From the NCBI RefSeq assembly GCF_964355755.1, contig NC_092678.1:19874922-19938921 (forward strand): a stretch of DNA of 64,000 nt. Reading direction: 5' to 3'. This DNA comes from Antedon mediterranea. Taxonomy: Eukaryota > Echinodermata > Crinoidea > Comatulida > Antedonidae. This document shows, piece by piece, positions 1-64,000 of this stretch (positions are counted from its first letter, which is position 1; each line of letters begins with the position of its first letter). The position numbers were made by a program, and so were the translations under genes. The notes beneath the pieces are model-generated. The model was not told the origin of the DNA. It saw nothing but the letters and a program-made list of their open reading frames with translations, and ran no database searches.

Positions 1-1540
1 TACAGTCTGCGCGTATAATAGGAGCGATCGTTTAAACATGCCTAAGTATTGGTAGAACTACGATGTAACCAGAGCCAGCAAAGCCTGCGTGTCTAAAATT
101 TGACGCAAATGTGACCGAGGAAGAATAACTTACCGATTTGTTTATAGCCTAAACCGGATGTAGGCTGACCCTTATCGGATGTTACCGGCCCTCTATCGAC
201 AAATTGCATATGAATGCAGTTTTAGTTTAAACTATATTGATCTGCATTATCACACGTGAGAGTCAGATATGATATTATTTCTTCATTTTGGAACCGTTGA
301 TATGTTTTAGTTTCAATTTATAATGTTAACTTATGTTTTCCTTATTTTCTAGCAACTAAATACGAACTTAAAATGTCAAACAGTTTCTCAGAACTGCTTA
401 CAAATTTCGCAAATGCGCGTGAAATAAATAACATTGACGTCATTGAAGGGGATATAACAATAGTTAGACCAGCTGGTGTTGTTGAAAGAATAGGGTTGAG
501 AGTGCCAACACGAGGGGCCAATCAAACATATTTTTTTGCTATTCGAGCCCAGGATGAAGCAAGTAATTACGGTGATGTTTCTAACATTGTGTCGGCAAAT
601 ATGCAATATATACCGCCGATTCCTTATATGTTTAATTCAACAACTGTGTCTCTAACATCTGCTGATACAACAACTAAACATCCTACAAGTGTGCCTGTCA
701 CTATCCCTGCCAATAACTCCACTATCACAACTGATTTAAGTACCACGACAACTATGAATGGCACTGCTAATCATACAGACAGTACACAATACCCTACTAT
801 TCCAACATCTCCTACAAAAAGCACTGAACCCATCGAAGCAACTGCTCAGCCACCCGAAAATGAAGATAGAACAGCGCTGTGGGCGTCGCTCAGTGCTGTT
901 GTTGGGATTGCTTTAATTGCTTTAGCTGTCTTTGGAATTATCAAGTTTGTAGGGAAGAAGAACAAAGTTGACATTGACCCAGAAAGCGGACAGGAAATGA
1001 CGTCAAGTCAAAGTTTTGAAGAATAATATTTTTTTTTAATAGACATATATTATGTTGGTCATGATAGGTTATTTTAAAGTAATATTTTAGGTCATATTTA
1101 TAAATAAAAAATATGACTTCCGCCAGTTGTATAGTATGTACCGGTAGATAAAAGTCCGAACATGCTTAATTGTTAACATAATGTGTGTGATATCTCCTAA
1201 ATATTGTGAATGACGTGTTTACTTAAATTCAAAGATCCTATATACTTTCAGATCTTCATGTACGGAAGTATCATACTTATGTACAGGTATAATAAATAAT
1301 AATAATTATTATTATCATTATTTATAGTTCAACTATTTGTTATTCTTGATTAATTTCGAAATAGTGTTATATTGCGGTTACATTTTTTTCAATTCAATTT
1401 ATTTTCCACATTTGGCACCCACAAACATGTACATGGATGATGCATATCTTAAAGCTAACCTTGGCAAATAATATAATTGACAATAAAAATAAAAAGAATA
1501 AATAAATAAGGCAGTATACAAATAAATAACAACGTTATAT
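1..1540. repeat. Segmental duplication, copy 1 (matches 15281-18990)
   Basis: The block holding the last intron, last exon and 3' flank of the first CLCA gene matches 15281-18990 almost base for base where both are present. The second copy carries extra DNA: an inverted-repeat element at 15534-16669, about 520 bp more coding sequence, and about 500 bp around 18260-18765. The similarity fades near 1540 and 18990. The two genes are therefore tandem duplicates, and each copy serves as an empty-site control for insertions in the other. Confidence 0.9.
353..1026 (+). CDS. CLCA-like protein, terminal exon only (gene runs off the left edge)
   Basis: This is the 3' terminal exon of a calcium-activated chloride channel regulator (CLCA) paralogue. 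It begins after a TTTTCTAG acceptor at 352, enters in the same phase as exon 10 of the downstream copy (two bases completing a codon), and ends at TAA 1024-1026. It encodes the end of the FN3-like domain (motif TYFFAIRAQDEASN, typical of the CLCA C-terminal region), a short Thr/Ser-rich stretch, a single membrane segment (about WASLSAVVGIALIALAVFGI), a basic KKNK stop-transfer and a short cytoplasmic tail. Compared with the downstream paralogue it lacks about 174 residues of the mucin-like region, joining SADTTT directly to KHPTSV. A poly(A) signal AATAAA lies at 1291-1296. All earlier exons are outside the window. Confidence 0.85.
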
Positions 1541-1674
1541 GTGTGATGATAGATCACTTATTATCTTTAATCATTTAAGAAGTGAGCCCTCTGTATAATG
1601 TGAGCCCTCCTCTGGTGAGGTGCACAACAAACAGTGTACAATATGGCGTCTGAATAAATGGATCCTGAGACTAT

Positions 1675-3841
1675 GGCCCTGTTCAGACCCATGGCGTTAG
1701 ACCGTTTTAGCGTACAACGTTACTATCAAGGTCACGTTACAAACCGCAGAGAAAAAAACGAGGTGTTCAGACCCATAGCGTACGATTATCATTGTAACAA
1801 CGGAAGTACGTCATCCAGGTTGTTTCTAGTTGCATATTCATGTGCTCTTACCCACGTGTTTTCATCATTATTACCACTGTATATAGGCCTAGATCTCAGC
1901 CCTACAATTATGACAAAATTTGCCGTAAATAAAACATACCTCAGCATTTATTTAAGAAAAATATAGTAGTGCCAAATTTCTGTTTCTATTGTTTTTATTT
2001 TGTTTGTAGTAAAAAACATTTTCCCCAGGCTCTTGTGTTACGAAAATAAAGCAGGCCTCGTAATGATGAAGAAAAAAATGATTGTGATTAGTCTATCCAG
2101 TCCAGTCAAAGATATATATTCTTTGGTCCAGTCGGTTGAAAATAACCCTTAACTTGCTAATAAAAGGGACACAGCTCCCCTTGTTTGTTTACTGATTTGT
2201 TTAGGAGTTAGGGGGTTTTCAGCATTAAACTTGTCCAGTCTAGTCGGGTGTCACGAAAGCTCAGACCACGAAAGCTCAGACCCCCTAAGACCTAAGATCA
2301 CGAAAGCTAAGACCCAACACCTAAGATTACAAATATTTATCTTTCGCACCTGCCTTGTATTTTAACTCCCAACATTTATTCTGAATACCACACCTTAGAA
2401 TTGGCACTTTCATGAAAAAGAATCCCATAAAAAGTAACAAATACATTTTTAAATTGATGATTTTACAGACGTTTTTCTCGCACACAAAATGACTAGCCTA
2501 CAGTACAGTAGGCCTACCCCATGGGCCATGTTCAATGTTTTTGTTTCTATGGAACGTCAAAAGAGCAAAAATTATATAGAGGGCTGAAAACTCTGTGGAG
2601 TCCATCTACAGTGTGGATGGAACAATGTAAAATTAAAATTGTAATGATAATAGTATAATCATGTAAGTACGAAGAAATAAATACTGGCAAATAAATTTTA
2701 ATTTAAAAATCATGATAAGTTTTTTTGTTTCGTTTTCTTTCTGTTTTTATACTTGTACTATTATTGTTGCTCTTTTGGCGCTCCATAGAAACAAAAACAT
2801 TGAGCATGGGTAGCTCGAGGAGTTACATTAGTATTACAGTATACAAAGAAACACATCTGTAAAATCATCAATTTAAAGGATTTATTTATTTGTTATTATG
2901 TGTTTCTCCTTCTGAAAGTACTTATAAGTCCTAATTTTAAAGTGTGGTGTTCAGGATAAAGTTAGCCAACAAATTTGGAGTCAAAATACAAGAAAGGCAG
3001 GTGCGTAAGAAAAACATCCTCTGAACCAACACAATGGAGTAAATATATACCAACAAACAACCCGTCAAGTTTGTTTGTTGTAAAGAAAAAATATACATTT
3101 ACTCAACGGGCGAAAATAATGTGAGTTTATCTATGTTTTGCGGTAGTATTAAATTATATTTATGGTAATAAATGAAACCTACTGTGTTTAAAATTATGTA
3201 TGGATAAACAAGTATTGTTTTTAAGCTGTAGTATATCTTAGTATTTGTAATCTTAGGTGTTGGGTCTTAGCTTTCGTGATCTTAGGTCTTAGGGGGTCTG
3301 AGCTTTCGTGGTCTGAGCTTTCGTGACACCCCAGTCTAGTCTGCCTTGTATGAATGACTGACTTGATGTCCCACGCTAGTTTTTAGCTTGAATGAAATGC
3401 GTGAATGGCTCTAGGCCTAGCTAGGCCTAAAAAGCGGATGGGATCGTAGTCCCTATGTTTAAATACAAGGTGCATGTATTTAAGTCATTTGTTAGAAAAT
3501 ATATTGGTAATCAGTTGATAGTAGTTTGTAGCCTTTGTAACAGTTGTATTTGTAGTGTAGTTAGGCCTTATTTATTCTGGCCTTTTTGTTATTGAAATCC
3601 ATCTCACACATTGACGATACAAGATGTCAGCCTAGGTCAATTCTTGTTTCGCGTCATAACAGGAAACGTTCTGATTGGATACAACGTTGACTTACAGTAG
3701 CGTCGTACGCTAAAACGGTACTATCAACCGTTTTCCACTACAACGCTACAACCGTTGTACGCTAATCCCCAACTGTTCAGACACACATTCTTTTAGCGTC
3801 GTACGCTAAAACGGTCTAACGCCATGGGTCTGAACAGGGCC
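1675..3841. mobile_element. Non-autonomous DNA element with 41-bp terminal inverted repeats, host of a nested foldback element
   Basis: Identical 41-bp inverted ends start with GGCCCTGTTCAGACCCATGG at 1675-1715 and end with its complement at 3801-3841. The flanks suggest a short TAT (or TA) target duplication at 1672-1674 and 3842-3844. Sub-repeats of the terminus (GTTCAGACCCAT, TTTTAGCGTACG) recur just inside both ends. No transposase is visible. The open frame at 1658-1966 lies inside this element and is not a gene. The superfamily was not assigned. Confidence 0.8.
2246..3331. mobile_element. Foldback element FB-1, 10-bp target duplication
   Basis: Ends start GGGTGTCACGAAAGC and are near-perfect inverted repeats for about 85 bp; weaker inverted similarity continues towards the centre, so most of the element can fold on itself. 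A perfect 10-bp direct repeat CAGTCTAGTC flanks it (2236-2245 and 3332-3341). A smaller inverted insert lies in the right arm near 3030-3110. Long inverted repeats with a 9-10 bp duplication fit Mutator-like foldback elements (inference). A solo end of the same family lies at 20361-20426. Confidence 0.85.
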
Positions 3842-4179
3842 TATAATGAAGTTGTAATCGTCTGTTATTATTGTGATCATTCACCCACCAGTCGAGCAGC
3901 AAAGTGCTCATTTAACCGTTAAAACGCTGTTTTTTAACTGCGCAGGTCACTGAGCATCGCCAAGTTATAGTGACTTCCGGTTCGCTTTTCACTTCGCGGC
4001 AAGCATTTTGCATGGGAATACCCTTACAAATCTGCTGCAATTTCCACCATCCGGGTTAAATTATATCTTTCTATATTTGGAAATTGTTACTCCTAATATG
4101 GAAGATTATTCCCGCCACAAAATTTTGATATAAATACCCCAGGAAATGACGACAGAGCTTATTGAAGAAAAAAGTGCAG

Positions 4180-5104
4180 ATGGAGGTGTTCGTTGAGGTA
4201 GGCTACATGATTTATTTGTTTGGTTCCGTAGGGAATCCGGCACTTTTCTCATCAGCACGGAACCTTTATAAAAACTTAGTGGTTGGTTATTAGGTTATTA
4301 ATCTATCTTTTCTGAAAGTTTAAGCTTGGTTCAGCTTGTGGGACGGATTCAATATCCGTTCAAAGCTGGGGATAATATATTCTAAGCAGACTCCATCTTG
4401 GATTCGTATGTTTAGTACAGGCCGTGTGGTTGAGTAATTTCAATCCTTCAAAATCACTATGTGCAATCCGTTTTTAAACCAGTTAATATACCAAAATATG
4501 TTATTAGTAGCTTTATTATTTTAGATTTGGTGCTAGTTTGGTAAATATTGCAATATAATTGTAGATTATTTGGTTGTAAAAAAATGTACCCAACTTGTAT
4601 TATCTAGGCCTAGGCTAGGCCTAGCCCATTTGACGGAAACCCAGTGCTATTTGTAGAGGGATAGAGAGAGGGCCGCAGGCTAGTTTTTAGTGGCATATCG
4701 CCGACTTATTATAATCAATGTGAAGCCATATTATGTTTAAAATGTTGTATCTATATCCACTGAATTATGGATATATATCGTCGGATATTTAAAGAAAGTC
4801 CTAGGCCTTGACCTTTTAATTTATTTAATTAATTTAGGACTATATTACGGGAAATTCTTTGCCAAAGAAAAGAAAATATGTTGTGGCTGTTGGAGGTTTG
4901 TAAATATATGACAATAATGTAGCCTAGGCTAGGAAGGACTGTAGGTAGGATTAGGTAATTTGGATGGTCGTACATAGTATGATATTTATATATACAGTAT
5001 AGTAGTGATCATGGCGACAAAATTTAGGATGACTAAAATTGACATTAAAATTATTTAACTATGAATAGCTCATTATTGGTGTTTTTTTTCTTTCAGGTTT
5101 CTAA
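4180..5104 (+). CDS. Possible micro-gene: 27-aa spliced ORF (tentative)
   Basis: Three candidate exons join in frame: 4180-4197, 4838-4895 and 5097-5104. Donors are GAG/GTAGGC and GGAG/GTTTGT; acceptors are AATTTAG and TTTCTTTCAG. The product would start MEVFVEDYITGNSLPKKRK and end VVAVGGF. AATAAA-like signals follow near 5200. A nearby upstream ATG in another frame stops just before the first donor. I do not recognise the peptide. The closed phases and good acceptors are the only support, and this could equally be a non-coding spliced transcript or chance. Confidence 0.25.
4222..4264. repeat. Hairpin enclosing a 23-bp repeated motif (copy 1)
   Basis: Arms GGTTCCGT and ACGGAACC enclose a 23-bp motif at 4233-4255, from GAATCCGGCAC to TTCTCATCAG. 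The same 23 bp recurs at 5784-5806 in unrelated flanks. Its pyrimidine tract and final CAG resemble a splice acceptor. Identity unknown. Confidence 0.5.
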
Positions 5105-5622
5105 GAATAAACTATCCGACTTGTGATTCATCTTGTGCTGCAAAAACAATCCTATTTTGATATTTGTAAATTGATGTACGTAACAGATGTCTTTAAAAAT
5201 AAAAAAAAAATAAACATTTTTATTATCGCGATGATTTAACTCAAATATTGACATATATAACTTGATATTTTAGCCTGAGCAAGATAGTTTGATAGGCATA
5301 TTTTACTTCGATGTAAACAAGATATTAAATGTTATACTGTATGTAAAATACTTTTGTGTAAATAAAATTATTTAATGGTGGTTAATTTATTAACTTGTTA
5401 ATTTGTTTGTTAGTTATGATGTTATACTATTAATTATTTAGTTAGTAACCAAAGTGGAGTGGATTCGTGGCAGTTGCAACTTGACTGTAATATGCATATA
5501 TATAATAATATGTACTTCTTCTTGGATAAAGTTAAAGGAAAATAAGCAATAAAAAAAATTAAATATTTATTTTGCCATAAAGAAAGCAAAAACTAAACAT
5601 ACAGTACTATATGTACAGTAAT

Positions 5623-5646
5623 ACCATGGACCTATAGGTCCATGGT
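5623..5646. repeat. Perfect 24-bp palindrome
   Basis: The sequence reads ACCATGGACCTA and then its exact complement. It belongs to the same CCATGG-type hairpin class as those at 19830-19860 and 59461-59485. Confidence 0.7.
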
Positions 5647-5783
5647 AATACATACTGTAGTATTGAGCACCAGTAGCAGAGACGTCTGGACAATCGAATA
5701 TAATCGTTATCAGCTGTCTGGGTACCCAAGGCTAGTGCTAGAAAATGGCGAAAATTCGTGTATTCATTCGCCGTCAGCGAAAT

Positions 5784-5806
5784 GAATCCGGCACTTTTCT
5801 CATCAG
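5784..5806. repeat. Second copy of the 23-bp motif
   Basis: Identical to 4233-4255. Here it is preceded by a different hairpin (ATTCATTCGCC / GCGAAATGAAT at 5762-5786). A short open stretch, MALVQACLTG, followed by a GT donor lies just downstream at 5871-5900, but no continuation was found, so no gene is called. Confidence 0.5.
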
Positions 5807-6249
5807 AAGCAAATCAACAAATCCTGTTATCAGTTTGTTTTGATATATAATCTGGATAATATATATTAAAATGGCCTTGGTTCAAGCATGTTTAACAGGT
5901 AAAATCAAATTTTTTCCTACCTAGGCCCCTTAGGCCTTAGCACTGCGGTACCCTACGCCGTGTGGGGGAACCGATCTCGGCAGTATTTCTAAAGTAGCCT
6001 ATCTTTCGTAAACTCCTTAGTTGAATTTTATTAATATAAATTTAATTGTATGAATATGCTATTTAAATGTTATTGAAAATGTTTTTTCTGCATTTTGTAA
6101 TTCCGCACTACTTGCTTTATAGCGATTCCAAGATGGCGGCAATTCAAATTTTGATTTGGTAATAATTCGCGAGGTCAACCACTTTGCTGCCCGACTGCCA
6201 CCGAACCCATCAAAACATAAACATATGAACATTTTCTGACTGTAAATAA

Positions 6250-6435
6250 TGAAATAAAGAAATTGCCACAATTTGGGCCAGCATAAAAAAATGGAATGTA
6301 ATCTAAGATGGGAATTGCAGGTTTATATTGAATAACAATATTTAGCAGATAATCTTGTCGCGATTGTTCACTGTTGATGTAGACTAGTGTATGGTGCACA
6401 CTTGTGGTACGTCATGTTGATGTTAATCAAGTACG
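6250..6435. repeat. Dispersed repeat shared with 19195-19440
   Basis: The stretches around GCCACAATTTGG and from GCAGATAATCTTGTCGCGAT to the end match 19195-19440. The second copy has about 94 bp inserted after a CCAGT that is repeated on the far side. Open frames on the minus strand here fall inside this repeat. Confidence 0.7.
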
Positions 6436-7777
6436 AATTAATGCATAGGTTGCTGTTACTGAAGCGTGGTTCCTACTAGCGACACAACGTAACGCAATCA
6501 ACTCAGAAAGCACCGGACATTTCGTCGGGCCCCGTCGTACGACGCTGTCTCAGCTCGCCTTTAATAATATTATGACATATTATGACAGATCATTTCAAGA
6601 AATGGAACGAAAAGAAGACACACAAGAGATGACTGGATGAAGTAAAGTAAATTGAGAGGAGAGGATGCCGAGCTTAGAAAAGAAAATCAGTTTAATGTTT
6701 CGGCCATTACATTGAAAATGTATCCTACTCTATTGCACGCTTCATAAAAGAATAAAATGCTCAAAAGGCTTTCAATAATATGATGTATTGAAATTGAAGA
6801 GATTTAATTTCGTTCTTTATTTCCTGTTTGGTTTCTATTCTAGATCCGATTTTTTAAAATCTAGAACAGGAAGTAGTTGCTAATGATAAATGAAATGTAT
6901 AATATCTACACACAAATGGAATGTATTTCCCAATTGAGATAATTTATTGTTAACTCATGCGGTAACAAACATAGTGCGCTAAAAGTGTCTATTTACCGTA
7001 CTATCTACCTATTACGTGTTTACTTATGATTATATTTTTGACATAAGCATTTATTAAAAAAAAAAGAATCAATCAATGTAACTTATTCTTTGCTCAATTA
7101 ATTAAAGATCAAAAAAATATTTTAAATTATATAGAGTTGCTTATTAAAGTATTTCATTGCTTTTTTTTGTTAAATAGTGGTATAAAACAAATCGTATAAT
7201 GTCTTAAATTAAAATTCAAATTCAACTAACATTTATTTCATCAAATGCCATAATACAGAGCATACAGATGAGGACCAATCTAGATGTAAACTTGGCCCAT
7301 TAAAATGATCATAAAAAGATCCTTAAAAAATCATGAGACAAATGAGAATAATGAAGCATTATTGATACTAATAATAGATTAAAAGACAGAAATAAAACAG
7401 GCTTAAGGTTAACAACTTTGGTGATATTTTATAAACGGATTAAACGTTATCTAATTGCTATGTTAGAATGTCATGTTATCAATCTAAAGAAAAAAATAAC
7501 TTCCACTCAACACAAACGTCACAATCATTATCTGATCATTAGTCTTTAAATTGTTTACTTGTCAATTGTTTGGCATTTTAAATCTGTTGTTATACACGCA
7601 ATACATAATAATAATCTTGCTTTATAGCAACTATACTATGCCTGATAAGAAGCACAAATCAAAGAGATAACATTGTTGCTTAACATCTTGAACGTTGTAC
7701 TTGGACGATAACAACTTTCATTAAGAGTTACTAATTACGATGACATTGACATAAGGTACTATTCTTGGTCAGGCATC
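6436..7777. other. Intergenic / upstream region of the CLCA gene
   Basis: AT-rich sequence without a convincing gene. A fragment near 6465-6560 resembles the GTGGTTCCCACTAG and GTCGTACGACGCTGTCT repeat families seen again at 23100 and 23840. The CLCA promoter should lie at the right end, but no clear TATA box was identified. Confidence 0.5.
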
Positions 7778-10700
7778 ATGGATATCGACAGACTACAATC
7801 GTTCCGAAGAATTACATTTATATTGTATATATTCTTCTTATGTGTTAACGTTTCTTCTTCGTCAAATCGGAATGAAGTTGTGCTGACTGACAACAGATAC
7901 CAAAATCTTATTATTGCTATCAACAAAAAGGTTCCAGTTGATACGACTATTATTGATAGAATAAAGGTTTGTAGGTTTGGTTATCTAAAAACGGGGAATT
8001 GTTGGTTTTCCCCAGCGGACGATTGCATGTCGCTATTAAAAAAAAGATCAGACTCGACAATGCTGCTACAACTTACCCGGAATTAAGTTTTAAATGATTC
8101 ATCCAGGTCATGTAAACTAAATTCTCAATCATTTAAGAGTTTGGTCTGACGCTAATTCTTAATAATAAAAAAAGGTTAGACCAGCCAGTTTATGGAGTCT
8201 TAAAAGAGGTTAAAGTGTCCCCGATTGTAGGTTTGGTTATCTAAAAACGGGGAATTGTTGGTTTTTCCCCCAGCGAACGATTGCATGTCGCTATCAAAAA
8301 AATTGATCAGACTCGACAATGCTGCTACAACCCGGAATTAAGTTATAAATGGTTCATCAAGTTTAATTTGTGCAAATCTAAATTCTCGATCTTTTAAGAG
8401 TTTGGGCTTACGCTAATTCTTAGTATAACAATAATAGGTTGAACCAGCCAGTTGATGGAAAGTCTTGGAAGAGTCAGCGTAAAGTGTCCCCGAAACAAAT
8501 TCTGATCTTTAGTGATTTCATTTAAATAGCCTCTGAACCATGCAAATCTTGTAATAGTTTCCTCCTATTTTTTTGTATGGAGGTTGTTTTTTAATGGATT
8601 TGTGTTGTTAATGGAATGTTCTCGAAGTGAGTTACATTTATTAAACTTTCAATAACTAAAGTACTGTTGTTTTTTTATGTTATAGGATTTATTCACCGAC
8701 GGATCGCGAAGACTGTTTGAGGCGACCAACAGACGGGCCTACTGGGAAACCATTACGATTTTAGTTCCTAAAACATGGCCAGCTAATGCAAATTACATAT
8801 TGCCTAAAACGGAGAGTTTTAGTGTAGCTAATATTGTGATCGACCTCCCGAATGAACGATATGATGACAACCCGTACACACAGCAGCCTGGCCTTTGTGG
8901 ACATAAGGGAGAATATATTCATTTAACACCAAATTTTATACTTAATAAGATAGACAGCGAGAAAATGTGGGGTCCAGTGGGTAAGTTGTTTCTTTTTATA
9001 AGTTGTATCTCAACAAGGACTTGATATGTTGTCTAGAGGTAGAATATTTAGAATAAATCACGCCAGGATCGGGAACACTTTTTCCATACGCATTTTCCCA
9101 TAAGGTTAAACCAACAGTCACGACACAGAAAGATACAATTACATAATATATGCCTATACTTCAGTATTCCATCCACATGTTATGCACAGACGTACAGTAC
9201 ATAATGGTCAAATAATCTATATTATTTATGATTATATGCACAATAGAAATGTAAAGTTATTTAACATTGTTTTTTTGTTTCCATTTAGACAAATTGTTGG
9301 TGCACGAATGGGGTCATCTTCAGTGGGGCCTCTTTGATGAGTATCCTACCAAGGATACTCCCAATTTCTATAAACATTCCAACAACAAAATCGAAGCCAC
9401 CAGATGTTCGCTTACGGTCAAAGGTCAATATAAAAAGAACGGTACGGATGACGAATGTTATTTGGATCCCGAGACTGGTGTCTATGAGAGTGGATGTGTG
9501 TTCTCTCCAGATACTAACAATCAAACTGCTACGGCTTCATATATGTATGGCCAATTCATAGACTCGGTAAGTCTTTAATACTGTTATATTACCATAGTCA
9601 TTTCAGAAGAAAAAAAATATGTGTTCTTCGTGTTTCCCATTGAATACAGGTTTGATTTCTTCGAAGTGTTATTGGTTGTTACTCCTCAAAAAATTATTAG
9701 TTTTATACTATATATAATAAACATAAGTTTAGTTCACACTTGAACTGAACGCAAGAACGTAAGTCTAATGCATGTAATTTGACCAATCACGACGCGATTG
9801 GTTCTTACGTTGCTTCAACATGTGGGAAAGAATTACTATACTTGATTCGTCTTACCAGATAAGTTATCTTAAACCCTTAAAGTGGAGCTCCACCCAGAAA
9901 ATTACTATTTTTCATATATTTCAACTATTATTTAAAAATATCATCCCTTATACTTCATATTTTTTTGAATTTTTTTTCAATGAGTACGATTTTCTTGAAA
10001 ATCACGCCTTTTTGCGTTTTGGGGGGATACCTTGTAATTTCCTATTATTTTACATGCAAAAGGGGGGTATATTTGAATAATCCTAAAAAATTCATTTCTT
10101 CACCAAAAAAAAAATGTAAAATGTATATTGATGTAATTTTTCCAGATCTTTCTATTTCTGGTATTTTTATCACGTATACATTGCGCAATTTTGCGTAAAT
10201 AGACACTTTCCCCCGTTCGGGTCCAATTGGGTTTTTTATTTTGCTAGGGAGTACGATCACGTGACATTTTTCACAATCACACTACTGCAGCTGGCGATCT
10301 GTTATTTTGTCGCGATGTTATTTTTGACGGGCGAAAAGTATATTAAAACATTCTGAATGTGACCCTATTATGTTTCACAGTGTAATAATGTGATTATGAG
10401 ACTATTACTAAAATGTCAAATTTAACGAGATTTGAGAAAGACGTGGCTATATATTCAATAAAGCTAGGCCTACTAGAGTGTAGGTATGTACCGATGCTGC
10501 TTGGCCTCTAGCTAGGCTAGGCTGACAGCAGTGAAGTTTGTTTTGCTGGCACCCGACCTTGGCCTACCCATGGGCCATGATAGGGTGCCTGAATAGTTGC
10601 TTTTCAGTCAGGTCTAAGCTTGCACATCGCTTTACTACTCTTTACTACTCTTGTTCTGTATACTATAGGATTTTGTGTTTCACAATTCTTAATGTGCGAG

Positions 10701-13700
10701 AAAACCCAGGAACGATAAATGGGGCGAAACGACCATGCCTATGAATACATAGGCCTCTAGACAAAAATTCAAGGCTAGCTAGGCTGAGCAGACGGCTGAG
10801 CTAGGCCTAGCCCTAGCTTAAAGTTAAAAGCAATCTGATAAGATTATTATGCTGTTGTTGTACAGTGAAAATCATGAGGTTACATGTAAATTATACTGAC
10901 ATTCTTATCGGAAATATTACTTAGGCCTAAACAAATCGTATTAATTGTGTGTATAAAATTTATTCCCCATTTTTCGACACATAATTTACCAAAGGGGAGA
11001 CATTTCATCAATGCGTTGACCAGCGACTAAAACGCGTCAGTCGCTAAGTGTAACGCGTTTTGCGACGTATTGTAAACTAATAACCCCTAAGTTACTGAAA
11101 AACTGTAATGTGTTAAAAAACACTATTTCCTGACCGATTTTTTAGAAATGAGTTTTTGGAAAATATTTCCGTATTTTCCTGGTTTTTTTTATGCAATCAC
11201 TTTCAATTAAACATACTTAAACATGATATAAGCTGAGAAAGTCTGAGTGTAGCTCCACTTTAATTAGTTATCTTCACACATTTGAAAAAAAACCCCAATA
11301 TTTATCATATTATAGGAGTCAAACACGCGACCCAATGAACATAAAAAGCGACGGTTTTATTGCTCTCTTAACAGATATTCCGTAGTAAATTTTGCCGCTC
11401 TTTTGACTGGTAGCATAGCCATTTTTGTTACGTTCGTTTTTTAATAAATTTCAATTTTTAGGTCACGTCGTTCTGTCACAGTGACCCGTCAGACCCACTG
11501 GGTTATCATGATGTTGAGCTGCCTCATAAACATAATACAATGTGTGGTTCAAGAAGTGCGTGGGATATAATTCTAAGAACACAAGATTTCAAAGGCGGTG
11601 TCAACCAACCTGTGGCTGGATATGTCGATACGACACCAACGTTCACACTTATGCAACCGACAGACCGACGTGTAGTGTTAGTGTTGGATACGTCAGGGAG
11701 TATGACTGTAAATATAATACATATTTTACTTACTTTACTACACCAGATTATAGTGTTGGATACGTCAGGGAATATGATTGTAAATAAGAAATATGTTACT
11801 TCCTTTACTACACCAGATTATTTCATATAATCATAGATGTGAGAAATCATCATAGATGATATATTTCTATAAGGAATAGTACAAAACGTTGTGTAAGCAA
11901 GCACAGTAGGTTTGCCACGAAGAGATGAAACTTACATATTAAAGACCCCAATAAATGGAGTCAAAACATATATACAATACCGTTTCTATAGTATTTGCTT
12001 GATTAATTTTCTCTATATTTAAGGGCGACAGGATTCAGCAACTCCGACAATCAGCAACACATTATCTGTTATATACCATTGATAGTGGAAGTTATGTTGG
12101 CATCGTTCACTTTTCAACTTATGCACAGGTTTTATCCGAATTGGTAGAAATAACTGATGATAATTCTCGTGAAGCTCTGGTGGCAGTATTGCCAACAGTT
12201 GCTACTGGTGGTACATCCATAGGGTCTGGTGTGCTAAAAGGAATTAAGGTAACAATGTCATGTTCAGAGACTCATTAGGAAACGCTTAGGCAACTATAAA
12301 TAATATGGATGTGCATATTGTGTTTTTATTTTGTGTATTTTTATGCATTTCATATGCACGGCACGTTTAAGACCATTCAGAGAATGAGCAGTCTGTCACC
12401 TAACAGCAATGTGCGATTGTTTTCAATTCATATCCAAACTAATGGCAGGGTGTGTAAAGTCAGAGGCCTAATTTTAAACCACCATTATAGAACTGAATAT
12501 GTGCACAAACGGTTTTTTTTTTTTCATTTTTCTGTGTGCAACATCTTATGAGAACTGTGCATTATAATAGTATTTAGTTTGAGGTTGTTAGTTAAAGTAG
12601 GCCTATATTCTGAATTAATCTTCACATGGGCCTTTCCTAGTTTGTAAATTGATACAACCAGTTTTAAATATTTGTTATGATTTAACTGCGAAGTGAACCA
12701 TTACCGTACACAATAGTTATACTTGAAAGTGAAACATATTATGGTGAATCTTTTTTAATTCTTCAATATAGGTGCTTTCGCGTGGTATACAAACTGCAAA
12801 AGGTGGTTCACTACTCTTACTAACGGATGGAATGAACAACGCCCTACCTGATATCAATGATGTTCTTGATGACGTAGAAAACGCAGGCGTCGTCGTAGAC
12901 ACTATTGCCTTCTCTAGCAGTGCCGATCCTAATCTTGAAAATCTTAGTGATGTATCGGGCGGAATTGCATTTTACTTTAACGACATTGAAGATATATCTG
13001 TTCTTAATAGTGCTTTTGAAACAACTGTTACAAGCCGACCGGATCAAAGCTCTCAGCCTCTCCCAATAATGGTTATTATATGTTTGTTATCTAATTGTGT
13101 GAACCCAAGGCAATATAACAACAGGATGTTGAGCTCGCCTTGCCAAGAGTACATTGTTCCCCGGTTTCTGCTTAGGTGCGTGGAACTGATCGTGTCGTAA
13201 CCAAACATAAAACCTTTAATCCTGTTGTTAGATTGCCTTGGTAAGCCTATGGTTGTTTTAAATAAAGTTTACTGTCTCAATAATGCGATTCAAGAGAATG
13301 AAATATCCATTCATTGAGGGCAGAGTAATGTGCAATTTAAGCTTGGTTCCCAATAGGCGAGTTTACCAATGACAAGCGACAGTTTAAATATTCTATCAAT
13401 TGGTCAAATAAAGTTACGCCGAGTTTACGTACTTGCGTTGCGTCTCTAGTGGGAACCAAGCATTACTCTACTAACATGACCTGAACATATGACTTTGGTT
13501 TTATTTGTTTTTTACTTATATATCTCAACCTCTACCTTGTATTTTATATTTAAAAAAATGTTAATGCCCACTTCTTCACCGGAAGTTCGAGGAGCTTATT
13601 ATTATTGGCTTAGACAGAGACCAACTTTTAAAACTTTGTTTCTTAATGATCTCTAATCAGTTATACAACATTTTAGCTTCACAGCGATGCTGTAGCTACA

Positions 13701-16700
13701 GTTGGTGGATCATTTTCAAGCGTTGAATCTGTGATTGTTGATTCAGATCTAGGGAAAGACACAGTTTTCTCTTTCTCGTGGATCAACTCATACAGCATTC
13801 AAGTAACTCTTACATCACCGGACGGGAATTTAGTTGATCAAAGTTTACAAAAGGTTGACCTGTCGCTAAAGACGATCAATATTAAGATTCCGAATATTGC
13901 CCAGGTAAGAGGTGAATATTACATCTGTGTTTGCTAGACCTATTACATTTTTATAGTAGGCCAATAAGATATTTAATATCTTAGAGGTTTTGAAATACAG
14001 TGGACAATATAAGTTGATTACCTGTAGCGAATTTTTCAGTTATTAGAAGTCTTATTTTCTCAAATGTTCTCTAATTGATCCAAAATCGTAGTGCCTGCCA
14101 ACAGGCCTAATTAATACTCTATCAACAGTATAATATGATTTTTTAAAAAATGTGTTTTAATATAGGATGGAATATGGGATTTCAGCATCAAAAGCCCTAG
14201 TACCGATACTGTCACAGTGAATGTACAATCAAGTCCCCAGACTGCTGACAATTGCCCTATAACAGTCGTCCCACTCATAGGTGACCCTTCGATTGATTAC
14301 ACCACAGAGCCCTACACAATAATCTGCGTAGCTGTTACCAAGTGCTATTTACCCGTAGTAGGTGCTGATGTATTTGTTGAAGTTGAAAGTTCAAATTCAT
14401 GTCAGACGGTAGAATTATTACTATTTGATAATGGAGCAGGTGCAGATGTCACCAAAGATGATGGAATATATTGTGGTTATTTTTTGGACGCATGTGGAAA
14501 CGGTCGCTATAGTGTTTCCGTAAAAGTCAAAAGTCCGGAAACAAATTCAGCTTTTGTTAACATGGCTAAAGCAACGGGATCGCTACCAATCAATCCAGGT
14601 CAGAATACTTTAAAATTTACATGAATATGTCCTGTCGTCCATTAGGTCTATCATTAATTAATTCATTCATTTTACTTTTATTTTGAAAACGAACGTTCAT
14701 AGTTACAAAATCAATTGCATAAATAAGTTTAAATAAAAAAGTCAGACACAAAAAAAAAACACCGGTATCAGATCATCTCAAATGTAGGCCTAGGATCACA
14801 GTGTAGGCCTACATCAGACATACTAAAAGAAGTCTACTTACATTTAAAACAACCCTTACAATTAGCTGTCAATTATTATTTAGATTCAACGACGAATAAA
14901 GAATTACCAGTTTTTGTTCCGACTGAAATGTTTTCACGCAGTGCTTCAGGCGGAGTTATACAGGTAACAGGTTATGTCAACAGACCACCGACAACCGATG
15001 TCATATCTCCATCGAAGATCATCGATCTCAGAGTTCTTGCAACTTCGTATTCAGAACAGAAAGTTGTAATACAATGGACGGCAGTGGGAGACGATCTAGA
15101 TACAGGAAATGGTATGTGCATGTGCATAAATATTTAAATTAACTTCCTCCAACAATCCCCCTACCTCTAACTTTCCCACTTCCCCGACCCTTATCTTCAC
15201 CATCGCTCCATTCTCTCTTTTTCTCTTTCTTGTGCTAAGACTTACGAGCCATTACCAATGCACGTTACACAAAGTGTTGTATACAGTCTGCGCGTATAAT
15301 AGGAGCGATCGTTAAAACATGCCTAAATATTGGTAGAACTACAGAGTAACCAGAGCCAGCACAGATGCTTCTCGATGCAACACATTATTTAGTTTTCAGA
15401 ACCAGCCTGCATGTCTGAAATTTGACACCAAGATTTGTTTATAGCCTAAACTGGATGTAGGCTGCCCCCTATCGGATATTACCGGCCCTCTATCGACAAA
15501 TTGTATATGAATGCAGTTTTGGTTTAAACTATAATAGCCTGGGTGCAGAACAGTTAAAATACACATTAGCAAGAAAAAAGTATAGGAAAATTTTTTTTTT
15601 CTGATAGAGTATACCATATAGAATGTCAGAAAAAAAATCCCCATCCCAGGGTTTTGGGGAAAACTTTTTACGGCAATTTTAAATTTTGGCCTATATAACA
15701 CACACAAATTCCTATTAACATACACAGATACTTATATATAGGGGATAGGGAAAATCAATTAACGGTTTTTGTTACTTGCAGTTGTGTTTTAAGGATTAAA
15801 ATTGCTAGAGGCTTACTTTAATAACTACTTCACATAGTAGTTGATGAATCAAGTCGTTACGATGACATCATTATGCCAGAATCCAATATTGTGTCCAATG
15901 TGGTGAGAAAAAGCAGGGTATTGCTAAACCCTGCAAACCCCCGCAAACCCCCCAAAAAAACATAGCAAACCCCACCGAACCAACATAAAAGTGATTGAAT
16001 TATGGAGTGTACAACCCACTGGGTATATACCATATTAAATTTCTACTGTTAACTACTTATTTTGGGGATAAAACATAATTTTTTGGTTAAAAATTAGCAA
16101 TCATTTTTTACCAAAAAAAATTATGTTTTACCTCAAAAAATAAGTAGTTAACAGCAGAAATTTAATATTTGTTTTACATGGATATACCCAGTGGGTTGTA
16201 CACTACATGATTCAATCAATTTTATGTTGGTTCGGTGGGGTTTGCTATGTTTTTTGGAGGTTTTCGGGGGCTTGCGGGGTTTAGCAATACCCTGTTTTTC
16301 CCGCCCAAATTGGACGCCATATTGGATTCTGGCATGATGATGTCATTGTTATCGACTCGATTTATCAACTACTATGAGAAGTATTTATTAAAGTAATCCT
16401 CAGCTAACTTTTATCATCATAACACAACTCCAAGTCAAAAAAACCTGAATTGATTTTCCCTATCCCCTATATAGGTAATTGTGTGTGTTAATAGGCATTT
16501 GTGTGTGTTATATAGGCCAAAATTTAAAAGTGCCGTAAAAAATTTTCCCCAAGACCCTGGGATGGGGATTTTTTTTCTGACATTCTATATGGTATACTCT
16601 ATTAGTAAAAAATATAAAAAATTGTCCTATACTTTTTTCCCGCAAAATTTGTACTGCACCCAGGCTATTGATCTGCATTATCACACGTGAGAGTCAGATA

Positions 16701-17979
16701 TGATATTATTTCTTCATTTTGGTACCGTTGATCTGTTTTAGTTTCAATTTATAATGTTAACTTATGTTTTCCTTATTTTCTAGCAACTAAATACGAACTT
16801 AAAATGGCAAACAGTTTCTCCGAACTGCTTACAAATTTCGCAAATGCGCGTGAAATCAATAACAATGACGTCATTGAAGGGGATATAACAATAATTAGAC
16901 CAGCCGGTGTTGTTGAAAGAATAGGGTTGAGAGTGCCAACACGAGGGGCCAATCAAACATATTTTTTTGCTATTCGAGCCCAGGATGAAGCAAGTAATTA
17001 CGGTGATGTTTCTAACATTGTGTCGGCAAATATGCAATACATACCGCCGATTCCTTATATGGTAAATTCAACAACTGTGTCTCTAACATCTGCTGATAAA
17101 ACAAAAGTTACTGAAACAGTTACTGAAACAGTTACGGATGTTACTGCAGATGCCATTACAACAGCTATTTCATCTACCGATTGGACTATAGGCCTAACCA
17201 GGAGTGACAGATCTACTGGGCCTACGTATTTTACTCAAACCACAACGTCTACTATTACTACCACTCCTACAGATTCAACAGCCGTAAACCACACTGTAAG
17301 CTACACTACTACTCTCGAAAACACGACTCCATCACTAGATCCTACAACAGAAAACCCGACTACTCAGACAAGCTTGGAGACCGAAGAGCCGACAAGTCAT
17401 GAATTTACTACAGGCAGCCCAACTACTCTAGCAAGTACAGAGACACCTGACTCGACAAGTCGCGAATCAATTACCAGCAAACCTACTACAATCACGATGT
17501 CCCCGTCCGCGACTACATTAACAACCGTACCAACTTCCAACACAGTTACGTTAATGTCTACAACAGACGTTTTAACAACCAAGAATACATTAGCTGGCAC
17601 AAGCCAGGCTACCAATTCTAAACATCCTACAAGTGTGCCTGTCACTATCCCTGCCAATAACTCCACTACTACAACTGATTTAAGTTCAAATACCACGACA
17701 ACTATGAATGGCACTACTAATCATACAGACAGTACACAATACCCTACTATTCCAACATCTCCTACAAAAAGCACTGAACCCATCGAAGCAACTGCTCAGC
17801 CACCCGAAAATGAAGATAGAACAGCGTTGTGGGCGTCTCTCGGTGCTGTTGTTGGTATTGCTTTAATTTCTTTAGCTGTCTTTGGAATTATCAAGTTTAT
17901 AGGAAAGAAGAACAAAGTTGACATTGACCCAGAAAGCGGACAGGAAATGACGTCAAGTCAAAGTTTTGAAGATATTTAA
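7778..17979 (+). CDS. CLCA-like calcium-activated chloride channel regulator, complete, 10 exons
   Basis: Exons: 7778-7966, 8686-8980, 9289-9566, 11462-11707, 12024-12248, 12772-13071, 13677-13904, 14166-14598, 14884-15111, 16784-17979. All junctions are GT-AG and the phases close to 1205 codons plus stop. A hydrophobic signal segment (residues about 10-28) leads into the CLCA N-terminal domain. The HEWGH zinc motif is at 167-171, followed by FDEY, as in the self-processing metalloprotease of the family. A VWA domain follows, with MIDAS DTSGS at 330-334, TGGTS at about 397-401 and TDG at 429-431. The beta-sandwich domain contains LLLFDNGAGADVTKDDG. An FN3-like tail, a long Thr/Ser-rich mucin-like region (about 905-1150), a membrane segment and a 25-residue basic/acidic tail complete it. 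Members of this family are secreted or membrane proteins that modulate TMEM16-type chloride currents and mucus. It is longer than the human paralogues (about 900-940 aa) because of the mucin-like insert. Least certain: the exon 6 donor (GTTATT) and exon 7 acceptor. Confidence 0.92.
7971..8490. repeat. Tandem duplication (about 255 bp x 2) in CLCA intron 1
   Basis: A unit starting GTAGGTTTGGTTATC at 7971 recurs at 8227, and both copies run to an AAAGTGTCCCCGA-type end. It begins immediately after the exon 1 donor; the open reading past that donor to 8086 is intronic. Confidence 0.8.
9289..9566 (+). CDS. CLCA exon 3, metalloprotease motif
   Basis: This exon carries HEWGHLQWGLFDEY, the zinc-binding HEXXH plus downstream GxxDE of the CLCA protease, and a Cys-containing segment (DECYLDPETGVYESGC). 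It enters in phase 1 and ends in phase 0. It is listed separately because it decides the family call. Confidence 0.93.
9877..11263. mobile_element. TTAA-bounded non-autonomous DNA element in CLCA intron 3
   Basis: The left end TTAAAGTGGAGCT(C)CAC and the right end, read on the other strand, TTAAAGTGGAGCT(A)CAC are inverted repeats of about 22 bp with two mismatches. Both edges are TTAA. No coding capacity was found; the open frames at 9820-10260 and 10538-10744 lie inside or overlap it. TTAA duplications with ends starting AG fit Kolobok- or piggyBac-type non-autonomous elements (inference). Confidence 0.7.
11681..11824 (+). repeat. 72-bp tandem duplication of the exon 4 end (MIDAS motif and donor)
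   Basis: Unit 1 (11681-11752) covers the last codons of CLCA exon 4 (VLDTSGSMT) and its GTAAAT donor. Unit 2 (11753-11824) repeats them as VLDTSGNMI plus another GTAAAT. The unit is 24 codons and stays open, so use of the second donor would insert 24 residues with a second DTSG motif in frame. Confidence 0.8.
13340..13462. mobile_element. MITE, AGCTTGGTTCCC family, TTA target duplication
   Basis: Inverted ends AGCTTGGTTCCCA and TGGGAACCAAGC(A) are flanked by TTA on both sides (13337-13339 and 13463-13465). The interior contains CCAATGACAAGCGA, shared with the longer member at 36807-36985. A 3-bp TTA duplication fits PIF/Harbinger-type MITEs (inference). It lies in CLCA intron 6. Confidence 0.75.
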
Positions 17980-18990
17980 ATAAGATTTTTAAATAGACAT
18001 ATTATGTTGGTCATGATTTAAAACTAATATCTTAGGTCATATTTATGAATCAAAAATATATATGACTTCCGCCAGTTGTATAGTATGTACCGGTAGATAA
18101 AAGTCCGAACATGCTTAATTGTTAACATAATGTGTGTGATATCTCCTGAGTGACGTGTTTACTTATTTAAAAATCCTATAGACTCACGACTTTCAGATCT
18201 TCATGTGCGGAAGTATCATACTTATGTACAGGTATAATAAATAATAATTATTATTATTAATACTAATAAGCAAATTTTTTGTCCAGGAAATTTATAGAAT
18301 GCCTTTGCAGTTTTGTTTATTGTATTTTATTTTTCAAATCAATATAATAATAATATAATAATAATAATATAATAATATAATATCTATTTTATTATATATA
18401 AATAAAACAAAAAAGTTAAAAATAATTTGGTTAATAATAGGACTACATTAAACCAAGAAATTCTACAGTTAAATAATAATTTATATGGAATTATTTTTAA
18501 AAGACAGGTGAAATTGTACAACGACGCACATTTTACATTACACTGTGACGATTACGATCTGGGACATAAATACAATTTGGAATATTGTTGTCATTGTTAT
18601 TGTTGAATTAGAAAAAAAAATCTTGGTATACTTACATTGGAGAATATAACAAAATATACAAGTTGTTCTCGGCGGAAAGTTAATTGTGTTTTTTGTTTAT
18701 ACCACTTTACGTTGCGTTATACACACCATACTTACGTACATATTTGATGGCACTACAGTAGTTCAACTATTTGTTATGCTTGATTAATTTCGAAATAGTG
18801 ATATTTCAATTTATTTTCCACATTCGGCACCCACAAGCATGCACATGGAGGATGCATATTTTAAGATCTATGTGGAGCACATATCTTTAAGCTAATAACC
18901 ACCCTTGACAAATATTGATAATAAAAACAAAAGCAATGAATAAATAAGTGAACAAATACGGCAGCATACAAATAAATAACAATATAATAT
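15281..18990. repeat. Segmental duplication, copy 2 (matches 1-1540)
   Basis: The counterpart of 1-1540, containing intron 9, exon 10 and the 3' flank of the complete CLCA gene, enlarged by insertions. A poly(A) signal AATAAA lies at 18236-18241. Confidence 0.9.
15534..16669. mobile_element. Foldback element, about 1.14 kb, in CLCA intron 9
   Basis: The whole element is one inverted repeat with arms of roughly 560 bp and a centre near 16100. The ends read AATAGCCTGGGTGCAG and its complement. The paralogous intron at 234-238 lacks it, which defines the insertion site; any target duplication is at most 2-3 bp and not clean. No coding capacity. The open frames at 15396-15725 and 16481-16690 are mirror images of each other inside the arms. 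Confidence 0.88.
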
Positions 18991-19299
18991 AATATGAAGA
19001 TTTTCTGAATGTTTTTTTAGCTTTTTGATAATTTGATTGGGTATCTACATTGAGATCCAGCAACTGATTTTTCAGTAATTTGCCTTTGGATTTATATATA
19101 AAGGGTGGTGGTGTTTACTCACCATATATCGAGATCAGAGACAGTTTAAACGCACGTTTGAAGCTGTTCAGTGATTTTACCTAAACTTATATTGGAAATA
19201 AATGGCCACAATTTGGAGCCAGCATAAAAAAATTGAAAAAATGAATAACATTTGTTAGCAGATAATCTTGTCGCGATTGTTCACTGTTGATGTAGACCA

Positions 19300-19395
19300 G
19301 TAAGCGCCCTCTATAATGTTCCCTATTATGTCATAATTAATCATGAATTATTCATGATTTCTGCCCACGTTCGTCCTGGGAAAACGAAGCGACCA
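19300..19395. repeat. About 94-bp insertion in a dispersed repeat
   Basis: It interrupts the repeat shared with 6250-6435 and is bordered by CCAGT on both sides. It contains TCATGAATTATTCATGA, a short palindrome. Nothing else was recognised. Confidence 0.45.
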
Positions 19396-19829
19396 GTATA
19401 TGGTGCACACTTGCAGCACGCCATGTTGATGTTAATAAAGTACTGAGATCGCTGGACGGCTGTCGAGTTATAACTCTCAATGGGGTAGCCGGTTAGCGAT
19501 TTTTTTTTCCGTACGAGAGTTCCTCCATATCGGTTCGTTTCGGACTCAATCGACTCTCTTCGGTATTCGGTAAAGTCAGCTCACTGATGCGTGACAACAT
19601 AATACAAACATTTACAAACCGCGAGCTAATACCAAAGAATTCTTTGCTAATACTTTCACACAGGCTCTCATAATAGTAAAATGAATCTACACTAATACGA
19701 GTTTTGATGACATTAAGTAATAAATACTAGGCCTACTTAGTAATTACATTAAGAACCCAATAGCATATTGAAGATATTTAGGTCTACGACCCAATAGTAG
19801 GTCGTATCAGATATTATTTTTTTAAGTTG

Positions 19830-19860
19830 AACCATGGAGGTATAAAATACCTCCATGGTT
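19830..19860. repeat. CCATGG hairpin
   Basis: Arms AACCATGGAGGTAT and ATACCTCCATGGTT are separated by three bases. It is almost the same as 59461-59485. Confidence 0.75.
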
Positions 19861-20360
19861 GAACGACCTTTTGTCACGAACGAGAGGCTCTTTTCTTATC
19901 GTTTATGGTATTGTAGCTAGCCCATGGCTAGCCTAGCCAAGCTTGTGTAAGCCTATGCAAGGTATTACTTTTGAATTTAAAATGATTATGTACAGTAGGA
20001 ATTCCTATGCACAGTGTATGTTTTTTATACCTTTTAAAATAACATTATTAAATTAATATTTATATTGTAAGGTAATGGAAATTTTACGTTAAAGGTGTAC
20101 GTATTAATTATCCCCAATCTTGAAAAATAAAGATTTCAGACTTTTAATATAGGCAATTTTGGATTTTTAATTAAGTTATAGGCCTACAACTAATATTATT
20201 GTTTATTATGTGTATATGTAATTTGGAAAATCATAAAAAATACATGCAAAGTAAAAAATATTCAATTACGGTACTGACACGACTGCAATAGTACAAATAC
20301 ATTTAATAAACGCATTTTCCATGAAGCTTATAATTATATAAATAAATATAAATATTTATA

Positions 20361-20426
20361 ATCTTAGGTCTTGGGTCTTAGCTTTCGTGATCTTAGGTCT
20401 TAGGGGGTCTTAGCTTTCGTGACACC
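20361..20426. mobile_element. Solo terminal repeat of the FB-1 family
   Basis: It reads from AATCTTAGGTCTTGGGTCTT to AGCTTTCGTGACACCC, matching the right end of FB-1 at 3250-3331. No left partner is nearby. Confidence 0.75.
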
Positions 20427-22043
20427 CTACTATCATCTTGTCATGAAGATCGGTTTTCTGTATTCCATATTCTTGATTTTATTTTTTTTATTATGGTTTC
20501 TGAAATAAATTTTTTTTTTAAATTGTTCATTTTAATTCGAAATTTCCACCGGCCAAGATATCAATAATTATTAAATTAACACAATATTAAACGCTTTATA
20601 AGCAAGCATGTGTTTCTACATTACAACTTACAAGAATACATGTTACTAATACTAGGCCTATAATGTATAAAATTTTTCAAATGTTACACTTAAAAACCTG
20701 AAGAAAATTTTAATTTTCTTGATAAAAACATCTGTTAGTGTTACTTCTGTACATATAATTTCTAACCTACTACTGTACTTCATTTTATTAAAATAAAAAA
20801 TAGTACTGTAGATGGAAATGTACTACATTGAATTTGAAGCACACGTAGCGTAGTGCTAGGCTAGCTAGGCCTTGCTTGTGACGACCAACAAAGTGCTGCT
20901 GCTGTATGTGTGTTACTGTTTGTGAATCTGATGGTACATACAGTATTATATTATTAAAATTCTAGGCCTATTATTATTATTACAATGACGTTCAGTACTA
21001 CTATTAATATTTATTATTATATTTACAGTGAGTATAGTTAGCCTCTAGTAGTATGTACAGTATGTATAAATCTGTCACTCGTGAAAAAAAAAGCTGCTCA
21101 CGTTTTGTCTTGTGGTTGCTGTCACGCATCAGTGAGCATCGGTGGCTTACCGAAGAGTCAATTGAGTCCGAAACGAACCGATGGAGGAACTCTCGTACGG
21201 AAAAAAAAATCGCAGCCGGTTAAGTTGGCCCAAACCCGCCTCGGTCAAAGTCAAGTCGGCCACGCGTCAAGTCGTCAATTGGATAACACACTGCGGCGTT
21301 CTGTTGGTCCTTGCATTGATTAAAGAATAATCCATGGTCCTTGTAACAATACATATCTCTTTATAACATTACTGACGTCATCATACCATCAGTTGTCATC
21401 CATTGATGTCACTCCAATATTAAATACTTGAATCAGGCATTAAAGGTATTATAAATCTACTTCGTTATCTGACGTTGACATGACATTTCATAGAATCATT
21501 TGATGATGAGCCGGGACTCGTTAAAGACAAATGCGTGTATGAATATAATATGTATAGGCATGTTTAGCAAAATTGGTATTGCTTTACTTTAGTCAATAAT
21601 AGTAGTCATACTATAATACATAAATTGATGTATCTATGGCTTTTTATTCTTCTTTATAAATAATGTCAAAATGTAGAATCGCAATCACACAATGAGGTGG
21701 ATTTTAGTATTATTTTACAGGTGTGTATTCTCCTGCGCGTGCTGTGGGCTAGGTCAAAGTTTACACAATCGAGCATACAATTATATATTTGCATACACTA
21801 GCTGAGCTGTTTCACCCCCAATATACGGTCCTTGGTTGGTAGTAATATTATGATTGTACGTTGAATAGTGAATCAATTTTCCAGACAGACCTTGAATTCA
21901 TCAATTATTTCACTACATTTCTTCTACCTTAAAAACTATAACATTTTGTTGATGTGTTATGAGTCATAAAGAAGGTTTTTCAAATACTGAAATGTGTAAC
22001 TTTATGCTGTTGATTTTGTATTGGTTATATGCTACGTATTTTA

Positions 22044-22936
22044 GGGTGTGTAGAAAGCGACGACCTCGAATTGGACGACCCCAACGACCCGGGCGACCTC
22101 GAATTGGACGACCTAGAATTGGACGACCCATCACACGAAACCGACGACCCCTTTTGCCTAGCCTAGCCTACGCCTAAGTGTGGTAAAACATCCCGAAGCC
22201 GAACATAGCCAAAGATCTTTAACCCATACCTTAAAATATATAATACTCGCAAGCAAGCAATTGATTGAAAAAATACAGAAATATCGCCATTTGATACTGA
22301 ATGTGTCGACACGAACAAACGAACAGATATGGAACGCCAAGAGTGCATCATTAAAACTGCATTCGACATATTAAAAATAAATTAAAAAGAAATAAATATT
22401 ATACATTACATGGTTAAACCATGGACGTATAATTGAATCTCTTCTTCTTATAACGAACACTATAGGGCTACCAAGCAGCGTGTTGCGAACATGTGCATGG
22501 GGAGGGCCATAAGAAAGCTTTACATTTCACACATGCATTGTATACGGTCAAACCTTACCCGCCGCTGAAAAAGGGGCCGTTTTGACCTGGTTTGCCATGT
22601 TTATGATATTTCGTGTGCTAATCGAGTCGAATGAAGTTTTAATGATGCACTCTTGGCGTTCCATATCTGTTCGTTTGTTCGTGTCGACACATTCAGTATC
22701 AAATGGCGATATTCTGTATTTTTTCAATCAATTGCTTGCTTGCGATAAGATATGGTTTAAAGATCTTTGGCTATGTTCGGCTTCGGGATGTTATAGGCCT
22801 ACCACACTTAGGCCTAGGCTAGGCTATAGGGGTCGTCGGTTTCGTGTTATGGGTCGTCCAATTCTAGGTCGTCCAATTCGAGGTCGCCCGGGTCGTTGGG
22901 GTCGTCCAATTCGAGGTCGTCGCTTTCTACACACCC
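22044..22936. mobile_element. Foldback element FB-2a, 10-bp target duplication
   Basis: The ends read GGGTGTGTAGAAAGCGACGA and its complement; the inverted arms are about 350-400 bp. Within the arms the ends consist of short CGAATTGGACGACC sub-repeats. A perfect 10-bp flank ACGTATTTTA occurs at 22034-22043 and 22937-22946. The arginine/glycine-rich frames seen here come from the sub-repeats and are not genes. Confidence 0.88.
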
Positions 22937-23199
22937 ACGTATTTTACAACTTGATAGAACCATATACATTTATTTCAAAAATTGCATCAGACAACCTTGA
23001 ACATTATTTTCTATAACAGACTCAAAATGTCGAATATAAAATTATTAATGTGACGTGATGGTCCTAGGCCATACGTTGTCAAAACTCAACAGGTCTCTAA
23101 AGCTTGGTGGTTCCCACTAGCGACGCAACGTAACGGCAGCACTGTTGCGTAGTTGGTTTCCACTTGTGATTACGCAATACATCACTTTTAGTCACGTTA

Positions 23200-23264
23200 C
23201 TGCGTTGTGTGGGAACCACGCTTAACCAATAATATTGGTTAAGCGTGGTTCCCACACAACGCAG
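23200..23264. repeat. 65-bp near-perfect palindrome
   Basis: Two 32-bp arms (CTGCGTTGTGTGGGAACCAC at the outer left) surround a single central A. The left arm is also the right end of a MITE-like unit that begins near 23099 (AGCTTGGTGGTTCCCACTAG), so this may be two inverted ends joined head to head. Confidence 0.85.
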
Positions 23265-23933
23265 TTGTACTATATGATAGTCCTAATTGAGTGTATTATT
23301 AAAACGTTGTACAAGGCTTACACAATTTTGTTAGACATAAACCCAACCTTCATTATGATTTTAGACCATTTTATTTATTCAATAAATTCTTATCTGACTG
23401 TCTAAAAATAAGTTTTATTGGTAAAAATTGATGTTACTGTAGATGTTGATGGTAGAACAAGACACGCATCTTTTTTATACCTGTATAAAGGTTTTTAGTA
23501 GAATGCTAGCTCGATTGGCGAGACGAACATGGTTCAGGGCATTTTGATTTTCAAAAATGACCAGAAAATAATCTTTTTTTCACTTTCTTTTACAATATTA
23601 TAGTCTTCAATTCTTTATTACTGCTTATAATATCAATGTGGGTTAATATATCTTTATTACATTGTGCATTACATTTAAATATATAATATGAATTGAAATG
23701 AAGCGTAATAAAATGTAAATACATTTTTCTCCATAAATGAAATGACATTTAATTTAATGTGAGATTGAGTCTCGAGCAAAATCTATGGCTTAAAGTAGGC
23801 CTAAGATAATTGATCAAATTAACCACAGTATAAAGGCCATCTCAGACAGCGTTGTACGACGAGGCCCGACGAGAGAAACATGTTTAAAGCTCTCCCGACG
23901 ACCTGAGACTCGTCTCGTCGGGATTCAACTCAG

Positions 23934-24764
23934 GGGTGTGTAGAAAGCGACGACCTCGAATTGGACGACCTAGAATTGGACGACCCATAACACGAAACCG
24001 ACGACCCCTATAGCCTAGCCCTAGGCCTAAGTGTGGTATAACATCCCGAAGCCGAACATAGCCAAAGATCTTTAAACCGTACCTTATATAATACTCGCAA
24101 GCAAGCAATTGATTGAAAAAATACAGAAATATCGCCATTTGATACTGAATTTATCGACACGCACAAACGAACAGATATGGAACGCCAAGAGTGCATCATT
24201 AAAACTGCATTCGACATATTCAAAATAAATTAAAAAAAAATAAATATTATTCATTACATGGTTAAACCATGGACGTATAATTACATCTCGTCTTCTTATA
24301 AATAACACTATAGGCCTACCAAGCAGCGTGTTGCGAACATGTGCATGGGGAGGGCCATAAGAAAGCTTTACATTTCACACATGCATTGTATACGGTCAAA
24401 CCTACCCGCAGCTGAAAGGTGGCCGTTTTGACCTGTTTTGTTGCCATGTTTATGATATTTCGTGTGCTAATCGAGTCGAATGCAGTTTTATTGATGCACT
24501 CTTGCGCGTTCCATATCTGTTCGTGTCGACACATTCAGTATCAAATGGCGATATTTCTGTATTTTTTCAATCAATTGCTTGCTTGCTTGCGATAAGATAT
24601 GGTTTAAGATCTTTGGCTATGTTCGGCTTCGGGATGTTATACCACACTTAGGCCTACTAGGCCAGGCTATAGGGGTCGCCGGTTTCGTGTTATGGGTCGT
24701 CCAATTCGAGGTCGCCCGGGTCGTTGGGGTGGTCCAATTCGAGGTCGTCGCTTTCTACACACCC
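23934..24764. mobile_element. Foldback element FB-2b, same family as 22044-22936
   Basis: Same GGGTGTGTAG ends, CGAATTGGACGACC sub-repeats and TCCCGAAGCCGAACATAGCC interior as FB-2a. The flanks show no 10-bp duplication, so it may have been rearranged after insertion. It lies just downstream of the acetyltransferase gene at 24865. Confidence 0.85.
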
Positions 24765-24864
24765 AGGCAGTACGGACGAGTCAAGACGTATCCTTATGCA
24801 TCGTAAGTTTCTTTAACATTGAGTGGCTGTCGTACATAATACAAATGTCTTTAGTTCATTGTTA

Positions 24865-25563
24865 TTACGATTTGTCTATTTTTAAAAGGTATTTCAGTGA
24901 AGCGGACTTTAGTCTAAACAACGAAATTGTATCAGGTACAGGCATCAAGAACCGTTCCACTTCGGTAAATCCGTATTTCTTGTAGATAGAAATTGCCTTG
25001 GAGTTCCCAGCCCCTGTGACAAGACAAATTTCTCTATAACCATTGTTTATACAGAATTTGATCGCAGTTTCCATCAGCATAGTTCCAACACCTCTTTTGC
25101 GACACAAACTGGAGACGTACAATCTCATGATTTCCGCAGTGTCATTTCCAATCTCTTGGACAGCGACAGTTCCTAAGACGACATCACCAGAAACAGCAAC
25201 TTTATAGCAACAACGTTCCTTCATAACAAAAGTGTTCAAAATATTGCTATTTTGTATTCCAATTTGCGTAAACTGATTAAACCAGAGACATTCCAGATAT
25301 AACCGAATATTAAAACACAACATAAAAACGCTTATTAAGCAAATTAGCGAAGATGTCAAATACAACACCAGGCCGCATAAGATATAAGTTATACTCGTGG
25401 TAGGTAGAGAAAGATAGGCGAATGAGTGGATTGCCTTGTGAAAATATTTTCTGTAATCACCCACCATACCTTCTTCAAATAACTTAAAAGCATCGTTTTC
25501 TTCGTTCGGCTTTATATCTCTGACAATGATTTTTTCAAAAGCAACTTTCTGTTGTGGATGCAT
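24865..25563 (-). CDS. GNAT-family N-acetyltransferase, NAT8/camello-like, paralogue 1
   Basis: 232 aa. The hydrophobic block (about residues 45-95, LSLPTTSITYILCGLVLYLT to LYLECLWF) is followed by a GNAT fold: CYKVAVSGDVVLGTVAVQEI, then MRLYVSSLCRKRGVGTMLME, where RKRGVG is the acetyl-CoA loop (Q/RxxGxG), then YKKYGF near the C-terminus. The membrane segment before the catalytic domain is typical of NAT8-like enzymes of the ER/Golgi, which acetylate cysteine conjugates or protein lysines; the substrate here is unknown. I chose the ATG at 25563 because it aligns residue for residue with the start of the second copy (both 19 residues up to IVRDIKP / VSVRDVKP). The longer open frame to 25602 runs into a CAG acceptor (TTGTATTCAG), suggesting a 5' UTR intron. 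Confidence 0.88.
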   Translation of the reverse strand: MHPQQKVAFEKIIVRDIKPNEENDAFKLFEEGMVGDYRKYFHKAIHSFAYLSLPTTSITYILCGLVLYLTSSLICLISVFMLCFNIRLYLECLWFNQFTQIGIQNSNILNTFVMKERCCYKVAVSGDVVLGTVAVQEIGNDTAEIMRLYVSSLCRKRGVGTMLMETAIKFCINNGYREICLVTGAGNSKAISIYKKYGFTEVERFLMPVPDTISLFRLKSASLKYLLKIDKS

Positions 25564-27130
25564 TTTCCAAACAGCAGCTTCAATACCAAGTTCTGAATAC
25601 AAGAATTAAAAGGTAATACCTGTAATTATGTTTGGTCTATGAAACATACAACTGAAAACTGGGTTGTCGAGCGATGTTTATATTCTGATATTCATCATAA
25701 GATTGATTGGACGTACTGTACGCGCATGCGCAACATTTTACTTGTTATTAATTGGTTATTTAGATATACTATACATGTAGTGATAATTGCTTTCCTTTGA
25801 AGAATGCACTCTTACCCGCACATTCCTATAGAGTTGATGCGAAGATTAATGTAAGTGTTGCATGGTGAGTTATCATAAACAGTTAAACAATTAATCGTAA
25901 AATAATATACACTGTCACACATATTCTTTCTGACATTAACCCTATGATTTTTTTTATTGTGAAACAACGTAATTAAGGAATATGTAAGTTAATTCCATCT
26001 TTGCCATACATCGACATATGTTTTTACAATAAATCGCTCTTTTAAAAAACCTGTTAAAAAGTGTAAAAATGAATTAAACGATCTTGTATCGTATATATAA
26101 CCCAAAGCTATAGTATACAATTTGTTTTTTAATTTTATTTCGGTTTTTTTTTACCCCAAAAGATATAGACGAAATTTAATTAAACCCCTGCAATTTATTT
26201 TTTATTTTAATGATATTGATATTTTTATAATTTAATACATTAATATTATTTTTTCTTTTGTGGCATCCACCACTTTTATTCAATTTTCATTCAACAATAG
26301 CATGTATATTACATAATAAAATCACTGTACAATAATTGTAATCATTTACTCATTTATAAATATTAATCATAATAATTTTTTTCTTTAAATCTTTTTTATT
26401 AATTGTTTATAAGAAATTATAGAAGTGTAAAAGTATAGGCATCAATAATATAAATATAAACACGATTTTGACAAGTCCGCGTGTAATGGACTGTACATCA
26501 TGCACCCATATCCATAAAATATAATTTTTAATATTAATGTACTATCTCATCATTTATTTGAGTAATTTTTATTTTACAAGGTTTTAATAGATCATTACTT
26601 TAAATGCACATAACATATTATTCTCGCAATACTCAAAAAGGGTTGCTAGATTTACAGCAATACATTATAGTTTATAAGAATGTGCATAGTACGAACAGAT
26701 CGAAATAACCGCTGCCACCAAATTATGTCAAACACCGCTGCCACCAAATTATGTCAAGAACTCCTATTAGGTATGTTTCTGAGCGGTTGAAAATACTTTA
26801 GAAACTCTCTTGTGACATAAAAGTATAAATACAAAATCAAAAAAGTTGTAAAATAACTAAAAAACAAAGCTTTAATTTCAATCAACTTTCAACAATCCAG
26901 TAACCACTTTAAACAACAACTTCACAATAACTTTTACAATCGAATATCCAACAACCTTACAATAGTTTTACATCCCTTTATATACAAGATGTTCCTATCC
27001 TTCTAGATCGTTCTTTATACTTCTTATTCTATTGGATTACAGTTTCTATTGATAGCACTTCTGGAATTTTCCTGATTGTTCTTATTAATTATACATGGTT
27101 TCTTAAATCAAAACATCTTATTCAAGAATG
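25564..27130. other. Gene-free AT-rich spacer
   Basis: Upstream region of the first acetyltransferase gene. Apart from poly-A/T tracts I see one short tandem duplication at 26705-26757 (CCGCTGCCACCAAATTATGT twice). No open frame of note. Confidence 0.6.
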
Positions 27131-27683
27131 TTAAAGATGTATTGTCCCTTTGACTAATTCCAAAACAATTTTTTTTTAAAGATTTCGAAAAAAAGTAGGT
27201 CATTTTGAAGTTTCATAATAGTTATAAACTTTCACAAAAAATTAGTCGAAAAAAAATTGTTTAACTGAAATACAGAAGTTTTTTTGTTCAAAAAATAACT
27301 TTGACTTCCAGTCAAAGTTTTTGATCAAAACACATCTCATAATGCAACGCGCTTGTTTGGCTAATCTGTATGCATAATCATAAAACTTCCTCACGATCTG
27401 TGTGAAAACACCTTCTCAACCGTGACAAGTTGTAAACAATCCTAATTAGCATCATGCATAATGCGTACTCGTGGTTTGAAATCTTTGTTTACTTTTGCTC
27501 GCGACGATTTTCCAGATGAAATGTAATCAATCTAATTTACCTGTTAATTACGTAAACTTGTTGTTTTTGGCTCAAATTGTCGACTTAAAGTGAATAACTT
27601 TAATATTACTTTGATATGGCAAATTTAAATTTAGAATATTTTGACATTCATTTTTTGTGTTTCAAGGGACAATACATCTTTAA
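27131..27683. mobile_element. TTAA-bounded MITE-like element between the acetyltransferase genes
   Basis: The left end TTAAAGATGTATTGTCCCTT and the complementary right end AAGGGACAATACATCTTTAA form 20-bp perfect inverted repeats, with TTAA at both edges. A related right end and interior lie at about 29570-29900. No coding capacity. It has the same TTAA-AG end format as 9877-11263. Confidence 0.78.
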
Positions 27684-27957
27684 GGAATGGTAATTTATTA
27701 CAAGTACAACAAAAATAAAATCTGTTCAATATTATTATATCGATGTACCTTGCTTAAGCACTGTATGTAATGATATTGATATTATGCTGGTGAAATAAAT
27801 AAACGAAATAATACGATATTATATAACATTTCATAGCATATGTAAATATATATTCACTCGAGCAAAATACCATTCCCTCTGGGATGTCAAATCTTATATT
27901 ACCTCTAAGCACGCAATATCTGTATAATATAATACGCAAATTACCGCTGCCACGTTT

Positions 27958-28635
27958 CTATAGTTTCAAGATATACTTTTCTTGAACTGAAATCGGAGTG
28001 AAAACGGATGATCTATCAGACGCCGGTATAGACATGGTTTTCGATTTATTGAATCCACATTTCCTATAAAACGAAGACGCTTTATTTCCAGCCCCTGTTA
28101 CGAGTGTGATTTCTGTATATCTAGCTTCAACGCAGAACTTGACGGCGGCATCCAGCAACATCTTTCCGACACCATTTCTCTGACAGCTAGCAGAAACGTA
28201 CATTCTCAAAAGCTCTGCCGTTTCTCTTCCGACTTCTTGCACAGCAACAGTCCCTACGATGACGTCATCCAAGACAGCCACTTTGTAACAACAGCGGTCG
28301 TTAAACAAAAACTCGTTTATACTCGTTTGTAACGCAATTTTAGTGTACATTTTATACCACAGACTTTCTTGGTACAACCTACACGCGAAACACAGTGAGA
28401 AGCACAGGAAAACCCAAAACAACGAAGACGTCAAATGTAACACTAGTGCACATAGGATAAAAGTAAACAGAGTGGTAGGCAGCGATATATATTTAAATGA
28501 ATGAACTGTGTTGTAGAAATAAGTCGTATAGTCCACCATTCCTTCTGTAAACAACTTTTTTGTACATTCAACGTCAAGCGGCTTGACGTCTCTCACGCTT
28601 ACATTTTCAAGACTCATTTTCGGTCGCGGAGACAT
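27958..28635 (-). CDS. GNAT-family N-acetyltransferase, NAT8/camello-like, paralogue 2
   Basis: 225 aa, single exon, starting MSPRPKMSLENVSVRDVKP. It shares with 24865-25563 the hydrophobic block (YISLPTTLFTFILCALVLHL), the DRCCYKVAV strand, the CQRNGVGKML acetyl-CoA loop and the VTGAGNKASSFYRKCGF end, so it is a tandem paralogue with the same orientation. The acetyl-CoA loop has Q-R-N-G-V-G, fitting the Q/RxxGxG/A consensus, so catalysis is probably intact. Probably an integral ER/Golgi enzyme; substrate unknown. The open frame ends at the window-strand TAG beside 27958. Conservation of both frames argues that both genes are functional. Confidence 0.88.
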   Translation of the reverse strand: MSPRPKMSLENVSVRDVKPLDVECTKKLFTEGMVDYTTYFYNTVHSFKYISLPTTLFTFILCALVLHLTSSLFWVFLCFSLCFACRLYQESLWYKMYTKIALQTSINEFLFNDRCCYKVAVLDDVIVGTVAVQEVGRETAELLRMYVSASCQRNGVGKMLLDAAVKFCVEARYTEITLVTGAGNKASSFYRKCGFNKSKTMSIPASDRSSVFTPISVQEKYILKL

Positions 28636-30040
28636 TTCACAACAAAACTGGTTTTGTATTATCTACTCTCAAACGATTAAAAACAATGTTCTCTATAGTG
28701 AAAGTAATAATCAAGTTTCACTCCTATACTCCTTGCTATAAACTTATGAACACTATTAATTATAATGACAGGCTTATACAGTAATTTTGAAATAAAATAA
28801 TATGAATCGAACGTTCAACCAATGATCGACATTATCCAGTATATACGGACCACCAGCCTTAAAATACAAGTTACAAATATACGATAAAAATATAATTTAG
28901 GTCAACATGAACAAAGATACAATTGGTGAAATCGCATACGCTTAGGCCTACAATTATTTATACATTTGGAGAGTTGTTGTGCTATTGTGTTTTTGTCTGT
29001 GGATTTACAAGTAGGCCTATTATTTAAAAAGCTTCGTCGGAATTATAGCACATACAAAATTAAATTTCTTTTAGTTGATCGAGTGACAGAAAATGATGAT
29101 AGGCCTATTTATAGCCTACAATATTTACTTCACGTGTCAATCTCTACGGTAAAGTGACAGCGCACATCATTAATAAAACTTAACTACGTTTAAAAACGTT
29201 TCTTTCAAAAACTCATGACCTCACAATATGTTTGTAAAAAAAATGTTACAATGGCTTTTTAGTACCCGTATTTTGAAAAATGTTTATGCGTTAGATTTTT
29301 TAACGTAAAAAACGAAGTACCGTCATATGTATGTAATGAAGATGAGGCGGTGCGGCATTTCCCGTTGAAGAATATTTTAATGTTTGGTTAATGAGGAAAG
29401 ATGACTTTGTTTTTATCACACAAGACACACATATGCTTGCCGACAACTTGTATAACACGAATTCTTCTCAATAATACAATGGCAAGTCATACTGAAACAA
29501 AGAAAAACAAATACAGACGTGACCTACTTTGTAAATTTTATACCTAACGACTTGATTTATGAGTTCTGATAGTTGAAAGATATATGGTCATTTGGCAATG
29601 ACATTTTTTTTTTACATTTTGTTGTTGAATAAGCCATTTTATGTCACATAATAGTTATTCACTTTGACCAAAAATTTGATCGGCATAAAAACTATTTACC
29701 TGAAAAACTGTAATATAAAAGAAAAACATAGTCAAATTTTCTGTTAGACAATTGTGTTTTTGGTCTTTTGAGATTTTCATTCTTTGTTTTTTTTCCTGTG
29801 GAATTGAATAACTTCATTAAAACTGCAAATGGCCTAGTAAAAGTCAGATTTTATATACCTTTATTTTTCATGATTTTGGAGAACAATACATCTTTACAAC
29901 TATCATATTATTAAAAAAAAAACACACAACAGAAATTAAAAACATAATTTTGGTTTAAACTGCATGCAGAAGTTTCTTTTTTTTTCTTGGGTGGATTGTT
30001 CGGTGGTATGTGGTGGGTGGCCCGAGATTTAAAACATTAT
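28636..30040. other. Gene-poor spacer with a MITE-like right end
   Basis: No supported gene. The interval 29570-29900 resembles the interior and right end (AACAATACATCTTTA) of the TTAA element at 27131-27683, without a clear left end. The short frame at 28966-29157 has no recognisable motif. Confidence 0.5.
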
Positions 30041-30052
30041 TTTGATTAAATT

Positions 30053-30420
30053 ATGCAAATCAATCATTTGCATACTATACGTCACATATTGATAGATGTA
30101 TTGATAAGAGCTGGAGTGTGCAGGAAACTACTGAAGGATATTAGGATTAGACAGATGAGATTCATGGGACATGTGTTGATCAGGAAGGGAGGTCTGGAGA
30201 ACTTGGCATTAACTGGGAAAATAAAAGGAAGAAGGAGCAGGGGGAGAAAAAGAGTCACTTGGTTGGCCAGCATAGCTGAATGGATTCGGAATAGAAGCGT
30301 GAATACCAAAGAAATGGAGTTGCTGAACATGGCAATAGACAGAGAATTGTGGCACAACATGATCGCCAAAGTCTCATGATATGGCACTTCGAGAGATCTG
30401 AGAGAGAGAGAGAGAGAGAC
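30053..30420 (+). mobile_element. 5'-truncated non-LTR retrotransposon, reverse transcriptase C-terminus
   Basis: The translated end reads RIRQMRFMGHVLIRKGGLEN, then LTGKIKGRRSRGRKRVTWL and a final RELWHNMIAKV. This is the characteristic C-terminal tail of LINE-type endonuclease/reverse transcriptase proteins. The copy ends in a (GA)n run at 30400-30419, a microsatellite tail. Only about 110 residues remain, so it is a dead fragment. The clade (RTE-like or other) was not resolved. Confidence 0.8.
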
Positions 30421-30600
30421 GTCACATACTATTAATGGTGGCGCTATTGCTGATAGCATGTGGCGTGTAGAGAGGTGGTGGCCAAGGCCATCTCTCTCTA
30501 TCATCTGTAGCTTGTTTTGTATCCAGCTAGCACGGAATTGCGCTGGGGCCACACGATGAACGGACCGGTAGTACGGAGGCCTAGCGAATCAATCATTGAA

Positions 30601-33600
30601 ATGAGAACCGAAAAGTTACTAATTAGAAATGCTAAACAAATAGTTTTGGTTTGTAATAATAAAGAGAGAGTTTTATGTGGTGAAGCTATGAAAAATCCAG
30701 TTATTCTAGAACAAAACAGTGGCAGCAATGGTATTAGCCTGGTTATCGGAAGGTAACGTTTCGCACGCACGCAATTCAACAAGGGGGTGACAGTCAGACA
30801 ACGGCCCGGGACGATTCGGCTCTGGGACTAGACGAGACATAGGTCTAGACGAGACATTTTTTGTATCATTTGTATACATTTAATACTATCATTTGTATAC
30901 AATTATTAATATTATTTATATAGGCCTAGCCATTCATTCAAATTCATAGATACTAGGCCTTCATCCATGCTATTTATTGTAGCTAGTCCGACTTTAGTCG
31001 GATTCCCCTTTAGTCCTATAAGTATAATAAGGCCCTATCTAGAGTACTACTACTATAATAATACAATATTTAATTTAAAATAATGTATTGACTATTGATG
31101 GCATTTTAGTTGCTACTGGGCTAGTAATAGGGCCTTGTCTACACATGGAGGTATCCTCCATCATATTCATGGTCTACATTTATAATATTGATTGGTTATA
31201 CTTCGAATTGTCTGGCCCAGGCCTACCTACTAATAAGGCAGACAGGTCTTGTCTACCTACAGACAAGGCCGGCCGGCCTACATTCTGTCATTGTCTCATG
31301 ATGTAAAATTTAATTTAAAATATCTCTTTATTTCTATTCAGTGATGGTTTGATAAAAGGAATTGGAAGTACAGCCACACTAACGAAAGGCGTGCGTTTTA
31401 ACAAGATTATAGATGCCACGGGAAAATGTGTTATACCAGGTATAATAAAACAATTTTGATAAAAATGATAAATATTGTATTTTCTCTTTTCTCATATAAA
31501 CTTTGCCTTCAATTAGCAGCTGTACCAAATCATTAATTCCATCATGAAAAAATTCTATGATATTAACAACATACTAATGGGTTCATGTCCTGTCATATGT
31601 CAGGATTTGTTCTCATGACAATTTGCAACTCCACTCCCAAAGACTTGTAATAAGTCTTTGATTTTGTAGAGCATCTTATGTTTATGTTTGTCGTGTGAAC
31701 AGGAGAGCCACCTTTGAGAGAAGGACAGTGATTGAGTTCACTTGTGGTTATCCTTACCAATTTGCCTAAAATTAAAAATAATAATATATAATTTATTTTA
31801 AAGGTTTGGTCGATGGGCACACGCATCCAGTGTGGGCAGGTGATAGAGTGCATGAATTTTCGTTAAAGGTAAACATCTCTAACTATATATCTCTAACCAT
31901 GGAAACTTAAATCATACTTATACAAATTATTAAATTATTTGTTTATTTTATTTAATTTTTATCCAGCTCGCAGGTGCCTCATATATGGACGTTCACAAAG
32001 CTGGGGGCGGTATTAACTTTACAGTAGAACACACGCGGAAAGCGACAGAAAAAGAGCTATATGCTTCACTTAAACAACGCTTAAACGGAATGCTTCGCTG
32101 CGGCACGACATTAGTGGAATGCAAGAGTGGATATGGCCTGAACACCGAGACGGAAATTAAGATGCTAAAGGTGATTCAGAAGGCAAAAAAAGAAATGGCG
32201 ATTGATATATCAAGCACTTTTTGTGGCGCACACTCAATTCCAAGGTAGGATTTTATAATGTAATGTTGTTTGTTTGTTTGTTTTATCTTTATACTGGGTG
32301 ACCTCTTCAGTCAAAGACTGATCTCCCAGAGTATGGAACGCCTCCTCTGCCTTCAGTTCACATTTATCATGCAGTACACACCAATCGTCATGCAGTACAC
32401 ACCAATGGTCATGCAGTACACACCAATGGTCATGCAGTACACACCAATCGTCATGCAGTACACACCAATCGTCATGCAGTACACACCAAACGTCATGCAG
32501 TACACACCAATCGTCACGCAGTACACACCAATGGTCATGCAGTACACACCAATTGTCATGCAGTACACATCAATCGTCGTTCACATTTATCATGCAGTAC
32601 ACACCAATCGTCATGCAGTACACACCAATCGTCATGCAGTACACACCAAACATTATGCAGTACACACCAATTGTCATGCAGTACACACCAATCGTCATGC
32701 AGTACACACCAATCGTCATGCAGTCAAATATTGCGTAATTTATACCGCCACCTATCGACAAAATCGAATATCACGTGAGGTTTATTAGACGGCTGTAAAA
32801 CTAAGACTATTTAAACTTCTTTTATGGAATTCAATAATTGCAATGGCCTCCTAGCCGCGCCTGTGTCTCGCATAATAAATTATTGTATATATAAAAAACA
32901 GAGCATTCACAGAGATGTGTAGCGGTTAAAATAAGTACAGTATGTCAAACGGGTGCAGGTCAAGTCGGCCCTAAACCGTCTCGGCCAAAGTCAAGTCGGC
33001 CCCAAGTCAACGCGGCCCCAAGTGAACTCGGCCTCACGTCAACTCGGCCTCACGTCAACTCGGCCAAAAACTAATCGGTCAACTCGGCCACAATAAAGTA
33101 TGGAATGCAAAAAGTGCTTAATATTATTATGATTCTTACTATCCACGCTTAAAAAAAAAATGAATAAAAAAAAAAAATATAATTAAATAATATCATATAA
33201 AAAAATGAACTCATTGCCAATATGAATATAAGTACCCGCGTGTTACAAAAACACGTGCAGGTACCGCATTTTAGTAAATCGAAGACGGAGGCCTACGTTC
33301 CACCATTTGGCCATAGAAAAAATGATTGTACATCGTTTTTGTCCATGATTTGCGTTTAAAAAAAAGGGGAATCCCCCGGTCAGTGAAAACACGTAGCAGT
33401 TGTAGATATCGAAAAAGCTGCCAAAGGCGCAGGGAGGCGCAGCTACGAATTGTTTTCAATTGTGCAATTTAAAATTTTATTAAACGTATTAATAAAGGAA
33501 AGTTGGTGAAATCATTCCTATTTTTTTTGCTAATATATTATTGTCTAAATATTAATATTCATTAAAAGTCTGAATTATTTATAGTTAAAAAATTGTGAAG

Positions 33601-36600
33601 AAATATTATTTTATCAATCCCCTTCATTTGCACTTTTTGCGTTCCATACTTTAACGGGGCCGAGTTTACCGATTATTTTTTGGCCGAGTTGACGTGAGGC
33701 CGAGTTGACGTGAGGCCGAGTTGACTTGAGGCCGAGTTGACTTGAGGCCGAGTTGACTTGAGGCCGACTTGACTTTGGCCGAGACGGTTTAGGGCCGACT
33801 TGGATCGAAACCTGTCAAACATAAAAGAAATCTTAGAGTCGATGGCCTAGTTTTACAGCCGTCTAATAAACGTCACGTGATATTCGATTTTGTCGATAGG
33901 TGGCGGTATAAATTACGCAATATTTCACTGCATGACGATTGGTGTGTACTGCATGACGATTGGTGTGTACTGCATGACAATTGGTGTGTACTGCATGACC
34001 ATTGGTGTGTACTGCATGATGTTTGGTGTGTACTGCATGACGATTGGTGTGTACTGCATGATGTTTGATGTGTACTGCATGACGATTGGTGTGTACTGCA
34101 TGACCATTGGTGTGTACTGCATGACCATTGGTGTGTACTGCATGACCATTGGTGTGTACTGCATGATAAATGTTAACGACGATTGGTGTGTACTGCATGA
34201 CCATTGGTGTGTACTGCATGACCATTGGTGTGTACTGCATGACCATTGGTGTGTACTGCATGACCATTGGTGTGTACTGCATGACGATTGGTGTGTACTG
34301 CATGACCATTGTGAACTGAAGGCGGAGGAGGCGTTCCATACCAGAGGGCCCAGTTGGTGATCAGTGGCTGTGATGTACTAATACACCGGGGTAACCCCCT
34401 ACTCGTCTCGAAAGATGTACTAGGTTCTTTAAAGTGCACACGAGCAAGTTGTGTACACTGGACCTACGGTTTATAGTCCTTATCCGAGAAGACTCGTTCT
34501 ACCACCAGAACCATGGAGTAAGTGAGCCTCGAACCCCTGCCGATGTTATGGCTACGTGATTACGGTTCCACTGTCTTAACCGCTCGGCCACTCACTCACT
34601 TCTTTATTGTTCAATTTATAAAGCGCTTAGACAATCAAAAGATTGTCCCAAAGCGCTGAGAGAAAAAACAGAAAGAAATTAAAAAGAAAAAAGATGGGTT
34701 TTTATTTTTTTTAAGAGTGTTTTTTGAAAACTATGATAGAGGATGCATAGTTATTGTAATAGTTATTGTATCTAGAAAACTCTAGCATTAGCTGGATACA
34801 GTAGTTGTTGTTATATGCCTTATAGTATAATACCTGTGCATATACTATAGTACCTCTGCACATAGTACCTGCACAAATAGTACCTGTACCTGCGAACATA
34901 GTTCAGGCCTTGTCTTTTAAGGCGAGCAAGTGCGATCACTCGCCTAACACACTCCTAAACTGCCCTTGAGGAGTGCGATTTACAACACGCTTAAATTTCG
35001 TAAACTTCTACACACCAAAATACAAACAGCACACTTACAGCACCCCTGACTGTATTGAGGAGTGCAATTTTTTTAGCACACCTACAATTTAAAAAAAACA
35101 AGGCCTGTAGTTCCTGTGCACATAGTAGCTGCGCACATAGTAGCTGTGCACATAGTAGCTGTGCACATGCACATAGTACAGTAGCTGTGCACATAGTAGC
35201 TGCGCACATAGTAGCTGCGCACATAGTAGCTGCGCACATAGTAGCTGCGCACATAGTAGCTGCGCACATAGTAGCTGCGCACATAGTAGCTGCGCACATA
35301 GTAGCTGCGCACATAGTAGCTGCGCACATAGTAGCTGCGCACATAGTAGCTGCGCACATAGTAGCTGCGCACATAGTAGCTGCGCACATAGTAGCTGCGC
35401 ACATAGTAGCTATGCACATAGTTCATGTGCACATAGTTCATGTGACATAGTACAGTAGCTGTGCACATAGTAGCTGTGCACATAGTAGCTGCGCACATAG
35501 TAGCTGTGCACATAGTAACTAGCTGTGCACATAGTAGCTGTGCACATAGTAGCTGTGCACATAGTAACTGTGCACATAGTAACTGTGCACATAGAACCTG
35601 CGCACATACTATGTGCACAAAGTACAGTACAGTACCTGCAAGAATAAACTTTTTCTCCCATTAAGGACTCACATTAATAAATATTATATAGTCCAATAAC
35701 TGGTTGTTAAATAAATCATATTTTTATTCAGCCCTCACAATTTGCAAGAAAGTGTGTCGGCAATAAATCGCTGGCGCTGTACAATTCACGTCTGCATTAA
35801 CATATGCAATTTGTTAATGCAAATCAAATTCTATTCCTGTGTAAAGTATAAAGTCACTGGACGCTGTTGTTATGTAGGCGGGACTATCTATATAAATGAT
35901 TTTATGTACTAGATATTTTATTTAATTGTATATATTTATATGTAGAGTTCCTATTATACTGATTTACCCCTGCCTAGGACTCCTGAATGTTATATTTGAT
36001 GACGTCAAAAAACTAAAAGATGGATCTTTACTAAATTTACACCACATGTGGTCAGAGCAGAATCAATTCCATTTTTAAAGCTTTTGAGACCAGATCTAAA
36101 TTCATTATTATTATTTGCTAATTTTAGACCGTACATCAAAACTACAAGATGGATCTTTATCACGATTCTTGATCCTTTTTCTCTCTTTACTACTGGCGGA
36201 GGTTGCAACTGGTTGCTCCTGTTATTAAATATGTATTAAGAGAAAGAAATCGGATACTAAATCAGCTACTGTATGTGGTTGCTAGCGCCTTGAGCACTTT
36301 TAGTGGATATGTGCGCTATATAATTTTGTATTATTATAATTGTATTCAATCAAAAATTCTAAAAAAGTAAAATACTGCTTTGTGCTGCAGTGACCAAACG
36401 GCTGAATCGGCAACCAGAGACGTCATAGTAAACCAGCTACCTGAAATACAGAAACTTATGGAAAAAGGAGAGTTAGAGGTTGATAACATTGATGTGTTCT
36501 GTGAACAAGGGGTGTTTGACATCAACCAGTCTAGGAGAATTCTGGATGCTGGCAGAAAGGCTGGACTTGCTCTTAATTTTCATGGGGATGAACTTCATCC

Positions 36601-39600
36601 AATGGAAGCTGCTGAGGTACAATTTGGATATTTCAAATAATATGAAATATGATTCATTAGTCATCATAGGGTTTGACCATTATTAGATGGGTACAGTAAA
36701 CAAGCCCCTTTTTGAAGAAATCCCTTCAATGACGTTGGCCAATTATATTTTTTTATAGCAAACCAACAAAGTGTGCCCATAGTATTGGTGCCCCCTATGT
36801 ACCTTAAGCTTGGTTCCCACTAGAACGTAACGCAAGGACGTAAACGCAACGCAAGCGTTTTAACCAATGACAAGCGATAGCTTATTCGCTTGTGATTGCT
36901 AACTGTCTATAACTTTGCTTGTCATTGGTTAAAACACTTGCGTTGCATTTACGTCCTTGCGTTACGTTCTAGTGGGAACCAAGCTTTAGTGGTAAAACAG
37001 AAGAACCCAACAGAATATCCCCATAGGATTGGGTTACAAAATATATTGCCCTCTTGTTAGTTTCATAAGAAAGTGTCCCCTTAAATTGAGTGTAGTGTCC
37101 CAAGGGAGGTGTTCTAGTATTGCTCTTAGTGTCATCAAAGTTGTAGCATCTGTACTCTATACTGTAGTATGATTATCTTATTGTTTCCTTTGCAGTTAGG
37201 AGGAGAGCTAAAAGCTGAAGCAGTCAGCCACCTAGAGGAAATTAGCGATGCTGGAATGAAAGCTATGGCAGAAGCAGGGAGTGTGGCTGTCATTCTGCCA
37301 ACAACAGCGTACATTCTGAGGCTCAAACATCCTCCAGTCAGGAAGATGATTGAACAAGGGGTTCCTGTTGCTTTGGGGAGTGACTTTAACCCAAATGCAT
37401 TTTGTATGTCAATGGTTAGTTTCTTTCAAGTTACACTACAGTAGAACCCCTAATAGAAGTGTCCCCCTAATAGAAGTGTCCCCCTAATAGAAGTGTCCCC
37501 CTAATAGAAGTGTCCCCCTAATAGAAGTGTCCCCCTAATAGAAGTGTCCCCCTAATAGAAGTGTCCCCCTAATAGAAGTGTCCCCCTAATAGAAGTGTCC
37601 CCCTAATAGAAGTGTCCCCCTAATAGAAGTGTCCCCCTAATAGAAGTGTCCCCCTAATAGAAGTGTCCCCCTAATAGAAGTGTCCCCCTAATAGAAGTGT
37701 CCCCCTAATAGAAGTGTCCCCTAATAGAAGTGTCCCCCTAATAGAAGTGTCCCCCTAATAGAAGTGTCCCCCTAATAGAAGTGTCCCCCTAATAGAAGTG
37801 TCCCCCTAATAGAAGTGTCCCCCTAATAGAAGTGTCCCTCTAATAGAAGTGTCCCTCTAATAGAAGTGTCCCTCTAATAGAAGTGTCCCTCTAATAGAAG
37901 TGTCCCTCTAATAAAAGTGTCCCTCTAATAAAAGTGTCCCTCTAATAAAAGTGTCCCTCTAATAAAAGTGTCCCTCTAATAAAAGTGTCCCTCTAATAAA
38001 AGTGTCCCTCTAATAAAAGTGTCCCTCTAATAAAAGTGTCCCTCTAATAAAAGTGTCCCTCTAATAAAAGTGTCCCTCTAATAAAAGTGTCCCTCTAATA
38101 AAAGTGTCCCTCTAATAAAAGTGTCCCTCTAATAAAAGTGTCCCTCTAATAAAAGTGTCCCTCTAATAAAAGTGTCCCTCTAATAAAAGTCTCCCTCTAA
38201 TAAAAGTCTCCCTCTAATAAAAGTCTCCCTGTATAGGGGTTCTGCAATACTAACAGATATATGTTCCCTTGTTTGTTTCACTGGACTTGTATGCACTGGT
38301 ATTTCGGTAAACTTCCTCTATGAAGACCGGGTTCCCTGTGCACGCGAAGCGACTCCCATCAAGCGCGCAAAACTTAAACAGTTTGGCTATGGAGCAACTC
38401 CCAACGAATTCACAGAGTTCGGAAATATACGTGTTGCAATGGATTTGACGTTTGCACTAAAATCATTGTCATTTCAAAATTATAGTGTGCGTGTTTGCTT
38501 TAAAAGTGTACAAAAAAGGTGAAAAACATCGTCAAGTAAAAATTTAAGAATTGTCAGTGCGTACCTATTTTTTCACAAACTGCAATGACGTAATTTGTGT
38601 ACCATTTGATTGGTCAGTTTTAATGATCATAACGTTGAAGTTGAACTCGGTTTAAGTTCAATAATTGCAGATTTCAACGATTTATGACGTTCATTTTTAC
38701 CCCTTTTTCCTGTAAAAACCTTGAATCCTGTCAATTAAACGCAACTCGTAACATTCTGTCGACAGGAAAGCCAGCTTTACATGTAGTTTGTTCAGTGTGC
38801 TAGGAGTCAACAAAAATAACCCTATCATTTCAATTCTAGCCTTTAGTGATGCACCTCGCCTGTGTCAACCTAAGAATGTCGATGCAAGAAGCCCTTGTTG
38901 CAGCCACTATTAACGCTGCCGCTTCTCTATGTAAATCTTCAACTCACGGTTCTATCGAAGTTGGTAAATACGGCGACGTTTTGATACTAGACACACCAAG
39001 GTAAGTGGATCTGTTTTTGTTGTTAAAAACCGAGAACCATATTTTGACAACGGAATTAGAGATGTACAGTGTGTATGATTTCAGAACAATTGTGAGATTT
39101 CTGATTTTGCTGCCGTAAATTACTGTGATGTCATGTGTGCATAGCAATATCACTGTTGTTTTATTTTTTACGATTTATTTAAAAATAAATATATATATAT
39201 ATAAACAAATTATGTTAATTATAACAAAATTGTGGTATAGCAATGTGCTATACTAAAAACTACTTGCTAGCTGGACCGTTTATAGACTTATATATATATT
39301 TTATAGACTTTATAGGCTTATAGCAATCCACCCCAGATTAAATATATGGTCAAACATACAATATATATAACCAACGGTAACAACCACGCATTTATAGCTT
39401 TAAGGACAGAGTGAAGCTCCTAATCTGAAACAGGATATTTATGCCCACTCTGCTTTCTCCCGAGATTTCTCAAGGTTTGCGTATGTGTGTATGAAAACGT
39501 GTAATAAATCAAAAGATCAAACTATGTTACAAATTGTTGTAACAATTTATGCAGATTTGAAAAGGGTTACCATCTTTAAAGATGGTTAAAAAAATAATAG

Positions 39601-39990
39601 CCTTTTAATCCAGGGATTCTGTCAACACTTACGTAAGCCCCAGGCTAGTCATGCGCTTAACTCGACCGCAGGTGACATTGCTGACCTTCACAAACAAGTA
39701 GAGTAATACAGTACCAGCATCAATTTAAGACTTCCATATCAAGCAATCAACAAAGTCTCATTAAAAACATAATGATTTGCCATTTAGAACAGCAGCCTTC
39801 ACAAAAATTAAGTCCTCACTTGAAGATGCATCATGGATAGGAAGATCATTGGTCATTGCTCGGGTTGTTAAATTATATTTATTCTGCTTTTAGATGGGAG
39901 CATTTAGTATACCAGATGGCTAATCATGAAAGGTTGATTGAGTATGTGATCAAGCAAGGAGATGTCGCCTACCAACGGGACAAACGATGA
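30601..39990 (+). CDS. AMDHD1: Imidazolonepropionase, complete, 8 exons
   Basis: Exons: 30601-30752, 31342-31439, 31804-31868, 31967-32244, 36391-36616, 37196-37414, 38840-39000, 39894-39990. All introns are GT-AG and the phases close to 431 codons plus stop, close to the usual vertebrate length (about 426). The enzyme hydrolyses 4-imidazolone-5-propanoate to N-formimino-L-glutamate, the third step of histidine degradation, in the cytosol. Metal ligands of the amidohydrolase family are visible: HTH at 89-91 (in GLVDGHTHPVWAG), His262 in NFHGDELHP and Asp336 in ALGSDFNPNAF; CGAHS follows exon 4. The start at 30601 (MRTEKLLIRNAKQIVLVC) fits the family; upstream in-frame ATGs at 30517 and 30556 would add unrelated residues. 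A poly(A) signal lies at 40121-40126. Introns 4 and 6 carry large satellite arrays. Confidence 0.96.
32368..32725. repeat. 21-bp minisatellite, left arm
   Basis: Unit ATGCAGTACACACCAATCGT plus C, about 17 copies in two blocks separated by a short CACATTTATC spacer at 32581-32590. Variants at the CGTC position (GGTC, ACGTC, TTGTC). Confidence 0.9.
33928..34310. repeat. 21-bp minisatellite, right arm (inverted)
   Basis: The same unit on the other strand (GTGTACTGCATGACGATTGG), about 18 copies, also split by an ATAAATGTTAACG spacer at 34163-34177, mirroring the left arm. Confidence 0.9.
34345..34606 (-). mobile_element. tRNA-derived SINE
   Basis: Read on the minus strand, a tRNA-like head at about 34606-34515 shows an A box (TGGCCGAGCGGTTAAG) and a B box (GGGGTTCGAGGC) with class II (Ser/Leu-like) spacing. 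It is followed by a body containing CGGATAAGGACTATAAACCG, GGTCCAGTGTACACAAC and GCACTTTAAAGAACC. Body words of this kind recur in the conserved central domain of several marine metazoan SINE families (from memory). Its 3' part runs into the border of the 21-bp satellite arm, so SINE tail and satellite may be linked in origin. It is not a functional tRNA gene: the acceptor and anticodon arms do not fold cleanly. Confidence 0.72.
34620..34664. repeat. Hairpin repeat with AAGCGCTT ends
   Basis: AAGCGCTTAGACAATC and GATTGTCCCAAAGCGCT form an imperfect hairpin. Probably the 3' end of another interspersed element. Confidence 0.5.
35105..35625. repeat. 15-bp minisatellite
   Basis: Unit GTAGCTGCGCACATA. 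About 15 consecutive identical copies lie near 35185-35410, flanked by diverged ones (GTGCACATA forms) on both sides; weaker copies occur at 34837-34900. Because 15 is a multiple of three and the unit has no stop in several frames, it creates long spurious frames on both strands. Confidence 0.93.
36807..36985. mobile_element. Palindromic MITE, AGCTTGGTTCCC family, TTA target duplication
   Basis: Nearly the whole 179 bp folds back: AGCTTGGTTCCCACTAGAAC and CGTAACGCAAGGACGTAAA pair with their complements at the right end. TTA flanks both sides (36804-36806 and 36986-36988). Same family as 13340-13462. It lies in AMDHD1 intron 5. Confidence 0.88.
37438..38250. repeat. 17-bp minisatellite bounded by transposon-like inverted ends
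   Basis: About 46 copies of AGAAGTGTCCCCCTAAT. The variants are ordered: CCCCC with AGAAG on the left, then CCCTC with AGAAG, then CCCTC with AAAAG, and finally GTCTCC at the right. The array is bordered by CAGTAGAACCCCTA on the left and TATAGGGGTTCTGCA on the right, with TA outside each. CAGTAGAACC-type ends are typical of pogo/Tigger elements (established knowledge), so the array seems to have grown inside a small pogo-like element. In AMDHD1 intron 6. Confidence 0.9.
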
Positions 39991-42900
39991 TAAAACAAAT
40001 GAAATCGTAGACATGCTATAAGAACTAGGTAGCTAACTAGGCGACGGAGTCACTAGTCTGTTGTGAAGGTCTCTTGGTTGTCGGTGTTTACTGTTTTTGG
40101 CCACCCTTTAATAAGGTAATAATAAAATAAAACCGAATGTTGTTATCAATAACGAATCCAGAAATTGTGTATCGGGAGCTTTAAAATGCAGGTATAAAGC
40201 GATTGTTCAAACATAAAAATATATTCAAAATATCATAAATATTGTTCTGCCTTAATATGTGGTTATATACTAATTTGCACGGGTTGAGGAAGTATAATAA
40301 AAGTGCACTCTTCCCAAAAGTACTCGGACAAATTATTTTAAAAATAAACTAATTGTCTTAATATTTATGATATTTAAATAATTAAATAAATTGTGTCTTG
40401 ATGGAAATTTTTTGGGATTGTGAACCCACCCCCTACAGCAGACACACACGTTTTATGAAATAACAACATAAATTTATATGAACCTCGACTTAGTATAACT
40501 CTAACTATAGTTATTGATATAATATTCTGCAATTATGTTATTTGTGCCCTATCTTTTTTCTTTTTTTCTTTTCTTTCATCAATGTCTGTCAAAATTTGTC
40601 TTCGCGTTGGAACCAAATCCTTAGCCTTTTAAAATGTAAAATTATTCCTAAATAGAAAAAAAATAGAAAATTATATATATATTTTTGTTTACATGTATTT
40701 TTCTAATGTTAACTCTAAAATGACATTCTACAAGTTCAGTACAATTTTTATATCACCATTATGTATGTTTTTGTAATGGTTATGAAAATTTGGTATTTAT
40801 ATTGGTAATAGCTGTTTTTTAAAACTCTTAAAATTACCTTTATACGATTACAAAGGGTGTAAGTTGCGGGTTAAAGGACCCAAATACTATTGTGTGGAAA
40901 CATAAAGTAATCGTTTTATGGTCGTTTTTGAAAATGGTTAAAGTACCACCATACCATAAAGAATTATAGTATTTATTTGAGCAAATTTTTTTAGTCAATT
41001 AACAGTTTTGTCAATTAAGTTTTATTGTATCCTGTTTGTGACTAGTGTAAGTCAAGTATGCATTTCCTCAGTAAAAGTTGGGACATTGACATTAATTTGT
41101 GACCCAATGACACTAATTTTTTACACTTTTGTGACCTAATGATGCTAATTTGTGACACTTTTGTGACCCAATGACAATAATTTGTGACACTTTTGTGATC
41201 CAATGATAATAATATTGATACATTTGTGATCCAATGACACTAATTTGTGACACATTTGTGATCCAATGACACTAATTTGTGATCCAATGACACTAATTTG
41301 TGATCCAATGACACTAATTTGTGACGCTTTTGTTATTCAATGATACTAATTTGTGACACTAATTTGTGATCCAATGACACTAATTTGTGACACTTTTGTG
41401 ACCAAATGAGACATTTGTGATCCTATGACACTAATTTGTGACAAAATGATAATATTGATACATTTGTGACCCAATGACACTTACTGTATGGGTGACACTT
41501 TTGTGATCCAATGACACAAATTTGTGACACTTTTGTGACCCAATGATACTAATTTTTGACACTAATTTGTGACCCAATCATGTACTGTACACAAAATTGA
41601 ACCTTTTTACTTGTAATCATTGGTGAGAGGTGACAGTTCTTTTTACTTAAAGTGTACTGTACTTTAGAGTTCATTGCCTTACTATTCAGGATCTTTATAG
41701 TGGGTACCTGCATAATATAGTAACAATTCATCAGTTGTCTATTTTGTGGCTACTCACTATCTTTTTATTAGCTGGTTACAATTAGTGACATAACACAGAG
41801 ACCCGAGGTCCCTGGTTTAGGGACCCAAAGTGGCCCTCGTTTTTAGCCTTTTTAAAAATGTTTTAATGCCTTTTTTTTAAAACCTCTTGGCTCTGCTCAT
41901 GGCCCCCTTTGTTTACCCAGTAAGTGCTCATAGGCGTTACGCCACCAGTTATAAAATCAATAACCAAAATACAAAATGTTTCTTTTATGCGTAGGTGCTA
42001 TGTGCATGTTGAATTTTATTTTTAGTTTTGTCAATTTACTGTTAATTTATTACCCTAAGGTTCTCCAACCCAATTTCTGCCTGTACTATCCAATCATTGA
42101 CAATTTTCTGATTCAAAATATGTAATTCACTTAGGGATTATGGAGAGTAAATTTAATTTAATAGTTTAATATAATTTTTTTTTTTTGCATTAATTTTGTT
42201 TTTGCCAATTATAGAAATGTGTGTATAATGGCCATGGGAAATATTTCTTTTTCAACACCTCTAGCAAAATTTAGTCCAGCATTCAAAAAAGGTTCCGAAA
42301 CTTTTCTCTGAAGACAAACTAAACTATGGTGATATTTGATTCAGTTAATAATTAAAAAAATGTGTCGTAGTGTAATTCCAATCTAAACATTTATACTAAA
42401 CTACTTGAGCTAGGTTTCCACGCAGTTGCCGCCAAATATGCAGCCTTGACGTGGCCCTTCTTTTTTTTTGCGCATGCGATTACAATCTGGTTATGAATTT
42501 TACAAAAATCCTGCACCAAATTTGAAAAGGGTATAGCTATGAGAACCATATAATGTATTTCCCGTGGCCAGATGCAGTTTGATTTTGCTTCATTAATTTA
42601 CTTAAATACTGCGCCTTACTTGCCAGTGAGATGATTTACAGGGTTATGGTCAGTTTATTAAAATAGAACCAAAGTTAGGCTTCCAACAGTACTCCATTTG
42701 CTGTCGTTTAAACATTGTTGCAATAAAGGTTTGGACTTATCTATTACGTTTGTGTCTTTAGTGTTTATTTTACCACTCTACAGGATTTGTGTTTTTTCTC
42801 CGCGGTTCGTACTTGTTTATTGGCCACGAACAAGATCATTCATGCATTAAAGACTTTTTTTCAGTAGTTAGGTAGTTAACCTAATGTAATAACATGTCTG

Positions 42901-44179
42901 ATGACTCCCTAGACGGTGAAACAAGATGGTGGATATACGGTGGATAATTTTTGCTATAGCATGAAAATAAAACTGAAGTTAAATAAAAATATCAGAAATG
43001 TAATATTCAAGTTATATTACCTATATTTAGTCATCTGATAACATTTTTTACCACACCGTTTATTTTTCATAGCTTTTTAAAATGCCTCTCTATTTACAAA
43101 ATGTGTGTACAAAAGAATAGAGATTTTACTGTGTAATTTGAACTATCCCCCCACTGATAAGAAAGCGCTTATTTTCAACAAGCTTGTGTAACACAAATAA
43201 AATCCCAAAAATTATGACGCATAGGGAAAAATATAGATCGATAATTATTGGAATGTATGATCACTAGACATTTTTGGCCCGCACCTGGCCTTTAAAGAGT
43301 ACAGTAGCATTTGTAAATCATGGCCTATACCTCATTGGTCACTTATCGTGAAGACTGTTCATAAGTCTATGGTTAACTACTTGCGTTTTTAACTCCGGAT
43401 GTTTAATGGCTAACACTAACATCGTTCCGACACAAACATGCTTCGTGATAAGCTGAGAGTCTTAACACATGTTTCATAATTTTTTTAAACACAAATAATG
43501 TTGAATGCCAAGAGATTTTTAGTAATCAAGAGCGATGCTCTCTTTATTGTATACAAAACTAACAATTACACCTTCTAGTAAAGAAACGTACAGCAGGAAT
43601 ATAGATATTAAACTACCATATTTCAAGTTTTTTTATGCCGATATGCCCACTGTACATAAGTACATTCCATGTGTTAAAACACCAAGAACTTTATCTGTTA
43701 TCAGAGCTATGGTCTTGGTAAGTGAGCAAAAACAAGGCCCTATGTAGGTTTCTGGGCGCTGAACTAAAAACTAGGACCTGCAGTTGGTTTACTGGGCTAT
43801 GAACTAAACCTATGGTAGATTTCCTGGGAAGTGAGCAAAAACAAGGCCTTATGATGTATGATTTCTAGGCAATTAACAAAAACTAGGCCAAGGTACCCTT
43901 AAATAATTGATTCTTGAAAATTCTGTGGCCAGGTTCAAAAGGTTTTACTTTTTTCAACCACACTAAAGAATTAACACATTAAGATTTACTTCTCTATTTA
44001 TTGGGAAAAATCAAGGAATAGTAGGAGTAGACACGTACACGGACACCGAATTTGATATCTTTTACGATTCAACTTAAGGGACTTTCTGTCCAAGAATCTC
44101 CCGCACTTCCTTCAAGTTTATACATGTTTGTTTGAGGAAGATTATAAAGTTCATTTTTGTTCGGAATGTTCTATTTTTG
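39991..44179. other. Intergenic region between AMDHD1 and SNRPF (convergent genes)
   Basis: It contains the AMDHD1 3' UTR and poly(A) signal (40121-40126), a degenerate minisatellite (41095-41575) and the SNRPF poly(A) signal on the minus strand (43997-44002). I found no convincing gene; the frame at 43535-43747 shows no family motif or splice support. Confidence 0.6.
41095..41575. repeat. Degenerate minisatellite
   Basis: Imperfect tandem copies of words such as TTTGTGATCCAATGACACTA with lengths of about 18-32 bp. Less homogeneous than the AMDHD1 intron arrays, hence probably older. Confidence 0.8.
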
Positions 44180-45553
<1,374 letters not shown>

Positions 45554-46614
45554 AATTAAAACTGTGTAATTTCGCTAATAGTATAATAAAGTAGTCTTAT
45601 ATTGGTGACTATTTACAAAAAAGACCGGTACCCACGCGCGTTTATTGTACGTTCTTAAGCTACCAAATGAGGGCGCCATCATCACATACTTTTTCTTTTA
45701 TTAATATTAGTTTGATGATCTTTAATAAAAAAGATCACCTATTGTTATTGTATAAAATCTTTATTATTTCTCGTTTTTTTTTTAATTTTTTTTAAATACA
45801 TCAATTATTGAATACTAGACAATTGTCAATTAAGAAATTGTCCGCCGCTTTTAGTAAAATACAAAATATATACAGTAAAACCTAAAGTATTATTGACAGA
45901 TGTAGTATTTACAAGCAAAAAATGAATCCCGAAATTTATATTCCGTTTGAATGAAGAATATAACATAAGTGTTTAGGCCTACATCAAAATCTAATATTCG
46001 TTACAATATAGATTAAATGTGGTAAATAAGTCACATAGCATAGGCAATCTTCAGGAAAAACGTAGGCCTAGATAATGTTCACTGTTTACGTACCATGCCT
46101 TAGCAGACCTACCGTAAAATCGGTCAAGGAGCTATATTTTTATAATCGAAATGATGTGTTATCCTGTGTAGTTAATTCTTAAGTCTACAGAACACACTAT
46201 TTTCTTACAAACATTAACACAAGAAAATTCAACATAAAGAAAGGGGTTTGCAACGAAGAGATTACGAACAGAGAGACATTAAAAAAAAAAAAAAAAATCA
46301 CAAGTAAACTTTAGAAGTAGGACATTTAAACAGAAAAACCAATTCCCGTCTTGCTTTCCTGAAATGGGGGAAACGGTGTACTAAAGTATTATACAATTCA
46401 TTTGTAGACTATATATATACAACATTATAATAATACATGTTAATAAACCAATATAATGTTGATTTCTTTTTTACCAAGTCATGTTTCATTTCATACCTAT
46501 ACAATTTCTTTAGTTTGTAAACATTAATGTTTAAAAAACAAAAATTCTTTGTGCTGCACTTGGGGTAAAGCGTATGACATTTCGGTGCGCTTTGCAAGAC
46601 GTCACACAATCACC
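45554..46614. promoter_or_regulatory. Intergenic region between divergent SNRPF and the modular repeat gene
   Basis: About 1.06 kb separating two genes that start in opposite directions. The right half (from about 46250) is conserved in front of the second modular gene (from about 60800), including a CCTGAAATGGGGGAAACG word and GACGTCACACAATCACCATG immediately before the start codon. Promoters are expected here, but no TATA box is evident near 46600. Confidence 0.5.
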
Positions 46615-46824
46615 ATGGATAGAAATGTAAACGTACGCACGAAACAAAACCTCAAATGGCAACTAGCGACAGATGGCTGGTGAATAGCCCGATAAATATC
46701 GGTCGTTTTTCCAGTCTTTACAACCGTTTTCGGAAGTATTTTAATAAATTAATTGATATGCCTATTTCTCTTTGTTGTGGAATTAAACTCCGCCTTCCCA
46801 AATGTTTACGTAGAACAAGAATAG
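46615..46824 (+). other. Exon 1 of modular gene copy 1 with a 10-bp deletion relative to copy 2
   Basis: The CACCATGG start at 46615 matches the start of copy 2 (61135), but ten bases (CTTGTGCCGG in copy 2) are missing after GCGACAG. From 46615 the frame stops after 22 codons. The internal ATG at 46656 (CAAATGG) re-enters the conserved frame WLVNSPINIGRFSSLYNRFR. So this copy either starts at the second ATG or is weakened by the upstream frame. Confidence 0.8.
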
Positions 46825-49800
46825 GTAAGTTGATTACGTTACAACATAGGCCTAGTCTGATTCTAACTTTAGGCAAGTTATCCTATCTAGGCGCACACCT
46901 ATGCCTAATTTGATTATATTACAATGATCTGCGCACTTAATTAGTAACTTGTGTTGTTTTCTTTACATTTTTGGTAGGCCTATGTACACTTTAAAAAGAT
47001 AAGATAAGGTTAAAAGTATTAAAACTATGGGAAAATGGCATAATTATTGTTAAAAATAATGTATGTTTATGTAACCATAGTTACTGAACTTGTAGTGGTG
47101 CGTATAAAATGTCGCGTATGAAAGAGCATCAGCGCGGTGTTACTAGTTGACCTCTCTCACGCCGTCACGAGATCACAAAAAGCGGTGTGACGTATGCAAA
47201 ACAATGAATTGCTCTGGGGGCGTGGCCTGTATTATAATCATAATGCTATTGGTGTAAAGTTGGGCGCTTATTTACGTCATAAGAAAAGTAAAACAAAAAT
47301 CGTGATACGTCGTCGTGTGTGTTTGTTGTTGTGTGTGCGCGGCGGAGGCGTGACGCGGTCATACCGCCGGTGGTGGTCGGTCGGATCATGGATTCTTTAA
47401 TCCATGGTCGGATGATCCGTGGACGTGGTATAGTTGGTACGCTTAGACCTAGGGCCTAGCTAGGCTAGGCCTAGTAGTAGAAGCAGTGTAGTAGGCCTAC
47501 TGGCCAAAACCTCATATAGATAGATAGGCCTATAGTTATTGCCCAAGGTATACTATGGCTACTATGCAAACATGCCTAACTAGCTCTAGGCTAGGCCTAG
47601 GCCTAGGCTAGACCTAGTCCTAGCCTAGCTAGTAGGGCCTGGCCCTAGAGGCTACTTTAGGCTAGCCTAGAGAACTAGCCTCTAGGTAGCCTCTAGGTAG
47701 GGCCAGCAGGCTAGGCCTAGGCTAGGCCCTATCTATAGTATAGGCCTAGTTAGGCTAGCCTACCTAGCTAGGCCTATACTATAGATAGGGCCTTGCCTAG
47801 TCTAGCCTAGGCCTACAATTCTACTATCTAGTACTAGGCTAGTAGGCATAAGCATGTAGGTCTAGCTAGGCTGCCTATATAGGCCTAGGGCCTAGCTAGG
47901 CCTACCTACCCCTACTCTAGGGCTAGGCTAAAGCTAGTGTAGCTGGCTAGACTAGCTAGGGCCTGCTAGTTCCTCTAGCTAGCTAGGCTAGCCTCTAGCC
48001 AGCTACACTAGCTTAGCCTCTAGCTTTAGCCTAGGGTAGGTAGGCCTAGTTAGTATATAGGCAGCCTAGTAGAGGCCTTAGCCTAGTACTAGCTAGTAGA
48101 AGGCTAGCCTCTAGCTAGGGCTAAGCCTACTAGGCTAGACTAGCTACTAGCCTAGTATTAATTATTAGTTTAATAGTTAGTATTACGAGGCCTCTCACTA
48201 GGCGATCCTATACTAAAGCTACCCAAGACTGAGTATAAGAGCCTACCTAGCTAGGAGGCCTGGCTAGTATTTTAGGCTGGGCCCTATCTAGCCTAGTTGA
48301 TATCCCTTCCCAACCAACACTCTATCTTCACACATTGCAAGGCCGTAGCGAGAGGTTAAAATCAGACGAAGCAATACTTTTAATATAAATTATATTATAT
48401 AAAATATGACCTCAGCTTCTTAGTGGGGTGGGTTGTGAAATTTTCAGAGATAATTCGAGCGCCTCTTCTTCCTCATGCTAACTACGGCACTGCATTGTTC
48501 ATAGTGGTATCTTTTTTTGTAGTTGTAGCAGTCTTACCAGCAGGACCCCCAGCCCCAGTAGTAGCAGCAGCAACAGGAGATGAAGAAGATGAATCCTATA
48601 GACCAATAGATGGAAGTTCAAACAATCAATCATCATCTTCACCTGCTGCAGGTAGGCCAGTCTTGCATAATAGCCTATCATTTACTATTTTCCTTAGGAC
48701 ACCACAGATTTGTATACAGTATAGGGTGTGCTGTTGGAATATATTTACTTTAGAATTAAAGATTAATTTGAAAAACTTTTATCACAGTCAAGTCACTCAC
48801 TCCTGGCCTGAATGACTTATTACAACTAACAAGCGCAAAACATCTGCGATTGACACTAAAACTAGACACGTCCACCACCTGCCAGACATCGCAACTTGCA
48901 GTCAAGAGCACCAATGACGAAGATGTACAACTCAAAAAGCGTGCAGCTACATTTGTGCAAGATATCCTAGCCACTGCAGTTGCAAAATGCCAAGCCATAG
49001 AACAAGACGAGAACAACACTGACCGTAAGAACATACACTACCATCATGCCTAAAAGTAGTTCAAGCCATCAAAGGTGGAGCATGTGTACCTAAAGCCAAC
49101 CTCTCCCCAACACCCAACCCAGTCCACCTCGTTAAATAAACCAATCTGGAATTTGATGATGAATAATGGTTATTTGAATTTTTTTTAAATAAAGTTTTTT
49201 TTTTATCTTAATCATTATTAAAAGAATTGTATAATAATTGATTATAATTGTTGACATATCAAAATAATTGTAATAATATCTTTATAGACAAGGCAACTAT
49301 AGCACAGCAGCCAGCTGAAACCTCCACCTCTGATGAGGATGTCGAGCTTGACAATCTGGCAACAAGTCTTGTGGAAGAAACTTTGTCAATAGTAATGGCA
49401 GAACAACTGGCCACTGTTCATAACAATGAAGCACATCACCCAACTGCAGGTAGGCCAGTCTTGCATAATAGCTTATCATTTAATATTTTCTTTAGGACAT
49501 CACACATGATTTGTTTTAGTGTATATTAGTATGCTGTTGGAATATATTACTTTCTAATTAAAGTTTAATTTGAAAAAACTTTTATCACAGTCAACTCACT
49601 CACTCCTGACCTGAATGACTCATTACAACTAACAAGCGCAAAACATCTGCGATCGACACAAAAACTAGACACGTCCACCTGCCAGACATCGCAACTTGCA
49701 GTGAAGAGCATCAATGACGAAGATATGCAAGTCAAACAGCGTGCAGCTACCTTTGTGCAAGATGTCCTAGCCACTGCAGTTGCAAAATGCCAAGCCATAG

Positions 49801-52800
49801 AACAAGACGAGAACAACACTGACCGTAAGAACATACACTACCATCATGCCTAAGCCAATTGAAAGGCCTACCACTAGCATAAATAGATATCGAAAAGTAA
49901 TTCAAGCCATCAAATGTGGAGCATGTGTACCTAAAGACAACCTCTCTCCAACACCCACCCCAGTCCACCTCGTTAAATAAACCAATCAATCTCTCATCTT
50001 TTTTTTATAATTGATTAAATTCTCTTTCACATTTATATTTAGATTTGTTCTTAGAATTGAAGGACAAAATATATAGCTCATGTTTTTCTGTTTTCTTTTC
50101 GTCTCTTAATTTAATTTTCTTGTTTTGTTTTTAGATAAACAATTTGATGATGAATAACGGTTATTTAAATTTTTTTTAAATAAAGTCATTTTTTTTTATC
50201 TTAATCATAAAAGAATTGTATAATAATTGATTATAATTTTAGACATATCAAAATAATTGTAATAATATCTCTATAGACAAGGCAACTGAAGCACAGCAGC
50301 CAGCTGAAACCTCCACCTCTGATGAGGATGTCGAGCTTGACAATCTGGCAACAAGTCTTGTGGAAGAAACTTTGTCAATAGTAATGGCAGAACAACTGGC
50401 CACTGTTCATAACAATGAAGCACATCATCCAACTGCAGGTAGGCCAGCCTTGCATAATAGCTTATCATCTAATATTTTCTTTAGGACATCCCACATGATT
50501 TGTTTTAGTGTATATTGGTATGCTGTTGGAATATCTTTATAATTAAAGTTTAATTTGAAAAAACTTTTATCACAGTCAACTCACTCACTCCTGGCCTGAA
50601 TGACTCATTACAACTAACAAGCGCAAAACATCTGCGATCGACACAAAAACTAGACACGTCCACCTGCCAGACATCGCAACTTGCAGTCAAGAGCATCAAC
50701 GACGAAGATATACAAGTCAAACAGCGTGCAGCTACATTTGTACAAGATGTCCTAGCCACTGCAGTTGCAAAATGCCAAGCCATAGAACAAGACAAGAACA
50801 ACACTGACCGTAAGAACATACACTACCATCATGCCTAAGTCAATTGATAGGCCTACCACTAGCATAAATAGATATCGAAAAGTAGTTCAAGCCATCAAAG
50901 GTGGAGTATGTGTACCTAAAGCCAACCTCTCCCCAACACCCACCACAGTCCACCTCGTTAAATAAACCAATCAATCTCTCATCTTTTTTTTATAATTGAT
51001 TAAATTCTTGTTCACATTTATATTTAGATTTCTTCTCAGAATTGAAGGACAAAATATATAGCTCATGTTTTTCTGTTTCCTTTTCATCTCTTAATTTAAT
51101 TTTCTTGTTTTGTTTTTAGATAAAGAATTTGATGATGAATAGCGGTTAATTAAATTTTTTTTAAATAAAGTCATTGTTGTTTTATCTTAATCATAAAAGA
51201 ATTGTATAATAATTGATTATAATTTTTGACATATCAAAATAATTGTAATAATATCTCTATAGACAAGGCAACTGAAGCACAGCAGCCAGCTGAAACCTCC
51301 ACCTCTGATGAGGATGTCGAACTTGACAATCTGGCAACAAGTCTTGTGGAAGAAACTTTTTCAATAGTAATGGCAGAACAACTGGCTACTGTTCATAACA
51401 ATGAAACACATCATCCAACTGCAGGTAGGCCAGTCTTGCATAATAGCTTATCATTTAATATTTTCTTTAGGACATCCCACATGATTTGTTTAAGTGTATA
51501 TTAGTATGCTGTTGGAATATATTACTTTAGAATTAAAGTTTAATTTGAAAAAACTTTTATCACAGTCAACTCACTCACTCCTGGCCTGAATGACTCATTA
51601 CAACTAACAAGCGCAAAACATCTGCGATCGACACAAAAACTAGACACGTCCACCTGCCAGACATCGCAACTTGCAGTGAAGAGCATCAATGACGAAGATA
51701 TGCAAGTCAAACAGCGTGCAGCTACCTTTGTGCAAGATGTCCTAGCCACTGCAGTTGCAAAATGCCAAGCCATAGAACAAGACGAGAACAAGACTGACCG
51801 TAAGAACATACACTACCATCATGCCTAAGCCAATTGAAAGGCCTACCACTAGCATAAATAGATATCGAATAGTAGTTCAAGCCATCAAAGGTGGAGCATG
51901 TGTACCTAAAGCCAACCTCTCCCCAACACCCACCCCAGTCCACCTCGTTAAATAAACCAATCAATCTCTCATCTTTTTTTTATAATTGGTTAAATTCTCT
52001 TTCACATTTATATTTAGATTTGTTCTCAGAATTGAAGGACAAAATATATAGCTCATGTTTTTCTGTTTTCTTTTCGTCTCTTAATTTAATTTTCTTGTTT
52101 TGTTTTTAGATAAACAATTTGATGATGAATAACGGTTATTAAAATATTTTTTTAATAAAGTCATTTTTTTTTATCTTAATCATAAAAGAAATGTATAATA
52201 ATTGATTATAATTTTAGACATATCAAAATAATTGTAATAATATCTTTATAGACAAGGCAACTGAAGCACAGCAGCCAGCTGAAACCTCCACCTCTGATGA
52301 GGATGTCGAGCTTGACAATCTGGCAACAAGTCTTGTGGAAGAAACTTTGTCAATAGTAATGGCAGAACAACTGGCCACTGTTCATAACAATGAAGCACAT
52401 CATCCAACTGCAGGTAGGCCAGCCTTGCATAATAGCTTATCATCTAATATTTTCTTTAGGACATCCCACATGATTTGTTTTAGTGTATATTGGTATGCTG
52501 TTGGAATATATTACTTTATAATTAAAGTTTAATTTGAAAAAACTTTTATCACAGTCAACTCACTCACTCCTGACCTGAATGACTCATTACAACTAACAAG
52601 CGCAAAACATCTGCGATCGACACAAAAACTAGACACGTCCACCTGCCAGACATCGCAACTTGCAGTGAAGAGCATCAATGACGAAGATATGCAAGTCAAC
52701 CAGCGTGCAGCTACCTTTGTGCAAGATGTCCTAGCCACTGCAGTTGCAAAATGCCAAGCCATAGAACAAGACGAGAACAACACTGACCGTAAGAACATAC

Positions 52801-55800
52801 ACTACCATCATGCCTAAGTCAATTGATAGGCCTACCACTAGCATAAATAGATATCGAAAAGTAGTTCAAGCCATCAAAGGTGGAGCATGTGTACCTAAAG
52901 CCAACCTCTCCCCAACACCCACCCCAATCCACCTCGTTAAATAAACCAATCAATCTCTCATCTTTTTTTTATAATTGGTTAAATTCTCTTTCACATTTAT
53001 ATTTAGATTTGTTCTCAGAATTAAAGGACAAAATATATAGCTCATATTTTTCTGTTTCCTTTTCATCTCTTAATTTAATTTTCTCTTTTTGTTTTTAGAT
53101 AAAGAATTTGATTATGAATAATGGTTATTTAAATTTTTTTAAATTAAAGTCATTTTTTTTATCTTAATCATAAAAGAATTGTATAATAATTGATTATAAT
53201 TTTTGACATATCAAAATAATTGTAATAATATCTCTATAGACAAGGCAACTGAAGCACAGCAGCCAGCTGAAACCTCCACCTCTGATGAGGATGTCGAGCT
53301 TGACAATCTGGCAACAAGTCTTGTGGAAGAAACTTTGTCAATAGTAATGGCAGAACATCTGGCCACTGTTCATAACAATGAAGCACATCATCCAACTACA
53401 GGTAGGCCAGCCTTGCATATTAGCTTATCATTTAATATTTTCTTTAGGGCATCCCACATGATTTGTTTTAGTGTATATTAGTATGCTGTTGGAATATATT
53501 ACTTTATAATTAAAGTTTAATTTGAAAAAACTTTTATCACAGTCAACTCACTCACTCCTGGCCTGAATGACTCATTACAACTAACAAGCGCAAAACATCT
53601 GCGATCGACACTAAAACTAGACACGTCCACTTGCCAGACATCACAACTTGCAGTCATGAGCACCATTGATGAAGATGTGCATCTCAAACAGCAGGCAGCT
53701 ACCTTTGTACAAGATGTCCTATCAACTGAAGTTGCAAAATGTCAAGACGAGAACAACACTGACCGTAAGAACATACACTATCATCAATTGATAACATACA
53801 GTATTTATTTGTAGATATCTAAAAGAAGTTTTAAGCTGTCAAAAAGGAGTGCGTGTACCTGTAGCCAATCTCTCTCCCAACACCCACCCAGTTAAATAGA
53901 CCAATCAATCTTTCATCTTTTGTTTTTTTAAACAGATTCTTGTTTACATTTGTTCATTCTCATTTTTAAAGGAGACAGTATATTAAGCTCATCTTTTTCT
54001 GTTTTCTTTTCATCTCTTAATTTCCTTTTCATGCTTTGTTTTTCGACGAAAAATGTTATGATGAATAAAGAAAATTTGAATAAAAAAAAGATAAATATTC
54101 ATGATTTGTTGTTATAATTGTTATTATTATTGTATAATTTTTAGAATATTAATTAAATAGTAATAATTATCAAACAAATTTCTCTATAGACAAGGCAACT
54201 GAAGCCCAGCAGAATACTGCAGCAGAGCAGACAACTGCAGAAAAGCAAACAACTGCAGCCTCCATCTCTGAGGAGGATGAGGAGCTCGACAAGCTTTCAA
54301 ATTCTGTTGTTCAAGATGTTTTGTCGAAGGTCGCAGAAAATCTTGCCACCGCCAACCTGCTAACTGAAAAACAGCAGCCACCTGAATCAGCCTACACGGA
54401 TACAGTAGAGAAAGATCAGAGGAAAGGTACAATATGACTTTTCATTCATATGAATTTTCATTTAAGCTTAACCAATCATTTCCATACTGTTATATTTTTT
54501 AACAATTTGAAATCTATATTGTAACATATCAGTAACTGAATTTGCTTTTACCCTGCGCTAGATCTCACAACCGATACTTGCACAGAATACGGAGACCCTT
54601 TCTTCGGAATCAAAGGAGATACTGCTATGGCAGGTGGACAATTTGTAAGTAACTCATAGACCTCACAAAAACAGGTACACAACAAGCAGTGGCATGAGCC
54701 TATTTCAATGTACTTAATTTACTGAATGTGAAAAGAGTGAAAAAATAATTCGGCTTCCCAAAAATAATTTAAAAATAAAGAAGATCTAGGCTATCAAACA
54801 ACAGGACACTGACCATCCTTGTACATAAAACGTTTTGTGCGGATGCGATATGATTATGCCCCACCCCACAACATTTCATTAGAGTCTATGTGACTGGTAG
54901 TACCAAAACGGTACCATCCATAATCCGTATTATTTTTTTAAAATTTTTACTATGTTTGAATTTTTTATAGGCATCAGATTGCAAAAGCATCCAGGAACAG
55001 AATGATGAAATGGATGAAGCATTTTATAAGTATGGAGTGGAAAGTGATTATGACTGGATAGACATGGGACCTTCAGACCCAAGCGATGAAGAACCAGATG
55101 CCTGGGTGAGGCAGAGAGCTATCGCCCAGAGATTAGCAGCCAAGGCTGCGAGGAGATCTTTGAATATTAACCCTGGTAAGCCAACTGAAGCCTCCATCTG
55201 TGATGATGATGAGGAGCTGAACAATCATCCAACTACAGGTAGGTCAGCCTTTCATAATAGCTTATCATTTAATATTTTCTTTAGGACATCCCACATGATT
55301 TGTTTTATTGTATATTAGTATGCTGTTGGAATATATTACTTTATAATTAAAGTTTAATTTGAAAAAACTTTTATCACAGTCAACTCACTCACTCCTGGCC
55401 TGAATGACTCATTACAACTAACAAGCGCAAAACATCTGCGATCGACACTAAAACTAGACACGTCCACCTGCCAGACATCACAACTTGCAGTCATGTTCAC
55501 CAATGATGAAGATGTGCATCTCAAACAGCAAGCAGCTACCTTTGTACAAAATGTCCTATCAACTGCAGTTGCAAAATGTCAATACGAGAACAACACTGAC
55601 CGTAAGAACATACACTATCATCAATTGGTAACATACAATATTTATTTGTAGATATCTAAAAGAAGTTTTAAGCTGTAAAAAAGGAGTGTGTGTACCTGTA
55701 GCCAATCTCTCTCCCAACACCCACCCAGTTAAATAGACCAATCAATTTTTCATCTTTTGTTTTTTTAAACAGATTCTTGTTTACATTTGTTCATTGTAAT

Positions 55801-57260
55801 TTTTAAAGGAGACAGTATATTAAGCTCATCTTTTTCTGTTTTCTTTTCATCTCTTAATTTCCTTTTCATGCTTTGTTTTTCGACGAAAAATGTTATGATG
55901 AATAAAGAACATTTGAATAAAAAAAAGATAAATATTCATGATTTGTTGTTATAATTGTTATTATTATTGTATAATGTTTAAAATATTAATTAATTGTAAT
56001 AATTATCAAACAAATTTCTCTATAGACAAGGCAACTGAAGCCCAGCAGAATACTGCAGCACAGCAGACTACTGCAGAAAAACAAACAACTGCAGCCTCCA
56101 TCTCTGAGGAGGATGAGGAGCTCGACAAGCTTTCAAATTCTGTTGTTCAAGATGTTTTGTCAAAGGTCGCAGAAAATCTTGCCACCGCCAACCTGCTAAC
56201 TGAAGAACAGCAGCCACCTGAATCAGCCAACACGGATACAGTAGAGAAAGATCAGAGGAAAGGTACAATATGACTTTTCATTCATATGAATTTTCATTTA
56301 AGCCTTAACCAATCATTTCCTATACTGTTATTTTTTTTAACAATTTGAAATCTATATTATAACATATCAGTAACTGAATTTCCTTTTACCCTGCCCTAGA
56401 TCTCACAACCGATATTTGCACAGAATACGGAGACCCTTTCTTCGGAATCAAAGGAGATACTGCTATGGCAGGTGGACAATTTGTAAGTAACTCATAGACC
56501 TCACAAAAACAGGTACACAACAAGCAGTGGCATGAGCCTATTTCAATGAATGTGAAAAGAGTGAAAAAATATTTCGGCTTCCCAAAAATAATTTAAAAAT
56601 AAAGAAGATCTAGGCTATCAAACAACAGGACAATGACCATCCTTGTACATAAAACGTTTTGTGCGGATGCGATATGATTATGCCCCACCCCACAACATTT
56701 CATTAGAGTCTATGTGACTGGTAGTACCAAAACGGTACCATCCATAATCCATATTATTTTTTTTAAGTTTTTACTATGTTTGAATTTTTTATAGGCATCA
56801 GATTGCAAAAGCATCCAGGAACAGAATGACGAAATGGATGAAGCATTTTATAAGTATGGAGTGGAAAGTGACTATGACTGGATAGACATGGGACCTACAG
56901 ACCCAAGCGACGAAGAACCAGATGCCTGGGTGAGGCAGAGAGCTATCGCCCAAAGATTAGCAGCTAAGGCTGCTATGAAATCATCGAATATTAACCCTGG
57001 TAAGTTTATTTTTATTTTTAAAAGCTGATTTGTTTGTCTACGCTTTACAAATTCTTCCCTATTAGTAGGGCCTCATGAGTACTAAAAATATTCATTCATT
57101 TTAATGTTTAGACCAACACGAGCTACAAGACGTCGACAATGATGAGGAAACAAATTGCCGACCAATAGTAGTTGACATGACATCACTGGCTGACATGACA
57201 GCAGATGATGATCCAAACTTAACCTATCATGATGCTACGATAGACCAATACAATTACTGA
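46656..57260 (+). CDS. Modular membrane-anchored protein with tandem acidic/amphipathic-helix exons, complete, 21 exons, unrecognised
   Basis: Exons: 46656-46824, 48424-48651, then A/B pairs 48788-49024, 49288-49449, 49591-49824, 50277-50438, 50576-50809, 51263-51424, 51566-51799, 52252-52413, 52555-52788, 53240-53401, then 53543-53764 (A), 54190-54426 (long B), 54562-54644 (C), 54971-55238 (D), 55380-55601 (A), 56026-56262 (long B), 56400-56482 (C), 56795-56999 (D), 57112-57260. All introns are GT-AG and the frame closes to 1361 codons plus stop. The N-terminus is basic and Cys-containing (PISLCCGIKLRLPKCLRRTR), followed by a hydrophobic stretch (about 79-108) and then acidic repeats. A exons carry STNDEDVQLKKRAATFVQDV, B exons STSDEDVELDNLATSLVEET plus LSIVMAEQLAT. 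C and D exons are acidic (KYGVESDYDWIDMGP). The helix spacing resembles AKAP R-subunit-binding helices (inference). An upstream ATG at 46615 is out of frame here because of a 10-bp deletion. Confidence 0.75.
47095..47240 (+). promoter_or_regulatory. Conserved block in intron 1 with TATA-like and GC-box-like words
   Basis: GTATAAAATG at about 47102-47111, then TCACGAGATCACAAAAAGCG and GGGGGCGTGGCC, are kept in the same order in the second gene (61620-61745). Possible alternative promoter or enhancer of the modular gene; no transcript evidence. Confidence 0.35.
47440..48290. repeat. AGGCCTAG low-complexity region in intron 1 (copy 1)
   Basis: About 850 bp made almost entirely of short self-complementary words (AGGCCTAG, CTAGGCTAG, TAGCTAGG), without a fixed unit length. 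The same region is present at 61905-62550. Isolated AGGCCTA words are also scattered through the whole window. Confidence 0.9.
50135..50157 (+). CDS. Possible alternative terminal mini-exon, unit 2
   Basis: After an A exon, the acceptor GTTTTTAG opens the frame H-KQFDDE-stop, followed by AATAAA at 50179-50184. Same phase as the B exons, so splicing to it would end the protein early. Confidence 0.35.
51120..51142 (+). CDS. Possible alternative terminal mini-exon, unit 3
   Basis: Frame H-KEFDDE-stop after GTTTTTAG; AATAAA at 51164-51169. Confidence 0.35.
52110..52132 (+). CDS. Possible alternative terminal mini-exon, unit 4
   Basis: Frame H-KQFDDE-stop after GTTTTTAG; AATAAA at 52154-52159. 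Confidence 0.35.
53099..53121 (+). CDS. Possible alternative terminal mini-exon, unit 5
   Basis: Frame H-KEFDYE-stop after GTTTTTAG; the poly(A) word here is the weaker ATTAAA. In the next two units (near 54043 and 55880) the acceptor reads TTTTTCG and the mini-exon is lost. Confidence 0.3.
53543..56999 (+). repeat. Tandem genic duplication: about 1.83-kb A + long B + C + D unit, twice
   Basis: Corresponding exons are offset by 1837 (A), 1836 (long B), 1838 (C) and 1824 (D) bp, and the introns are nearly identical. This is a second, independent duplication scale inside the same gene. Confidence 0.92.
54971..55238 (+). CDS. Hybrid D/B exon of the modular gene
   Basis: The first 205 bp equal exon D. 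Instead of ending at its donor (CCTG/GTAAG, after 55175) the open frame can continue as GKPTEASICDDDEELNNHPT to the B-type donor after 55238. Both ends leave phase 1, so either donor is usable. The B-derived part keeps the acidic motif but has lost the helix. Confidence 0.7.
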
Positions 57261-59120
57261 ATACTTTAATCATATTTACAATGGACTAATTATAATCATT
57301 TCAATATTAATTTTACGATAAAGATACATTATTTGATATGTTTGTTTTATGAAATTTACAGTTGTGCAATAATAAATGATAATTTGATATATATTGTAAA
57401 CTTTGTTTTTAATTTTATTTATTTCTCTTTCGGGCTTTTGATTTTAATATAGTTAATGAAATCTTTTTACTTTCCTACATTGAAGTACTTTCTATTATAA
57501 TAATTATAAATAAGAAATTTCACCTAATTAACACATAAAGTACTACAAATCATTATTGTAAATTCTGTATGATTTTAATTGGTTCTAAATTTATTATATC
57601 CTTATTCTCATTCTTAAATAATTTTGATAATTTAATAAATACAATTTTTGAATACTAGTATTGTAAATGTTAAAATTATTGAGAGAATTTAAAATATTAA
57701 TTAATTCAGGCTCCTCTGATTATTGTTAAAAAATAAAATTAACACTCTGACAACATAAAATAGTTAAACAGTGCCATCTATTTTTAACGGTCGATAAACT
57801 TTTTAACAGCAGTTAGGCCCAACTTTCGGTTCACGATGTGAGGACATAGTTACCATTTCTGGCATTATTATTATTATTATTTTATTTTTCTTTTATTAGG
57901 TGATATTTTATAATAAAAAGATCACTTATTGTTATTGTATGAAAATATCATTATTGTTTTACTTTATTTTTAGTCGCGTTCAACGGTCGGTCGGTTGGTC
58001 GGTAAATACTAACTTGAGCACACGACTGCAACCATGTATATGGACTTGTTTCTTATTTTTACTATTTCAAAGAATTATTTTTTCACCAAAACACTTGGCG
58101 TCGGGAACCAGGGGGATGGGGGAAAGCCCACTGAAAGCTCGGCTCTTTGAGTAATTTATAGATCGTTTCAATCGATTTCTGAACACATAAAAATTCCTCC
58201 CAGAAGAATACAATTAGGTTACGCATTTTTAAAGCACTGGTCCTGATGCCCACACACAAAATATATAATCTGTATTTGTATGTAGATACTGTATTTTCAG
58301 AAATTACATACGATATGTCGATATAAGAAGTCTTACTTTCTTATTCATTTCAATAATTTAATGATTTTGCCTTTCAAAAGTGAGGTACTGGTACTGGTAC
58401 TGGTTCAAATAACCGTCTCACAGAGACATCTGGTAGCCATTGACTTGAAGTTGGCATTTGGATGTGTTACTTTTAAATGTAGGCCTACAGTATGAGAGTG
58501 ACTACTACCAAATTACACAGTCACAAAACAACTTATAAAACAGTTCATATGAGGTGGACAATCACTCACTAATCAAATTATCTACAACTCCGTGGATGCG
58601 TAAGATCGTATCTGTAAATTTGGTGTTTTACTATTAGAACTTTTAATTTATGTCCACTTGTCTGTTGTTAGTAACATACCTTTTACGAGCTTTTATAGAA
58701 TTTTCTTCTTTATGGCATGAGAAAATTTCCCGAATGATCTTAATCGAAACCGTACTGAGTTTGGTCTTCTAGCGTCCCAGCCGCTCCCCCAAAAGTCATC
58801 CATTCAGAAGCACTGATGAACACAGTTTATCCGTGGTGGCTATGAGTGGTCCGGTCACGTCCCGGGACATGACTAATTATAATCACTTCACTATAATATC
58901 ACTATAATTATAATCGCTTCGCTCGCGTACCATCTAGATCGTGCCCATAGATGGTTCTCGAATACATAGTAATTTCAGCGTTAAAAAATTGGCGACTTCA
59001 AATGTACATGCAAGACAATTAAATCGGTGATTTATGTACTCAACTAAAATTAGCATCCTGGGAATTACTTCCGAAAGAGAAACTTGTCACAAAATAAGAC
59101 CAATTGTTTTGAAACAAACT
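57261..59120. other. 3' flank of the modular gene and spacer
   Basis: AATAAA at 57371-57376 is a likely poly(A) signal about 110 bp past the stop. The rest is AT-rich with no supported gene. The frame at 57900-58154 has no recognisable motif. Confidence 0.55.
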
Positions 59121-59125
59121 AAATG

Positions 59126-59387
59126 TGTGTTTTGTATGCAACATGAGGGTTGAGGGATGGGGAAGAGGATGGGTGCAAAGACGAAAAATTTGTGTTTTGT
59201 ATGCAACATAAGGGTTGAGGGATGGGGAAGAGGATGGGTGCAAAGACGAACAATTTGTGTTTTGTATGCAACATGAGGGTTGAGGGATGGGGAAGAGGAT
59301 GGGTGCAAAGACGAACAATTTGTGTTTTGTATGCAACATGAGGGTTTAGGGATGGGGAAGAGGATGGGTGCAAAGACGAACAATTTT
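59126..59387. repeat. 65-bp minisatellite, four copies
   Basis: The unit contains TTTTGTATGCAACATGAGGG and TTGAGGGATGGGGAAGAGGA. ATGCA words fall at 59136, 59201, 59266 and 59331, giving an exact 65-bp period. It creates overlapping proline/histidine-rich frames on the minus strand, which I do not call genes. Confidence 0.93.
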
Positions 59388-59460
59388 TAAATATATTCTT
59401 TATCCATTTAGTAACGAAATATCAATTGTTTTCATGTTTTACAAATAATATACCACTAAA

Positions 59461-59485
59461 CCATGGAGGTATTTATACCTCCATG
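59461..59485. repeat. CCATGG hairpin
   Basis: CCATGGAGGTAT and ATACCTCCATG around a one- to two-base loop; nearly identical to 19830-19860. Confidence 0.7.
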
Positions 59486-59689
59486 ACTAAACACAGTAAA
59501 ACATTGCTATTTAATACTTTGTTAAAACTGTCACCGTATAGTCGATTGAAATAGTACAGTACATGTAACGATACATCACTTATACGACGTTTATATTTTT
59601 TTGTACAGTAATTAGATTATTAATTAATATTAACGTTCAGAAGGAACTGTCAGTAATAAAGTAAACATCTCTATTCGGGGGAAATCGTA

Positions 59690-60450
59690 AGTTCGCTTTA
59701 ATCGTCAATAAATAATTATCTAACTTAACTTAATTAGTATGTCTAATGGTTTTGAATTGTTTCTTAGATTAGAGCCAATTCATATTTAAGTTGGTTTCTA
59801 ACCGCCAAAGTTGTTCTGCGTTTAGGGCATGTGATCCTTCATACCGTACCTTAGGCATATCCCCTAATGGCTTTACAATGTTACTTATGCCAGTGAGTGG
59901 GAGGGTGGTGGTGTGGGTGGTGGTGGTTTAACTGCAATAATAAAGATGATTGTACATAATAGATGGCGACTGGAAAGGCTAGCTCATTATCCGTTAAAAA
60001 AAATACCTATATCCAACCTCTGCAGCACAGATTGGATAAAATGGATCGAATTTCTGTTATGGCTGTACAGCACTTGTCTTTACGACGCCTGAGGGAATAG
60101 ACACTTGTGGAACTGAGATTGGAATGTTCCATTTATCGCAAAACAGTTGTATAAATGTATATTAAATCTATCAAAGTAGTATTTTTTAAAGAAAATCGGT
60201 CTGTCTTCAACATTATGATGCTGTACTCGAGCTGTTCAACCAGTTTTCAGCTATTAAAAACCATTATCGTATTAGGGGATAGGAAAATGCGAAGCATCCT
60301 CGTATTATTGTGTGCGGGTATTTTTCAAGATGGACATCCATTAGACAGTGTATACCACGATCGAAAAACACCCCTATTTGGGGCAAATCGTTGAACTTAA
60401 ATTCGTTTTAATCGTCAATAACTAATTATCGAACTCAATTTAATTAGTAA
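59690..60450. repeat. Pair of direct repeats
   Basis: A roughly 60-bp stretch with TTTAATCGTCAATAA and TTAATTAGTA occurs at 59690-59745 and again at 60380-60445. No gene between them is supported. Confidence 0.5.
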
Positions 60451-61134
60451 ACTGGGTTACATCAGGCGATTAAAATCAGTACCGAAAGTACGAACCAACT
60501 TTATATACCATCGAGTAAACATTCTAGAAATAACGCGCGATTTACCGAATTTTGCCCTTACGTAAATTTATATATAGATGCCCGGGAGCACTCTATAGAA
60601 TTGCAATGAATTGTGTGTTTGTATTAACTTAATGCTGTACTTTATTCTTTATTCTTACAACCAACAGTGCACGGGTTCATAATACAAATATATATTTAAA
60701 AACACAACGATAACATGTTTATAATAATACCGTTCAAAAAACATTTAAATTGCGAACCGCAACAGTTAAAAATACCTAAACAATTATTAGATTTATAATT
60801 ATAAATCTTGAAACGAAGATTATGAACACAGACATTAAATTAAATTAGATTAAGACATTTAAACTGAAAAATAAAGTCCTGTTTTGCTTTTCCTGAAATG
60901 GGGGAAACGACAGGGTAGGCCTATACTATATAACTTAATTTTGTAGACGATTTCAATAAATCGTATAAATTAATAATATAACACATAGGCCATGTTTCAT
61001 TTTATACCTACAATTTCTTAAAATTATTTTTTTGTTTGTAAACATTAATGTTTAAAAAACAAACATTCTTTGTGCCGCACTTGGGGTATGCGTATGACAT
61101 GTCGGTGCGCTTTGCATGACGTCACACAATCACC

Positions 61135-64000
61135 ATGGATAGAAATGTAAACGTACGCACGAAACAAAACCTCAAATGGCAACTAGCGACAGCTTGTGCC
61201 GGATGGCTGGTGAATAGCCCGATACATATCGGTCGTTTTTCCAGTCTTTACAACCGTTTTCGGAAGTATTTTAATAAATTAATTGATATGCCTATTTCTC
61301 TTTGTTGTGGAATTAAACTCCGCCTTCCCAAATGTTTACGTAGAACAAGAATAGGTAAGTTGATTACGTTACATTACAACATAGGCCTAGTCTGATTCTA
61401 ACTTTAGGCAAGTCATCCTATCTAGGCACCATGCCTAATTTAGATTATAATTATTACAACACTTAATTAGTAACTGGTGTTGTTTTCTTTACATTTTTGG
61501 TAGGCCTATGTACACTTTAAAAAAATAAGGTTAAAAGTATTAAAACTATGGGAAAATGGCATAATTATTGTTACAATAATGTTTGTTTATGTAACCGTAG
61601 TTACTGAACTTGTAGTGGTGCGTATAAAATGGTCGCGTAAAAGAGCATCAGCGCGGTCTTAGTTGACCTCTCACGTCACGAGATCACAAAAAGCGGTGTG
61701 ACGTATGTAAAACAATGAATTGCTCTTGGGGGCGTGGCCTGTATTATAATCACAATGCTATTGGTGTAAAGTTAGGCGCTTAATTACGTCATAAAATGAA
61801 AAAAAAATCGTGATACGTTGCGAGTGTGACGTGTGGTGGGGGGTGTGTTTGTCGAGAGTCGGTGGTTGATCGGGGTCGGATCCGTGGACGTGGTAGTTTG
61901 TACTAGCTTAGGCCTTAGGCTAGCTATAGGCCTACTAGGCCTAGTAGTAGAAGCAGTAGGCCTACTGGCCAAAACCTCAAAACATGCCTAGGTAGCGGTA
62001 CTACTACTAGCCTACTACAGTAGTACTACTAGTATAGGGTAGGCCTAGTACTAGCCTAGCCTAGCTAGCCTATAGAGGGCCTAGCTAGACTAGAGCCTGC
62101 CCTGCGTGAGGCTAGCCTAGCCTCAGCTCAGGCCTAGCTAGCTAGAGTAGTAGGTCTAGACTCTCTAGGCCTAATGCTAGTCATCTAGGCCCTAGCTAGG
62201 CTAGCCTCTAGCCAGCTACACTAGCTTAGCCTCTCTATAGCTTTAGCCTAGGCTAGTAGGGTAGGTAGGCCTAATTAATTAGTATATAGAATTATAGGTT
62301 AGGCAGCCTAACCTAGAGGCCTACTACTAGGCTAGCCTAGGCCTTAGCCTAATACTAGCTAGTAGAAGGCTAGCCTCTAGCTAGGGCTAGGCCTACTATT
62401 ATAGGCTAGACTAGCCTAGTATTAACTATTAGTTTAATAGTTTAGTATTACGAGGCCTCTCACTAGGCGATCCTATACTAAGCTACCCAAGAGTATAAGA
62501 GCCTACCTAGCTAGGAGGCCTGGCTAGTATTTTAGGCTGTGCCCTATCTAGCCTACAGTAGTTGATATCCCTTCCCAACCAACACTCTATCTTCACACGT
62601 GAGACATTGCAAGGCCGTAGCGAGAGGTTAAAATGAGACGAAGCAATATGCTTTTAATATAATTATATTATATAAAATATGACCTCAGCTTCTTAGTGGG
62701 CTGGGTTGTGAAATTTTCAGAGATAATTCGAGCGCCTCTTCTTCCTCATGCTAACTACGGCCCTGCATTGTTCATATTGGTATCTTTTTTTGTAGTTGTA
62801 GCAGTCTTACCAGCAGGACCCCCAGCCCCAGTAGTAGCAGCAGCAACAGGAGATGAAGAAGATGAATCCTATAGACCAATAGATGGAAGTTCGAACATTC
62901 AATCATCATCTTCACCTGCTGCAGGTAGGCCAGCCTTGCATAATAGCCTATCATTTACTATTTTCCTTAGGACACCACAGATTTGTATACAGTATATAGG
63001 GTATGCTGTTTACTTTAGAATTAAAGATTAATTTGAAAAACTTTTATCACAGTCAACTCACTCACTCCTGGCCTGAATGACTTATTACAACTAACAAGCG
63101 CAAAACATCTGCGATTGACACTAAAACTAGACACGTCCACCTGCCAGACATCGCAACTTGCAGTCAAGAGCACCAATGACGAAGATGTGCAACTCAAAAA
63201 GCGTGCAGCTACATTTGTACAAGATGTCCTAGCCACTGCAGTTGCAAAATGCCAAGCCATAGAACAAGACGAGAACAACACTGACCGTAAGAACATACAC
63301 TACCTTTATGCCTAAGCCAATTGATAGGCCTACCACTAGCATAAATAGATATCGAAATAATTTTCTTGTTTTGTTCTTAATCTTAGATAAAGAATTTGAT
63401 GATGAATAATTGTTATTTGAATTTTTTTTAAATAAAGTCTTTTTTTTATCTTAATCATAAAAGAATTGTATAATAATTGATTATAATTTTAGACATATCA
63501 AAATAATTGTAATAATATCTCTTTAGACAAGGCAACTGAAGCACAGCAGCCAGCTGAAACCTCCACCTCTGATGAGGATGTCGAGCTTGACAATCTGGCC
63601 ACAAGTCTTGTGGAAGAAACTTTGTCAGTAGTAATGGCAGAACAACTGGCAACTGTTCATAACAATAAAGCACATTATCCAACTGCAGGTAGGCCAGCCT
63701 TGCATAATAGGTTATCATTTAATATTTTCTTTAGGACATCCCACATGATTTGTTTTAGTGTATATTAGTATGCTGTTGGAATATATTACTTTAGAATTAA
63801 AGTTTAATTTGAAGAAACTTTTATCACAGGCAACTCACTCACTCTTGGCCTGAATGATTCATTACAACTAACAAGCACAAAACATCTGCGATCGTCACAA
63901 AAACTAGACACGTCCACCTGCCAGACATCTCAACTTGCAGTCAAGAGCACCAATGACGAAGATGTACAACTCAAAAAGCGTGCAGCTACATTTGTGCAAG
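61135..64000 (+). CDS. Modular repeat gene, copy 2, 5' part (runs off the right edge)
   Basis: Exons: 61135-61354, 62697-62924, 63053-63286 (A), 63527-63688 (B), 63830 to beyond 64000 (A). The start MDRNVNVRTKQNLKWQLATA is intact; exon 1 ends in phase 1 and joins exon 2 as VGWVVKFSEIIRAPLLPHAN. Exon 2 gives the hydrophobic segment ALFILVSFFVVVAVLPAGPP and the acidic GDEEDESYRPIDG. Exons 2, A and B are almost identical to copy 1, including intron sequence, so the duplication is recent. The A exon at 63830 joins through GGC (Gly) rather than GTC (Val). A mini-exon candidate lies at 63387-63409. Confidence 0.82.
61905..62550. repeat. AGGCCTAG low-complexity region in intron 1 (copy 2)
   Basis: Counterpart of 47440-48290, about 200 bp shorter and reshuffled, whereas the exons on both sides are nearly identical between copies. 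Confidence 0.88.
63387..63409 (+). CDS. Possible alternative terminal mini-exon, gene copy 2
   Basis: Acceptor TCTTAG, frame H-KEFDDE-stop, AATAAA at 63431-63436. It shows the feature is shared by both gene copies. Confidence 0.35.

Follow-up and report, generated by a model that had tools for sequence, protein, structure and literature searches.

Repeated amphipathic-helix exons in a tandem gene family of the crinoid Antedon mediterranea with a predicted type II membrane topology

In D-AKAP1-type scaffolds an RII-type helix comes after a membrane segment, and the basic flank, too, lies behind that segment. The gene described here likewise encodes a membrane segment with RII-type helices downstream; however, its basic flank lies before the membrane segment. 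The AKAP helix itself is portrayed as an amphipathic element of 14–18 residues within a mostly disordered protein (PMC4516873), its RII-binding consensus reads LxxxAxxIVxxAIxxA (PMC3682517), and according to one AKAP model three acidic or polar residues flank five hydrophobic patches (PMC11367651). Like AKAPs, our gene encodes amphipathic helices with hydrophobic positions that match this consensus; unlike them, it yields no profile match, is predicted to place its helices on the non-cytosolic side and strings together up to 14 near-identical ones. Among the literature matches listed, as far as their excerpts go, there is no multivalent AKAP of this kind. A second point of reference is the SpTransformer (Sp185/333) family of sea urchins, which consists of clustered two-exon genes with internal repeats that encode a helix-prone protein (PMC5491942). 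Both systems share a gene cluster, internal repeats and a helix-prone protein; the SpTransformer genes are small and have two exons, whereas the crinoid gene has 21 exons including A/B cassettes.

Here we describe this gene in the window, a stretch of 64,000 nucleotides of A. mediterranea contig NC_092678.1, together with its copies in the genome. With moderate confidence we interpret it as a member of a tandemly amplified, lineage-specific family, the products of which are single-pass type II membrane proteins with a non-cytosolic stalk of packed helices. The helices resemble PKA anchors yet probably face away from the cytosol, and this orientation makes kinase anchoring unlikely.

Gene model and tandem array

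The gene occupies positions 46656–57260 of the forward strand, on which all features given below are located, and its 21 exons encode 1353 residues in an open frame with consistent phases. The original prediction had both end coordinates right, as well as the number of module exons: seven A (222–237 nt), five B (162 nt) and two long B (237 nt), all of which enter and leave in phase 1 and are bordered by AG acceptors and GT donors. Exon 1 (46656–46824) encodes a basic N-terminus and exon 2 (48448–48651) the sole hydrophobic segment, ALFIVVSFFVVVAVL, followed by an acidic linker. The modules then alternate as A1 (48788–49024), B1 (49288–49449), A2 (49591–49824), B2 (50277–50438), A3 (50576–50809), B3 (51263–51424), A4 (51566–51799), B4 (52252–52413), A5 (52555–52788), B5 (53240–53401), A6 (53543–53764, shorter by four codons) and long B 1 (54190–54426). 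The original prediction had missed that the C and D exons are duplicated too: C1 (54562–54644) and D1 (54971–55238) precede A7 (55380–55601, again four codons shorter) and long B 2 (56026–56262), which are followed by C2 (56400–56482), D2 (56795–56999) and the last exon (57112–57260) with its acidic C-terminus ending in DQYNY before the stop. D1 continues in frame into a fused, B-like acidic tail (KPTEASICDDDEELNNHPTT); fusions of the same type occur in copies 2–7, in their upstream D exons, and copy 8 is devoid of one. A short upstream ORF with an ACCATGG start (46615–46683) overlaps the start at 46656. In the other seven copies its frame continues into exon 1, and in copy 1 it hits a stop because exon 1 is 10 nt shorter there; the ATG that opens exon 1 is in frame in copy 1 only.

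Stretches of 300 nt over the A exons recur every 800–1837 nt, at 985–990 nt in the middle of the gene, and their ungapped identity to the reference stretch amounts to 97–99% in the four central copies and 66–79% in the three others. With these steps and identities, the repeats are not due to chance. Alignment of the A and B profiles by hhalign, shallow as these profiles are, gave a probability of 74% (E 2.7e-5) over 36 columns with 31% identity, which bears out the proposal that A and B are old duplicates of one module.

Eight tandem copies, headed by this gene, were located within about 97 kb, genome search counts being lower bounds; the original prediction had missed this array. Copy 2 begins within the window and runs past its end (61135–64000), with a start codon near 61135 that is shared among copies and an exon 2 match at 62720–62923 followed by A, B and A. 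Copies 1 to 8 contain 14, 13, 13, 9, 13, 11, 9 and 9 helical modules, in total 91 (49 A, 33 B and 9 long B). In copies 2–8 the splice borders of the A, B, long-B and C exons and the acceptors of the D exons were examined, and AG...GT borders are present in every one of the 91 A, B and long-B exons of the array. A stop codon interrupts the first D exon of copy 5. Elsewhere in the genome there are a broken copy (C11), a fragment (C1) and a paralogue in which the helix has turned into a 78-bp minisatellite. A single helix module has thereby multiplied along three routes: A-B exon pairs have accumulated within a gene, whole genes have been duplicated in tandem, and a minisatellite has arisen in the paralogue.

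Predicted helices and membrane topology

The motif first read from the letters, an acidic S-x-[DE]-[DE]-D part followed by hydrophobic pairs every four residues, is as stated, and AlphaFold2 predicts helix for both A and B. The models, single helices for which 12 and 10 similar sequences had been aligned, place the helix at residues 3–75 of the A module (mean pLDDT 90) and at residues 15–48 of the B module (mean pLDDT 81). Since the predicted B helix begins at residue 15, within the acidic part, the latter can be read as a putative helix N-cap.

The hydrophobic segment of exon 2 has a Kyte-Doolittle mean of 2.51 over 19 residues, the next best in the protein reaching 1.13. The 87 residues that precede it, with the N-terminus taken as in copies 3 and 4, include 16 K/R and 3 D/E; the last 25 of them include 6 and 1, and the 35 residues past the segment 1 and 6, respectively. 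The nearest 15 upstream residues are approximately neutral and the positive charge lies further out. The positive-inside rule is termed universal (PMC13220792). Basic residues before and acidic residues after a single hydrophobic segment predict a type II protein with non-cytosolic repeats; by charge and hydropathy the chain displays the single N-terminal hydrophobic segment, the positive flank assigned to the cytosol and the long C-terminal part of this class. The caveat entered with the original prediction, that a basic flank ahead of the hydrophobic segment would put the repeats on the non-cytoplasmic side, thus applies.

In the arrangement that we favour, the basic N-terminus would remain cytosolic and the hydrophobic segment would serve as a membrane anchor, or else be cleaved and lead to release. 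The long acidic C-terminal part would face the lumen or the outside with 9 to 14 exon-encoded amphipathic helices and a tail contributed by the C, D and last exons. Each helix would combine an acidic start with a wide hydrophobic face. Mutual packing of these faces, within or between chains, is the likeliest mechanism; the repeats would then make up a multivalent stalk or assembly platform of helices, the length of which may vary as phase 1-1 A-B cassettes are exchanged unequally.

The family is otherwise unmatched, with no credible relative in Pfam, PDB or prokaryotic contigs, and may be restricted to one lineage; it represents an unmatched animal protein family that expands through whole-exon cassette duplication. 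Pfam searches with three pieces of the gene gave chance-level matches only, the best being FAM163 (E 0.059, below its cut-off); neighbouring ORFs were run as well (49 of the 93 ORFs of at least 85 codons, then 10 of them). A PDB sequence search with an A-B peptide returned nothing, and exon D had 71 pattern matches in prokaryotic contigs, of which none was confirmed. The best PDB candidates for A (designed repeats, E 0.33), B (PNUTS, E 0.24) and D (NOC2, E 0.24) were not credible.

Substitution rates

Among the exon classes measured, the lowest whole-exon dN/dS is that of D (0.21, one stop-bearing D exon of 16 being excluded), followed by long B (0.43), A (0.50) and B (0.85). The low value of D speaks for the preferred reading. 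The part of the B exon after the helix reaches 1.74; exon 2 and the last exon stand at 1.13 and 1.18, both of which, like the rate for exon 1, are based on very few changes. The loose values of B, exon 2, the last exon and A speak for mostly drifting duplicates, that is, a young repeat-prone gene with cassettes multiplied by unequal crossing-over and little function per repeat, as do the broken C11 copy, the C1 fragment and the conversion of a paralogue into a minisatellite. We nevertheless deem this reading unlikely in view of the low rates in D and long B and of the splice borders and helical register that all 91 module exons have kept.

Kinase anchoring, other readings and the A-exon C-terminus

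The reading from which the analysis started, a multivalent membrane-tethered AKAP, would have each A, B and long-B helix dock in the groove of cytosolic PKA regulatory subunits. The consensus scan proposed for each exon turned out in its favour: all 14 modules of the gene and all 91 of the array fit LxxxAxxIVxxAIxxA in one register. On a custom score, with weights set before the first scoring and with shuffled, random and ideal-helix nulls that are no substitute for a proteome-wide null, the A modules attain 3.5–5.5 (n = 49), the B modules 5.0 in 32 of 33 cases and 3.5 in one, and the long-B modules 4.5 in nine of nine. D-AKAP2 scores 4.0 and Ht31 5.5 on the same scale, so that 89 of the 91 modules equal or exceed the former and 32 match the latter; the negative controls, exon D (n = 15) and the last exon (n = 8), score 0.0 and 0.5. 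Shuffles of the same exon equal or exceed the observed score in 0.03–5.2% of cases for the 14 modules of the gene, and ideal amphipathic helices attain 5 in 0–2.6% of trials. RIIa docking domains, the prospective partners in such a scheme, are encoded in at least three places in the genome.

Several observations stand against docking, the first being the predicted non-cytosolic position of the repeats. A stricter 12-residue RII pattern matches 49/49 A and 9/9 long-B exons and 0/33 B exons, with matches in 6–13% of cases once A, B or long-B exons are shuffled; the pattern is unspecific, because 15/15 D exons and the membrane segment match too with no docking reason to do so. The Pfam RII_binding profile (PF10522), put forward as a check, had no match up to E = 10 in the three pieces scanned (exons 1–2, A1, B1, A6, long B 1, C1, D1 and the last exon), the presence of PF10522 in the library being assumed and HMMER filters being prone to drop short motifs. 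Extra constraint on the AKAP face of the A module was sought and not found, pN/pS being 1.45 on the face and 0.47 off it; in the B module pN is 0.014 on the face and 0.026 off. In the minisatellite paralogue, moreover, the thirteenth place of the consensus, which belongs to the core, is occupied by Arg in 11 of 29 stop-free units. What stands of the original prediction is the AKAP-like character of the modules, which are homologous, predicted to be helical and bear their hydrophobic pairs in the consensus register; PKA anchoring is not supported, and we regard it as distinctly unlikely. That an isoform or an unusual insertion places the repeats in the cytosol, so that the eight genes of the family would encode membrane-tethered AKAPs, each bearing 9 to 14 docking helices, is highly improbable; if true, this would possibly be the most multivalent kinase scaffold known, its number of docking sites set by cassette duplication. 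Should the helices bind any partner, the 9 to 14 modules over eight paralogues would amount to a natural valency experiment.

By analogy with SpTransformer, the proteins might instead be secreted or cell-surface effectors that diversify by cassette shuffling, being disordered and turning helical when they meet a microbial or membrane target. The tight cluster, the internal repeats, the mosaic copy numbers and the acidic helix-prone chain would suit this role, and comparable traits are described for the sea urchin family (PMC5491942). We consider it very unlikely, given 21 exons here against the two reported there and dN/dS values well below 1 in the D and long-B exons. A mitochondrial protein with a basic presequence, its hydrophobic segment halted in the inner membrane and its repeats in the intermembrane space, is of similarly low probability: the N-terminus is rich in Arg/Lys with few acidic residues, but 87 residues lie ahead of the hydrophobic segment and position 2 is acidic in copies 2–8.

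Under the preferred type II topology the A exons would lie outside the cytosol, and in support of it they carry sequons, given here as raw counts: a C-terminal N-x-T is kept in 49/49 A exons, one of which reads NKT after a substitution, and a second N-x-S/T is found in 41/49. As the A exons are recent duplicates, the 49 sequons are not 49 independent events. Both cysteines are missing from one A-exon variant (2/49 exons), and the intact A exon of the C11 copy is without the first. Columns 67–78 of the A module, which comprise the cysteine and the terminal sequon and were one of five A column sets tried, show a pN/pS of 0.07.

Gene model of copy 1 and the tandem array

Copy 1 of the tandem family occupies window positions 46656-57260 (+), where 21 exons with GT-AG at every internal junction make a coherent model of 1353 codons and one terminal stop. 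A basic exon 1 and exon 2, with its one hydrophobic segment, are followed by A1 and by B-A pairs as far as A6, then by long B, C and D, by A7, by a second long B, C and D, and by an acidic last exon. The A (222-237 nt), B (162 nt) and long B (237 nt) exons, which encode the helices, are all phase 1 at entry and exit; C and D are further duplicated classes. Much of copy 1 is recent duplication, judging from the period of the A-B unit in mid-gene (985-990 nt) and from 300-nt segments covering the A exons, which are 97-99% identical among the four central copies within the gene. The other three segments show 66-79% ungapped identity to the reference, and the introns between units (four compared) differ by 2.7-4.7%. 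At 54971-55238, the upstream D exon reads on in frame into a B-like acidic tail via GGTAAG, which in the last D exon is the splice donor; such tails occur in eight upstream D exons of copies 1-7 (two in copy 6) and in none of copy 8. By eye, intron 1 is rich in short CTAGG/CCTAG-like words (47440-48280).

The window forms part of contig C9 in a genome of 354 Mb and 18 contigs, and eight gene copies lie head to tail over C9:19.9216-20.0184 Mb, with 14, 13, 13, 9, 13, 11, 9 and 9 helical modules in copies 1 to 8 (49 A, 33 B and 9 long B in total). All 91 of these exons have AG/GT borders, and no faulty border turned up in 16 C exons or at the acceptors of the 16 D exons; one of these D exons, in copy 5, holds a stop. 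Copies 2-8 begin at an ACCATGG that is open in frame through exon 1. Exon 1 of copy 1 is 10 nt shorter than in the seven other copies, which breaks this shared frame; its ACCATGG opens an upstream ORF (46615-46683) that overlaps position 46656 and leads to a stop, and translation must therefore begin at position 46656 or at an ATG further downstream.

Outside the array we found at least three relatives, by genome searches that can overlook weak matches: a broken gene copy on contig C11, a D and last-exon fragment on contig C1 with the last exon divided between two frames, and a paralogue on C9 at 19.02 Mb. In the paralogue the A helix has become a 78-bp minisatellite (L022 3622-6469, C9 about 19.022-19.024 Mb; two TRF rows of 21.7 and 14.7 copies), open in part and in part interrupted by repeated stops, followed by three B-like units, two of which are separated by a stop, and by a C-like piece.

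Helical modules and their side of the membrane

The leading interpretation, to which we give even chances, is a young family of type II membrane proteins bearing a non-cytosolic stalk of self-packing helices. Literature searches by subject rather than by sequence (AKAP motifs and multivalency, sea-urchin repeat families, topology) returned no paper on the family. The original prediction that A and B are related modules is supported by profile alignment (36 columns, probability 74%, E 2.7e-5). AlphaFold2 predicts a single helix for each, at residues 3-75 in A (mean pLDDT 90) and 15-48 in B (mean pLDDT 81), the length and isolation of which are uncertain because the alignments hold only 12 and 10 similar sequences, respectively. 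The acidic motif at the start of the modelled B helix may be an N-cap.

Whole-exon dN/dS in the array is 0.21 for D, 0.43 for long B, 0.50 for A and 0.85 for B, the last comprising 0.53 in the helix and 1.74 past it; exon 2 (1.13) and the last exon (1.18) are estimated from few changes. D is thus the most guarded of the exon classes measured, and the repeats may therefore serve as an adjustable stalk for presenting or clustering this tail exon.

Only the segment in exon 2 is strongly hydrophobic, with a Kyte-Doolittle mean of 2.51 against at most 1.13 in the rest of the protein. With the N-terminus as in copies 3 and 4, the 87 residues upstream hold 16 K/R and 3 D/E, and the 35 residues past the segment 1 K/R and 6 D/E; all that follows the segment, ~1250 residues, is acidic (88 K/R vs 220 D/E in copy 1). 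From this charge distribution and the positive-inside rule, as stated in PMC13220792, the N-terminus is predicted to be cytosolic and the repeat-bearing remainder non-cytosolic, a prediction weakened by the last 15 residues ahead of the segment, which are about neutral. An N-x-T sequon ends 49 of 49 A exons and a second sequon, N-x-S/T, is present in 41; both cysteines are absent from two. The last 12 A columns, with the terminal sequon and a Cys, show pN/pS of 0.07 over 34 distinct sequences, as one of five column sets tried. The sequons and the conserved A end fit an outside location, short of proof because the A exons are young duplicates.

Fit to the PKA-anchoring consensus

The original prediction had the helices dock PKA R subunits. 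Each module was scored on a simple scale of our own (maximum 7) against the RII-binding consensus LxxxAxxIVxxAIxxA, as given in PMC3682517. The 49 A exons scored 5.5 (32), 5.0 (10), 4.5 (6) and 3.5 (1), the 33 B exons 5.0 (32) and 3.5 (1), and all nine long B exons 4.5, with D-AKAP2 and Ht31 at 4.0 and 5.5 and the negatives at 0.0 (exon D, 15) and 0.5 (last exon, 8). In copy 1, 0.03-5.2% of shuffled sequences scored at least as high as the real module (14 modules, the worst being A6 with Glu in the final consensus place), compared with 81% and 40% for D and the last exon. A score of 5.0 is passed by 15 of 100,000 random-sequence windows and by 0-2.6% of ideal amphipathic 22-mers. Two C11 exons scored 5.0 and 5.5. 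Among 29 stop-free paralogue units, picked by a simple pattern, scores were 6.5 (1), 6.0 (9), 5.5 (3), 4.5 (3), 4.0 (9), 3.5 (1) and at most 0.5 (3), and 11 carry Arg at the thirteenth, core place. The hydrophobic register is above chance and a genuine family trait, although A, B and long B, being related, are not independent matches.

The AKAP-like register speaks for PKA anchoring; anchoring itself is possible but improbable. A stricter 12-residue RII pattern, used as a second motif test, matches A (49/49) and long B (9/9) but not B (0/33), and also matches exon D (15/15) and the membrane segment. RII_binding (PF10522) was not among the matches listed in a Pfam scan of three pieces of the copy 1 gene. 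Nor was extra pN/pS constraint found on the hydrophobic face of A (1.45 on the face vs 0.47 off it), although only one of the six kinds of replacement on the face swaps hydrophobic for polar or the reverse, compared with three of nine off it. For B, face codons give pN 0.014 with pN/pS 0.29, and off-face codons pN 0.026 with no synonymous changes; the face-codon evidence is mixed and small.

Neighbourhood of the array

Upstream of the array, ORFs at 9255-13197 (+) match a CLCA-type gene (PF08434, E 2.8e-26), with VWA at E 2.4e-4, under its cut-off. Two ORFs with GNAT acetyltransferase domains (PF00583) lie close to each other on the reverse strand at 24868-25605 (E 1.2e-15) and 27961-28662 (E 2.2e-16). 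Between gene copies 1 and 2, a repeat with a 65-bp step and five overlapping frames listed spans 59057-59446.
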